DNA of 64,000 bases from positions 50,843,142-50,907,141 of the forward strand of contig OX637394.1 of NCBI GenBank assembly GCA_951799425.1, read 5' to 3'. The notes beneath the pieces were generated by a model. The model was given only the letters and a program-made list of their open reading frames with translations, was not told the origin of the DNA and made no database searches. Origin of the DNA: Ilex aquifolium. Lineage: Eukaryota > Streptophyta > Magnoliopsida > Aquifoliales > Aquifoliaceae. Shown here piece by piece: positions 1-64,000 of the stretch (positions are counted from its first letter, which is position 1; every line of letters starts with the position of its first letter). Both the position numbers and the translations under genes were made by a program.

Positions 1-960
1 GGGAATGGAGAAGAGTTCACTTTCAGAAAGACATTTGGATTAGAGAGTCGTCTCTTGCTTTATCGTTTCCAAGATTATTTAGATTGTCAGGTTCTCATAA
101 TAGTCCAATGGCTAATTTGTTTTGTTCTTCTTCTTCGTCTTCTTTGGGTGGGTGGAATCTAAATTTCTTCCGTAATCTTAATGATCGGGATATCTTGGAG
201 TGTTCGTTACTTCTTTCCTTGTCGGATTTGGTCTCTCTGAATTCCTTGGCTAGTCATAGAAGAATTTGATCTCTTGATTCTTCCGGAAATTTTTCTTGTT
301 CTTATTTTGAATATTTGATTGATGATCCAAGTATTGTTACATTTGAGCCCCATTCATTAATTTGGAAGACAATAGTGTTTGTTAAAGTGCAAGTGCTTGC
401 TTGGATCATAGCTCATGATAAGGTGAAGGCCTAACACTTATATTTCTCAACATTGGTGTGTTTTGTGTAAGCAAAGTTGTGAAAGTATTGATCATTTGTT
501 CCTTCATTGCCCCCATTATCCCTTTCTTATGGCATAAACTTTTTGAAGGAGGCTGATTTAGAATGAGTCACACAACGTTATTGTGTTTCTTTTTTGGAGA
601 TTCTTTTTTATGGTTTTGGAAATGGTAAAAAAGCATTAACTTTATGGAAATGTGTAATATTGGCTATTTTAGGGTGGTTTGGAATGAGAGGAATCGTAGA
701 ATCTTTGGAGAAAATGAGTAGGATAAGGAATTGTTTTGGGATAGAGTGAAGTTTTTGGCATATTTATGGGTTGTGGTTTACCAATGATTTTCATGACACC
801 TCTCTATTAGCTCTCCAACACAATTGGAAAGTTGTTTGTAGTTCATAGCTTTTTCTTTTTTGTGTGTGTGATTTTTGCACTCTTTTGGTGGATTTTTTTA
901 TCTACTATTTATGTATTTTTATATATTTCAATAAAATGAAAGTTTTTGTTTCTTATCATA
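1..960 (+). mobile_element. LINE (L1-type) ORF2 3' remnant
   Basis: Decayed C-terminal part of a plant non-LTR retrotransposon ORF2, entering from the left edge. Broken frames read through a typical post-RT segment (FPRLFRLS near 68-100), a zinc-binding RVT motif (CVLCKQSCESIDHLFLHCP, about 460-515) and the terminal motif VVWNERNRRIFGENE (about 675-720). Several stops and frameshifts make it non-functional. It ends with the TTTCTTATCATA type of 3' end common in plant LINEs, followed by a GA repeat. The motif identification is firm; exact borders are not, because the 5' part lies outside the window. Confidence 0.75.
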
Positions 961-982
961 AGAGAGAGAGAGAGAGAGAGAA
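961..982. repeat. (GA)n microsatellite at LINE 3' end
   Basis: Eleven AG units directly after the LINE 3' end. It may derive from the LINE tail. Confidence 0.8.
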
Positions 983-1453
983 CTAATCGTTTGTAAGCAA
1001 AGTTGGCCTCCCATTTGGGTTGTAAGCAAAATTGGTCGAATTTTTTTTCTTTTGTTGAGACACATTTTTCTAGATCAAAAAGCTCTAAACGCTAAATCTC
1101 TCCATTTCTAGGGCCCAACCCAGTCGTGGTTTTTCGAATTTCAGAGACCCAAACAAATTAAACAATCGATACACCACAGTAAAGCCAACTCAAAGATAAA
1201 GATGGCTCAACATTTACAATCGAAGATCCTCAACGCCTCAACCGAACAAAAGCTCACCATAAAAAGAACACACCCAAAATCCCCAAAATCTACCCTAAAA
1301 CAATGATCAATACATATAATAGCCATATCCAGCAACCACATAAATTTCTCCGGACATATATAATATTCTTACAACCACGCAAACTATATTCCTCAAATCA
1401 CATAATATATGTACGGGAAGAGAAATCGAGAGAGAGAAAGGGTAAAGTCTTAC

Positions 1454-1633
1454 TATAATTTGTATCTTTTGGCAATCCTCCGATGAATATCTTCCTGAGA
1501 TTGTAAAAAAGATGAGATTACTATAAATTTAACCAAATATACAAAAACAAATATGAAAAAAGGGCATCGAAAAGTGGGGAGGAGAACCATACCCAGGACT
1601 CGCGCCATCGTCGCCCTTCCATTTCGATCCCAT
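1454..1633 (-). pseudogene. hnRNP-like RRM gene, 5' exons only
   Basis: Two short minus-strand exons give a recognisable start of a plant hnRNP-type RNA-binding protein. Exon 1 (1593-1633) encodes MGSKWKGDDGASP plus two bases and ends at GTATGG. Exon 2 (1454-1494) follows a TCTCAG acceptor and encodes GKIFIGGLPKDTNY, which contains the RNP2 motif (KIFIGGL) that opens an RRM; it ends at GTAAGA. The 41-nt exons join in phase. Plant hnRNP1-like genes begin in the same way. The next intron runs into the LINE remnant and no further RRM exon is visible, so the gene is probably truncated, although the rest could lie left of the window. The family call is by recognition; the exon structure is read directly. 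Confidence 0.6.
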
Positions 1634-1771
1634 TGCTAAGGCTGTTCTCTTCTTTTCGATCTCTGCACGAAAATGAGCACTTTGGAGAAAGACGACGAAT
1701 AGCTAGGTTAGAGAGGAATGAAACCAAGCTTGAGACTATTAGACAGAGGAATTGGTGGCGTAGGATCTGCA

Positions 1772-1780
1772 GAATATATA
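1772..1780 (-). promoter_or_regulatory. TATA-like box of hnRNP-like stump
   Basis: Minus-strand TATATATTC about 140 bp upstream of the ATG at 1633. The DNA between them looks like a 5' leader. The TIR element begins about 60 bp further upstream, so the old promoter has been separated from its distal region. Confidence 0.3.
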
Positions 1781-1838
1781 GATGGGATTTGTATACGGAA
1801 ATTACAAATTTAGCCCTAAACCAACCCCCAAACAAATT

Positions 1839-3298
1839 GGGTGTGTTTGGGTAATGGGGTGGGATATGGTAGGTTTTCTTTTTTTATATCCTAACCAATC
1901 CAAGTCAAACTCATTCATCCACTTTAAAACCCTAACTCAATATTATATCCAATCCTAACCTTTTTTTGGAAAATCAATGTAAAATTCAGTGGGCCCCATA
2001 GATTACACAAATAATTTTGTAATGTTTACCATTTTACCCATGACTCTATTCATTCAAATCATATCCTATGTTTGGACTGGTGGATTATCCTAATAAAATT
2101 ATACATTTTTCACATATACATAAAAACATATAAAAATTATATATGACTTAGACCCATTGTTTAATTTTTTTGTTTTATTTCAATAGATAGTATAATTATA
2201 TACTAATTACGATTTTTTAAGAAAAAATTAAATTTTTATTTTTAATTTTATTTCAATAAATGATACAATAGAATATGAATTTCGATTATAAAATTTAAAA
2301 TATTTGATATTTATTTTTTATTGGAGTATTTTTGGTCAAAGTATAATATTTTAAATTTAAGAGGTCTGAGTATTATATATCTACTACAAACTTCAGGAGT
2401 CTAAATGTAATTTATTAACGAATATATTTATTTTGAGGGGTTTAAGTGTTACGCGCGTATAAACTTGAGATAGTTTGTGTATAATATTTTAAATATTAAG
2501 GGGTCTAAATAATTAAGTGACAAATTTAAAAGGATCTAAGTGTAATTTTAAATCCTTTTTTATATCAAATATATCAAACCCAGCAGAACCATTCATCTAC
2601 CTTACCTATGGTTTGCAACTCCCCACATATACATCCCACCGCCACCATTAAACCCACCACCACCGCCATCTGAACTCACAACACTACCTAAATCCACCAG
2701 AACACCATCAAAGAAGTAAAAATCAAAACAACCAAACACTCCCCCAAATCTACCACAACTAGCAGCCCATACCCACCTAGTAAGAAAAATAAAAAACAGA
2801 TCCCACCCCACCCCTCTGTTTCACCAAAACACCAGCGTACCAACCCTCCCCTTCGTTGTCTGGTTGCCTCAAAGACTGACCATCGTCGTTAATAGACCCG
2901 TTCTGTCAACAACGCCTGAGCACTAGTTGGGGAGAGAGGGAGAGAGATAAGGGTCCACCTTCGTTGCCTGGTTTGTTGGGTGTGAAGCGGTGCTTGAAAT
3001 AGAGATGCGTGAGGAGAGATGATCAATAAGGTAGGGGCTTCACTTCAGAAGAAAGGGTAAAGTTGTCATTACATACCCATATCCTGTCGGCTGGGATTTA
3101 AACCCAGGGGGGAGGTAGGTTAATTTTAACCCATCTATAAGGGTTAAATTGCACTGTAGCGCCAGGTCAAGGTTTGACCCGGGATTTATATCCTGTCTCA
3201 CTTTTGTCTTCCCAAACAAAGGATTTGTGGACCCCACTGCATTGTTAACCCATCATTATTGGTGTTAACCCACCTTATCCTACTACCCAAACGCACCC
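1839..3298. mobile_element. TIR DNA transposon, non-autonomous, 1.46 kb
   Basis: The ends are inverted: GGGTGTGTTTGGG at 1839-1851 and CCCAAACGCACCC at 3286-3298 (12 of 13 match). Similarity continues inward less perfectly (GTAATGGGGTGGGATATGG against the inverted GTAGTAGGATAAGGTGGG). A 3-bp direct repeat ATT lies at 1836-1838 and 3299-3301, as expected for a PIF/Harbinger-like target duplication. No transposase is visible. A fragment of another element sits inside at about 2146-2552. Confidence 0.6.
2146..2552. mobile_element. Arm fragment of long-TIR MITE family, nested
   Basis: This stretch runs collinear with the right arm of the 1.0 kb MITE at 48169-49180. Shared blocks include AATTTAAAATATTTGATAT, TTTATTTCAATAAATGATAC and the GTGTTACGCGCGTA / GTGTTATGCGCGTA block. 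It has diverged and lacks clear ends, so it is an old partial copy inside the 1839-3298 element. Confidence 0.55.
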
Positions 3299-3301
3299 AT
3301 T

Positions 3302-5297
3302 GCACTCAATGTCCCTAAGGTCACCATTAGTAGCACTTTTGTCAGTCAAATTCAATTTTTTTCAATTTTATACCCAAATTTTATATATCGAACCAATATA
3401 ATCAATCCTTGACCCTACTAACGGTTCAAATTATTTGACCCAAAAATACGGCATTCATGTTATTTAAACACTCTCTATGCTCAAACCTCTTTGTACCTCA
3501 TTTAAACCATATTAGACATAGATCCAAAGGATATCCACGTTCCCTCCTCCCTTTTTTCTTATTTTTTTCTCTCACACACTAGCCACAAGGTGCGCACGTG
3601 CACGCGCACGCTATATTTTTATCTATTCTTCCAATTTTTCCTATTTTCATAAATTCTAACGGGACATAATTCAGCGTGCCAATTAGCAAAGGACATCTGA
3701 GCTTCTATGGGCCCGCCTCTACACAAGTTACTGCACAAAGCAATAAGAGTCTGATGGAGAGATTTGCTTGTCAAAGTTTCGGGATCGCTCAGGATCTAAA
3801 AGGGTGCCTCAGTCCCGGCGATGTCACTCTCCCCTTGCCATTATCAGATCCACAAAAACATTAGTCAAGTGAGCAAATATGATAGGAGACAAAGGATGCC
3901 ACCTACACCACCTTCATCATGTGGGGTTTAGCACAAATATCCATGAAAATTGACAAAAAGGGATGATCTTCATAATTGGGTGATGCCCCCATGGACACCA
4001 TTATTTAACGATTGACCCTGAATGACATCATCATTTTGAAGTTGACCTTGAATAGGATTATTATTCAATAATTGACCTCGATCGGATGTAGATTATCCTC
4101 AAGTCCATTAAATGTGCGGCACAAGGCTTCCTTACAATGAGATGGGAGGATTTTTCGGTGAGACAACCACTAACACAACGACCTCACCACCCATGTGGGC
4201 CAATGGAAGGGTTTCTCTCCAAAAAAGGTGTTGGTCTTGTCGACAACACACATTAGAACTAACTCACGTGAACATCCCTGATGGTACAATAGTCGAAAGA
4301 TTTAGACTCATGTATGCATGTACAATTGAACACAATACCCACTGTAGCACCTCGTATCTACTCTATCATTTTGAATTGACTTAAACATCGGATGGGATAT
4401 GCCAGAGGAACATCCGGCCCTATTCCTAACTTGCTTTTGGTTTGTAGTACAAAACACAAGGTGTCACTATCTCATTGGTTGTCGGAGTTTAGCCCATGCA
4501 AATTCCAAGCCCAATTCTATCTCTTTCGACTTTCTGTATATATCTCTAAGCAGGCTATTCATTCTATCTCTACATTTCTTTTTACACTCAAAATACTCTA
4601 AGCCTAGTTCTCTCTCTTTTTGTACCCTTCTATGTCACTTTCTGCACATAAAACTCAATCACACTCACAAAACACACATTATTCCACTCTTCAAATCTCT
4701 CTTTTTTTGTACACAAAAAACTGAAGATACCAACTACGGGTGTGGTGGTCGACTTGCTAGGGTAAAGGAGAAAAACAAAGGAATTACCCGGTATTTTAAA
4801 AGATAGAATTTGACGTGAATGGTTATAGAAAGACTAAGACATGAAAATGAGATAGGAATGGATGAGGATCGGAATTTCAGGAGTGAAAGAATTGGAGAAG
4901 GGAGTGGTGCCACCATACATATACCTACTCACTTACAAAAAAGGGGTTATTGTTGTTACTCAAATGATAACGTTAGATGATTTAGCCACAATTGAGGTTT
5001 ATTCAAATAGATAAGCATCTAATTACCAATTTAAAGACATCGCATAGCTAATTTAAGCCTCTTTTTTGGTTTAGTTTGGAATCTAGACCTTGATGCCAAG
5101 AACTCATACATATAAGCATGAGTTCCATACAAAATTGTCTCTTCCAGGATGAGCAAAAACCAAATGAACGAGCTGAACAAAGATAAAAAGTCTCAATATT
5201 TTATGGTAATCTTAAAATGTTTGAGTTTATAGGTCTATTAAGATGATTATTAAAGACAATTTGTCACAACGTATGTATTGAAGGGAGCTTTCGCATA
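3302..5297. other. Intergenic, no gene recognised
   Basis: AT-rich DNA with short open frames that show no family signature (for example 4112-4384). A GACCTTGA-type phrase recurs around 4015-4080. I see no RNA gene or complete transposon. Confidence 0.5.
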
Positions 5298-5302
5298 CAC
5301 TA

Positions 5303-7619
5303 TGTCACACCCCCACCCCGGATCACATAGAGTGGGCAGCGGACCGGCCACCAAGGCCTTAACCAACCATCCCTATGCATAATAAATGCAAAATACAGCG
5401 GAAGACAAATAATAAAGTGATTCATTCCACCGATCTAATGAATACCAGAGGAATAAACTAACATCACTGACATTATTATTAAACCCATATAAAACAATAA
5501 TTAATCCATAAGGTTCGCTACTCTAAGCACAAGCCACATTGTTCACAAAACAATTGAATATTTGTCTCAAAACTATAAAAGACATTTATTCCTAAAGACC
5601 TATGATAAAATAAATCTTCTATTCTTCTAATCCCTTATCTATCCGAGGACTTACTCCTCCCCTTGATCCTCACCTGAAAAATGTTAAATATTTGAGTGAG
5701 CACAAAGCCCCGTGAATAGCAACCACCTCTAATGAGGTGTGAAAATAAATCTCACAATTTATATACAAAAATAAACTTTGATACATACATAAGTACAACA
5801 AATTGTACCACAATCATTCCCACATAATCATGTAAACAAAATGATCTCATGATCACAAATAACTTTATAAATGAAAAGACATTTATAACCCAAAACACTC
5901 ACACACAAATTCAGTCTCAAATACATTTGTCAAATCATGTTTGTTACCACTAGCCTGGTAACTGGCCCCGTCTCTTGTCATCACTAGCCTGATGACTGGC
6001 CCCGTCTCTTGTTACCACTAGCCTGGTAACTGGCCCCTATGTGCACATCCCTATACCGACCACGCCGGTATATAATCTTGTTACCATTTAGACCTGGTAA
6101 CCCAGTCCCCGTCTCGTAAATATGATTTTCACACACACCAAAATTGTAGTTTTAGTCTCAACGCACACAAAATTTTCCTTTCATCACCAAAGCAATGATA
6201 TAAAATCATTCCACAAATTTCCCAAAATTCACATGTATAGCAGTTCACATTTGCAAAACATTTAATTGCAATCCCAAATATCAACACATATATCATATAT
6301 ATGAAAATTTCACACGCACGCACCCACACATTTAATATAGAAAATTCTCCCAAAAGAAGTAGTAAACTACTCACCTTGATTTCCAAAATCCAATTCAAAG
6401 CACTCTTTCTCAATCTCAATGCAATCACCACCTAATCCAAAATAACAGATAACAATCAAGCTCTATTCCTAATTTCGTCGTTTCGCGATTTTATATTTAA
6501 TTTTTATACCTCCTACCCCTTGATATATACTTAGTATATCTTTTACATATAAATATCTTTTCCAATATGAGGTAATAGGGTGTAGAAGCATTCTGGGCTG
6601 TTTAGAAAAAAGTTTCTAAAGTTTTGGGGTCAAATCATAATTTTTGAAACTTTTGGGTTCAAAGTGTAATTTCCTTAAAAACGAATTTTTCTATTTTCGA
6701 GGCTGCCACAAACTTTCCAGAATAGTGCTTAAGGTTATAGAGACCCATTTTTCAATAATATAACCTCAATTTGACTTATTAGAGTAACTGTTGATTATTT
6801 AAATACTTAATCGAAACTTATAGGGGTCGTTTCAAAATTTCATAAGTTTTTCAAGACTCGGGGACTGGTTTGAAATGATCATATTTGTTTCAAATATATT
6901 GAGTCAGTTCTATAAATTACCAAGTTCCATGGTAGTCAAAAATTGAGTTTATAAAAGTATAGGGATCAAAATACAACTACTTAAAACTAAGGGGAGCTTT
7001 CTGTAATTCTAAAGAATTCCATCTTCTTCACCAACGTAAGTTGCAGGTTCTGCAACTTTTCTTCGTCTTCCCTTTTTGTTTTTTTTTTTGCTTTGTAAGA
7101 CATTAAATAAATTCTTTAAAGACCTCAAAACAATAAATCTATACTAAGTCTCAAAACACTTAAATTAACAACTTCCAATAAAACTCATTTATACATTCAT
7201 CACTATTCTTCACCATGAACATATATATATATATATAAATGTATTCCTTATCACTATTTATGATAATCTTAATACTATGTAATTGAATAGAATACAAAAC
7301 TCATAAACTAAATGATGGATTCATACCTTCAATAGATCCAAATCCCTTCTTCTTCTTCTTTTTTTCTTTCTTCTTTCTTCTTTCTTTATTCCTTCTTTCT
7401 ATCTCTGTGTTTAGCGGCAGAATCCTTCTTTCCCTTTTTCTTTTTGTTTTGCCCTATTTTGACTGCCTACAATGTATATATACAAAATAAAAAAAAAAAC
7501 CCTACAATAACCCTACAATTCCTCATTCTTTAATTACACTAACATCCCTTTTCAAAAATAATATCACAAATTGACCTAAACTAAGTTAGGTATATATTTC
7601 AAAATTTTGGGGTTTTACA
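5303..7619 (-). mobile_element. Solo LTR, Ty3/gypsy (Tekay/Del-like)
   Basis: A 2.3 kb block starts TGTCACACCCCC and ends GGGGTTTTACA. Read on the minus strand it has the TGTAAAACCCC...GGGTGTGACA layout of large chromovirus LTRs. It is flanked by CACTA (5298-5302) and TACTA (7620-7624), a 5-bp duplication with one mismatch. No gag or pol is attached, so it is most simply a solo LTR. It contains three copies of a 34-bp repeat and a TC-rich tract near 7350. It lies next to the 3' part of the LINE relic. Confidence 0.6.
5941..6042. repeat. 3 x 34-bp tandem repeat in solo LTR
   Basis: Three units starting at 5941, 5975 and 6009, each TTGTYAYCACTAGCCTGRTR followed by ACTGGCCCC. Each unit contains a small inverted repeat (GTTACC...GGTAAC; GTCATC...GATGAC in the middle unit, with compensating changes), so each could form a hairpin. 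Confidence 0.85.
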
Positions 7620-7624
7620 TACTA

Positions 7625-7870
7625 CCATATGTATTATTGGATCATTTTTATTTCCCTGAAGGATTCTGGCTGTTCGTAAGACAAAGAGTCCGTGAGTGCT
7701 ATCGAGTCAGATTCTATGATCACAACGTGATATTCTTCCTCAATTGCCAAACTACAAGCCCTCTTTACCACCCAGGCTTCTGAAGCTAGGGGAAACAACA
7801 TATATGGAGCCATATGCCCCTGTTAATATCCTACCCATGTGGTCCCATGGCTACAACTATGATTAGCCCT
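7625..7870 (-). pseudogene. LINE ORF2 RNase H segment
   Basis: Minus-strand translation gives an RNase H-like stretch with APYMLFPLASEAWVVKRACS and VVIIESDSIALTDSL, matching the RNase H domain that ends many plant LINE ORF2 proteins. It is the last part of the LINE relic that starts near 12790, and is separated from the preceding segment by an insertion (about 7871-8460). It includes a stop and is non-functional. Confidence 0.6.
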
Positions 7871-8460
7871 AAAATATGCGTAATCATCCTCATTAATCTT
7901 GGGTTAATTGCATTAGATTGAAATTAAATGTGTTTGAATGATGAAGTTTCAGGCCTTATCTCTATTTTATAGTGTTTGTTTGTTTTATAGGTAAATATAT
8001 CAAAAGGACTGTGTTTTAGGTGCAAGTATGCAAAGAAGAGATAGTTTGGATTTTTTGGAGTGAAGAATAAACTTGGACATGAAAGTAGAGGCGTACAGAC
8101 GTGGTTAAGATCGTCCGGACAGAGCAAAGCTTTTGATTATTGAAGAAAAATGAGAAGGAACAAAAGATTTTTCAGAGAGTTTGGTGCGCTCGGACAGAAG
8201 AAATGTGCGTCCGAACGCGACTGACGAAGAATTGCAGATAATTCACTTGCGTCCGGACGTGCATTCCATGTGTCCGGATGGGATTCTTCATTAGCCTGTC
8301 GACTGCTCTTTCACTTGTATTAGGTTTATATTTGCCTAACTCTAATATGGGGTAGTCTTCACTTCCCAACCTCTTCTTCCAGTCTTCTTGTTTTCTTGCT
8401 TATGGATTGCTAAAAATTGTAACAAATTATTTAACGACAACATGCACTTGAGTGATTAAT
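7871..8460. mobile_element. Unclassified insertion in LINE relic
   Basis: This DNA separates two halves of the LINE RNase H domain. ATTAATCTT occurs at both edges (about 7894 and 8456), as a 9-bp target duplication would. The right edge also carries a second copy of AAAATTGTAACAAATT. The inside has several CGTCCGGACG-type palindromes (8190-8290), a feature of some LTRs. The class is unknown. Confidence 0.35.
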
Positions 8461-8494
8461 CTTAAAATTGTAACAAATTGCATACGCACCTCTC

Positions 8495-9490
8495 TTCGAT
8501 TTTGTTAAGAATGCACCATCACATTTGATTTTTACCCAACCTCTTGGCGGAGCTTTCCATTTTTCCACAAGAAGGGTCCTAGGTTATTGGGGAGTCCTAT
8601 TGTTTTGTAGTTCTTGTAATTGTTCAACCGCCCCTAAGGCTTTGTCAATAACATTTCTGCAGTTGAGTTGGCGCTAGCAGAAGTTCCACTCGTTCCTCGC
8701 CTTCCAAATAAACCATAGTAAATAGGAAATTTTTGGACTATCTTCAAGCTCTCCATTTAGATGGTCCATTAACCATGTTTCAACTCTTAACACATCAGCT
8801 TTATCAATCGCACTTTCCATAGGGGACTACTGCCACACTTGATCCATCCACGAGCAAAGAAGGAACAAGTGTTCAATAGTTTCTTCAGCTTCTCCACAAA
8901 TAGGGCATATAGGGGACTGGATAATCTTCTTTTTCCCACAAATTTTCTCTAGTAGCTAAGGCTCCACTTGCAACTTTCCATATGAAGGTTTGGATCTTTG
9001 GTGGGACTTTCAAAGACCATATTCTCTTCCATACACCATTAGGGGGGAGTATGAGGAAGAAACTTTTTGGAAGTTCTAGTTTGAGGCTTGGAGTTGGACC
9101 TGTAGTTGGTATCCACTATATACAGAGTACCTCCCATTAATTGTATGTGGCCATCTCACTCAATCTTCTTGAGGGATGTTGTTAAGTGGAATAGACAAAG
9201 CGTTAGGCACTACTTCTAGGGGTAGGATGTTCCTAATTAGTGTTGCATTCCATATTCCTTGAAGGAAACTGAATGAGATATTTGACTAGATTGACATTGT
9301 TGTGTTGTTTATTACTCAAATTTTCAAAAACCTGGGATCCATGGGTTTTTTCCACCAGTTTATGCTTCTGCCATCTCCCCTTGCCATATGCAACCCTCTA
9401 CCAATAAGTTCCTATCCTCCAATAGGTTTCTCCAAATCCAGGAGCTTGAGGCCTTTAGTTTAGCTAACCAAAGACTAGTCTCTAGGAAAT
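8495..9490 (-). pseudogene. LINE ORF2 segment: post-RT, zinc-binding, RNase H start
   Basis: Read on the minus strand from 9490 down: NFLETSLWLAKLKASSSWIW (end of the RT connection region), GDGRSINWW, then a zinc-binding RVT motif (CPICGEAEETIEHLFLLC, about 8910-8870) and the start of RNase H (WKAPPRGWVKIKCDGAF, about 8570-8520). Frames are broken by indels. The order matches L1-type plant LINE ORF2. The segment continues the frame of 12430-12790, from which it is split by the solo LTR at 9491-12429. Confidence 0.7.
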
Positions 9491-9945
9491 TGTGAGATCC
9501 GAACATGCATAACATTGCATTTCATAAATATGGTGGGTCAAAGTGTAATTTGTTAATATTCATGTGGGTTAAAATTGTGAAAATTAACCTTGAGTAGTTA
9601 GATGTGTTTCTAATTAAAGAATTCTATTATTGAATTACAATGAGATAGATAGTATGGATGAAATTTTGTTAACGTGTCGGGACATTTGGGTGTTGAATAT
9701 TAGAATAAGTGAAATAAAATGGAAGGTTAGCATTATTAGGGGGGCTTTAGTGTAATTATAAGATTGGATGAGTCATTAAGAGGACATTTGTTCCTTTTGG
9801 CTATTTTCCTTAGATGGTATATATATATACTAGTTAGTACCTGTGCCTGAAGACACAGAATAATAAAAAATGATAAATAATAAATATATTTGTATTCATA
9901 TCTAAAATTAAATCACAAACATAGATGAGAGATAAATGAATTTAA

Positions 9946-10190
9946 GCCTCGTGGTGGTGGTGTTGGCGCTGGTGGCACTGGTGGTGGTGGTGACGACGAC
10001 GACGGCGGCAGTGGTGGTGGTGGGGGCGGCGGCGACAATGGTGGTGACGGAGGTGGTGGTGGTGGCAGCGACGTCGACAGTGGTAGTGGTGGTGGTGGCA
10101 GCGGTGGTGGTGGTAACGATGGTGGTGGTGGTGGGGGTGGTGGCGGTGGCGGGGGTGTCAGTGGTGGTGGTGGTAGAGGTAGTGGTGAGA
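9946..10190. repeat. (GGT)n-rich minisatellite
   Basis: About 245 bp of imperfect GTG/GCG/GAC triplets. It is open in several frames only because of its composition (poly-Val/Ala/Gly or poly-Pro/Ser) and is not a credible gene. Confidence 0.85.
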
Positions 10191-10436
10191 CGGTTTCAAA
10201 CACTATTTTTTTTTTTTTTAAAGTACTTATGAGAAATAATTTCTAGAAGTATTTTTAAAAAGTCACTCCAAACACACCCTTAAGGCCTATTTTTCCTATT
10301 AAATTTAGGGGTTAATATTAGCTGTTAGATTAACTTTAAAGTCAAATTTAAAGCGATCTGAACCGCGAAAAGCAAAAGTCATTTTGTTTATCTTTTGAAA
10401 TTTGAATTGTAAGCTACTTTATTATATAAATATTAT

Positions 10437-10545
10437 ATGTGTGTGTGTGTGTGTGTGTGAGAGTGGGTGGGTATGATACAGTTGTTGGGAGTGAGGGAGA
10501 GGGGAAAAAAATAAGGAGAAAGAGGGGAGAGAGAGAGAGAGTGAA
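10437..10545. repeat. (GT)n then GA-rich microsatellite
   Basis: A GT run at 10438-10459 is followed by a GGGAG/GAGAGA-rich stretch to about 10545. It lies inside the solo LTR, possibly in its leader region. Confidence 0.8.
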
Positions 10546-10974
10546 GGCCAAAGAAATTCAACAAAAGAAAGGAAAAGGAGAGAAAATAGAAAGAAATTCA
10601 GAAGTTTGGAGAGGGAGAGGAAGTAGTTCTCTGGTGAAGGTTTTCGGTTCGGAATCGACGAAGAATGGAACCCTTTTACTTGGGTTTCTTTAATTCGGAA
10701 CACGATTTGTTGAAGAATTGGAAGAGAGTAACTCTTCTTGATAAGAAATTCTGTTAATAATAATTTGTGTTTGGTTATTTAAAAGCATAGGAAAAAAAGT
10801 TGGGTTTTGGGTTATGAGGAATGATTTGGGTTTTAGTTTTGATTTTGATATATGAAATTTGATGTGGGTATGCTATTAGTATAGATTTTCATAGGAAAAT
10901 ATGATTATGTTTGATAGTGGGTGTTTAGGAATTGTGGGGTTGAAAGAAAAGGAAGGAGATGGAACTAAAATAGT

Positions 10975-11225
10975 TTCTGGCAGACTTCTACCTGTAGAAA
11001 GTGAAAACCTACCGATAGGACGATGTTCTATTAAGACTTCTACTAGTAGGAATGAGTGACCCACCGATAAAATAACATTTTGTGAGGTGTTCTACCGGTA
11101 GGGAGTGAATACCTACCGATAGGATGCGGTTCTGTCAAACTTCTAATGGTAGGAAGTGGTGACCTATCGGTAGAACAATGTTCTGTGAGGTGTTCTACCG
11201 GTAGAACTTCTACTGATCTACCAGA
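10975..11225. repeat. About 60-bp imperfect tandem repeats, CTACCGGTAG type
   Basis: Four to five degenerate units built of TTCTACCGGTAG, a GAGTG spacer, ACCTACCGATAGG and a GTTCTGT block. The core is palindromic. They lie inside the 9491-12429 LTR. Confidence 0.7.
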
Positions 11226-12429
11226 AGAAATATGAATCTTCACAATTCTTGTCATACTATTTATAATTCATTGTTCACTCAACCTCAAGCCTTCTTTAAA
11301 CATTTTAATGGGTTTGAATCAATTATAATTGACTTTATTTATCTGTCAACACCTCACTAAACCTAAGGGTTCGATATGTTATAGTAAATGAAAAGGGGTA
11401 TTAAGAAGGTATTGGGTTAAGCTCAATTAGTCACCCATGCATTTGTAACATAATATTATATATTTGTAAATGAACTTTATGTGGTATGTGGGGATGTATG
11501 TTAGATAAGAAGACGACGACGCCAATGTCAGATTCACCTAAGACTGCATAAAGGGGTTGAGTTTGGGTTGAAATTTAACCTAAGGTGAGTGTGCTTTTTC
11601 ATGTGACAAGTAATAGCTAAAATATGTCCATGTGTTAACTACGTATGAGCATGATGTTTATTGATCTAAAAATAGTATGTGGCTCTAAGGTAGTGAATTT
11701 AGTTGCTATGGCTAATACCAATTATTGGTATCGAAAATGTGGCGAGTTATTGATTGTCAATGATTATGTGAAGGCTTAAAGCCTTATTGACGTATGAAAA
11801 ACCTATTAACTAATATAGCCCATGAAGGGCAATTGCTTGGCCTTAGTGGAATTATTGTGTCTTAGTGGCGAATTATGTCTAGATGACAGATATTGCCTTA
11901 ATGACTAAGTTGTGGCCTTAATAGTGAATATGTGAAAGTTATGTGTGTGATGGTTTGTCAATGTTATCCATTGATTCTTATACATTAAAATGCCAGTGCG
12001 TGAAGTATATTTTTATTATTATCTGTAAAATCAAAATATATATTCATTGAGCGTGTTGTGCTCACCCCCTCCTGCAATTTGTGGTTTTTAGGGAACTAGG
12101 AGAAGAATGAAATCCACTATTGAGTCCTAGAGAATCGAGGAATATTAAGTTGGGACGTGATGTCATATTTTATAAACGTTTAGACATGTAAATTTGTACA
12201 GTTGTTAGATGTCAAGTTAAAGTATTTGATAAAAGGGTTGAGTAGGGTTTTTATGTAAATGTATGAATTTAACTTTGTGTATATGAGCTATGTAAGTATA
12301 TGAATATGTCGATCATGTGTTATGGGATATTTAATATCATGCACAATATGACAGATTATCGATTAATAAATGGGATCCACTCTCCTAGAATAAATTATAT
12401 GTGTACTATATCCGAGGTAGGGTGTGACA

Positions 12430-12790
12430 AAAATACTTAGCCTTTAGTACTTTTCAATCTCTCTACACCCCATACCCTAATCCCATTTCCTCTAATATAT
12501 TCTGCTTTCTCTTGAACTTTTGCTCCACCAAAACCTAGATATGCACTTAGTAATATTCTGGTTTAACGAAATTGAAAGTTTAAAGACTCTCATTGCATAC
12601 GTTGGAATGACCTATACTATTGCCTTTATTAGAGTTTCTCTGTTTGCACAGTTTAGGAACCTTTTTTTCCAGCCTGCTACTTTTGTTTGGACTCTTTCCT
12701 TTATCCAGGACTATTGTTTTAGGACAGAAACTCAAGGTAGGTCTTCTCTCACGATTATACACGTGAAAACCAATACACTTAATTTAGAGG
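12430..12790 (-). pseudogene. LINE ORF2 segment: end of RT domain
   Basis: Minus-strand reading gives VQTKVAGWKKRFLNCANRET, VIPTYAMRVFKLSISL and CISRFWWSKSSRE. This is the well-known region of plant L1 ORF2 after the RT active site. It has stops and frameshifts. The relic is the upstream part of the LINE whose later domains lie at 8495-9490 and 7625-7870. Confidence 0.7.
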
Positions 12791-13284
12791 AGGGTGAATA
12801 GATTTTTTGATTTTATCCCAAATCAATTATAAATTAAAACCTATATCTGCCACAATTACCTATTCTCACAAATATATAACAATGAATGTGAGAATCCCTT
12901 TAATCATCAACAACCCTTAACACCTATGACGATTGATTAAATTAATATGCAATTAATTTATTCAAATCAATCTTACGGTGATTCCAAATTCAATTTGCAT
13001 AATTATGAATGATATGATATCAATGAATCAAAACATCAAACACATAGTGCGCGTGTATGCTCACAATTACAAGTGTGTACAATAAATAATAAGAAATACA
13101 AGTAATTTGGTGACGCGAAAAATCCTCCTCGAAATTTTGAAACATCCTTTGAAATAAAAGATTTAGTAAAACAGTTTTCCTAAAAAAAACACATAAAAAT
13201 GAAAATAACGCACCTTAGTGCAATCACACCGCATAGGCAAATGGGCTTTGAAGTTATCCCACCTCCCTTTCCCTAGTCCCTTGC
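12791..13284. other. Upstream region of the GIP1-like gene
   Basis: AT-rich DNA with no ORF or transposon signature that I recognise. It leads into the CT tract of the downstream gene and probably holds its promoter. No convincing TATA box was chosen. Confidence 0.4.
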
Positions 13285-13311
13285 TTCTCTCTCTCTCTCT
13301 CTCTCTCTCTT
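13285..13311 (+). promoter_or_regulatory. CT-repeat (Y-patch) near GIP1-like 5' leader
   Basis: A (TC)n run about 250 bp upstream of the ATG, within pyrimidine-rich DNA (13260-13550). Such tracts are common around plant core promoters and 5' leaders. Its role here is inferred from position. Confidence 0.45.
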
Positions 13312-13558
13312 GCTTCTACGGCATAATAACTAGTTTTCTTCATTTTCTACGCCTCTAATCATTGGAAACCAATTCAGAATCTTCCTAAAATCTTCTCAAA
13401 ATCTTCTATGTGGTTTGATTTCCTAACTTGCTCGCTACATCTCCCAGCCTCTCTCTCTATCTACGCATCCATGCCTCTGTAGTTGTAGGTTTTCTTGGCT
13501 AATTTTTCTCGCCCTCTAACTCCTCATTCCTCTCTCTGGGTACCCCCTTTTGAAAACC

Positions 13559-16500
13559 ATGAGCGGCGGTTCTAGGGTTTCGATTCCGAACAATCTTCGG
13601 AAGATGATCCTAGACATCAAAGAGATCACATGGAAGCATAGCGATGAAGATATTTACGCAGTGCTCCAAGAGTGCGATATGGATCCGAATGAAACCGCTC
13701 AAAGGCTTCTGTATCTCGGTATACTCGCTTTCTCTTTCGCTGGAGACATTGATGTTCGGATATTATACGATGCTATGATCTGCAGCCTTGCTGGATTGTG
13801 TTTCTGATTGTTTGATGAGAAAGCTAAGGGCAGAAAAAGAGAAAATAAATCATAATCCTTGCTTTTTGTGTACTTTTCCCCCCTGAAACATGATAAACCC
13901 ACCAAAAAAAATAAGGCTTTCATGTGTATGCATTAGGCCCAATTGGGTGTGAGGGCTTTTATTACCGTGGTCTCGGATTTTTGTTCTTATATTCTTTTTC
14001 AAATTTTGGGTACTTTTATTTTTCAACCCCCATTTTTCTTTCGTTCATAGAGAGCTGTATGGTTTTTGATTGGCTTGGTTTTGATGGGTTTTAAGTCGCA
14101 ATGTAGTTCACTAATAATGATGTGTTATAGCAGTCCTAATGATTTCTTTTGATTGCGCGTTTGTGAATTATTTTTTCGTTGGTGGTTTCAGAAGGGGGGG
14201 GGGGGGGGGGGTTCGTTCTGATATCATGATTTTTCTTGCCTATAGTACGAAAATTTCTCATGTCACTCGTAGCAATGGGAATAGGATTTATTAGGTTCGA
14301 ACTTTTTTTCATATCTCATAAAGATAACATGTGTACTTGGCTTTGCAGATACATTTCATGAGGTTAGAAGGAAGCGGGATCGGAGAAAAGTGGTTAGCAT
14401 CAACGTCTCTTTGTTTATGTCCCCGTCTCTTTCTTTTGTATTTTTGAAAATTGATAATTGTCCAAAACTTATGATATTAGTGAGGGCTTTAAGTACTCCA
14501 CTTTTGTTTGTATTAAGCTTTAAAAAACAAGGTTTGGATTTGAATTTGAAATGCTGTGGTTCAGGTTGTCGTTTAAGTGCCATTGTTTGGTTCAATGCCA
14601 CACATTGTCAGTACATCTCTTATTATTGTGAACTTGTGAATCAAATAAGGTCAGTCTGATGGATTAGGTTTATTGGGGAATATGAAATTGACATCTGATG
14701 AAAGGGGTTTCCACTTTCTTATTGAGTTAGAGATTATATGTATCCATCATTTTTGGCTATGCTGTAGTGCTGTGTAGTTTCGAAGTAAATTTATTGTCCC
14801 TGTAGCTGCAAAGTGACATAAATTTATGCTGCTTTCTGTAAGCTGTTTTAATTATTTAAATAGGTTCAGTTGTTCTCGTTGCTTGGTATATATCTGCATT
14901 TTGAATTATATGGTAAGATCAATGCCAGACAACATTTTGAGATATAGGGTATCTGACATGCCAAGTACCTGACATAGCAATATACTTACCAGTAGAAACT
15001 CTCCCTCCCAAAATTTTTCCAAGAGAACCACGTAGACCCTAGTTAGGAGAGGCCAAAAGAACGGTCTTCTTTCATTAACAAAAAAAATGCTTGTACAAAT
15101 ACAACTTGTTGATAGATGAGAGTATGATTTTGCCTGCACGTATATCATAACTAAAAGTAAATTCTATAGTATGCTTGTACAAATGCACAAGAGGTATGCA
15201 AATACATAAGTTGTATACAACTTGTTGATAGATGAGAGTATGATTTCTCCTGCACGTATATCATAACTAAAAGTAAATTCTATACTATGCTGAGACCAGA
15301 TATACCTCAACATGTACATGTAGATTGTATGGTCTTTGCATTGAGCTAGTTCTCTTGAATCACAATTAGGTGGGTGGAGGATGTCTTTTTATTGCATCCA
15401 TTAATATATTGTTTGTCAGTAATACTTGTTTTGAGTGAAATTCATGCAAGTAACTTATGGTTGAGCATCCATGTTCTAGTCTCAACACGGTCCTCTTGGA
15501 AATGTACAGTTGAACAAATTCTTGCCTTTGTATTTTGCTTGCTTGACCATTAAATGGTTACATCAAATATTGTATTGCAGAATGAGATCAGCAAAGCCTC
15601 TGAAGAATCTAGGTTCTCACCAGGCATGCCATGGCGTGGTGCTAGGGGTGTTCGAGGGAACTATTCATCATCTTACGTTTCTGGCGGTATGTTTTCAATC
15701 TTAATCTGAAGCTTCAAATTCTCCGTCGGCTAATTAAGAATGATCTTTTTTTCTTCTCTTTTGTCATGTTCGAATCTGGGATATTAATATCTTTGTTTTT
15801 GTGGAGTTAAGTGAATTGAGATGTTGCTTTGGGTTATCTTCACTTTTGGCTGGAGCCTGTTGATTGACAAGGAATTAAAAGATCCAGACTTGAGCTCCAC
15901 TTTTAAAAATTAATTTGGCGAGGTTCAAAGTTTGAAGTACTTCGTCATCTTCACAAAAATGCTTACTTTAGTGGCACTAAGCAAAGTGCTGATAGAAACC
16001 AATGTGCTTGGGGCTTATCAAGCATTTCAGAATTAGTTGTTGATTTTTGAAAAGTTGTTTACTGTGTCTTGAAGTGGAAACATATGCACGTAGAAACTTA
16101 TAACAAAAATAGCTATTAAAATTAGGTCTGCTTGTCTAGGACTCGATATTGGTACTAGTCCGTATCGATCAAAGTCAAATTATGGGCCTATTAGTGAAGA
16201 AAATCAGTGAAGCAACAATTGGTACCATAGTGAAGCGGCCATAAACTAGAGAATCTTGAGTTTTATGAACTGTTATTTTGCTTTGGGGGTTGAAGAATAC
16301 TAAGAGCTGTCAATTACCGAATATGTGATTCAACACCATCTTCTTTGAGTAGAATTATGCTTATTTCATCTGAGAAGAAATTAGCATTTTGTTTGTTATT
16401 GTATATGTTGTACTCCAACTACTTTATTGACTACTGTTTTCAGATGCTGGTGGTGGGAGGAATGCGAACTTTCAAAAGGAAAATGGAGTCACTAAACGCA

Positions 16501-19500
16501 CAGAAAGAGGTTCTAGGTTTTCTAAGCCAGTTGTGCATAGAACAGAAAATGGTACAACAGTTTCTCTTGCAGGGTAAGTGTACATTCCGTAAGTGTGCTA
16601 TATATTTTGCATTTCGTTATGCTAAATCTGAGCTTTGTGAACCCTGTTGCCCATTGGTCTGCAAAAACTTATTTACGCTTGCTTCAACTGAATTTGCAGT
16701 TCATCAACTGTCTCCGTTAACGGTCCAATGAGCATATCTAATGGGAGTTTGACACAAGGACCCGTGCCAGAATCTCCTACAGGTAATAGTAGAAGTGTCC
16801 TAAAAGATCTTTCTGCTGTTTGTGTTGATAAGTTTGGGAACACTGCCGGCTTTAGCAATTTTTGCCATGAAACATCCCTTAACTTCCAACCCTTGGCCCA
16901 CCCATACCCATACCTTCCATTTCCTCCACCTTTGCACCTAGAGTTAGAGATGACTGACCAACTCCATCTCGATTCCAAATCACCTCTTGACTTCAATGAC
17001 CTCAGCATGTGTCAGGTGTCTACTTTTATGGTTCCATTCCTGTATTGGTGCTGGCTGAAATGTTCCAAAATGTGATTGAGTCTACATGTGAAATAGGAAA
17101 CCAACACGTTGTGACTGAATCAAGTGCCTCTCTTCTGGCTGGGAGCAGATCAAGTACTAGTCAAGATGTTGCAAATGTTCGTCAAGCAGCATCAGGAATT
17201 GTTAGCTCCGCTGACAGAACTGGGCCAAGAGTATCTGAGGGAGTCGAAACAAATCATCTGTCTCAGTCTTTGAATGCCCCTTCGAAAGGTACTTTTTTTA
17301 ATTACTGATCCAATTCTCCATCTTTTGCAGAAGATTATGTTAACAGGCACTATGTCTACACTTTTTTATTTTAATTCTTGGCTTTTGAAATGGGTAATCA
17401 TGTTTCTTTGTTACTAACTGTTTGGTCCAGGCTTGGTCTTGTTATGATATAAGAAATCTTTCTTTATGACTTGGTATGGTCTGTCATGTTATGTTTCATG
17501 TTTTTCTTTACCTAGTACGCCATGAGTGAAGACACTATACTGATCTAAGCCTTATTATTTGTATTTCTTTTTTGGTCTCCACTTTTGAAATTTTAAACTT
17601 CCAGTTATTTTGTATGGTCTTAATATGAGACCTGTAGTGTGAGTGAGTTCTTGTCAACAGTAAATTCACCATAGACTAACAATCTCCCCTGCCGTTCTAT
17701 ATCCCTTCAAAGGTAAATTATATAGACAACATTTACGTAAAAAAATCTAGATAATGGAGACACCTCAAGGTATACATGGGTGTCCCATATGGTTTCCGTA
17801 CATCTTTTTAATTTTGTTTTTGTGTATTTAAGTATTTTACAACATTATGTGCTCTTATTTACTTATCTCCATTTTTATTATTAACTTAGTGTTATTTCTG
17901 TTTTTTGGGTAGCAAGAGATAGTGTGAACAAGATTTTGGTTTGTCAATTTGGCCAGATATAACATGTGAATGTGGCCCATCGACACTTGACAAACAGCTA
18001 GCTTTGGGTCTTGGGATGTTGTAAATCTCACTAACCATCGCATTTATTACCCAATATATGGGTAATGTTAGATGATAGTCAACTCTCTTATCCATATAGG
18101 CTGCAGACATGATAGATGTAATATGTTTAATTGGGACAGTCTGGTTGACCTATCTTTGCTGCAAATGCTGTTGCTAGCCCAACCTCTTCAGTTTGCTTCT
18201 TGTATGAATGTTCCACGGCACAGAAGTTTGGCCAGTTAAAGAAACATTCCATGGGTCTTCGAATAGTTCTAAGTTGCATCAACTGAACGAGTCTGGTTAT
18301 ATGTTCTTTTCGCTTCTTTTGTTTCCTTTCTTATTCTCTTTTTTTTTTCTTTTCAACTGTGTTCATGAATCTATTGTCTATTTGTATCTTTACACGTACA
18401 TATGTGCAATTCCTATTTTGTTTTCTTTGGTGATCTTACTTTCGTCTTGTTTTTGAAACAGTAATATCATCTGAACCTGAATCTGTGGCTGTTTTTAATT
18501 CATCTTCACTTCCTGAGGTGGATGATTCTATCTTGGAGGAAGCGACTTCAAAGCTTGAAATAATGAAGCTGGAAAAGATAGATCACTCTGCTCACCAGCC
18601 TGTTATTTTTCCCAATCATCTGCAAGTCCCAGAAGCTTTTAGGAATGCATTGACTTTTGGAAGTCTGGATGATATTTTTGGAGGCAAGGGCTTTGCACCT
18701 ATTGCTGAATCTGTTCATGAGAATGGTGAAGCTACAGGAGAACCTTCTTTGAGGTACACATTTTTGGGAAAAGTTTTCTCAACTTTGGTCCCTGTGTTTT
18801 TTAGTACCTGATGAGTCAATAATTCTTCTGTTAGAAGAAGCTTTCTACCATCTTTTTATCTTGTTGATTGATTGTTGGTTTTTTTTTTGGAAGTGAAAAT
18901 TGATCTTGGTGAATTTGGTCCCTTTGTTAATAGTTCCTGTGGATCTTCTTGTTTTATTGGTGTTTCAATATTTCAATATTTCAGTTAGCTTTTAGCATTG
19001 AATGATACGTTTCATAGTCTGAGCCCTGGGATTTCCCTGTTTTGAGTTTCTTGATTTTGGCATTGACATTTTTAGCTGTCCCATACCGATTATATTCTCC
19101 ATAGGCTGTTGGAGGCTTTATATATGTGGTAGTTGGTTATGTTTGTGGGTCTGTTACTTCCGGGTTCCCTGATTATCTCATACAACACTTGTGTACAGCA
19201 ATCAAATTGTGTCCACTGCTCAAGAGGGTGACCATCCTGATCATCCACATTCTTCTCCACATATGATTGAAAACGTATCACCTTCAGAATACAATGTCTC
19301 ATCTGGTGAGGTACTAAAGTATGAGCAGTCAAAGCAGGAGATTATGCTGCCTCTAGGAGGACCTCAGTACCCTATTTTTCAAACTGCCCCAGACTATAGT
19401 TTTGGCCCTGTGCCTCCTATGCTGGAGCCCCGTCTTGTACAAATTGAAGGACCTGAGCTACAGGTTAGTGATATTCCTTGCATTCCCCACCTTTTAGTGA

Positions 19501-21423
19501 GCCTTTGGTACTTTTTTTCTGTCGTTTGTATGGGGCATCTACTTTATGATACGTTGTTTCTGACAGTGGCAGTTTAGCACAAAAATGTTTTGGGTGATCA
19601 CTTTGCTTTCCCATTATGTACTGTAATGCTAAATCTGATTAATCACTTCCTTAGAGAGCTTTTGTTTAACATTGTAATTTGAAGAGGTCTTTTATGTGTA
19701 ACCATTGGGGGATTTGCTTTACTGTCTTTTGACCATATGAACTTCCTGGTGGCACTGGCTGCTGCTGTACCTATAAATGCTTTGCAGGCAAAATTATTTT
19801 TATTGCTTTATCCTACATAATACAGTAGATTAAGTGTTGCTATTTCTGATACTTTGCCATCTTTTTTTCCTTTTTCCTAATCCTTTGACATTGTTGTTCA
19901 ATTGTAGAGTGGTTCACATGTTCTGTCCACATCAACTTCAAATCCACCCGCAACTCAGCCTGTGGGAGTTGGGCAGAATTCTTTAGCTGTATCTTCTCAG
20001 CTGTTTCCTTTTTACCGGCAGCCTTATCCTCCTAACTACCTTCCATATGGCCCCTATTTCCCTCAGGTTTATTTGCCACAAAATGCACACCAGTTTTTAG
20101 GCCACAGGGAATTCCCTCAGCAACCTCCATCTGGTAATGTATATATACCACCAGCCGTACCTGCCTCTGGGATTAAATTTCCTGTTCCGCCACTGTACAA
20201 GCCAGGAACTAATGCAGAACATCCTCCCCATTTTGGAACACCATCGGGCTATGGTTCATATGGATCCTCCCCAGTGGGTTACAGTTCCAGTGCTGCTTTG
20301 CCTCCAGGGAGTTCATCTGGTAATGGTAATGAAGATAGAGCATCTGAGCTGAAGGAAAATAATACGCACTCAGCTGTACAACAGGTCTGTTCTAGTTTGA
20401 TCATCCCTGCAAGTCAATTTTAGTACTTATTGTATGTCTTATGCTCATTATGGCATTATTCCAATGTGAGAGATCGTATTGACCCGAGTTTTGTTTTTCT
20501 TGGTTATGATTAGAGTCATTAATGATAGAGCTGGATACTTGTCCTCCATCTCCCACCCCCACCCTCACACAAAAAACAAAAAAAGATCCCAAAAAATGGT
20601 ACTGATCTAATTTTCAGTAGAATCACTCCTTCGAGAAAGCATTTACTCTGACTCGACAATCATACAACAACATTTCTGCTATTGGCATTGAATGTGGATC
20701 CTTTACTGGGCCATACAAGTGAAATTACAGTGGCAGTCACCCCTGGTGACATTCACCTGGATAATTCAACACCTCCTCCCCTTCAAACATTGTCGATTCG
20801 ATTTTTGTAGAAACATTATTATTTTCTTTTCTCATAGTATGGTGCATCTTACGGTGATGTCCCCATCATTTGGGGTGTGCATATGTTTTTGTTCTTGCAA
20901 TTTTATTATGATGGTGCTTTGAGAAAATGTTGTCAGCTATGTCAAGATTTGTCAATGGTTTTTTCAATTAATTTATCTTACTGAGAGTTTGTGATTGTAT
21001 TCTACTTTATAGTTCTTGCTTGATTTACAAGTGTGGAGCACTATGACTTTGAGGTGTATATCATGAATTTGTGTTCATGGGTGGACCTTATTGGTATGCC
21101 TGCAATGTTTCTTGTTAATATTACCTTTGAGTTGTAATCTATTTTTGCAGACTGAAGAGTCACATGCCTGGAGTACTGCACAAAACCGAGATATATCCAG
21201 TTTGCAAGCTAATTATTTTTACAACCTCCTTCAGGGCCAGCATGTTGCTTTCTCACCACCACAGGCCGGTCTTGGTGCTTTTGCTGGAATTTATCATCCA
21301 GCTCAGACAATGGCTGCTCCATCTACTGTTCATCCATTTCTGCAACATCCTCAGGCTATGGCTGGGTCAGTCGAATCTTTGGTATCCTCATCTGGTGCTC
21401 ATCAGCAATCGCAACATGCATAG
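13559..21423 (+). CDS. GIP1L: GBF-interacting protein 1-like, ten coding exons
   Basis: Spliced model: 13559-13718, 14349-14389, 15581-15686, 16444-16573, 16700-16782, 17016-17288, 18462-18753, 19199-19463, 19908-20384, 21151-21423. All junctions are GT-AG and in phase; total 2100 nt, 699 aa. Residues about 8-67 ([40 protein letters not shown]) form the UBA-like GIP1 N-terminal domain (DUF1296). The rest is low-complexity: Ser/Thr-rich, then a Pro/Tyr/Gln-rich half ([17 protein letters not shown]) ending in QSQHA. GIP1 of Arabidopsis is a nuclear protein that enhances DNA binding by G-box factor GBF3 and acts as a transcriptional co-regulator. Family members are usually somewhat longer (about 800-870 aa); the middle is short here, and a decayed extra exon may lie near 18208-18300. 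The ATG at 13559 was chosen because MSGG...[10 protein letters not shown] is the family start. Strong family call; exact function inferred. Confidence 0.88.
14194..14211. repeat. G18 homopolymer in intron 1
   Basis: Eighteen consecutive G in intron 1 of the GIP1-like gene. The length is likely to vary between alleles or to be a sequencing weak point. Confidence 0.85.
15101..15289. repeat. About 73-bp direct duplication in intron 2
   Basis: Copies at 15101-15173 and 15217-15289 (ACAACTTGTTGATAGATGAG ... AAATTCTATA) with a few differences, separated by 43 bp that includes a second partial duplication of ATGCTTGTACAAAT. It lies in intron 2 of the GIP1-like gene. Confidence 0.8.
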
Positions 21424-22340
21424 ATAAGTTGGAAGACTAAATTACAGAATAGAGAAACATCTGACACCCAACACCGCGAGCATTTTTAGAGCTTTGTGCA
21501 AGTTAGTTTTGACAAAACGCATTAAGGAGAATATGAAAACTTGGCCCAACCTGAGTGTAAATATAAATTACAGCCCTGAAATTTTCAAAGTACTCTTGGG
21601 TCTGAACTATATGAGAAAATATCCCCCCGAGACGCCTATAGGTGTAGACCTTTGGTTGCTCGTGCAGCTTTTAGTTGGCCATTTTCCTCATTGAATTTGA
21701 TTTTAATGGTAAACAATTAGATGTTTTCTTCTTCCTCTTCTACTTCTTTTGACATTTTTGAGTCATGGGACTTTGGAAGTTGATTAGTGCAGGTGGGCTA
21801 TTTTTTTGTTGGTTCGGTTATCGCAATCTCGCCTGTATATCAAATTTTGTTAGCTAGAATGGAAGAGTTGCGTCCTTGTAATTGGCACAAGAAAACTGGT
21901 ATTTAAATTTCATCTCTAATGAAGCACTTATTTAACAGATGTGTATATAGCTTTTAATACCCATCGATCGATCGATCTTATTTTATTGTGCAATAATCTT
22001 CTTCGTTACAGAAACAGTGAATCTGATATGCGATTGAGTTTTGCTATAAGTTTCAGAAACTCATTTACATAAAGCATACGAGATTCCATGTTAGACGATG
22101 AATGCGATTGTTTGAAACGTTTCTGAAAAATATTTTTGGGCCGTGACAAACCAGTAGGTGTGACTGCAGGCCATCCGAACTATGACCTGTCCCGTATCCG
22201 GTTGTATGACCCAGGGCATAATCAGTCTGGGCTGGGCTAACACACGGACTCTTTTGATTCTTGAGTTTGGGCTTGAATTTGGGCCTGTTTGAAGTTAATT
22301 TAAATACGTAGTTTTTAAAGGTTTTAAAGTAAAATAAGTT
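21424..22340. other. 3' UTR of GIP1-like gene and spacer
   Basis: The first few hundred bases after the stop at 21421-21423 probably form the 3' UTR; T-rich and GT-rich stretches occur at 21720-21960. There are several ATCG repeats at 21964-21976. No further gene is seen before the convergent transporter gene. Confidence 0.45.
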
Positions 22341-22344
22341 AGAT

Positions 22345-22683
22345 CCGTTTAGATCTTGACTTTTTTATTAGATTATGCAGCAACTTTTTTGGACTGAAAA
22401 AGGCTTATTTATGGGTTTTTCTTTCGATTTTTTGGAGTTTTGTCATTGGTCTAACCTAACTTTTTTGTTGATTTATTAGTGACGTAAAAAATTTTAAAAT
22501 TCATATTTTAGGAATTATTATGCATAATTTGTACATACATATAATTAATTTTTTATTTTGACACAAAAAAGCCATACGGTCGCTCCAAACGAATTTTTTT
22601 AACTTTTCCAGCTTTTTTAACTCCGACTTTTTTACAAATTTTTTAAACCATCTTTTCACTTAAAAAAGTCAGGTCTAAACAGA
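22345..22683. mobile_element. Possible small MITE
   Basis: Ends TCCGTTTAGATCTTGACTTT (22345) and, inverted, TCTGTTTAGACCTGACTTTT (right end about 22683) are similar in opposite orientation. The inside is AT-rich and non-coding. No clear target duplication was found. Confidence 0.35.
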
Positions 22684-22868
22684 CATTGTCTGTCTTAAGT
22701 ACGTGAACTGGACACTGTAATAGGTAAAAAAGGAATTCATTGTCTCAAGCAAAACTGATGAGCAATTTTCTGTACACTGCTCCCATTCCAAGTCAGTCTT
22801 ATTCCTTAGTCAAAGAATGACAAAGTAGAATGTAAATGGTTGCTTTAAGGTCGCTCATTTGGACAGGT

Positions 22869-25800
22869 TTAGACAGCATTTGAGGGATCATCAGCACCTG
22901 ACCCTTCTCTGTTGTCTTCAGTGCTCTTTGGTTTCAGAGAAGAAGATAAACCTTGTTTTGGAAGCTGGACACTTGTTGTCTCTTTCGACTCCCTTAGGTT
23001 AAGTGATGTATAAACTGACATTCCACAAAGAGCTGCAACAGCTCCACAGATGCTCACAAAGCCAGGATCTGAGTTAAATAGTAAGTAGCCTCCAAGTAAG
23101 ATGACACAAGATTTGAATTGTCCTAAAACAGCATGCGAGGTTGCAGAAGTGGCACTGCACAATTAAAGCCAATAACTTGTTAATTAAAAAGGAAAGAACC
23201 TAGTTAGAAATGTTACATATTCTTGTATTTTACGCCGCTTTTATGCGTTATTTGGATTAAAGGATGTAAGTAATGAATTTGAAAATGGAATCTCTCACCC
23301 AAGTGCCAAAGCTCCGGACCATTGCAAGAGAAATCCAAATACAGCCGATATGAGAACAGCAGTTGTGTTATAGAGATCCCACTTGAAGGATAAGGCGTCT
23401 GGGGGGTCTATCCACCGCATAAGAGGTAACAAAAACAAGATTGTGATTGGGGTAGTTTTCCACATCAACCTACACTCATATATAGTCCTTCATAAATTTA
23501 AGCATAGTGCTTAGGCTTTCACACCACAGAACACAAAAAGAGGTTGGCATATACTTACGCAAGAGCATTCCAATTTTTTTGCTGTTGGAGATTAGACCAG
23601 AGGATTTTATTTGTAGCGCTTGGGATAACCCATACAACTGCAATACAAGCACCGAATAAGTTGAATTCTAAATCAGCGCCAGTTGCAACTGCCACACCTA
23701 CAGAGACAACAGCCAGAGCCAGAACCTGGATCATATATAGATCAGTAAAGAATCAAATGTCATAAGCCTTTTTCAAATTCTCGTAAACATATAGAAGTAA
23801 TTTGTATCCAGGTAAAGAGAAAGAACTTGTAGGGAAATCCAAACTAACCTTCTTAAATGAGATGATTTTTCTGAAGAGAATGAACTCTGCAACAACAATG
23901 GTTGGAGTGACAGAAATCTTAGCCATCTGATAGAAACCAACACTGCAAATGATCAGCAGAATAGTCAGAAAACAAGAGACAGTAGTAAAAGGTTAGGCTA
24001 CGAAAAAAGTTTTAGACAGAATTACAGACGGGGACCTGTTATGCATTAGACTAGTGTTAGCAAGGCCATTGGAAAGAGCCATGATAGCACCCAAAACAAA
24101 CAGTGAACGGTAAGGTGTAGATCTAGAAGGAGGAGATGCAGGAAGCAAAGAGAATGCCTTGAAAATGGCAAGTAGAACCCAAGCAGTGGAGTAGTGGATT
24201 AATGTGAGAAAGATTGGGAAGTTAAATCCAACTTTCACCATCACCTGTAAGCACAAATGAAGCTGCATATTAGATTGATTGAAATTTGAGCAAGATCTAC
24301 GTTTTGAAAATTTGAGTGCACTTGGAGTTTTATCTTGATTCTAATACATGAACTACATTTACAAAAGCATATACACAATCATCACAAGAAAAGGAAGTAT
24401 GGACCAGTTTGTTTAACATAATTATTCCAACAGAAACCACGAAATTGAAGGTCATTGCCACAGCTTGCCAACCAAATCGTTGCTGTTGGCGCTTTGCTCC
24501 CTCAGAAGTTCGTAGCTCATTGTATAGCGAACCTCTAAGTTCTTCCAATGCTCGACCTGATAATTTTAAAGCAGGAAAAGTAAAAATTCTCATGAGAAAT
24601 AAAGCTTGGACAGTAAAACTATTTGGTATCTAATAATCAACTTCTGTGAAGAGAAGTCAACAGTAATCATAAATCCAATCATACAAGTGCTACTGTCAAA
24701 AGGTTGAATGAAAAAAATGAAATTTTACAAAAGAATTAATAGCACAGTGCATAGCTTTTGGAAAAAAAGTAAAATAAAAAGATTGAAATTTTGGATTCAT
24801 GGTTGCTATGTACCGTATAGCCTGCTATAATTGCAGGTAATGAGGCTAACATAAAGTTATCGATCTTGATCATAATTTCAATAATACTTATCCTTTGCAA
24901 CTCACATAGTATTGAAGACCAACCTTCCAGCAATATGCTACATCCAAATTAACTCTATATTCAATTAGTTAATGTATTCTACTTCTTGGTATCTTGAGGG
25001 ACAAAAAAAAAAAGAAGACCAATGACAGATACTGCATTGCTAAAATCCATCAACAAATCAATACATTCAAGATCAAACAACAAAACAGCATCACCAAAAT
25101 TGTGTATCAAGATTCTGAATGCTAGCTGTTAAGAGCGAAAAATACAGATTACAAGCTAAACGAGAAGTAAAATGTAGGCATAATAATCACAATATCCCAG
25201 TTAGTTGAATCAGCATTGCGTTTCTCAGGATAACAATATTAACATGTTTCGCTCTTAACCATGAGTATTCAGAATCAACTAAGCACAAAGTATGAAATCA
25301 CAGACCCATTTAACTGACCTAATATTTCATTGAATTAGCATAAAACAAAACCTAACCCACAAAGTAAATATGATTACTGGCGAAATTATTCGAATATTTT
25401 TGAAGAAAAAACCAGAACCTCATATCACATCTGCAATAAATAAATTGGGACAAGTCATTCTACGTTACTCCAGTTCTCTTTTGGAGTTTTTCTGTAAGAG
25501 AGAATAGGGAGTAAGACTGAAATGGCCATATGGCTTCCAAATTCTTTTTGAAACATATGTTAATTGAACTAATAGATGCCAGGTGAGGGCTTAAAGGCAC
25601 TATTCACATAGGGTCCCTGGACACACATTTTTCCTCGGGCCGGGCAGATTTTCCTATAAATAGGGGGCTCGGGCCTTTTGGGGGGATGAAGGGCAGCGCT
25701 TAACAGAAAGAAAAGAGTTTTCTCTGCAACACTTTCACCATGATCCACTTGCTTTATTTGAACATGAAAGATAGGGAAAAAAAAGCAAACATGTTACATG

Positions 25801-26001
25801 CATAGAGATATTTCCCAATCATTCAAGGAGGATGAAACATACATAACCAACATATCAAACTCCAAATGCAGTACATATAATTCGAGAGATCCAAGTATAG
25901 AACTCAGGAAATCGAACAAAACCTGCTTCGCCTGCATCGCTATCTTTTCGTTTGATAAACCTTCTACCAGCTTTCCCTAACAAAGAACTGAACAAGCCCA
26001 T
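22869..26001 (-). CDS. Nucleotide-sugar transporter (TPT/NST family), seven exons
   Basis: Minus-strand model: 25923-26001, 24405-24556, 24036-24244, 23849-23942, 23559-23725, 23299-23469, 22869-23154. All junctions are GT-AG and in phase; 1158 nt, 385 aa. The protein starts MGLFSSLLG, has a cytosolic basic segment (RRFIKRKDSDAGEAG, ELRTSEGAKRQQQRF), then about ten hydrophobic helices beginning VAMTFNFVVSVGIIMLNKLV. Family signatures include FPIFLTLIHYSTAW, NSVGFYQMAKISVTPTIVVAE, LLQWSGALALGATSATSHAV and LGQFKSCVILLGGYLLF. Drug/metabolite-superfamily antiporters of this kind carry nucleotide sugars into the Golgi or ER in exchange for the nucleoside monophosphate. The closest plant group is that of UDP-GlcNAc-transporter-like or uncharacterised NSTs; substrate is not readable from sequence. 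Helix 5/6 reads VAVATGADLEFN where relatives I recall have VTD. The gene converges on the GIP1-like gene; intron 1 is 1.37 kb. Confidence 0.88.
25600..25700 (+). other. LTR-promoter-like patch inside transporter intron 1
   Basis: GC-richer DNA (CCTCGGGCCGGGCAG) followed by CCTATAAATAGGGGGCTCGG and GGGGGGATGAAGGGCAGCG contrasts with the AT-rich intron. It resembles the TATA and start region of an LTR or MITE, sense on plus and therefore antisense to the gene. No borders were found. Confidence 0.3.
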
Positions 26002-27022
26002 TGCCACCCACAATGAAAATCATCTGTCAGAAAAATAGCAATCGAAAATACCCATTTACATAATGATAATGATGATCAAAGAATGAAAAGAATCGCATGA
26101 ATGATGAATGAGAAGGATGTATTGGTGGAGGTTAAGTGTAATGATAGTATAGTTATGAGGAAGAGCACTGTGATAAAACAATGCGTGACAGACTAGGTAT
26201 TGCTAACAATCCCAACAATCCAGTCACATTATAATACCTTAAAAAATAAGTTAGATTACAAGTCTTCGAGGGGATTGAGGAAGCATTTATGAGAAACAGT
26301 CAAAGCGATGTTCTCTAAATAAGGGATCCTGGATCTGGCTCCTCTCACGTGAGATGGCTCCACTTGATTCCAATTCCACTATTTTTTTTTTTTCAACTGT
26401 TATGAGTGTTCGAGTCAGTTTACGTTCACCTCTACTAATCTAGTTATCAAAAGCAAGTCATCTACTACGGGACTAGAGTATTTATAAGAGATAAATCTTT
26501 CATGACTTGGCCTCAAAGGGTTTCCAATATTTGAATTCAAGACGGTTGAATTTATAATTCGTTTTTATTATCACTTGAACTAGTGATTATTCTAATATTC
26601 ACTTTAACCATATTTTTCTAATTTTTTCATTTTAATTATTTAAGCCACCTATTTTCGTCCATTTTTTTTTGTTAGTATTTTCATCCGCATGTGACCATAG
26701 TTCAAGATTCTCATTTTGTATCTTTAAAGATTAATTTTTTCACATTATACCTTCAAAGATTAAATCTATAATATAAAACAGGACGGCTTCAACAAGCCGA
26801 TCCAACGGCCACAAATCATTTCATCTAATGGTCCACAAATCTTCTCATTTCTCCAGAAATTCATCATTTTTCACGTACAATTTTTTTTAAAAATCTGACC
26901 AATTCAATCATTTCACCTGGCCTCAGTCACTTCACCTGCCTACAGGTTTTTTTTTTTTTTCCCCCCTCCCTTCTGTCAGACAAGAGGCCATCTTTTTTTT
27001 TTCCCCACCGTTACTCCTTACC

Positions 27023-27059
<37 letters not shown>

Positions 27060-27179
27060 TGTTTCTTCTTACCAGCAACACCACCGCCACCGCCATTTCG
27101 TCAGCCACACCACCACCGCCCCAGCGACACCAACACCACCACCACGACCGCCGCTGCTAACCCCTCCCAGGTATGCCTC

Positions 27180-27216
<37 letters not shown>

Positions 27217-27394
27217 CCATCTTACCCCCACCTCTTCTCTGCCCTCTTCTACTAAACATCACCCCCACTTCTTCTCTGCCCCCTCTATGCTCTCGCTCAC
27301 TTCACACCCACAGCGCACAACACACAAATACACACTCATCACCCACACTCACCCACACACAAATCGCACACACACACAAACAAACCCAGACCCA
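26002..27394. other. Upstream of transporter; Helitron-like motif and microsatellites
   Basis: Contains the likely promoter and 5' leader of the transporter (minus strand, 26002 onward). Later, a possible Helitron 5' end begins at 26765 (A then TCTATAATATAAAACAGGAC, followed by GCCGATCCAACGGCC), with no matching 3' end found. CT/GT microsatellites lie at 27023-27062 and CT/CA at 27180-27215. The Athila element is inserted at 27394/27395 next to a CA-rich tract. Confidence 0.4.
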
Positions 27395-28978
27395 TGATTA
27401 GCACTCAAAAATAGCATATTGTTACGCTCTTTTTGGACTAATTATACTTTGATGGAGTTTAAATGATGATATTTTAGGTTCTAAAGTGAAGGAAAGTCCA
27501 AAGGCATCCAAGAAATACATTTGAGGGACAAATGCCGAATTAACGCAAGACCAAGGGAGCAATATCAGGAGAATGCAAAGAATGAAGGACAACGTGTAAT
27601 AAAAGCATTTGAAAAATCAGCATGCATGCAACCACCGTCCATTTGCCCACTTGCCCACTTGCCCACTTGCATTCTTAAGCTTATAAATAGGCTGCTCCTT
27701 CTGCATTTCAAAGGGATCTGAAGGTGGAATCGGTGGAAAAACCAAGAGAGGAACTAAGAGTTAGGAGAGATTTTAGAAGAGTTTTTAGAGAGCAAAATTT
27801 CTTTCATCTTTTGTAGTTTCCATTTCAATTCATGTATTGAAGATTTTATGCTTATGTTCTTATGGTAAGAGTTCTTTCTTATAATTGTCTTTTCTTTATA
27901 GCTTTTATATTTACTTGCTTATATAAATATAATGGAAGGCTGAGCCTCCTCTACTAAGTGTTTTCTTTTATGTTTTTATTATCTCTTGGTTGTGAATTAA
28001 ACACCAAGTAGTTAGTGTTTTTTCTTTTATGTATTTTCATCTCTTGGTTGTGAATTAAACACCAAGTATTTATTGCTTTCTTTTAATTTAAGTATTGTTT
28101 TCTTTTACTTCCATTGTTGGAGCTTCCTTCTTCCCCTTAGAGGAGTGAAACTCTTCCACTTTTCTAGAGCTTTACCAAAGCCGTGAAGGGTGGAATGTGA
28201 TTCACTATTCTTTGTCGAAGATCGGCTCTTTGTTTAGCTATTTTACTTTAAAGCATTTCACTTCTAGTGCTTGAGCATTTTACTTTGTAACACCTTTTGG
28301 GGATGAGTACCATTCATCATTCTAGCTTTACCATAGCTATGAAGGGTGAGTAGTCCTCATTCACTCTTTGGGAAGGGATGATAGATATGTAAAAGATTAA
28401 TCCGGACATTATGTTTGTGTATCACCTTTATGCTTAAATGTTCTATACTCCACTTGATTTTTGGGTGATTGAATGCACCTAGCAAAGTAAAGGTACTTTG
28501 TATAATCAACGGATCTTTCTATGATAAATGGATGACTCCTACATGGAAAGATCCATTGATTCAAGGCAAGTACCCTAACTAACTCTTCATGACAAAATTT
28601 CAATGTCCACCATTATTGCACTTCATTCCTATCTTCCGATTAATTTGCCGTTGACACGGGAGTTAATTGAGTTATAAAGCATAAACATAATGCACCGGAT
28701 AATCAACTACATATTCTGATTCCCGAACCAAAGAGTGTTTGTTACATTTAATCATCTTATATTTTGTCTAGAAAAATACCCATTGGAAAGAATTTTACAT
28801 TCTATCCAAAACTTCCCACAACTTCAAAATCATAATATTTCCAGTTACAAGTCTTTCTCACTATTTACTTCAAAGAACACCAACCATAGTTCCCTGAGGA
28901 TTCGACTCTGGACTCAAACCAGATTATTACTACAACTTGACCGCCTGCACTTGGGTGTACACATTTCGGATCAAGTCA
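27395..28978 (+). repeat. LTR1 of Athila element
   Basis: Starts TGATTAGCACTC and ends GGATCAAGTCA; 1584 bp. It contains a TATA-like CTTATAAATAGGC at about 27679. It has the same length and nearly the same sequence as inverted LTR2. An 80-95 aa open frame near the end recurs in all three LTRs but looks incidental. Confidence 0.9.
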
Positions 28979-28984
28979 AGTTTT

Positions 28985-29002
28985 TGGCGCCGTTGCCGGG
29001 GA
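28985..29002 (+). other. Primer-binding site, tRNA-Asp
   Basis: TGGCGCCGTTGCCGGGGA, 6 bp after LTR1, is the perfect complement of the 3' end (18 nt including CCA) of plant tRNA-Asp(GUC). This primer is typical of Athila elements. Confidence 0.85.
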
Positions 29003-29108
29003 ATCATAAAAGGTGTTTTTTTTAGAAAAAAGTGAAAAAAAAAAAAAAAAAACCTCTCTTTTAGTATATATTTTTGCCTTATTGTGAACACATTTGTTTT
29101 TTTTTTTT

Positions 29109-29873
29109 ATGACTGACATCAAACGTCTCTTTCAAAATTTGCCTGTTGAATCTTCTGGGTCTGTAAATCAACTTGAACCACCTTCACCCAAATCAGAAGC
29201 CGATTCTTGTAACTTCAATATGGCAAATATTGATAGGCAGGGTGAAGATCATGTGAGAGAGGGGGAAGTACCCAACATTCGAACATTGCGGGATTACTTA
29301 CATCCCACAAGGAATAATGTCCCCTCTTGTTTTATTTTTCCTGAAAATGCTCCCCTCTTTACTGTAAAGCCGGGGACAGTGCATTTATTGCCCGTGTTTC
29401 ATGGATTGGATACAGAAAATCCGTATCTGCATATCAAAGACTTCGAAGAAGTGTGTGGAACATTTCAAGACAATTCTGAATTGACAAAAATGAAATTGTT
29501 TTCTTTCTCTTTGAGGGATAAAGCCAAACAATGGTTACATTCTTTAAAATCTCTTTCAATCCCTAATTGGCAGGCTCTACAGAATGAATTTTTCAGAAAA
29601 TTCTTTCCTCTGCACCGCACTAATACACTCAAAAGACAAATCATGAATTTTTCGATCAAAGAAGGGGAAACTTTTTATCAAAGCTGGGAGAGATTCAAAG
29701 ATCTTCTCCAATCTTGTCCACACCATGCTTTTGAAAATTGGACTTTGGTAGGATTTTTCTATGACTCCTTGCCCACTAGGTTACGACAGTTTGTCGAAAT
29801 GATGGCTCAAGGAGAGTTCATGGGAAAAAGTCCGGAGGAGGCATTCAATTTTTTTGATACCATATCAAAAACT
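29109..29873 (+). pseudogene. gag: Athila gag, truncated by inverted LTR
   Basis: The 255 remaining codons begin MTDIKRLFQNLP. The retrotransposon Gag domain is clear: FHGLDTENPYLHIKDFEEVC, FSLRDKAKQWLHSL, then FFRKFFPLHRTNTLKRQI and GETFYQSWERFKDLLQSCPH, ending near GFFYDSLPTRLRQFVE and SPEEAFNFFDTIS. The frame stops at 29874-29876 only because the inverted LTR2 begins there with TGA. Everything after (rest of gag including any zinc knuckle, protease) is absent from this copy, so it cannot give a full Gag-Pol. It is the only gag in the composite. Confidence 0.85.
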
Positions 29874-31457
29874 TGACTTGATCCGAAATGTGTACACCCA
29901 AGTGCAGGCGGTCAAGTTGTAGTAATAATCTGGTTTGAGTCCAGAGTCGAATCCTCAGGGAACTATGGTTGGTGTTCTTTGAAGTAAATAGTGAGAAAGA
30001 CTTGTAACTGGAAATATTATGATTTTGAAGTTGTGGGAAGTTTTGGATAGAATGTAAAATTCTTTCCAATGGGTATTTTTCTAGACAAAATATAAGATGA
30101 TTAAATGTAACAAACACTCTTTGGTTCGGGAATCAGAATATGTAGTTGATTATCCGGTGCATTATGTTTATGCTTTATAACTCAATTAACTCCCGTGTCA
30201 ACGGCAAATTAATCGGAAGATAGGAATGAAGTGCAATAATGGTGGACATTGAAATTTTGTCATGAAGAGTTAGTTAGGGTACTTGCCTTGAATCAATGGA
30301 TCTTTCCATGTAGGAGTCATCCATTTATCATAGAAAGATCCGTTGATTATACAAAGTACCTTTACTTTGCTAGGTGCATTCAATCACTCAAAAATCAAGT
30401 GGAGTATAGAACATTTAAGCATAAAGGTGATACACAAACATAATGTCCGGATTAATCTTTTACATATCTATCATCCCTTCCCAAAGAGTGAATGAGGACT
30501 ACTCACCCTTCATAGCTATGGTAAAGCTAGAATGATGAATGGTACTCATCCCCAAAAGGTGTTACAAAGTAAAATGCTCAAGCACTAGAAGTGAAATGCT
30601 TTAAAGTAAAATAGCTAAACAAAGAGCCGATCTTCGACAAAGAATAGTGAATCACATTCCACCCTTCACGGCTTTGGTAAAGCTCTAGAAAAGTGGAAGA
30701 GTTTCACTCCTCTAAGGGGAAGAAGGAAGCTCCAACAATGGAAGTAAAAGAAAACAATACTTAAATTAAAAGAAAGCAATAAATACTTGGTGTTTAATTC
30801 ACAACCAAGAGATGAAAATACATAAAAGAAAAAACACTAACTACTTGGTGTTTAATTCACAACCAAGAGATAATAAAAACATAAAAGAAAACACTTAGTA
30901 GAGGAGGCTCAGCCTTCCATTATATTTATATAAGCAAGTAAATATAAAAGCTATAAAGAAAAGACAATTATAAGAAAGAACTCTTACCATAAGAACATAA
31001 GCATAAAATCTTCAATACATGAATTGAAATGGAAACTACAAAAGATGAAAGAAATTTTGCTCTCTAAAAACTCTTCTAAAATCTCTCCTAACTCTTAGTT
31101 CCTCTCTTGGTTTTTCCACCGATTCCACCTTCAGATCCCTTTGAAATGCAGAAGGAGCAGCCTATTTATAAGCTTAAGAATGCAAGTGGGCAAGTGGGCA
31201 AGTGGGCAAATGGACGGTGGTTGCATGCATGCTGATTTTTCAAATGCTTTTATTACACGTTGTTCTTCATTCTTTGCATTCTCCTGATATTGCTCCCTTG
31301 GTCTTGCGTTAATTCGGCATTTGTCCCTCAAATGTATTTCTTGGATGCCTTTGGACTTTCCTTCACTTTAGAACCTAAAATATCATCATTTAAACTCCAT
31401 CAAAGTATAATTAGTCCCAAAAGAGCGTAACAATATGCTATTTTTGAGTGCTAATCA
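29874..31457 (-). repeat. LTR2, inverted
   Basis: Exact inverted LTR from TGACTTGATCC to GAGTGCTAATCA, 1584 bp, retaining both terminal dinucleotides. On the minus strand it is the 3' LTR of the inverted half: the polypurine tract (31458-31470) abuts its outer side. The left terminus is joined base-exactly to gag. Confidence 0.9.
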
Positions 31458-33342
31458 CACTCCCCAACCTAAACATTGCTGGTCTCTAGCAATAAGATGG
31501 TAATGAAATGTAAATTTATTCCTAATGCCTTTTTCGTAGGTATCCGGTTGCATTTAGCACATGCAACATGCCGTTAAACCCCTAGGTGATTCCTAGTGGA
31601 CGAGTTTTGTCTCGTGAAGGTTTTCAGTGAAGCTACCTACAAACTCCATTTGAAAAAATGTGTATATGCATTAGCACCATGATAGCTGAGACGCCGAATT
31701 TTTTTTTTTTTTTTTAGCAAAATAAAACACTTCTCTGTCATTGGTACGTAATATATGCAAAAATAAACACTTGTTATATTGGTATTTGAAATTCCCTATG
31801 TAGTAAGAATGATCATTCTAGCAACAAGAATTGTTATATAACAAACACTCCACTTTACTACCTTCCATGGATAGCTTCGATTTCACAAACCTCTCGTAGA
31901 ATGCTCTCAGCAAAAATTCACTCCGATTATAGTGACTTGTCTCTCACGGGGCATGTGATCAGAAGGTGGCCAATCGAAAAATCACATGCACAATTAGGAA
32001 GGGAGTGAAGTTTAAGGAAACAAACTAATCATGTTTGGCATAATCTCATGAAGGAATATTGATGCAATTTAAAGAAATACTATTTTCCATACCCCAATTT
32101 TGATTGACAACACACGCATGTAACAGACTTGAGATCAATTAGGGTTTTTCATAGGTTGTAGCGTGGCCAGAGGTCAGTGGCTAATGAAATGACGTCAATG
32201 ATTTTCAAAAGCTATCCTTTCATTCTGTAATGTAACACACTTCTTTCTAGCTTTTCGACATTTTGCCCAGAAATGATTTTTTTTTTTTTTTTATTTGTTC
32301 CCATTGATTCTCCTCCTTGTCATCGAAAAGTAATCTCCACAGTTTTCCCCATTTCTTTGCATTTCTGTGTCATATTGATTTATAAGAATGTGCAAGAAAA
32401 TTAGATAGCAATGGTGTGTCCAGTATGTTTTCTTGTGGCTTGGTAAATATTTGGGTTTATCAAAGAAGAAATCATACATTGAGGGCTCAAACATGGCTGA
32501 CTAGGGAAATAATTTTGCAGAAAAAAATGGCTAAGGCTCAATATCAAATCAAAGATGGCCTAAAATCCTTTCTCAAGTATGTGAACATGTATGTGTCGTA
32601 TGAACAGATTTCTTGGGGATATGTCAACAGATTACCTTACTTGCTTCAATCAAAGCAAATTTAATGAGATTATTCAAAAATAGAGAGTGAAAGACCTTAC
32701 TTGAATAAATCTTAATTATCTCTCAAAAGTATGATAAGGCTCAAAACTTACCATGGTATTCTTTATCATCTCCACTGGTAATGTCAGGTTTTTCATGGAA
32801 TGTCGGTTATATACCAATTCTATTTTCGAGTCTGGTCATTCTGTATCTTAAGAATAACAAATAGCAATATACATTTGACATTTAAGCATAGAGAAAATAC
32901 CATTTTTCAAGGAAGTGAGTTTTTTTTTTTTTTAAAGAAGAAGAAATAAAATTCAAAATTATAAACATACTCATTTATCTATGAAAATTGAAAGAAGACT
33001 AGATGCACCAATTAAACTTGAAAAACTATGGCGTCTCAGGATAAAATCCCTACCCACACTACAGGTTGGCATTTTAGGACATTCCTTACTCAGCCCACAT
33101 ACTCATTTATCTATGAAAATTGAAAGAAGATAAAATGCACAAATTGAACTTGGAAATTTATGGCGTCTCAGGATCAAATCCCTACCTACACTGTTAGTTG
33201 GTAGTTCGGGACGTTCCTTACTCGGCCCACATTTTTATTTCAACAACAAAACTTTGTACAAAACTATTTTACAAAAGAGTTCAGACCCTTAACCTTCATT
33301 CCAAAACACATTTTTCCACAGCTTTGTTTTTATAGTCAAAAT
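31458..33342 (-). other. 3' untranslated internal region, left arm
   Basis: PPT (minus-strand GGTTGGGGAGTG) at 31458-31470, then AT-rich sequence mirrored in 42163-44046. It contains the two about 132-bp tandem repeats (about 32964-33229). No long coding frame. Confidence 0.7.
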
Positions 33343-33768
33343 CTAATCCGAGTCATCGCTTGGATCTATGTCATTATCAGTGACCCTTCCAACTTCTTGT
33401 CGCACATAACTTGTAAGTCCTGGACTGGCATAAGATGGCGTGTCAGGATAATCCTTACTCAGCCCATACACTATCCAGTTTAATCGATCGGTTGCACGAC
33501 CCGAAATTGGTTCAGAACACTGATTATGTTTTTTCATATGAAATATCCTGCCACAATGGTAACAAGCACCCAGTCGTTTGGAACGACGATGTTTAGTAAA
33601 ATTGCTTCTGCCACACAATGGTTGTTGTTGTTTCTCTCGGATCTCAATTTTTCTCACATCCCTTGCTTTTCTCATTATCACAGCATGCACATCAGATGGG
33701 AAAATGCGTAGAACTCCTAGACTAAACCAAAAAAGTTTAGGATCCATGCTTGCTAAGACTAAAGACAT
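33343..33768 (-). CDS. Carlavirus-NABP-like Cys/Arg-rich protein, copy 2, left arm
   Basis: 141 aa (134 if the second ATG is used). It is the mirror copy of 41737-42162 and identical in predicted protein. Order: LFWFSLGVLRIFPSDVHAVI, basic stretch, CGRSNFTKHRRSKRLG, CX2CX4HX6C cluster (C-YH-C-GRIF-H-MKKHNQ-C), then EPISGRATDRLNW and GLSKDYPDTP, acidic tail ending DPSDDSD. The layout resembles the cysteine-rich nucleic-acid-binding protein of carlaviruses. See the right-arm entry for discussion. Expression from this orientation would need the cassette's own promoter or LTR2 read-through. Confidence 0.6.
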   Translation of the reverse strand: MSLVLASMDPKLFWFSLGVLRIFPSDVHAVIMRKARDVRKIEIREKQQQPLCGRSNFTKHRRSKRLGACYHCGRIFHMKKHNQCSEPISGRATDRLNWIVYGLSKDYPDTPSYASPGLTSYVRQEVGRVTDNDIDPSDDSD

Positions 33769-34309
33769 TCTATCTGGATTTTTAACGTCTGCCAGTCACA
33801 AAGACAGTTGAAGCTGCATCCGATGTGATCATGAAATACATGTACAAATACTTAAAAGAACACGATCCAGAAAAAATAAATTTTTTTTTTTTTTTTTTTT
33901 TTTTTTCAGATCTAAAACTAAAATTACAAATACGAAACTAGAGAAAGTATACCAAAATACAAGCGGAAGGAAGAAGATTTAGGATGAAACAAACAAATTA
34001 ACGAAGAAGGAATAAACCCAGAATACATAGGATTGAGGAGGATTATTTGGCAAATTATCAGATCTTACTGTAACAGCAATTACAACATAGTCATTGGAGG
34101 GCATAGCAAATTCACAAGGAATCTTATAAAGACAAATAGCCATGAGAATCACAAGCTGTAGATATCAAATTTCAAATATATATATAAATGAAATTACAAA
34201 CAAGCAATACTTACAACACTAGCACTAGTGGGCTAGTGGAGATAAGGTTGTAAGGTACAGATCTGTTCATCTGCCGAAACCTACAAACAAAATACAACAA
34301 TTACTCAAC

Positions 34310-34441
34310 TCAAGGAATATCTGGGTTTCTCTGGAAACTCCTCATCCTAAGTGTGAGAACACAAAGAGCACCCAGGTACACATACAAACATATAAGACAA
34401 ATTATTAAACAAAAGACTGGATCGTCGGCGTATATGGTCAT
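34310..34441 (-). CDS. Small one-membrane-segment ORF, copy 2, left arm
   Basis: 43 aa; mirror of 41064-41195. It starts MTIYADDPVFCLIICL, has a hydrophobic segment of about 20 residues, then RMRSFQRNPDIP. It is related to the 48 aa ORF of the other cassette (shared DDP, LY, R-F-NPD-P). Function unknown. Confidence 0.4.
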   Translation of the reverse strand: MTIYADDPVFCLIICLICLYVYLGALCVLTLRMRSFQRNPDIP

Positions 34442-35061
34442 GGATTTACAGGGGGTGAGTTGTTTTTACAGAGAACAGAAAGAACGACGACGAAGAAGAA
34501 GAGAAGAAAAAGAAAGAGAAGAAGAAGAAAAAGAGAAAAGGGGGGAACCAACACCGGTGATGGTGGAAGAAAAAGAAAAAGGTGGAAGGCCTAATAAAGG
34601 CATTCCTCAGAATTTTTTTTTTTTTTTTTTTTTAATATAAGAAAGTGTCGGCAGGAGCTGGCAGGCAGAAGAAAAGAAAAAAAAGAAGAAGAAAGGCAGT
34701 GGGAGGCCCCCCCCCTTTTTTTTTCTAACTTTACTTTCGGCAGTGTCGGCAGGCGCAATAATAGCAGCAGGCGCAATAATGGTGCATAGTAATAAAAATG
34801 AGTAGGGTAAGAGAACACCTCGTACTTGAGCTTTGACCCATGCACCGATATCTGAAACTAGGAACAACAAAATTATACAACAAAAGAAAGTGACATGCAT
34901 TAAAAATAACATTAATAAATAAAAGCAACTATACACTATTGTAGAAGGATTTTAGCAAAAACGTTCAAACGTGTTGTAACGTTCGAACGTCGAATCAAAA
35001 ATTTTTACAGACTCGGACCTTCAGCTTTCATTCCCAACCTCAGTACACTTTTCCACAGAGG

Positions 35062-35472
35062 TCAATCTGATTCCCCCTCCGTATCTGTGTAAAATGGACA
35101 ACCAGTAACTCTCCCAACTTCCTCTCTCACAAATCGGTTAAGCACAGTACCGGAATAGCATGGCGTATCAGGGTAATCCTTACTCAGCCCATGTTTTATC
35201 CAGTTTAATCGATCAGTTGCGCGACCGGAAATTGGTTCAGAACATTTGTTGTATCTTTTCTCATGAAAGTATCTGCCACACTGTTTACAGGCACCAAGTC
35301 GTGTAGCACGACGACGTTTAGAATAACTGCTTCGGCCACAGAGGGGTTTCGCTTGTCTTTTTTTGATTTCAGCCTTCCTTACTAATCTTGCTTTTCTCAT
35401 GATCATGGTATGTACATCAGATGGAAAAGTACGTAGGACTCCTAGACTAAACCAAAAAAGATTTACATCCAT
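35062..35472 (-). CDS. Carlavirus-NABP-like Cys/Arg-rich protein, copy 1, left arm
   Basis: 136 aa from ATG at 35472; mirror of 40032-40442 with identical predicted protein. It begins MDVNLFWFSLGVLRTFPSDV, then CGRSSYSKRRRATRLG and the CX2CX4HX6C cluster (C-KQ-C-GRYF-H-EKRYNK-C), EPISGRATDRLNW and GLSKDYPDTP. See the right-arm entry. Confidence 0.6.
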   Translation of the reverse strand: MDVNLFWFSLGVLRTFPSDVHTMIMRKARLVRKAEIKKRQAKPLCGRSSYSKRRRATRLGACKQCGRYFHEKRYNKCSEPISGRATDRLNWIKHGLSKDYPDTPCYSGTVLNRFVREEVGRVTGCPFYTDTEGESD

Positions 35473-35812
35473 GATTGCTACTTTATAACCCACTATCTGG
35501 TTCTTTTACGTCTTCCAGTCACAAAGACGATCAAAACTGACCCACAGATATTATCATCAATACAAGGTACATAATCTGAACAGATACAACAATAAAAACA
35601 AAAAAATTTACAGAAAATTTTACGGGTTCAACCTGTGCAGATCAACTACTGTAAACTGCAGATCAACTACTGTAAACTGTAGATCTCACCCCCCAACCTA
35701 GACTGAACATTGTCCCCAATGTTTCGAGTTTTTCGGTTTGTAGAGCTTGAATACGCAGTTAACTGTGGAGATCTGTTCAATCGCCGATGACCTATACCAA
35801 AAAAAACAGAGA

Positions 35813-35959
35813 TTAAGCATCTTTGGGGTGGTCTGGGTTTTCATTGGGACAAAAACCCTTGATCATCAGTGCGACCCGAAGAAGAACAGCCATAAGTAAA
35901 TAATACAAACAAATGTAGATCATGAGAAGGAGGATAGGGTCATCGAAAAATGCAGACAT
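35813..35959 (-). CDS. Small one-membrane-segment ORF, copy 1, left arm
   Basis: 48 aa; mirror of 39545-39691 with one change (Val for Ala in the LLRVALM stretch). It starts MSAFFDDPILLLMIYICLYY. The open frame extends further upstream through pyrimidine-rich leader, but the ATG of MSAFF matches the paralogous ORF. Confidence 0.4.
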   Translation of the reverse strand: MSAFFDDPILLLMIYICLYYLLMAVLLRVALMIKGFCPNENPDHPKDA

Positions 35960-36105
35960 GGTACTGTTATGGGTTGGATCGTGGTACAGAAGACCAGATG
36001 CAGTGGAGAAGAAGAAGAAAAGAGAAGAAAAAGAAGAAGAAAAAGAAAAGAAAAGAGTAAAGGCGGTGGGGAAAAGAAAAAGGAAAAAAAAAAACGATGG
36101 GAGCC

Positions 36106-37083
36106 TTATAAAGGCAGTCCATCGTGTCGGGTGTCTGATTGACCCGACCCTTTTTTGTGTCGGCAAGCGTAATCTCCGGAGTGATTTCCGGAGATACTTT
36201 CTGGATCCATAAAAAAAATGGTCTCCACATTTTGGACAAAATTCTCCACAAAGGGTTTTAATCGCTGACCATTGACGGTAAAAATGTTACCGTTTGATGG
36301 GTTCTCCACTTCCACTGCCCCATGTTCAAATACCTTTTTAACAATGTATGGTCCAGTCCATCTTGATTTCAACTTACCAGGAAATAGGCGAAGTCTCGAA
36401 TTGAAAAGTAGAACCTTTTGATCAGGTTCAAAAGATTTTCGCACTATGTTCTTGTCATGAAAAATTTTCATCCTGGTTTTTGCAATCTTAGCATTTTCAT
36501 ATGCTTCATTTCTCAATTCCTCCAATTCATTAATCTGAAGCTTCCGTGACAGTCCAGCCTTGTCTAAGTCAAAATTCATTGCTTTAATAGCCCAGTATGC
36601 CCTATGTTCCAATTCCACAGGCAAGTGACATGGCTTTCCATAGACTAATCGATAGGGAGACATGCCCAAAATTGTTTTAAAAGCAGTTCGGTATGCCCAG
36701 AGCGCATCAGTTAGTCTTAATGACCAATCTTTGCGATCTGGGTTCACCGTTTTTTCCAAAATTAATTTGATCTCCCGATTAGCTAACTCAGCTTGTCCAC
36801 TGGTCTGTGGATGATAAGGGGTTGCAATTTTGTGAAAAATCAAGTATTTTTTCATTAAATTCCAGAAGGGACGATTGCAAAAATGAGAACCCCCATCACT
36901 TATAATGGATTTTGGAATTCCAAACCGAGATAAAATATTTTCTTTTAAAAACTTGATCACTGTTTGATGATCATTATTTCGGCATGGAATTGCTTCAACC
37001 CATTTGGATACATAGTCTACGGCTATTAAAATGTATAGATAGCCAAAGGAGGGGGAAATGGTCTCATAAAATCGATACCCCAA
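36106..37083 (-). pseudogene. Athila integrase core and C-terminus
   Basis: Integrase catalytic core with the DDE triad visible: Asp in [16 protein letters not shown], Asp in [10 protein letters not shown], Glu in [14 protein letters not shown]. After it come [20 protein letters not shown] and the C-terminal [14 protein letters not shown] and VNGQRLKPF. The frame overlaps the RT/RNase H/zinc-finger frame (37026-38624) in a different phase: a one-base loss in the C-rich run near 37055 has broken pol just before the core. From 36871 downward the DNA is repeated in the right arm. Confidence 0.8.
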
Positions 37084-38624
37084 CAGTCAAAAATTTCGAT
37101 CACCAAAATTGGGTTTAAGGGCATCATGTTTCTTTTTGAAATGTTTCCCAACCTTTGACATCTATCGCAAGTTACGCAAAAAGCATGGACATCTTGGAAA
37201 AGTGTGGGCCAGTAAAATCCACACTGCAAGATTTTTGCAGCGGTTTTTCGAGATGAAAAATGACCACCGCATGCTTCTGAATGACAAAATGTTATTACCT
37301 GTCTACTTTCCTGAGCGGGGATGCAACGTCTTATGATCTGATCCTTACAGTACTTGAATACGTAGGGATCTTCCCAAAAGAAATTGCGGACCTCCCTCAG
37401 AAACTTCTTTTTGTCCATGGGAGTGAAAAATGGAGGAAGTGTTCCGGTAGCAAGGAAATTAGCAATATCAGCGTACCATGGGGTCTCATCAATCCTGAAT
37501 AGTTGTTCATCAGGGAATTTTTCATTGATTGGCAGTCCATCCTCATGAAATTCATAAGTTAATCTTGACAGATGATCTGCCACCACATTTTCCACACCCT
37601 TTTTGTCCTTAATGACTAAATCAAATTCTTGGAGCAAGAGGATCCATCTCAAGAGCCTTGGTTTGGCATCTTTTTTTGTAAGCAAAAATTTCAGTGCTGC
37701 ATGGTCAGTAAATACAGTAACAGAAGAACCAACAAGATAAGATCGAAATTTTTCCAATGCAAATACTACAGCAAGTAATTCCTTTTCAGTTGTTGAGTAA
37801 TTCATTTGGGCATCATTTAAAGTTTTACTTGCATAGTAAATCACATGTGGCTTCTTATCTTTTCTTTGTCCCAAAACAGCACATACAGCATAGTCACTAG
37901 TATCACACATCAATTCAAAGGGTAGAGTCCAGTCAGGAGGTTGCATTATTGGGGCAGAAATTAACATGCCTTTGAGTTTGTCAAAGGATTTTTGGCACGC
38001 TTCATTCCAGTCGAAAATGACATCCTGACTCAAAAGATGACACATAGGTTTTGCTATGGTGCTGAAGTCTTTTATGAACCTTCTGTAGAATCCTGCATGA
38101 CCTAAGAATGATCGAACATCCTTCACAACCCTAGGAGCAGGAAGATTCCTTATCAAATCAATTTTTGCTTTATCAACTTTCATGCCTTCTGACGACACAA
38201 TGTGACCCAAGACAATGCCTTGATTCACCATGAAATGACATTTCTCCCAGTTAAGCACCAGATTTGCCTCTTTGCATCTCATCAAAACTTTTTCTAGGTT
38301 AACTAGACACAAATCAAATGAGTCACCATATACTGAGAAATCATCCATGAAGATTTCCAAAAATTTTTCTACCATGTCACTGAACAAGCTCAGCATACAT
38401 CTTTGAAATGTTGCAGGAGCGTTACAAAGTCCGAATGGCATCCTTTTGAATGCAAAAGTGCCAAATGGACATGTGAATGTGGTCTTTTCTTGGTCATTCA
38501 GAGCTATCTCAATTTGATTGTATCCGGAATACCCATCCAGGAAACAGTAAAATTCATGGCCTGCTATTCTCTCGAGGACTTGGTCAAGGAAGGGAAGAGG
38601 AAAATGGTCTTTTCTAGTCACCAT
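37026..38624 (-). pseudogene. pol: Athila RT, RNase H and integrase zinc finger (pol fragment)
   Basis: Starts within RT at [20 protein letters not shown] and lacks the RT N-terminus and the protease. RT motifs: [32 protein letters not shown] (active site), [10 protein letters not shown]. RNase [51 protein letters not shown]. Integrase HHCC finger: [11 protein letters not shown] then CVTCDRC. The first codons (MV, 38619-38624) belong to the snap-back junction, not to native RT. The C-terminus is frameshifted near 37055. It is the unique spacer of the inverted repeat, present once. Confidence 0.85.
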
Positions 38625-38639
38625 TTTCCTCTTCCCTTC
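38589..38639. repeat. 20-bp perfect hairpin at inversion junction
   Basis: Arms 38589-38608 and 38620-38639 are perfect inverted copies (GAAGGGAAGAGGAAAATGGT and its complement) around an 11-base loop. The left arm and loop are native RT sequence (antisense). The right arm copies the left arm back and then passes into integrase sequence at CCCTTCTGG. Confidence 0.92.
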
Positions 38640-39398
38640 TGGAATTTAATGAAAAAATACTTGATTTTTCACAAAATTGCAACCCCTTATCATCCACAGA
38701 CCAGTGGACAAGCTGAGTTAGCTAATCGGGAGATCAAATTAATTTTGGAAAAAACGGTGAACCCAGATCGCAAAGATTGGTCATTAAGACTAACTGATGC
38801 GCTCTGGGCATACCGAACTGCTTTTAAAACAATTTTGGGCTTGTCTCCCTATCGATTAGTCTATGGAAAGCCATGTCACTTGCCTGTGGAATTGGAACAT
38901 AGGGCATACTGGGCTATTAAAGCAATGAATTTTGACTTAGACAAGGCTGGACTGTCACGGAAGCTTCAGATTAATGAATTGGAGGAATTGAGAAATGAAG
39001 CATATGAAAATGCTAAGATTGCAAAAATCAGGATGAAAATTTTTCATGACAAGAACATAGTGCGAAAATCTTTTGAACCTGATCAAAAAGTTCTACTTTT
39101 CAATTCGAGACTTCGCCTATTTCCTGGTAAGTTGAAATCAAGATGAACTGGACCATACATTGTTAAAAAGGTATTTGAACATGGGGCAGTGGAAGTGGAG
39201 AACCCATCAAACGGTAACATTTTTACCGTCAATGGTCAGCGATTAAAACCCTTTGTGGAGAATTTTGTCCAAAATGTGGAGACCATTTTTTTTATGGATC
39301 CAGAAAGTATTTCCGGAAATCACTCCGGAGATTACGCTTGCCGACACAAAAAAGGGTCGGGTCAATCAGACACCCGACACGATGGACTGCCTTTATAA
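38633..39398 (+). pseudogene. Integrase 3' fragment, right arm
   Basis: In-frame integrase from [20 protein letters not shown] through [14 protein letters not shown] to LFPGKLKSR, then a TGA (39144-39146) where the left arm has TGG, so the C-terminus is interrupted; the rest ([21 protein letters not shown]) stays open to 39398. The first catalytic Asp and the zinc finger are absent. The fragment starts exactly at the snap-back junction. Confidence 0.8.
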
Positions 39399-39402
39399 GG
39401 CT
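39389..39402 (+). promoter_or_regulatory. TATA-like box of accessory cassette 1
   Basis: GCCTTTATAAGGC just after the end of the integrase frame, followed by a pyrimidine-rich leader (39410-39500). The equivalent place in cassette 2 reads GCCTTTATTAGGC at about 40904-40916. It is a candidate internal promoter. Confidence 0.45.
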
Positions 39403-39544
39403 CCCATCGTTTTTTTTTTTCCTTTTTCTTTTCCCCACCGCCTTTACTCTTTTCTTTTCTTTTTCTTCTTCTTTTTCTTCTCTTTTCTTCTTCTTCTCCA
39501 CTGCATCTGGTCTTCTGTACCACGATCCAACCCATAACAGTACC

Positions 39545-39691
39545 ATGTCTGCATTTTTCGATGACCCTATCCTCCTTCTCATGATCTACATTTGTTTGTA
39601 TTATTTACTTATGGCTGTTCTTCTTCGGGCCGCACTGATGATCAAGGGTTTTTGTCCCAATGAAAACCCAGACCACCCCAAAGATGCTTAA
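39545..39691 (+). CDS. Small one-membrane-segment ORF, cassette 1
   Basis: 48 aa starting MSAFFDDPILLLMIYICLYY; one hydrophobic segment of about 24 residues, then a short polar tail (KGFCPNENPDHPKDA). It lies between the candidate TATA box and a TTTTTTTTGGTATAG tract that looks like a 3' splice site. The paralogous 43 aa ORF in cassette 2 keeps DDP, LY and R-F-NPD-P at equivalent places although the DNA around has diverged, which supports real coding. No family recognised. It might be a membrane-anchored accessory protein, or an upstream ORF removed by splicing. Confidence 0.4.
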   Translation: MSAFFDDPILLLMIYICLYYLLMAVLLRAALMIKGFCPNENPDHPKDA

Positions 39692-40031
39692 TCTCTGTTT
39701 TTTTTGGTATAGGTCATCGGCGATTGAACAGATCTCCACAGTTAACTGCGTATTCAAGCTCTACAAACCGAAAAACTCGAAACATTGGGGACAATGTTCA
39801 GTCTAGGTTGGGGGGTGAGATCTACAGTTTACAGTAGTTGATCTGCAGTTTACAGTAGTTGATCTGCACAGGTTGAACCCGTAAAATTTTCTGTAAATTT
39901 TTTTGTTTTTATTGTTGTATCTGTTCAGATTATGTACCTTGTATTGATGATAATATCTGTGGGTCAGTTTTGATCGTCTTTGTGACTGGAAGACGTAAAA
40001 GAACCAGATAGTGGGTTATAAAGTAGCAATC

Positions 40032-40442
40032 ATGGATGTAAATCTTTTTTGGTTTAGTCTAGGAGTCCTACGTACTTTTCCATCTGATGTACATACCATG
40101 ATCATGAGAAAAGCAAGATTAGTAAGGAAGGCTGAAATCAAAAAAAGACAAGCGAAACCCCTCTGTGGCCGAAGCAGTTATTCTAAACGTCGTCGTGCTA
40201 CACGACTTGGTGCCTGTAAACAGTGTGGCAGATACTTTCATGAGAAAAGATACAACAAATGTTCTGAACCAATTTCCGGTCGCGCAACTGATCGATTAAA
40301 CTGGATAAAACATGGGCTGAGTAAGGATTACCCTGATACGCCATGCTATTCCGGTACTGTGCTTAACCGATTTGTGAGAGAGGAAGTTGGGAGAGTTACT
40401 GGTTGTCCATTTTACACAGATACGGAGGGGGAATCAGATTGA
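40032..40442 (+). CDS. Carlavirus-NABP-like Cys/Arg-rich protein, cassette 1
   Basis: 136 aa. N-terminal hydrophobic-mixed part (LFWFSLGVLRTFPSDVHTMI), Lys/Arg-rich middle (MRKARLVRKAEIKKRQ), then CGRSSYSKRRRATRLG followed by a CX2CX4HX6C cluster, EPISGRATDRLNWIKHGLSK and DYPDTP, and an acidic tail (DTEGESD). A GRSSY plus arginine run directly before a small zinc-finger-like cluster, then an IS motif and a G-hydrophobic-Pro end, is the layout I know from the 3'-terminal cysteine-rich nucleic-acid-binding proteins of carlaviruses, several of which suppress RNA silencing or affect host transcription. The similarity is seen by eye and needs a profile search. The ATG at 40032 is preferred because the paralog has its own ATG (41758) at the same position; upstream codons are open but lack ATG. 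Confidence 0.65.
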   Translation: MDVNLFWFSLGVLRTFPSDVHTMIMRKARLVRKAEIKKRQAKPLCGRSSYSKRRRATRLGACKQCGRYFHEKRYNKCSEPISGRATDRLNWIKHGLSKDYPDTPCYSGTVLNRFVREEVGRVTGCPFYTDTEGESD

Positions 40443-40903
40443 CCTCTGTGGAAAAGTGTACTGAGGTTGGGAATGAAAGCTGAAGGTCCGAGTCTGTAAA
40501 AATTTTTGATTCGACGTTCGAACGTTACAACACGTTTGAACGTTTTTGCTAAAATCCTTCTACAATAGTGTATAGTTGCTTTTATTTATTAATGTTATTT
40601 TTAATGCATGTCACTTTCTTTTGTTGTATAATTTTGTTGTTCCTAGTTTCAGATATCGGTGCATGGGTCAAAGCTCAAGTACGAGGTGTTCTCTTACCCT
40701 ACTCATTTTTATTACTATGCACCATTATTGCGCCTGCTGCTATTATTGCGCCTGCCGACACTGCCGAAAGTAAAGTTAGAAAAAAAAAGGGGGGGGGCCT
40801 CCCACTGCCTTTCTTCTTCTTTTTTTTCTTTTCTTCTGCCTGCCAGCTCCTGCCGACACTTTCTTATATTAAAAAAAAAAAAAAAAAAAAAATTCTGAGG
40901 AAT

Positions 40904-40916
40904 GCCTTTATTAGGC
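40904..40916 (+). promoter_or_regulatory. TATA-like box of accessory cassette 2
   Basis: GCCTTTATTAGGC, paralogous to the GCCTTTATAAGGC of cassette 1 and also followed by a pyrimidine-rich leader. The TATTA version would be a weaker TATA box. Confidence 0.35.
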
Positions 40917-41063
40917 CTTCCACCTTTTTCTTTTTCTTCCACCATCACCGGTGTTGGTTCCCCCCTTTTCTCTTTTTCTTCTTCTTCTCTTTCTTTTTCT
41001 TCTCTTCTTCTTCGTCGTCGTTCTTTCTGTTCTCTGTAAAAACAACTCACCCCCTGTAAATCC

Positions 41064-41195
41064 ATGACCATATACGCCGACGATCCAGTCTTTTGTTTAA
41101 TAATTTGTCTTATATGTTTGTATGTGTACCTGGGTGCTCTTTGTGTTCTCACACTTAGGATGAGGAGTTTCCAGAGAAACCCAGATATTCCTTGA
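41064..41195 (+). CDS. Small one-membrane-segment ORF, cassette 2
   Basis: 43 aa starting MTIYADDPVFCLIICL; hydrophobic segment through LYVYLGALCVL, tail RMRSFQRNPDIP. Paralogous to 39545-39691 by position and by conserved residues. It is followed by a TTTTGTTTGTAG acceptor-like tract and then GTTTCGGCAGATGAACAGAT, matching GTCATCGGCGATTGAACAGA of cassette 1. Confidence 0.4.
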   Translation: MTIYADDPVFCLIICLICLYVYLGALCVLTLRMRSFQRNPDIP

Positions 41196-41736
41196 GTTGA
41201 GTAATTGTTGTATTTTGTTTGTAGGTTTCGGCAGATGAACAGATCTGTACCTTACAACCTTATCTCCACTAGCCCACTAGTGCTAGTGTTGTAAGTATTG
41301 CTTGTTTGTAATTTCATTTATATATATATTTGAAATTTGATATCTACAGCTTGTGATTCTCATGGCTATTTGTCTTTATAAGATTCCTTGTGAATTTGCT
41401 ATGCCCTCCAATGACTATGTTGTAATTGCTGTTACAGTAAGATCTGATAATTTGCCAAATAATCCTCCTCAATCCTATGTATTCTGGGTTTATTCCTTCT
41501 TCGTTAATTTGTTTGTTTCATCCTAAATCTTCTTCCTTCCGCTTGTATTTTGGTATACTTTCTCTAGTTTCGTATTTGTAATTTTAGTTTTAGATCTGAA
41601 AAAAAAAAAAAAAAAAAAAAAAAATTTATTTTTTCTGGATCGTGTTCTTTTAAGTATTTGTACATGTATTTCATGATCACATCGGATGCAGCTTCAACTG
41701 TCTTTGTGACTGGCAGACGTTAAAAATCCAGATAGA

Positions 41737-42162
41737 ATGTCTTTAGTCTTAGCAAGCATGGATCCTAAACTTTTTTGGTTTAGTCTAGGAGTTCTACGCA
41801 TTTTCCCATCTGATGTGCATGCTGTGATAATGAGAAAAGCAAGGGATGTGAGAAAAATTGAGATCCGAGAGAAACAACAACAACCATTGTGTGGCAGAAG
41901 CAATTTTACTAAACATCGTCGTTCCAAACGACTGGGTGCTTGTTACCATTGTGGCAGGATATTTCATATGAAAAAACATAATCAGTGTTCTGAACCAATT
42001 TCGGGTCGTGCAACCGATCGATTAAACTGGATAGTGTATGGGCTGAGTAAGGATTATCCTGACACGCCATCTTATGCCAGTCCAGGACTTACAAGTTATG
42101 TGCGACAAGAAGTTGGAAGGGTCACTGATAATGACATAGATCCAAGCGATGACTCGGATTAG
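41737..42162 (+). CDS. Carlavirus-NABP-like Cys/Arg-rich protein, cassette 2
   Basis: 141 aa from ATG 41737, or 134 aa from ATG 41758 (the position shared with cassette 1). By eye about two thirds of residues match the cassette 1 protein. Strictly kept parts: LFWFSLGVLR-FPSDVH, IMRKAR, PLCGRS, RLGAC, CGR-FH, C-SEPISGRATDRLNW, GLSKDYPDTP, EVGRVT. The metal-ligand spacing CX2CX4HX6C is the same although neighbouring residues changed, which suggests selection on a zinc finger. The acidic tail differs (DPSDDSD). Confidence 0.65.
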   Translation: MSLVLASMDPKLFWFSLGVLRIFPSDVHAVIMRKARDVRKIEIREKQQQPLCGRSNFTKHRRSKRLGACYHCGRIFHMKKHNQCSEPISGRATDRLNWIVYGLSKDYPDTPSYASPGLTSYVRQEVGRVTDNDIDPSDDSD

Positions 42163-42275
42163 ATTTTGACTATAAAAACAAAGCTGTGGAAAAATGTGTT
42201 TTGGAATGAAGGTTAAGGGTCTGAACTCTTTTGTAAAATAGTTTTGTACAAAGTTTTGTTGTTGAAATAAAAATG

Positions 42276-42541
42276 TGGGCCGAGTAAGGAACGTCCCGAA
42301 CTACCAACTAACAGTGTAGGTAGGGATTTGATCCTGAGACGCCATAAATTTCCAAGTTCAATTTGTGCATTTTATCTTCTTTCAATTTTCATAGATAAAT
42401 GAGTATGTGGGCTGAGTAAGGAATGTCCTAAAATGCCAACCTGTAGTGTGGGTAGGGATTTTATCCTGAGACGCCATAGTTTTTCAAGTTTAATTGGTGC
42501 ATCTAGTCTTCTTTCAATTTTCATAGATAAATGAGTATGTT
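42276..42541 (+). repeat. Two 132-bp tandem repeats after cassette 2
   Basis: Units start at 42276 and 42408 (TGGGCYGAGTAAGGAAYGTC ... ATAGATAAATGAGTATG). Each begins with GGGCTGAGTAAGGA-like sequence that also encodes GLSKD in both NABP-like ORFs, so they may derive from the 3' coding end of an earlier ORF copy. Mirrored in the left arm near 32964-33229. Confidence 0.75.
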
Positions 42542-44033
42542 TATAATTTTGAATTTTATTTCTTCTTCTTTAAAAAAAAAAAAAACTCACTTCCTTGAAA
42601 AATGGTATTTTCTCTATGCTTAAATGTCAAATGTATATTGCTATTTGTTATTCTTAAGATACAGAATGACCAGACTCGAAAATAGAATTGGTATATAACC
42701 GACATTCCATGAAAAACCTGACATTACCAGTGGAGATGATAAAGAATACCATGGTAAGTTTTGAGCCTTATCATACTTTTGAGAGATAATTAAGATTTAT
42801 TCAAGTAAGGTCTTTCACTCTCTATTTTTGAATAATCTCATTAAATTTGCTTTGATTGAAGCAAGTAAGGTAATCTGTTGACATATCCCCAAGAAATCTG
42901 TTCATACGACACATACATGTTCACATACTTGAGAAAGGATTTTAGGCCATCTTTGATTTGATATTGAGCCTTAGCCATTTTTTTCTGCAAAATTATTTCC
43001 CTAGTCAGCCATGTTTGAGCCCTCAATGTATGATTTCTTCTTTGATAAACCCAAATATTTACCAAGCCACAAGAAAACATACTGGACACACCATTGCTAT
43101 CTAATTTTCTTGCACATTCTTATAAATCAATATGACACAGAAATGCAAAGAAATGGGGAAAACTGTGGAGATTACTTTTCGATGACAAGGAGGAGAATCA
43201 ATGGGAACAAATAAAAAAAAAAAAAAATCATTTCTGGGCAAAATGTCGAAAAGCTAGAAAGAAGTGTGTTACATTACAGAATGAAAGGATAGCTTTTGAA
43301 AATCATTGACGTCATTTCATTAGCCACTGACCTCTGGCCACGCTACAACCTATGAAAAGCCCTAATTGATCTCAAGTCTGTTACATGCGTGTGTTGTCAA
43401 TCAAAATTGGGGTATGGAAAATAGTATTTCTTTAAATTGCATCAATATTCCTTCATGAGATTATGCCAAACATGATTAGTTTGTTTCCTTAAACTTCACT
43501 CCCTTCCTAATTGTGCATGTGATTTTTCGATTGGCCACCTTCTGATCACATGCCCCGTGAGAGACAAGTCACTATAATCGGAGTGAATTTTTGCTGAGAG
43601 CATTCTACGAGAGGTTTGTGAAATCGAAACTATCCATGGAAGGTAGTAAAGTGGAGTGTTTGTTATATAACAATTCTTGTTGCTAGAATGATCATTCTTA
43701 CTACATAGGGAATTTCAAATACCAATATAACAAGTGTTTATTTTTGCATATATTACGTACCAATGACAGAGAAGTGTTTTATTTTGCTAAAAAAAAAAAA
43801 AAAAATTCGGCGTCTCAGCTATCATGGTGCTAATGCATATACACATTTTTTCAAATGGAGTTTGTAGGTAGCTTCACTGAAAACCTTCACGAGACAAAAC
43901 TCGTCCACTAGGAATCACCTAGGGGTTTAACGACATGTTGCATGTGCTAAATGCAACCGGATACCTACGAAAAAGGCATTAGGAATAAATTTCCATTTCA
44001 TTACCATCTTATTGCTAGAGACCAGCAATGTTT
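42542..44033 (+). other. 3' untranslated internal region, right arm
   Basis: AT-rich and non-coding, with A/T homopolymers; mirrored in 31471-32963. Nothing further recognised. Confidence 0.6.
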
Positions 44034-44046
44034 AGGTTGGGGAGTG
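44034..44046 (+). other. Polypurine tract
   Basis: AGGTTGGGGAGTG directly before the LTR3 TG, the expected second-strand primer. The same sequence abuts LTR2 on the minus strand. It is missing before LTR1, as expected for a 5' LTR. Confidence 0.75.
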
Positions 44047-45622
44047 TGATTAGCACTCAAAAATAGCATATTGTTACGCTCTTTTTGGACTAATTATACT
44101 TTGATGGAGTTTAAATGATGATATTTTAGGTTCTAAAGTGAAGGAAAGTCCAAAGGCATCCAAGAAATACATTTGAGGGACAAATGCCGAATTAACGCAA
44201 GACCAAGGGAGCAATATCAGGAGAATGCAAAGAATGAAGGACAAAGTGTAATAAAAGCATTTGAAAAATCAGCATGCATGCAACCACCGTCCATTTGCCC
44301 ACTTGCCCACTTGCCCACTTAAGCTTATAAATAGGCTGCTCCTTCTGCATTTCAAAGGGATCTGAAGGTGGAATCGGTGGAAAAACCAAGAGAGGAACTA
44401 AGAGTTAGGAGAGATTTTAGAAGAGTTTTTAGAGAGCAAAATTTCTTTCATCTTTTGTAGTTTCCATTTCAATTCATGTATTGAAGATTTTATGTTTATG
44501 TTCTTATGGTAAGAGTTCTTTCTTATAATTGTCTTTTCTTTATAGCTTTTATATTTACTTGCTTATATAAATATAATGGAAGGCTGAGCCTCCTCTACTA
44601 AGTGTTTTCTTTTATGTTTTTATTATATCTTGGTTGTGAATTAAACACCAAGTAGTTAGTGTTTTTTCTTTTATGTATTTTCATCTCTTGGTTGTGAATT
44701 AAACACCAAGTATTTATTGCTTTCTTTTAATTTAAGTATTGTTTTCTTTTACTTCCATTGTTGGAGCTTCCTTCTTCCCCTTAGAGGAGTGAAACTCTTC
44801 CACTTTTCTAGAGCTTTACCAAAGCCGTGAAGGGTGGAATGTGATTCACTATTCTTTGTCGAAGATCGGCTCTTTGTTTAGCTATTTTACTTTAAAGCAT
44901 TTCACTTCTAGTGCTTGAGCATTTTACTTTGTAACACCTTTTGGGGATGAGTACCATTCATCATTCTAGCTTTACCATAGCTATGAAGGGTGAGTAGTCC
45001 TCATTCACTCTTTGGGAAGGGATGATAGATATGTAAAAGATTAATCCGGACATTATGTTTGTGTATCACCTTTATGCTTAAATGTTCTATACTCCACTTG
45101 ATTTTTGGGTGATTGAATGCACCTAGCAAAGTAAAGGTACTTTGTATAATCAACGGATCTTTCTATGATAAATGGATGACTCCTACATGGAAAGATCTAT
45201 TGATTCAAGGCAAGTACCCTAACTAACTCTTCATGACAAAATTTCAATGTCCACCATTATTGCACTTCATTCCTATCTTCCGATTAATTTGCCGTTGACA
45301 CGGGAGTTAATTGAGTTATAAAGCATAAACATAATGCACCGGATAATCAACTACATATTCTGATTCCCGAACCAAAGAGTGTTTGTTACATTTAATCATC
45401 TTATATTTTGTCTAGAAAAATACCCATTGGAAAGAATTTTACATTCTATCCAAAACTTCCCACAACTTCAAAATCATAATATTTCCAGTTACAAGTCTTT
45501 CTCACTATTTACTTCAAAGAACACCAACCATAGTTCCCTGAGGATTCGACTCTGGACTCAAACCAGATTATTACTACAACTTGACCGCCTGCACTTAGGT
45601 GTACACATTTCGGATCAAGTCA
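44047..45622 (+). repeat. LTR3 of Athila element
   Basis: 1576 bp, TGATTAGCACTC...GGATCAAGTCA. It differs from LTR1 by an 8-bp loss (GCATTCTT, near 44320) and a few substitutions, for example CTTGGG to CTTAGG near the end. Confidence 0.9.
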
Positions 45623-45924
45623 AGACCAAGAAAAAAAAATTTCGCAAAGTATCGGATAAGAAGACGAAAGACTATATTTCCTACCCGTAGGGTAGAGTGA
45701 ACACCCCTATTGTTAATAAAGCAGTGTTTGTAATTAAGTTCATGGAACCCTCTTTTGTTGGGGCTAAAGTTCATTGAACTATGCAAGAAAGTTATTTGCA
45801 TATTGCTGCTAGGCTGTTTAAGTTATTAACATGAACGAAAACGTGTGGAGATTATGAACACAAGTGAAGTGGGTCTGGTGATGGTGAGGCTTGTGGCCAG
45901 TTATAGTGAAATTTTGTCTCTTAA
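45623..45924. other. Right flank of Athila element
   Basis: Starts AGACCAAG. It contains an imperfect CTACCCGTAGGGTAG hairpin (45682-45696). No gene recognised. Confidence 0.4.
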
Positions 45925-46396
45925 AACTTGGTCCGTATGGTAGGGTGAATGAAAAAATAGAAGGATGGAAAGTAAGAGTGATACACTTTTCATCTTTCTT
46001 ACTTTTTATTTTTTTGTGTGTTTGATAAGATGGAAAAAGTATTTTTTTTTTAATTTTTTTTAATTTTTAATTTGTCATTAGAACAAATATAAATACATAT
46101 TTTATCATTATATTTGTATATCAAATTAATGTATACATAATATATAATTAATAAATATGATATACGTATATATATCAAAGTATATATAGATAAATAATAT
46201 AAATTTTAACACACATAATTAACTTTCCATCCATTTTTTCTCCCAATTTTAGAGGGATTGATTTTGGTGAGTTGAAAGGAAAATTAATTCATCCACTTCT
46301 CCATCGTTCCTATTTTTCTTCCTTACTAAACATGATGTTTTATCTATCCTTCCAACTTTTCATCCTTTCATTTTTTCACCGTATCAAACGAAGCAT
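45925..46396. mobile_element. MITE, GGTGAA..GAAGGATG TIR family
   Basis: Left end reads TGGTCCGTATGGTAGGGTGA then ATGAAAAAATAGAAGGATGG; the right end inverted reads TGCTTCGTTTGATACGGTGA then AAAAATGAAAGGATG. TTAA is present at both borders. The inside is AT-rich. It is related to the ends of the element at 47654-49797 and to 52496-52705. Confidence 0.55.
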
Positions 46397-46400
46397 TAAG

Positions 46401-46580
46401 GGTAGTTTAGTGATTGAGCGTCTTTAGTGATTCAGAAGTCCTAAATTCAATCTCTTCTCTTCTCGCACTCTCCACTCTTGTTCCTATAAGATGCTCTGAC
46501 CTAGTTCACGCCACGATGGTAATCGCTGAGTTCGATAGAGGAGTTGGTGCAAACCTAAATACTATGTAACAAAAAAAAAA
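46401..46580 (+). mobile_element. tRNA-derived SINE
   Basis: Begins GGTAGTTTAGTGATTGAGCG, matching a tRNA A box and its surroundings, followed about 30 bp later by AAATTCAATCT, a B-box-like match. The body is about 120 bp and the end is an A10 tail (46571-46580). Length and layout fit a plant tRNA-derived SINE. No clear target duplication. The 5' end abuts the MITE at 46396. Confidence 0.5.
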
Positions 46581-47647
46581 TCTTTTTTTGTGGGTTTTTA
46601 TGAGATTTGATAATTTTAGGTATGATTTGAAAATCATACAAGAAATTAATATTATTAGTGGATTTGAGTTCCCACTTTTAATGAATTTGGATAGTAAATA
46701 TGTATTCTTAGATCAGATTAATAAAATGGTTGATTGAATCTAGCTAAACATAGAAGAAATTTGGCTAAATACGACATATGCATGATACGAGTTTGATACA
46801 ATACGAATTTGACTATATATAATTTAAAACATTAATGCTACTTGTACCTAATTAAGAAGAGATTAGTTTGTTGTGATCTTAATGATTTATAGTAAATTTT
46901 ATTTAATATTGTGATTCAGTGTTAATCCAATAATCATAATAGATCATATACTAAAATTAGATCTCCATGTCATTATTCATTCTAAAACTATATATGACAC
47001 CAACATTTCCCATACTAGTCTCCAACCTAGGCAAGAACGTACTTGATGGCAGAGAGGAATTGCTTTGCTTATGAATCAAATTTCTGTTATATTCTCATTC
47101 GGAGAGTGTTGCATGTACCAACCTCTTAACACGTGTAATAGTTAATTAGGACTTGCACAATTGACAGAGAGTCAAACTCGAACTCGAACCCACACCTAAA
47201 GCCTGGATACGACTAATCCAATCAATGGAGGTCCATTCGATTAACCAAACTATACTGATGCTAAAGAGATTGTCCTAAAGGAGTTACCAAATTTCAAATT
47301 GAGTAATGTTACTTGGACCTAAATAATTGACTTCATTTGCTGACCTAATGATATAATTTTATTAAAATCATTGGATGAAAAACAGTTCTAATATTTGATG
47401 AGACCCGCAATTAATCCAAAAGTTATAACAAATTGGGCCAACAAATGAAGTCCACTTTTAAATTTGAAATGTTTGAATTCACAACTCGTGTACCTATCCA
47501 CTCGAGCTACGTTGGATTAATTTCTATCATATTCAAAAGCGATGAGACAAGCTCATGCAGACAAAGATAGCTCCTAGTCCTAGTCGTAGTTGTCTGGGCC
47601 AAAAAACAAACGTAGGCCCTCTCACCCTGTCTGAAATGCTAGGAATA
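46581..47647. other. Intergenic, nothing recognised
   Basis: AT-rich DNA without long frames or clear repeat borders. Confidence 0.4.
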
Positions 47648-47811
47648 ACCTTAATGCTTCGTTTGGTAGAAAAGATGAAAAGTAAGAGGGATACATTTTC
47701 TATCTTTCAAAGAAGGAAAGTAGGAATAATACATTTTTCTTCTTTTGTGTTTAGTAGGATGGATGAAAAATAAAAATGATTAAAATTTTTTTTTTTTGTG
47801 CTGGCTAAGAT

Positions 47812-49453
47812 TAGAGGTGACAATCGAGTCGCGTCGTGTCAAGTTTGTGTTGAGTCATTGCGGGTTTGTGTTGAACATTAATCAAACCTAACTTAACTCA
47901 TTTAACTAATCGTGTCGTGTCGAATTGACCTGTTTATTCGTATCGTGTTCGTGTTCGTATTCGTATTCGTATTCGTATTGACTCACATAAATTTTGAATA
48001 AAAAATTTAACGCTAATATTCTATTTTCACTTAATTGAACTCATGTTCATACTTTTTCTATAAACTAAAAATTAACTTAAATAAATATAATAATAATAAT
48101 GATTAAAAATATTTTTTATATAATAATATGTCAGTGCTTAATAAATAATTACAAATAATTAATATTTTGGGAGAATTACACCTAGACTCCCTGATGTTTG
48201 TCACTTAATCACTCAGACCCCCTGACATTTGAAATATTACACACAGACCCCTTAAAGTTTATACTCGCGTAACACTTAGACCCCTGCTGTAAATATATCC
48301 ATTAATAAATTACACCTAGACCCCCTTGAAGTTTGTACGCATATAATACTTAGACTTCTTAAATTTAAAATGTTATACTTAGACAAAAAATACTCAAATC
48401 AAAGATAGAATATCAAATATTTTAAATTTTACAACCAAAATTTATGTTCTATTGTATCATTTATTGAAATAAAAATTCAAATTTTTCTTAAAAATTTGTA
48501 ATTAATATACAATTATACTATCCATTGGAACAAAACTAAAAAATCAAACAAGGGTCTAAGTCATTCTTAATAGAACATGAATTTTACAACTAAAATTCAT
48601 GTTCTATTATGTCATTTATTTAAATAAAATCAAAAATAAAAATCTATTTTTAAAAAAAAAAACCATAATTAGTATACAATTATAATATCTATTAGAATAA
48701 AACTAAAAAATTAAACAAGGGGTCAAATTGTAATGAACACACTATCTTTTATCTTCAATTGGGATAGTTTGGTATTTTAATTTAGTCATTTAAACGACCA
48801 AATTAAATTTCAATAGACAATATAATTGTATAATAATTACTATTTTTTAAGAAAAATTTGAATTTGAATTTTATATTTTATTTCAATAAATGATACAATA
48901 GAACATGCATTTTAATTGTAAAATTTAAAATATTTGATATTCTATCTTTGATTGAAATATTTTTGGTCTAAGTATAACATTTTAAACTTAAGGGGTCTAA
49001 GTAATATATGTTTATAAACTTAAGAGTGTCTGAATATAATTTATTAATGGATATATTTACAACATGGGTCTAAGTGTTATGCGCGTACAAATTTTAGGGG
49101 GTCTGAGTGTAATACTTCAAATGTCAGGGGGTCTGAGTGATTAAGTGACAAACTTTAGGGGGTGTGAATGTAATTCTCCCTAACATTTTATATCTATAAT
49201 ACTAGTTAAAATGTTAATTTCGTATTAATTTCGTGTTACCATACAAACGAGAAAATAAAGAAAATGTTTATTCTTAAATAAACGGGTTGATGGTGTCAAT
49301 TTTGGGTCTGACGGGTTGAACTGAATATGAACCGTTTATATTTCGTGTTCGTGTTTGTGTGTCAGGTCATTTTCGAGTTCGTGTTGAGTTATAATCAAAT
49401 TCGTGTCGAGTTCGAATCGTGTCATCGTGTTGAGTCGAAAATTTCCACCTTTA
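47812..49453. mobile_element. hAT-type non-autonomous element
   Basis: Ends TAGAGGTGACAA and, inverted, TAAAGGTGGAAA, with a perfect 8-bp target duplication GCTAAGAT (47804-47811, 49454-49461), diagnostic of hAT. The subterminal DNA is full of CGTGTTCGTGT-type repeats. It is interrupted by the MITE at 48169-49180. No transposase. Confidence 0.8.
48169..49180. mobile_element. Long-TIR foldback MITE (MULE-like), innermost
   Basis: 1012 bp. Ends GGGAGAATTACA / inverted GGGAGAATTACA with arms of about 350-400 bp that pair almost throughout (CACTTAATCACTCAGACCCC, AAATATATCCATTAATAAAT, ATAGAATATCAAATATTTTA). The 9-bp duplication TAATATTTT (48160-48168) / TAACATTTT (49181-49189) has one mismatch. 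Long arms plus 9-bp duplication suggest a Mutator-like origin. There is an internal second copy of part of the left arm near 48540-48720. Confidence 0.8.
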
Positions 49454-49803
49454 GCTAAGATGGAAAAAATATTTTTTTATTTTAAATTTATTTTTTATTT
49501 TTTTTAAAAAAAATATAAAAATATAAATGAAATTAATGTATACATAATATATGTATATATCAAAAGATATATAAACAAATAATATACATTTCAATACAAA
49601 TAATTAACTTTTCATCCACTTTCCTTTTGATTTTGGAGGAATTGATTTTGGTGAGTTGAAACGAAAGCTCATCCATCTACTTTTTTATTCTTCCTATTTC
49701 CCTTCATTACCAAACATGATGTTTTATCTATCTCTCTAATTTTTTATCCTTTCAATTTTTTCATCCTTCTATTTTTCTATCATACCAAACGGAGCATACC
49801 TTA

Positions 49804-50584
49804 ATGCCCTGGATGATAGTTGTTCCATCATCAATGGTTGCTGCGATGTCCTTTTACACCCAATGTGGTTTCTCAAGTGGGTTTTCGTAAAAATCTATGG
49901 ATGTTTAAACATGCTTATCACATGCTTTGGTCCTGTTAACAGTTGTGGCTTCTTATTAGAATTGTCAATAAGTTGTGTATCGGTCGTATCTTATCTAAAT
50001 CGTGTCGGGTTAAAATTTATAGATTCGAAACTCGATCCACTTATAATCGCATATATTTGAGTATGTATCGTGTCGAATTCATATCACCTGTTTAATAAAT
50101 TTTGTATCTTATTTAGTAAGGTTCGTGTTGACTTATTTATTCGATGATTCTAACGGAACCACCATTTTTTCACATAAACTCGCTAAGACCTAAATTTAAA
50201 TCTCTTAATTTCATGTCCATTTCGTACTAAATTTACAAATCGTATCAAATGGGAAAAGTGAATTCCACTTGGGCTTACATGGTAGAAGGGTGGGGAGTTA
50301 TTTGCTTACATGACAGATTAGTTATTGATTTTTGTAGGGTCCATCTGCTTATTTGTTTTAGGATTATTAGTTGGTGATATCACATCATTTTGCCATGTGG
50401 TATCACCGTTGTAATGAATATTTTCTCCCTAATTAGAGATTGCCTCACAGCCTCATTAACATATTGGAATCATCTAATTGAGTGGGCTCTGATCTGCAAA
50501 TAATAGCCCATCTTATACGGGTTCATAGATGGGTCAAGCACATTGCGGTCCATAAAAATGCGTTCCCCAAGTGGCCCCGTTTGA
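49804..50584. other. Intergenic with decayed hAT-like repeat
   Basis: 49957-50200 (TTAGAATTGTCAATAAGTTG, then GTGTCGGGTTAAAAT and TCGTGTTGAC) looks like an old copy of the hAT family at 47812. Otherwise no feature recognised. Confidence 0.35.
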
Positions 50585-50592
50585 CTCCGACC

Positions 50593-51177
50593 TAGGGGTG
50601 CAACTCGGGCGAGTTGGGCGGGTTGGACAGTCAACCCTAGCCCAACCCTAGGTATATAATCTTCAACCCTAACCCTAACCTTACTTCGGGTTGAGGGACT
50701 CAACCCAAGCACTGCCCGAGTTTAATTCGGGCGGGCTCGGGTTGAATTCGGGTTAATGATTTCAGGCTACTTTACGGGTTCAATTCGGGTTGAGTTCGGG
50801 TTGAGCTTAAAATAGACTTGTTATTCTAAACCTGATGCACTGTCCCACAATCTAGCTGCAGCATACATGCTTGCTAGAACCACATAGTTTACTGACTTCT
50901 CAAGTTCTATATTAAATAGGTGTTTGGCTGCAATTTCTCCAATAGACATATTGTCATAGTTACTACATGCCCCAAGAATGGAACCCCAAAGTGAGGCATT
51001 AATTCGGGTTCAACCCATGAACCTGATGACTCAACCCGAGGCCCGCCCAAATTGAATTCGAGTTGAGGTTTTTTGACCTAAGCTCAACTCAAATATTAAA
51101 AACCCTGGCCCAAACCCTAATTTTTTCGGGTTGGACTCATGTTGAAATCGGATTAGCCCGCCCAAGTTATACCCCTA
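50593..51177. mobile_element. hAT-type MITE carrying a PPR gene fragment
   Basis: TIRs TAGGGGTGCAACTCGGGCG and, inverted, TAGGGGTATAACTTGGGCG; perfect 8-bp target duplication CTCCGACC (50585-50592, 51178-51185). The subterminal parts repeat TTCGGGTTGA. The middle (about 50815-51005) is unrelated to the arms and contains part of a gene (next entry). Confidence 0.85.
50821..50997 (-). pseudogene. Captured PPR protein fragment (E-motif region)
   Basis: Minus-strand frame without stop for 58 codons: SLWGSILGACSNYDNMSIGE, then IAAKHLFNIELEKSVNYVVL, ASMYAAARLWDSAS, then TAA at 50821-50823. The W-G-LLGAC...GE-AA...L-P/E-S-NYV-LS-MYAA--W pattern is the well-known end of plant PLS-class PPR proteins (the last S/L motif and the E motif). 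It stands between the two arms of the MITE, so the fragment appears to have been captured by the element. There is no start codon and no splice context; non-functional as such. Confidence 0.75.
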
Positions 51178-51185
51178 CTCCGACC

Positions 51186-52480
51186 CTAGCTACTAATGGC
51201 CAAGTTTGATAATGTATGTGCCCATTAATCCAAACAGTCCCACTTAAGGATGTGTGAAGTTAGATTGTTTTGTGTCGGGTTCATGTCTTACTAAAGTTAT
51301 ACGATGTTAAAAATTTTCAATTCACACACATTTATGTCTAAGTCATTTGGGGTGCATCTAGCATCTTAGACCAATATTCTGATTGTTGTCTCGAGTTTTT
51401 ACGTTCATTCTGAGTAAGTAAATTTAGATTGAACAGAAATTCTAATTCAAGTTTTGTAACTTGAGAAGCAAATTTGCATTTCACTCAAGTTGAACCTGAA
51501 TTGAATTGGATTTCAGCTTTGATTTGTGTTAACCCGAGATTCAAACTCAAATTAAACTCAACTATAATCTGAATTTTCAGCCCTAGTAGTGTAATCTAAG
51601 TTTAACCGTTCAAACATGAACAATATTTGGGCTAAAGAGTTAGATTTGAACTCGGATTGAAAGTTTTTTAACTTCGTGGAACTCCAATAAACTTCTCAAT
51701 GTCCTTAAGTTGCACTCCTAATAGTCGGTTTCATATTAACTCAAGTATTTAGTTGGAGACCCAAGTCCTATTAGCCCCCACTAAATCGTGATTCAATATA
51801 GATTCTACATCTTGAAATCAACCAAATTTTGGAGCAGCTTTATGATAATGAAATTAACCAACAAAAAGCATTAACTCTGCAAAGACCAATGAACTAATTG
51901 CAGTACAATAAAGTTCTAAGACATAGCGAGACAAGAACCTTTTTCAATAATCAACTGAACCAAAAGCCAACCTTTTTCTAGTTGATAGGTAAAGGCCGCA
52001 AATATTATATAATAGAAATCTCCGTATCTTTTAAAACTTCACTAGAATAAGGAATTTCTTCCCTCCACCCATCTTCGACAAAAATGCAATAATCAAAGAA
52101 GGTTGGATCTTTTTATCATTTGATTTTGTTCTCACTTCCTTGAACAGTTGAAAATTTCCTAAGAGTGCATGTCTTTTTATGTTTGAAGCTCACTGAACAA
52201 TTGAAAAAAATACACCTTGTAGGGATGTAATTTCATAAGTATCTAACAAACTCAACATAATACAAATTTAAAAATAATACGAAACATTAATGACAATAAA
52301 CGCGAGTTTTTCCAATTTTTTTTTGTATCAGGCAGTTTAACAGCAATTTTTTTATTTAAAAAAAATAAGAAAAAGAAAAATAGGACTAAACAACCGTCCC
52401 AACTATTGGACAATTAAACTTTAAGATCGTGAGTTCGAATCTCACCACTCCTTTTTGTAATAGTGTTTGACCCGACCCAA
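51186..52480. other. Intergenic, decayed repeats
   Basis: Old TCAAACTCAAATTAAACTC / TTCGGGTT-type remnants of hAT-like MITEs. At 52425-52446 GATCGTGAGTTCGAATCTCACC matches a tRNA T-arm/B box and may be a SINE or tRNA relic without a convincing A box. No gene. Confidence 0.35.
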
Positions 52481-52495
52481 AAAAAAAATATATTA

Positions 52496-52705
52496 ATTTT
52501 TTTTTTTTGTGCTTGCTAAGATGAAAAAAAATATTTTTTGTTTATTTGAAAAAATATAAATACATATTTTATTATTATATTTATATTTGAAATTAATGTA
52601 TATATAATATATTTATAAACAAATAAGATATATTTCAACCCAAATAAAAAAAAAATCCAAATAATTAATTTTTTATACTTTCATTTTTTTCATAATACTA
52701 AAAGC
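52496..52705. mobile_element. Decayed relative of the 45925/47654 MITEs
   Basis: TTTTTTTTTTGTGCTTGCTA, then AGATGAAAAAAAATATTTTT, ATAAATACATATTTTATTAT and AATTAATGTATA match inner parts of both MITEs, ending TTTCATAATACTAAAAGCAGCA. The left end is missing. Confidence 0.5.
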
Positions 52706-52719
52706 AGCATTACTATAAA

Positions 52720-52880
52720 ACCCCTAGTCATCTTGGATTTTGCCGCTCTGTTTGTTAGGGTTTTGTGATTCGTCCCAGAAAGTAGAAATTGAGAGTAAAA
52801 AAAAAAAAAGCTTTCTTTGCCGGAAATTCAACGTATCTATAACTGCAATGGAGCTTCAGCGTCGAGTCCTTTGATTCCCT
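52720..52880 (+). other. Candidate orphan 5' exon
   Basis: AACCCCTAG and TTAGGGTTTT (telo-box-like motifs typical of plant ribosomal and translation genes) are followed by a leader and ATGGAGCTTCAGCGTCGAGT with a stop after nine codons, then a consensus-like donor CCTGGTGAGTG (52878). It looks like a 5' UTR exon with a short upstream ORF. No downstream coding exon found before the receptor kinase on the other strand. Confidence 0.25.
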
Positions 52881-52899
52881 GGTGAGTGTTTCTTATAGT

Positions 52900-54076
52900 C
52901 CCCTCCAACTTTCCTTTTTCAGCCTCTGTTTGTTTCCTGGGAATCTGACAAAAGTCAGAAGAAATCGTGGATTCTTTCTGTGGCCGTTACCGCAAGAATT
53001 CAATTCTATTTTTTCTTTTCTCGTTTCTTATGTTTCTTAGCAACATATGGAGGGTATAGCTTTGATTTTTGTTCAAACCACCAAATAAAAATCTATCACT
53101 TTATGGATAAATTTTCTATTTATGTTACAAAGTTATAATAATTTCTTTTTTTGATTCAGAGGGTGGGTGAAGAATAACAGTGTTATTAGATGTTGGAAAG
53201 GTAGAGATTGCAGTTTACATCGTTACGAAGTTAACGTTAGATCAAAGTTAGAAAGATTTAATTTGTTATATTATGGTCAAAACCTCAAAATGTTGCCAAT
53301 TTGTAAGGATCATCTTGTTTCCTTCCTATTCGCATGACTTGTCCCACTGTGTTGGATTTTGTTGGCGGTAGCTATTACTCCTCCTCTCGGCTCACTCGCT
53401 TTATTTTCATTGAATTCATCATCTGGATCTCATCGCCTTTGCATGTACGATATTGTTGTAACATTGTTCTAGGATGTAATATATCCATCTTGGTGCCAAA
53501 TTTTGTCCAAGATTAGTATGCTTTACAAGTTTTTTCATAGCTTGAAGGTCTCTCTTAGACATCACATGGACATGTGATTTGAGCAGCGTGGGACCATGTG
53601 AACACACTGCTGGAAAATCTGGCGCTATGTGGAGAGAGAGAGAGAGAGAGAGAATCTCATTTCCTTCCAAGATATAAGTCCAAAACCACCAGTCATTGCT
53701 CCAGCTTCTACATACCCTACCCTTACAATCTCTCAATCCCAAGATATAGACAGTTAACAATCCATGTTCACTACATGATACTGCTGCCACCTGTATTGGC
53801 AGTCATCAAAGAAATTTCAAGCAACCCCCCCCCTCCCCCCCGGTTTCTTTTTTTTCAAGCTTCATTGCCTCAGAAACTACTATTATTATTACAAGTTTTT
53901 CACTTGGGTCAAAACTATGTTAATACATTAGCTACTTTAATCTACAACCACCAGATTGACTGCAAAATTCACTCTTTTTGCTGGAATCAATACTATCTCT
54001 GCACTGGTCTAGTGAATTCTCCTGTGGAATATGCACAAATGCACAACATAACTTTGATGTCTCCTTGAAAACTTGG
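52900..54076. other. Spacer and receptor-kinase 3' UTR
   Basis: The right part (about 53800-54076) is probably the 3' UTR of the minus-strand receptor kinase. A GA repeat lies at 53631-53652 and a C-rich tract at 53825-53840. No other gene. Confidence 0.4.
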
Positions 54077-57000
54077 TCAAATTGAATCATCAGAGAATGC
54101 AAACGAGCAGTAAGAGGATCCCTGGGAAACCACATTTCTAGTGGGCAGTGATGGCGGAAGAGCTGACAACCCCCCCTTTGACAAGTCTGGCTCCAACCTT
54201 ATAGAATCGACGTGTCGGATTTCTTTTAGCATGGCCACAACGTCCTTCATCATGGGACGATCATAAGGGCGTGGGCTCACGCAGAGAAATGAAACAGCTA
54301 GTGTTTGCAGCATCTCATGCATCTGAGGGTCAGCCCTCCCTCTTAGCTTAGGATCAAGAATGTCAACTGGATCTCTCTTACTGTGCAAATGGTCGCGAAC
54401 CCACTGGACCAAATGTGCACCTCCTGGCAATGTTGGGTCCAACGGATGCCTTCCCGTCAGGACTTCTAAAAGGACCACACCATAACTGTACACATCGCTC
54501 TTTTCTGTGATGTGTTGCATTGAAGCATGTTCTGTCAAAACATAAAGCAAATTATGATTTCTGCAATCTTTTATATTATATTTCATAATTTTTTGAACTA
54601 ATCAAGCTGATATAATGAGTTGGAATAATTACCAGGAGCCATGTATCCATAGGAACCAGCAAGGTGAGGCCTCGGACTCTGCTTTGACAAAGCATCTTCA
54701 CTGCTGCCATTGACAAGCCTTGCCAGCCCAAAGTCAGCAAGGTAAGGTTCTAAGTGAGGACCCAACAACACGTTCATGGCTTTGACATCCCCGTGCATGA
54801 TAGCAGGCACACAATCATGGTGCAAATATGCAAGCGCATGCGCCACGCCCAGGACAACATCATATCTAGCCTCCCATTCTGCTCCTCCCTTCCCGACACC
54901 ATGAAGGAGTGAACTCAAGCTTCCATTAGGAAGGTAGTCATAGAAAAGCAGTTTCAAAGTCTGGTTCGAACCCCATCCCAAAAGGCGAACAATGTTTTTG
55001 TGTCGGATTGAACCCAAAGTTCGAATTTCTGAGCTGAATGCTCCGGATTCTTCTGATGACCACATTTTCTTCACTGCTAGTGTTTCCCGATTCGGAATTG
55101 TCACCCTGTATACAACTCCAGAGCTTCCAGTGCCGATCACGTTAGCTGATGTTAGATTGCGGACTATGTCATCAATGGAGAATTCCATTTTCTGATAAAA
55201 TGTCATTTCCCAACTGTGACCTTCCGTGGACCTTCTATTAGCCAAATGGGTCCTTACTAACATGTAAAGGGCTAGAAGTACCAGTACTGCGCTTGCACTA
55301 ACGAGGATTGGCATTGCTATCTTCATTGTTGATTTGGAATGAGAAGGTCCGATTCTGTCTGCCGGAGTTACAACCCCACCGGAGATGTATAGAGCTTGGT
55401 TACCGGCAAGGTCACTAAGAGGGAGCTTACGGAAGAATGGGGTATTAGGCAGATCACCAGAAAAATCATTGGAGGACACATTGAGGGAGACAAGGTTTTG
55501 AAGGCTTGCAAGAATGTCCAAGTTCCCCGTAAGCAAATTGTGGGAGAGGTCAAGGATTCCTAATTTGCTAAGCCCAGAGAACTCAGTTGGGATCTCACCA
55601 CTAAATTGGTTACAACTGAGGTTGAGAGAGATTTCCAGTGATGGAATTTGACCCAATTCTTTGGGTATATCACCCGAGAAACCATTGTTTCCGAGATCTA
55701 GCAATTGCAGCTTACTGCAGGAGAGAATTTCTGATGGAATTATGCCAGAAAGTTGATTCTTTCCAAGATTAAGTTTGGTTAATTCTGTTAATGAACCAAC
55801 ACTCGGAGCCAATGGACCGACAAGTCTATTGTCTGAAATATCCAAAAACTGTAGGCTTATGGGCAGTGTATCAGGCACAGAACCAGTGAGTCCATTTGAA
55901 TGGAGATCGAGAAACTCGAGGTTTATGCATCCAGATATTGAGTGAGGAATTCCTCCTGCAAATTGGTTGTTGCTCATGTCAATGAAATTCAGACTTCTCA
56001 AATTTCCAATCTCCGATGCAATAGTACCTGTCAACCTATTGTCATTCACTCGGAACCTATGCAAGTTTGTACAGTTCCCAATTTCAGGTGGTAGAAAACC
56101 AGACAAATCATTGGACAGAAGAAGCAGTTTAGTTAGATTTTTCAGAGCAAAAATCTGTTTTGGTATTGAACCAGTGAGATTGTTGTAAGAAAGATCAAGA
56201 GCCTGAAGACTCTCGCACTCGGATAATGATTCTGGAATATTGCCTGTTAGCTTATTCTGCCAGGCAAAGAACAGAGTCAAGCTCTTTAATTTGCCTATTA
56301 GAGCAGGAATCTCTCCTGCAATATCATTATTGTCGACTTCCAAATGAGTAAGAGCTGTGCAGTTTGAGATTTCAAAAGGTATGGTACCTGACAACTGATT
56401 GACACTCAGCTGAAGCTCTTGAAGCCCCAAAAGGCCTCCAAAACTTGTGGGTATGCTTCCTGTCAGCAGGTTCTCTGATAAATCGATGACTGTGAGCTCT
56501 ATGCAGCTTCCAAGCTCATAAGGAATGGTGCCAACTATGCTGTTCTGCCATAACAGCAGACTCTGCAGTTTTTTGAGCTCCCCTATACGACTTGGGATTG
56601 GACCAGAGATTGAATTCTCATACAAATAGAGGTTCTGGAACTCACTGCAATTCCCAATCTCTTCAGGGACGGGACCTGTCAATAGAGATGTATAAATGGC
56701 TATGGTTTGAATCCTTCTCAACTTTCCGATTGACAAAGGAAGATTTCCGGAAATGCTGGTTTCTGCGAGGCCTAGAATGATCAAGTTGGTGCAGTTTCCA
56801 ATCTCCCATGGCAGCTCACCTTTAAGATTCTGATTTCCACCAGCTCGGAAGATTTCAAGATTGCTCAATTGTCCTATGCTCTTCGGAATTTCTCCATTGA
56901 GCTGATTGTCAAAGAGTGTAAGATAAAGAAGACTTGAGAGATTTCCAATGTTTGGAGGAATCTCACCTTCAAGATAATTTGTGTTGAGTGATAAAGTCTG

Positions 57001-57465
57001 CAGTTTGCTCAGCCTGCAAATTTCCACCGGGATTACTCCTGCGATCGAATTGTGGCTGATATCGATAAGACTCAGCTCGAGATACTCTCCAAACTCTCTT
57101 GGAATCATACCCGTGAGATTGGTTGATGAGAGGATGAGAGTATTCAAGGACATGAGAGGTTGAAAATTTGAAGGCAATGGGCCTTGCAAATCCACTGATT
57201 TCAAGCTTATGTTGACCACTTCGCCTTTTGAGTTGCAGTGTATTCCAAACCAGTTGCAAGGACTTTGGTCTGAAGAATTCCATGATCGTAGTGCATCTGT
57301 TGAGCTGTTTAAGGTGTTCTTCCATGTCAGAAGAGCTTGACCCTGTACATCAATGGAGTAAGAAGAATAGAAGAAAAGAGAGCTTATTGAGAGAATTAGG
57401 GTGAAGGATAAGGTATTAGGAGAAAGTATAGGATTTCTTAGGGGTGCAGGCATTGCTGAGAGCAA
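54077..57465 (-). CDS. RGI3: LRR receptor-like kinase, RGI3-like (subfamily XI)
   Basis: Two exons, 54633-57465 and 54077-54531, joined at GTAATT...TGACAG; 3288 nt, 1095 aa. Signal peptide (LSFTLILSISSLFFYSSYS), LRR N-cap (ALLTWKNTL, CNWFGIHC), more than 20 plant LRRs (LxxLxLxxNxLxGxIP type), membrane segment about 715-738 (MPILVSASAVLVLLALYMLV), Ser/Thr kinase. Kinase residues: Gly loop IGTGSSGVVY, Lys799 (LAVKKMW), HGDVKAMN with Asp893, DFG Asp911. The catalytic loop is HGD, not HRD, so it is a non-RD kinase, as in RGI3/RGI4 relatives. The ectodomain and kinase resemble Arabidopsis RGI3 (At4g26540), receptors for RGF/GLV root meristem peptides. Full domain set without breaks; the short intron lies in the activation segment (GYMAPE) as in relatives. 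A second Met four residues downstream could also serve as start. Ligand is inferred. Confidence 0.9.
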
Positions 57466-57517
57466 AGCACAAGTGAGCAGTTTCTTGGGATTGTAGAGGG
57501 GGGAACCCCATGTTTTG

Positions 57518-57523
57518 TTTATA
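57518..57523 (-). promoter_or_regulatory. TATA box of receptor kinase
   Basis: Minus-strand CTATAAACA 53 bp upstream of the ATG at 57465. With usual spacing transcription would start near 57488, giving a very short leader. Confidence 0.55.
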
Positions 57524-57525
57524 GA

Positions 57526-60103
57526 GGAAAAGCAGAAGATCTGGATCCAAGAGCACTTTCATTTTTCTATTATTATTGTATTTCTATTTGTTCTTAATTG
57601 AGAAATGGTGATGCAAATCGATTTTATTTTCTTTTTTTATCTATTTTATTCTAGGTTCTTTGTTTTTACTGTCAGTAAATGTACTGGTTGTTTTTGGTGT
57701 TTTTCCTTCTGGATTAAACTTGATGTTTGTAACTTAGGTAAACTGGTCTTGTAGTTTTCAATGGCGGAAACTGCCAGAAACAAGAATGGTGGTGCTGAAT
57801 AGCCAGTACAGAAATCAAATTTTTCTGTTTTTCTTCTTTCATGATTTCTTTAAGAATGTGTTCCATCTTGTTTCACCATTTTCAGTCACCTGTTTTTATC
57901 TCCACATGTTACTGGTTGTTGCAATGGTAAAATTATCGATAACATTAGTGGCTGAAATCCAATATGAAAACAATCACTTTATGCCAATGACATTGAAGAT
58001 TAGGTTTGTACCCGGTTCATCCCTCCGAACATTCTTGATTATTAATGGGACCAAATGGGTAATCATGGCTTATGCTTTTGTATGAATAATTTAGTGGAGT
58101 AGCACTTTGAGACTGGTATAGTTACCATTATTGCTTCCTTATTCACCCCACAATGTTGGGGCTTTCAATCCAAAACCATCTCTGGACAGTGCTTTGTTCT
58201 GTTCTCCTTCACTATCCATTGAATTTTTCACTCTGCATTACTTAATTAAACCCATTGATGGACCACTATTTTTAGTGGTCACAAGCTGAGTCAGCCACAT
58301 GTTAGTTTCTAGGTAGCATTTCAGTGACTTTACAACAAGCATCCAACTTGGAGGTTCTGTCAATATCCCTTAACTGTATAAAAATATACCTCTCAGATTT
58401 TTTCAAAATTTTAGAAAATCTGCCTCGTTGCTAAAATTCTGGATCCATCCCTCAGAAAAGAAAATAATAGAAGGCAAAGTCTGTCTGAAAAATGAAATAT
58501 TGGGGTTTCTTTATCCATTGTAGGAGTATTAATCTGAACTTAAGGGGTCTATATGTGATTATTATTTTTTGTAGAATGGGTGATAATTTGGTTTGTTCAT
58601 AAGTAGAGTAAGTGTGAATTTTGATGCAGTAGTGAAGGGCACCTGGAAGAAAATAATTAAGCTAAAATTGACTTAATAAACAGAAAATTTGGTCCTTTAA
58701 AGATCATCAAGCTCAAAATTTCTTAGAGAATGGGTCATTCTTCTAGATCTGCATTACTCCTATTTCAGGTGCAAAGCCTCTTCAATAAATACCTCTTTCT
58801 CTATTTCTTTTCTTTCTCCCCCATTTCTCATTTTGTTGATTGAAAGAGAATAAGCGCTATCAATTGAGTAAAAGGAGGGTTTGCTACAGTGATTCGGGCG
58901 GTTGTCTGCATGAGTGGTAGCTCACGCTCAAAACTCCTCCGACACGAGTCCTAGTCGTTTGCCCTGCAGTCTCTTTCCAGGTTTCGCTTGCGTGATTTTC
59001 ACTTTTGATTGGTTTCATCCATCCCCAACCTAAACACAATTTGAGGTCAAGTCTTACAAATGTAATGGTTTTTCTCTCTCTTCCGCTTAGAAAACATAAA
59101 CTAGATCCATCCCATTGTACAAAAAACATTCATTTCGGACGCTTTATGTTTTATACAATCAAGATCATCAATTAAAGGGAAGGGGACCCCATGTGCTTCA
59201 ATTGTATAGAGATAAACTTGTGTACAATTTGGAAGATGTGGTTGATGGGTACTTGAAATACCATTTCCAAACTACCTCATAACTTCATTACCATTTGGAA
59301 GAAAAAATAAGGTGAAGAAATGAAGTTTGAGCAAAACCCAGAGAAACAAAGAGACAACAACAACATTAAAAGAAGAGACATACAAAGCAACAAACAAATT
59401 GATAACCAAAATTATGTGTATGTCATCCCAAATGGTCCCCCCCCCCCCCCCCCCCCCCTTCCACCCCTTCATTTTCTCTTGTTTTGCCAGAAAGAAAGGA
59501 TCACTCCATAAAGCCTCTCCCTTGTTTTAATGTAAAAGCTGCATTTGTTACAGTGAAAATTTGCAGTAGCCTGTGAGAAGAAAAAACTCATTCTTGACAT
59601 GTCGGTCGACACGATAATATTTCTTGGATAGAATTTATTGATCAAATTTGATGACTAAATCCGAAATCCAATTACATGCAATATTAGAACTCGCTATTAA
59701 TCGAATGACGAGTTTCATCATTTTGTTTGGTTAGTAAAATTTGATTTAAAGTAACACTACTTGTTGAACCTTCCAGTGATCTTAGCTTGAAACATGATCA
59801 ATAGGAACTCCGTTCATTGTCCCGGCCGGGTTTGAAATCTAAGAGGAAGAAAAGAACCAAGGGTACATGACGAGACGCCATTACTGAGTTTTTCTGAGAG
59901 TTTTATTGGCTAATGCCTGTTGCAGATAGATAATGGATTGAAACATGGTGACATGTTTGGCTGTCATGAAGAGTTGTGAGGCTTATGCTTCAACTTAATT
60001 AGATTAAGAGCAAAATACTTTCAGGAACGTGCCATGTCATGTTACTCCCCTTCATTTTTGGTGCTAATGTTTATTGGTTTTGCTGTCAGTTCTGGTTTTT
60101 GCC

Positions 60104-60141
<38 letters not shown>

Positions 60142-61349
60142 ATTAGTTTATGTATAAAGGTAGTTGAATTATTGGACTGGCAAGTGTACTAGGGAGCTGT
60201 CTGTAAGATGTAGGAAAAAGTAAAAAATTATAGGATAAAAGGCCTCCTCTTCTTTGTGTATGTTGTGTGATGTGTGTGCGTAGCAGAGTGAGAACCAACT
60301 TTATATCACATTACTCCATGCACTCACCCACTCGTGTGTATAAGACTGAAGGATTGATTTATTAGAAGTGGACCCTGAAATTGGCCTACCATTAATTCCT
60401 AGCTAGACCACACCACAAATTGAGAGAGAGAGAGAGAGAGTAAAAAAAACGGAGATTTGGATAAACTCGGTTTTTATTTTTTCTAAATTTGAGGCTATTG
60501 TATCATCTATGGTTAACTCCTTCACAGGTTTGTGCCGACTACTCTTTCGAGTTTTAAGTCGACTACCGTAATTCGAGTTAGTTTAAGAACTTGTTCCCCT
60601 AAGAAACAAGGGTGATTGACTTTTAGGAAGTGTGAAAAGTATCAAATCTAAGAACTCTTATTTAGATTGTTTTTATAAAGACGGAAATATATTTGCTTTT
60701 TAGCAATTTTTCTGATAAGAAAACAAGGATTTGTCTGGTCTAATGTCCATTTTAAAGGTCAAATCACTGTCCCCTAATCCCAGTGATGTCTTAATCTTTC
60801 CTTGAATTTGGATTTTTGAAGCCAACTCACATCTTTTCTTAGATTATTAAAAGAAAGATAATGGTAGTAATGTGGGGGAGAAGTTATTAATTAAACTCAT
60901 AACCCTACATAAAACACAACTTGTAACTTTTATGTTCAATCTGTGTGTGAAAGCTAGCTCTTTGCTGATCTAAACTAATATTCCACTAAGAAAAAGTAAT
61001 TATAACCGATACTTTGTGCGATGCTAATGTATGTATTCTTACAACGCATATTAAAAAAAATATTTGTGAGTCGAGCTCGTAATCATAATCAATTTTTCTA
61101 GTCGTAGTTAGGCCTAGGGACCCATGCATGTCTTTATCTCTCTCTCTCGCTCAAGATGAGGCCAGTTACTCGATGACATAGTTGGAACTGGGGGACCAGA
61201 GTTTGGGGGCTCAGTACAGCCCATGAAAGGACAAATACTGCCAAGATGGTGACGGCAACCATCCTCCAACTCACCGCCAGCCGGCAGTCCCCCCAAACCC
61301 CACCCAAGGGAGAGAGAGAGATTTCCCAGAGAATCATGAGTAGACTAAT
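57526..61349. other. Intergenic; microsatellites only
   Basis: Upstream region of the receptor kinase, then AT-rich DNA. GA repeats at 60107-60138 and 60421-60440, C22 at 59437-59458, TC repeat near 61135-61149. The minus-strand frame at 61134-61364 has a hydrophobic stretch (VAVTILAVFVLSWAVL) but no family match and is not called. Confidence 0.45.
59437..59458. repeat. C22 homopolymer
   Basis: Twenty-two C in a row; the length is likely to be unstable or uncertain. Confidence 0.85.
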
Positions 61350-61352
61350 AGA

Positions 61353-61668
61353 CTCATGATTCAAAGTTGTCGTATCGATTATCGATTCAGAAAACTCTGA
61401 AATATATCGGTCATGGTACTATGCTGCAATTTTGAACGATACGATCTAAACAAATATATTGAACAAAAACTTAAGTCATACCGCTGCATCATAGAATTGT
61501 ATTGGCCGAATCAGTGACGATAACTTCACAACTTATGATTGACTTGGATCCGACGCAAACGAATCATGCGAGACTCGTGGTTTATACGTATCATATAACG
61601 GTATCGTCTCGGGATATGTCGAATAAAAAATGACTCGTATTGATATTGGTCGATACTTTAAACCATGA
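61353..61668. mobile_element. Possible TIR element, about 320 bp
   Basis: Left CATGATTCAAAGTTGTCGTA and right end inverted CATGGTTTAAAGTATCGACC are similar. The inside is rich in CGATACG/GTATCG words. No certain target duplication. Confidence 0.4.
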
Positions 61669-61868
61669 TATAGCATCAATGAATAGTTCACCATGGTATA
61701 ATAGAGGGTTGTTGATCTTGTTCACCTTGTCCTCTGCCACCAACATTATGTTGAATGTACACTCTTCTATTACATCTTAAAATCTTAATCTTTTAGAATA
61801 AATGGTGTTCAATATGATATCAAATTTTAGAGATTCTGAGTTTGACGAGAGTATTAAATAAATATTTA

Positions 61869-62422
61869 AGGTTAATTGCACTGGAGGTTCTCAAAGTATA
61901 GGGTTTGTCTTATTTTGGCCTTCAATATTTTAATTGTATCATTTTGGTTCCTGAAGTATTGAATATATTTCTATATAGTCCTTCAAGTAGACAACGTCCA
62001 GATTACTAACGATTTTTTATCATAAACTTGTCACGTTCACGTAATACTTAAATATGGACAAAAAATAATTATAATAGCTCTTCAACAAAATTTGGGTAGC
62101 TCTTGACAAAAAAATGTGTAATATGGTTAGTTTTTGACTAAAATTTAGATAGCTCACGATCAAAACTGTGTAATTTAAGTAATTATTTAATCAAAATTTG
62201 AATAGAAATTTGGTCAAAATATCCAAATTATTTTTTTGTCCATATTTAAGTATTACGTGATAAATTTATGATAAAAAATTGTTAGCAATCTAGACGATGT
62301 CTACTTGAAGGACCATATAGAAACATATTTAATATTTCAGGGACCAAAATGATACAATTAAAATATTAAAAACCAAAATAAGACAAACTCTATACTTTAG
62401 AAACCTCCAGTGCAATTAATCC
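61869..62422. mobile_element. MULE-type foldback MITE with 9-bp duplication
   Basis: 554 bp. Ends AGGTTAATTGCACTGGAGGT and, inverted, GGATTAATTGCACTGGAGGT; the arms pair over about 200 bp each (ACTTTAAGGACC / TCAAGTAGAC blocks). Perfect 9-bp target duplication AAATATTTA at 61860-61868 and 62423-62431. No coding capacity. Confidence 0.85.
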
Positions 62423-62431
62423 AAATATTTA

Positions 62432-64000
62432 TGATACACGTCTCTAACAATAGGACAGATGGACTAGTTGTCCCAAAATAACTACAGCCCATGGTATAGT
62501 CCTCAAAACAGTCTTAATGGACTTCTAATGGACTGCACCTCAGATCGACATGGGCCATCATGGGTTTTTTTTATGGCCAATCTAATTTGAGAATTTATTT
62601 TGCACGAAAATTCAGAAAGTGTTCTTTTACGTCTTAAAGGACAATTGAAATCATAAAATTAATTCACCATTAATGATATAATTAGGTACATTAGAAAATG
62701 AATAATAACATAAGACAGTGACATATAAATGGACAATGATGTCCGATAATGACTACAATTTTACTACCAAATTTGTAGTCACGATGACGAACGTCTTTCT
62801 GAATTCTTCTTCTCTCCGATTCTACCAATTCTACCAACATCAATTTTATCGGAGCCGCACCTCGAACCAACATGGCATCCTCCTTAGACCATCTCCAATG
62901 GAGACCCAAACCTTTACCCAAATTTGAATAAAAATAATTTAGCTATTTTTACATGGAACCCTATTTATTTACAGAAATAGGAGAAGATTCCTCAGATGCT
63001 GCCCCTCCTCAAACATTTCCTACCCAAAAGTTAAGGTTGTGTGTTTTATAACACTAGGAAATATGTAATTTAAACAAAACATGATGGAAATTCGTATTTA
63101 AATACAATGACAATTGCCCAAGTATTCATCGACATGGAAGGTATACACTACAAGGTAGACTATGAATGAGAAGCACAGAATTGTCATAAAACTTTCAACA
63201 GCTGCACTTCAAATATCAATGGCTCGCTTGCATGAGACAACAGGCTACGTCGATGGCCAAACTGCAACCAACAACCGATATTATTCTCAGACAAGAAGCC
63301 AATGAGAGTTCAATGAAACGATCTCTTGGAGAAAAAACGTTCTAGGACTCCCAACAGAAGATGAAGAAATAAGGGGGTGGAAAAGAACTGGCAAAACCTC
63401 ATCAGGAATTGGTCTTAATTTCTCGTTAACATATCCCGAAGAAGGAGGTACCAATGCTCTTCTCTTCCCTGAACGTAATTGATAAGAACTTCAAGTAGTT
63501 TGTACATGAATAAGAAGGCAGGAATTATCAACTATGATTACAATTGTACAAGTAAAGGCAAGAGCAATACAACATCATCATAGTTGAGCCAGAATATACC
63601 TCCAACCTTCATGCCAATCAATACCTCTTTAAGACCCCTTATTATCTGTAAAATTACACAGCTTGTAAGATTAATTACACAGATATTAGACAAATAGATC
63701 AAAAGAGGGAATTGGAGATCATAATTCAGTATTCAAACTGATTCAATATTACTATAGTGAAAATCTTTAGACAAAGCCGAGATTCTTGTTGCTAAAATAC
63801 TCTCTCCATAGGGGGTCGAAATTCTGATAAATAATGATATTGAGCTGATGCGTGGAAAGCGTAGGAAAGATTGCGCAAGCGAGAAGTGCTTCAAAAGAAA
63901 GGAAATCAATAGAGAACTTGTGATCACAGTACCAACACTTTGGTACATGAGGGGGACATTGTAAGGAACAATGAATTGAAAAATATAAAGATATGACTAC
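62432..64000. other. Intergenic, no gene recognised
   Basis: AT-rich. TTAGACCATCTCCAATGGAG at 62885-62904 resembles the terminus of a common plant non-autonomous element, but its partner end was not found. A 71-codon minus frame (63733-63948) has no recognisable family. It may be the flank of a gene beyond the window. Confidence 0.4.

What the first reader, a model, noticed from the sequence alone, without database searches (positions are those of the whole stretch)
40032..42162. An Athila retrotransposon encodes two proteins resembling the carlavirus nucleic-acid-binding protein
Two ORFs (136 and 141 aa) downstream of integrase share, in order, a basic region, CGRS followed by an arginine run, a CX2CX4HX6C cluster, SEPISGRATDRLNW and GLSKDYPDTP. 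I know this layout from the 3'-terminal cysteine-rich proteins of carlaviruses, which bind nucleic acid and in several cases suppress RNA silencing. Athila elements normally carry an env-like ORF or nothing here. A captured virus-like protein would be an unusual accessory gene, possibly one that counters host silencing of the element. The ORFs and motifs are read directly; homology and function are inference.
Basis: partly seen in the sequence, partly recalled or inferred. Interest (0 to 1): 0.95.

Follow-up and report, generated by a model that had tools for sequence, protein, structure and literature searches.

The report
Retrotransposon carrying plant-RNA-virus accessory genes
A plant jumping gene of the Athila type carries two small genes related to a protein with which many plant RNA viruses bind nucleic acid and, in several cases, blunt the plant's RNA-silencing defence, which hints that such elements borrowed a viral counter-defence.

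Summary
Both ORFs match Pfam Viral_NABP above its cut-off (E 8.8e-11, 2.8e-11) and Carla_C4. A profile of element-type proteins alone finds prunevirus and vitivirus NABPs among 5.8 billion proteins. Against a profile of three pruneviruses and one unnamed protein it scores E 1.2e-24. The gene lies downstream of integrase in an Athila-like element. In the host genome, 150 of 150 scored hits (best ones only, two of them the window's) are at least 98% identical and stop-free. In 20 older copies, 18 have integrase upstream and 5 have a stop in the NABP match. dN/dS is 0.21-0.27 for 8 stop-free of 12 older copies. A second type lies just behind the integrase of another Athila-like element, L001; its relatives include Populus, Acer, Xanthoceras and Orobanche proteins. 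The two window ORFs are a tandem duplication whose unit includes a 43-48 aa hydrophobic ORF. Unsettled: direction of transfer (AU tests undecided), one capture or two, and silencing suppression itself. No paper that I opened links NABP to retrotransposons.

The parts
27395..28986 (+). 5' LTR of the composite element (3' boundary uncertain by a few bases)
   Evidence: LTR copies 99.2-99.8% identical at 29866-31457(-) and 44047-45624(+)
28985..29002 (+). primer binding site, tRNA-Asp type
   Evidence: read; complementarity to tRNA-Asp is recalled; Athila-lineage elements Calypso/Diaspora use tRNA-Asp (PMC1142308, passages)
29088..29876 (+). start of gag ORF, cut by the minus-strand LTR
   Evidence: PF03732 Retrotrans_gag E 3.3e-18
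29866..31457 (-). LTR of the inverted arm
33343..33768 (-). second copy of NABP ORF2
35062..35472 (-). second copy of NABP ORF1
36106..37083 (-). integrase core and C-terminal part
   Evidence: PF00665 E 4.7e-14
37026..38624 (-). RT, RNase H, integrase zinc-binding domain
   Evidence: PF00078, PF17917, PF17921
38630..39146 (+). integrase C-terminal part, plus arm
   Evidence: inverted repeat start; ORF 38403-39146
39545..39691 (+). 48-aa hydrophobic (TM-like) ORF of cassette 1
   Evidence: hydrophobic by reading, no TM predictor run
39711..39714 (+). acceptor-like AG|GT after a T-rich run, cassette 1
   Evidence: aligned with cassette 2
39785..39816 (+). TTGGGGACAATG...TTGGGGGGT motif, PPT-like; a similar motif lies near L001:2601
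40032..40442 (+). NABP-like ORF1, 136 aa
   Evidence: PF05515 E 8.8e-11, PF01623 E 9.3e-6
41064..41195 (+). 43-aa hydrophobic (TM-like) ORF of cassette 2
41223..41226 (+). acceptor-like AG|GT, cassette 2
41758..42162 (+). NABP-like ORF2, 134 aa from the conserved ATG (141 aa from 41737)
   Evidence: PF05515 E 2.8e-11, PF01623 E 1.3e-4
42273..42540 (+). two 132-bp tandem repeats, each with a stretch resembling GLSK-x-x-P-x-x-P
   Evidence: homology to the NABP end is suggestive only (best score equals the best of 300 shuffles)
44034..44046 (+). polypurine-type tract before the 3' LTR
   Evidence: read
44047..45624 (+). 3' LTR

Best explanation
The element is an Athila-lineage Ty3/gypsy retrotransposon with accessory genes between pol and the 3' LTR that encode homologues of the 3'-terminal nucleic-acid-binding (cysteine-rich) protein of flexiviruses. 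Shown: homology, a fixed place behind integrase, many open copies, a signal of purifying selection, and a tandem duplication of a unit 'hydrophobic mini-ORF, acceptor-like site, NABP'. Inferred: the gene was captured from a Betaflexiviridae-like RNA virus, plausibly when the element's RT switched template onto abundant 3' viral RNA. Inferred: it is made from a spliced subgenomic RNA. Inferred: through its Arg-rich/zinc-finger region it binds nucleic acid and protects the element's RNA or cDNA from the host's small-RNA silencing, as several viral NABPs do. My odds: homology 0.97, maintained function 0.93, virus-to-element direction 0.7, silencing suppression as main role 0.5.
For: PF05515/PF01623 above cut-off for both ORFs. 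A profile of 12 element-type sequences finds 18 proteins at E <= 0.1 among 5.8e9, two of them named viral NABPs: apricot vein clearing associated virus (E 5.0e-11) and grapevine virus H (E 7.6e-7). hhalign with A5 (3 pruneviruses plus unnamed P0013): E 1.2e-24 over 121 columns (E for a single comparison). Foldseek in BFVD: 4 hits at E <= 0.001, two named RNA silencing suppressor, one RNA-binding protein, one 15 kDa protein, all of plant flexiviruses (the score includes sequence; model pLDDT 74.3). Own genome: 150 of 150 scored hits at 98% or more without stop; integrase upstream in 15 of 20 loci with 1.5-kb flanks and 18 of 20 further copies. dN/dS 0.21-0.27 against 8 divergent copies, integrase 0.07-0.11 against 7. 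L001 has a Viral_NABP ORF (E 3.3e-8) about 200 nt behind pol. PMC12172455 (passages) reports silencing suppression by CRPs of SPCFV, CVB, PVM and CYVCV.
Against: The trees do not place the element proteins inside viral diversity: AU p 0.38-0.47 for the alternatives, with long branches, 135-183 columns and only four named viruses. NABP evolves faster than integrase. The dN/dS copies were chosen as full-length and stop-free (8 of 12), and 150 were scored because they were the best of 4101 candidates; in the less selected set 5 of 20 NABP matches hold stops. No expression, splicing, RNA-binding or silencing data. Three IMG/VR scans gave no relative. Pfam PF05515 was built on viral proteins (recalled), so an undescribed plant family as source is not excluded. 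One source labels a relative ribosomal protein L37AE/L43A and eL43 chains match weakly.
Confidence: 0.6

Rival explanations
1. The transfer went the other way: flexiviruses took the NABP gene from a plant Athila element or a lost host gene.
For: The family is large: 676 proteins at E <= 0.01, of which 120 are listed, 7 of them named from plants and 4 from viruses, the rest without an organism name. Two deep element groups exist. Tests do not reject the two element types as one clade with viruses outside (p 0.449; 0.379).
Against: NABP hits in BFVD span several virus genera. In plants I saw its place only in Athila-type elements, in the own genome and L001. Element type A is nearer the prunevirus profile (E 1.2e-24, 121 columns) than element type 182 (E 1.8e-11, 60 columns).
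Confidence: 0.2
2. The protein acts mainly inside the element's own cycle (nucleocapsid-like packaging, nuclear import, or a transcription-factor role) and not as a silencing suppressor.
For: Arg-rich plus zinc-finger proteins bind nucleic acid in general; [quoted passage not shown] The finger CX2CX4HX6C resembles the gag knuckle CX2CX4HX4C (recalled).
Against: No zf-CCHC match. Several relatives are listed as RNA silencing suppressors in UniRef/BFVD names, which are names and not tests.
Confidence: 0.35
3. Convergence: a short Arg-rich zinc finger of cellular origin (for instance ribosomal eL43-like) that only resembles NABP.
For: Weak phmmer hits to eL43 chains, E 0.014-0.062; one relative, P0005, is named ribosomal protein L37AE/L43A by a source.
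Against: Collinear match over about 100-120 residues, beyond the finger; no Pfam ribosomal match at E <= 1.
Confidence: 0.03
4. A dead endogenous viral fragment that happens to sit in some copies of the element.
For: Flexivirus-like origin; short ORFs; stops in 5 of 20 older copies.
Against: 150 of 150 scored copies open, omega 0.21-0.27 for 8 divergent copies, constant place in different subfamilies and in another element.
Confidence: 0.02

Closest known systems
Flexivirus 3'-terminal NABP/CRP (PF05515, PF01623): pruneviruses, vitiviruses, carlaviruses, allexiviruses, cherry mottle leaf virus 15 kDa protein
   Same: Basic region, Ser/Ala-Lys-Arg-Arg-rich core ending in R-L-G, Cys/His cluster, and a D-R-L-x-W-(I/V)-K-x-G-x-S-K-like stretch in the same order; small gene near the 3' end
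   Different: DNA-integrated, duplicated, in an LTR retrotransposon; C-terminal part and finger spacing differ
Athila / Calypso / Cyclops / Bagy-2 elements with env-like or other 3' extra ORFs (PMC7264820, PMC1142308, PMC6317226: passages)
   Same: Lineage as far as tested, tRNA-Asp-type PBS, extra sense ORF between pol and 3' LTR
   Different: The passages seen describe env-like ORFs, Athila ORF-1 (pfam03078) or ORFs without matches. The survey in PMC6317226 took only eORFs of at least 250 codons, so ORFs of this size would be missed
Orchid Ty3/gypsy elements with a captured AlkB m6A demethylase (PMC9289625, abstract and passages)
   Same: Plant Gypsy element that fixed an RNA-acting accessory domain of a kind also found in flexiviruses
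   Different: AlkB there is nearest to cellular demethylases, in a Tat/Ogre-type element; the domains named in the passages do not include NABP (its figures and supplements not seen)
Retand elements with antisense extra ORFs (PMC11963269, passages)
   Same: Conserved extra ORF between pol and 3' LTR; authors raise recombination with an unknown virus
   Different: No similarity to known proteins; antisense; different lineage

Membership tests
Viral_NABP (PF05515) | profile score above gathering cut-off (23 bits) | tested here: met
   42.6 and 44.2 bits
Viral_NABP (PF05515) | Arg-rich core next to a Cys/His finger | tested here: met
   C62, C65, H70, C77 and R54, R55 invariant in the 12 aligned sequences
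Viral_NABP (PF05515) | binds nucleic acid | not testable with these tools
   no assay
Viral suppressor of RNA silencing | suppresses silencing in a standard assay | not testable with these tools
   only relatives' names and PMC12172455 passages
Athila lineage | Ty3/gypsy pol order RT-RH-INT, no additional RNase H (unlike Tat), no chromodomain | tested here: met
   Pfam scan of the pol ORFs: RT, RT_RNaseH, H2C2 and rve are the families above cut-off (protease and first part of RT not in the ORF scanned); criterion from PMC6317226
Athila lineage | PBS complementary to tRNA-Asp | tested here: inconclusive
   PBS read; the tRNA 3' end is recalled, not fetched
Athila lineage | RT phylogeny with reference Athila elements | not tested
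   no reference elements in the collections; the name rests on structure and recall
Env-like extra ORF | long ORF with signal peptide/transmembrane helix | tested here: inconclusive
   NABP ORFs are 134-136 aa and not hydrophobic by reading; 43-48 aa hydrophobic mini-ORFs precede them; no TM predictor run
Gag zinc knuckle (CX2CX4HX4C) | zf-CCHC profile match | tested here: not met
   no zf-CCHC match at E <= 1

The most novel reading that the evidence does not exclude
A widespread class of plant Athila-type retrotransposons, in rosids and at least one asterid, carries an RNA-virus-derived counter-silencing gene, captured at least twice (the 136-aa prunevirus-like type and the 145-182-aa type). 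It was later duplicated together with a membrane mini-ORF, so these elements resist host RNAi with a borrowed viral tool.
Probability: 0.35. Interest if true: 0.93.

Novelty: new variant of a known kind. Interest (0 to 1): 0.82.

Why it matters
Extra ORFs of plant LTR retrotransposons mostly lack known relatives, and their origin and function are open (PMC7264820, PMC6317226, PMC11963269, passages). Here one has a clear relative with testable biochemistry. It suggests gene exchange between RNA viruses and retrotransposons and makes 'do retrotransposons carry their own silencing suppressors?' directly testable. Its high copy number also means that genome annotations may list such ORFs as host or viral proteins.

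Tried and rejected
Rejected: convergence with eL43 or CCHC fingers; dead insert. Led nowhere: plasmid records; IMG/VR scans (31, 32 and 38 pattern matches, none a relative); the first fold with 17 sequences (pLDDT 52.7; viral library without a significant hit); PDB fold search, no match; AU tests, undecided. The 132-bp repeats as decayed NABP pieces: best score equals the best of 300 shuffles, left as suggestive. Three papers were not held. The planned control, whether other Athila families of this genome lack NABP, did not complete.

Rows dropped before a count: dN/dS of the NABP used 8 of the 12 older loci L010-L021; L010, L011, L013 and L014 were left out for stops, frame breaks or a missing start. 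Integrase used 7 of the 9 of these loci that have it; L010 and L015 were left out for broken frames. The 20 copies are 20 of the 24 rows that follow the loci; four were passed over without a reason other than number. P0012, P0014 and most of the listed 145-182-aa proteins were left out of the trees.

Full report
Observation. They also lie on the minus strand, because the window holds two inverted arms (29872-36874 and 38630-45624, 99.6% identical) around a single 1.75-kb stretch of pol.

Homology. Pfam: Viral_NABP 42.6 and 44.2 bits (cut-off 23) and Carla_C4 26 and 22.3 bits (cut-off 20.9); no other family above cut-off. In 5.8 billion proteins the ORF1 query finds 10 relatives of 64-82% identity, from ENA and JGI contigs without an organism name; three carry labels of a source, twice 'Viral nucleic acid binding' and once 'ribosomal protein L37AE/L43A'. 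In the tree ORF2 groups with P0007-P0010 (97/90) and ORF1 with P0001, P0002, P0003, P0005 and P0011 (82/92, not starred); P0004 and P0006 are unplaced. So I infer that the duplication is older than this copy. A profile of these 10 plus the two window ORFs (A1) finds 18 proteins at E <= 0.1, two of them named viral NABPs: apricot vein clearing associated virus (E 5.0e-11) and grapevine virus H (E 7.6e-7). A wider profile that includes those viruses finds 676 proteins at E <= 0.01, 120 listed. Among the listed, four are named viruses and seven are named from plants: Populus x canadensis (2), P. alba (2), Xanthoceras, Acer and Orobanche. The plant-named ones belong to a second type, mostly 145-182 aa. 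Profile against profile: type A with A5 (three pruneviruses plus unnamed P0013) E 1.2e-24 over 121 columns; type 182 with A5 E 6.9e-17; type A with type 182 E 1.8e-11 over 60 columns (E for single comparisons).

Fold. With 73 sequences the model reaches pLDDT 74.3. In the viral library 4 matches are at E <= 0.001: cherry mottle leaf virus 15 kDa protein, two proteins named RNA silencing suppressor from pruneviruses, and a grapevine virus D RNA-binding protein. Carlavirus, allexivirus and other NABPs follow at weaker E. Foldseek also scores sequence, so this is not independent; TM-scores are low. PDB: none. The earlier, poorer model gave nothing significant.

Place and copies. The window lies in an 800-Mb genome. 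ORF1 as query gave 4101 first candidates, 150 scored; all 150 are at 98% identity or more and without stops (the best are scored, so this is biased to good copies, and two are the window's own). With a type-182 query the 150 scored reach only 31-37% identity, 7 of 150 with a stop; the 12 loci fetched from them prove to be older type-A copies. So I saw no type-182 element in this genome. Of the 20 loci show integrase within 1.5 kb upstream; two of the 20 are the window itself. Of 20 more copies, 18 show integrase upstream, 20 of 20 have a single NABP match within about 2.4 kb on either side, and 5 of 20 NABP matches hold a stop, as do 8 of the 18 integrase matches. The two-NABP form was seen in 7 of the 8 young loci (L002-L008, not L009). 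Two of the 20 (L035, L041) match at only about 60% identity.

Another element. L001 is a 3.3-kb contig in a bacterial MAG, which I read as plant; its pol is 70-76% identical to the window's. Its pol frame ends at 1594 and a 182-aa ORF at 1799-2344 matches Viral_NABP (E 3.3e-8; Carla_C4 19.8 bits, just under the cut-off). Here the NABP is upstream of the TTGGGGGG motif; in the window it is downstream. With the distant sequences this leaves room for two captures. That the Populus, Acer, Xanthoceras and Orobanche proteins also sit in Athila-type elements is inference; their surroundings were not seen.

Selection. ORF1 against ORF2: dN 0.222, dS 0.807, omega 0.275. Window ORF1 against 8 stop-free full-length copies of 12: omega 0.21-0.27; pooled pN/pS over nine copies 0.25, with 0.145 differences per site in the 250 nt upstream against pS 0.182 and pN 0.046. 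Integrase against 7 copies: 0.07-0.11. These are simple Nei-Gojobori counts on chosen copies, and master-copy amplification means that selection acted on source copies.

Expression anatomy. ORF1 and ORF2 belong to a duplicated unit: T-rich stretch, hydrophobic 48- or 43-aa ORF, TAG|GT, spacer, NABP. I read the TAG|GT as splice acceptors for a subgenomic RNA; this is inference.

Lineage. RT-RNase H-integrase order, no additional RNase H, no chromodomain, a tRNA-Asp-type PBS (the tRNA end recalled) and coding space behind pol fit Athila as described in PMC6317226 (passages). No reference Athila RT was available for a tree.

Direction. Unrooted trees separate type 182 from a group of type A, named viruses and three unnamed proteins (98/97; 100/100, where the vitivirus was left out). 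Holding both element types together costs only 1.4-2.7 log units (p 0.38-0.45). Direction thus rests on distribution: several flexivirus genera on one side, and on the plant side, where I could see the surroundings (own genome and L001), only Athila-type elements.

Literature. Ten searches were made. Eight were aimed at the link. Three gave no paper. Searches list one review, PMC5967125, whose passages name Athila and carlavirus apart. Searches list papers by single or general terms, of which I opened PMC9289625 and PMC11963269 (passages); PMC8616336, which holds all five terms, was not opened. So I found no paper that joins NABP and retrotransposons, in a library that lacks most subscription papers. 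For CRP function I saw passages of PMC12172455 only.

Verdict. Real, conserved, homologous to flexivirus NABP, and a gene of the element. Capture from a virus and counter-silencing are the best reading, not shown.

Noticed in passing
window 27395-45624: Composite element: LTR(+), gag(+), then LTR(-) with pol and NABP(-), then a second arm (+) ending in the 3' LTR. AGACC lies at both outer ends (27388-27392, 45623-45627), possibly one target-site duplication, which would mean that the inverted form arose before integration.
   Followed up: partly
window 39630-43359 and its counterpart at about 32.1-35.9 kb: The 19 substitutions between the inverted arms leave about 3.7 kb of 7 kb without any; gene conversion or assembly collapse could explain it.
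   Followed up: partly
G000:C8:7376428-7381094 (L005, L006, L022): A second head-to-head pair of NABP copies in the genome with different breakpoints, so inverted forms seem to have arisen more than once.
   Followed up: partly
window 29625-29731 (-): Rfam snoR71 match (46.3 bits, cut-off 40) antisense inside the gag ORF.
   Followed up: no
window 54077-57558 (-): LRR receptor kinase gene, kinase domain split between two frames, probably an intron or frameshift.
   Followed up: no
window 48155-49197 and 2143-2547: Related repeats, partly inverted, of 78-86% identity, possibly a small DNA transposon.
   Followed up: no
L035, L041: More divergent NABP subfamily (about 60% identity); in L041 the NABP match begins about 480 nt behind the integrase match.
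   Followed up: no
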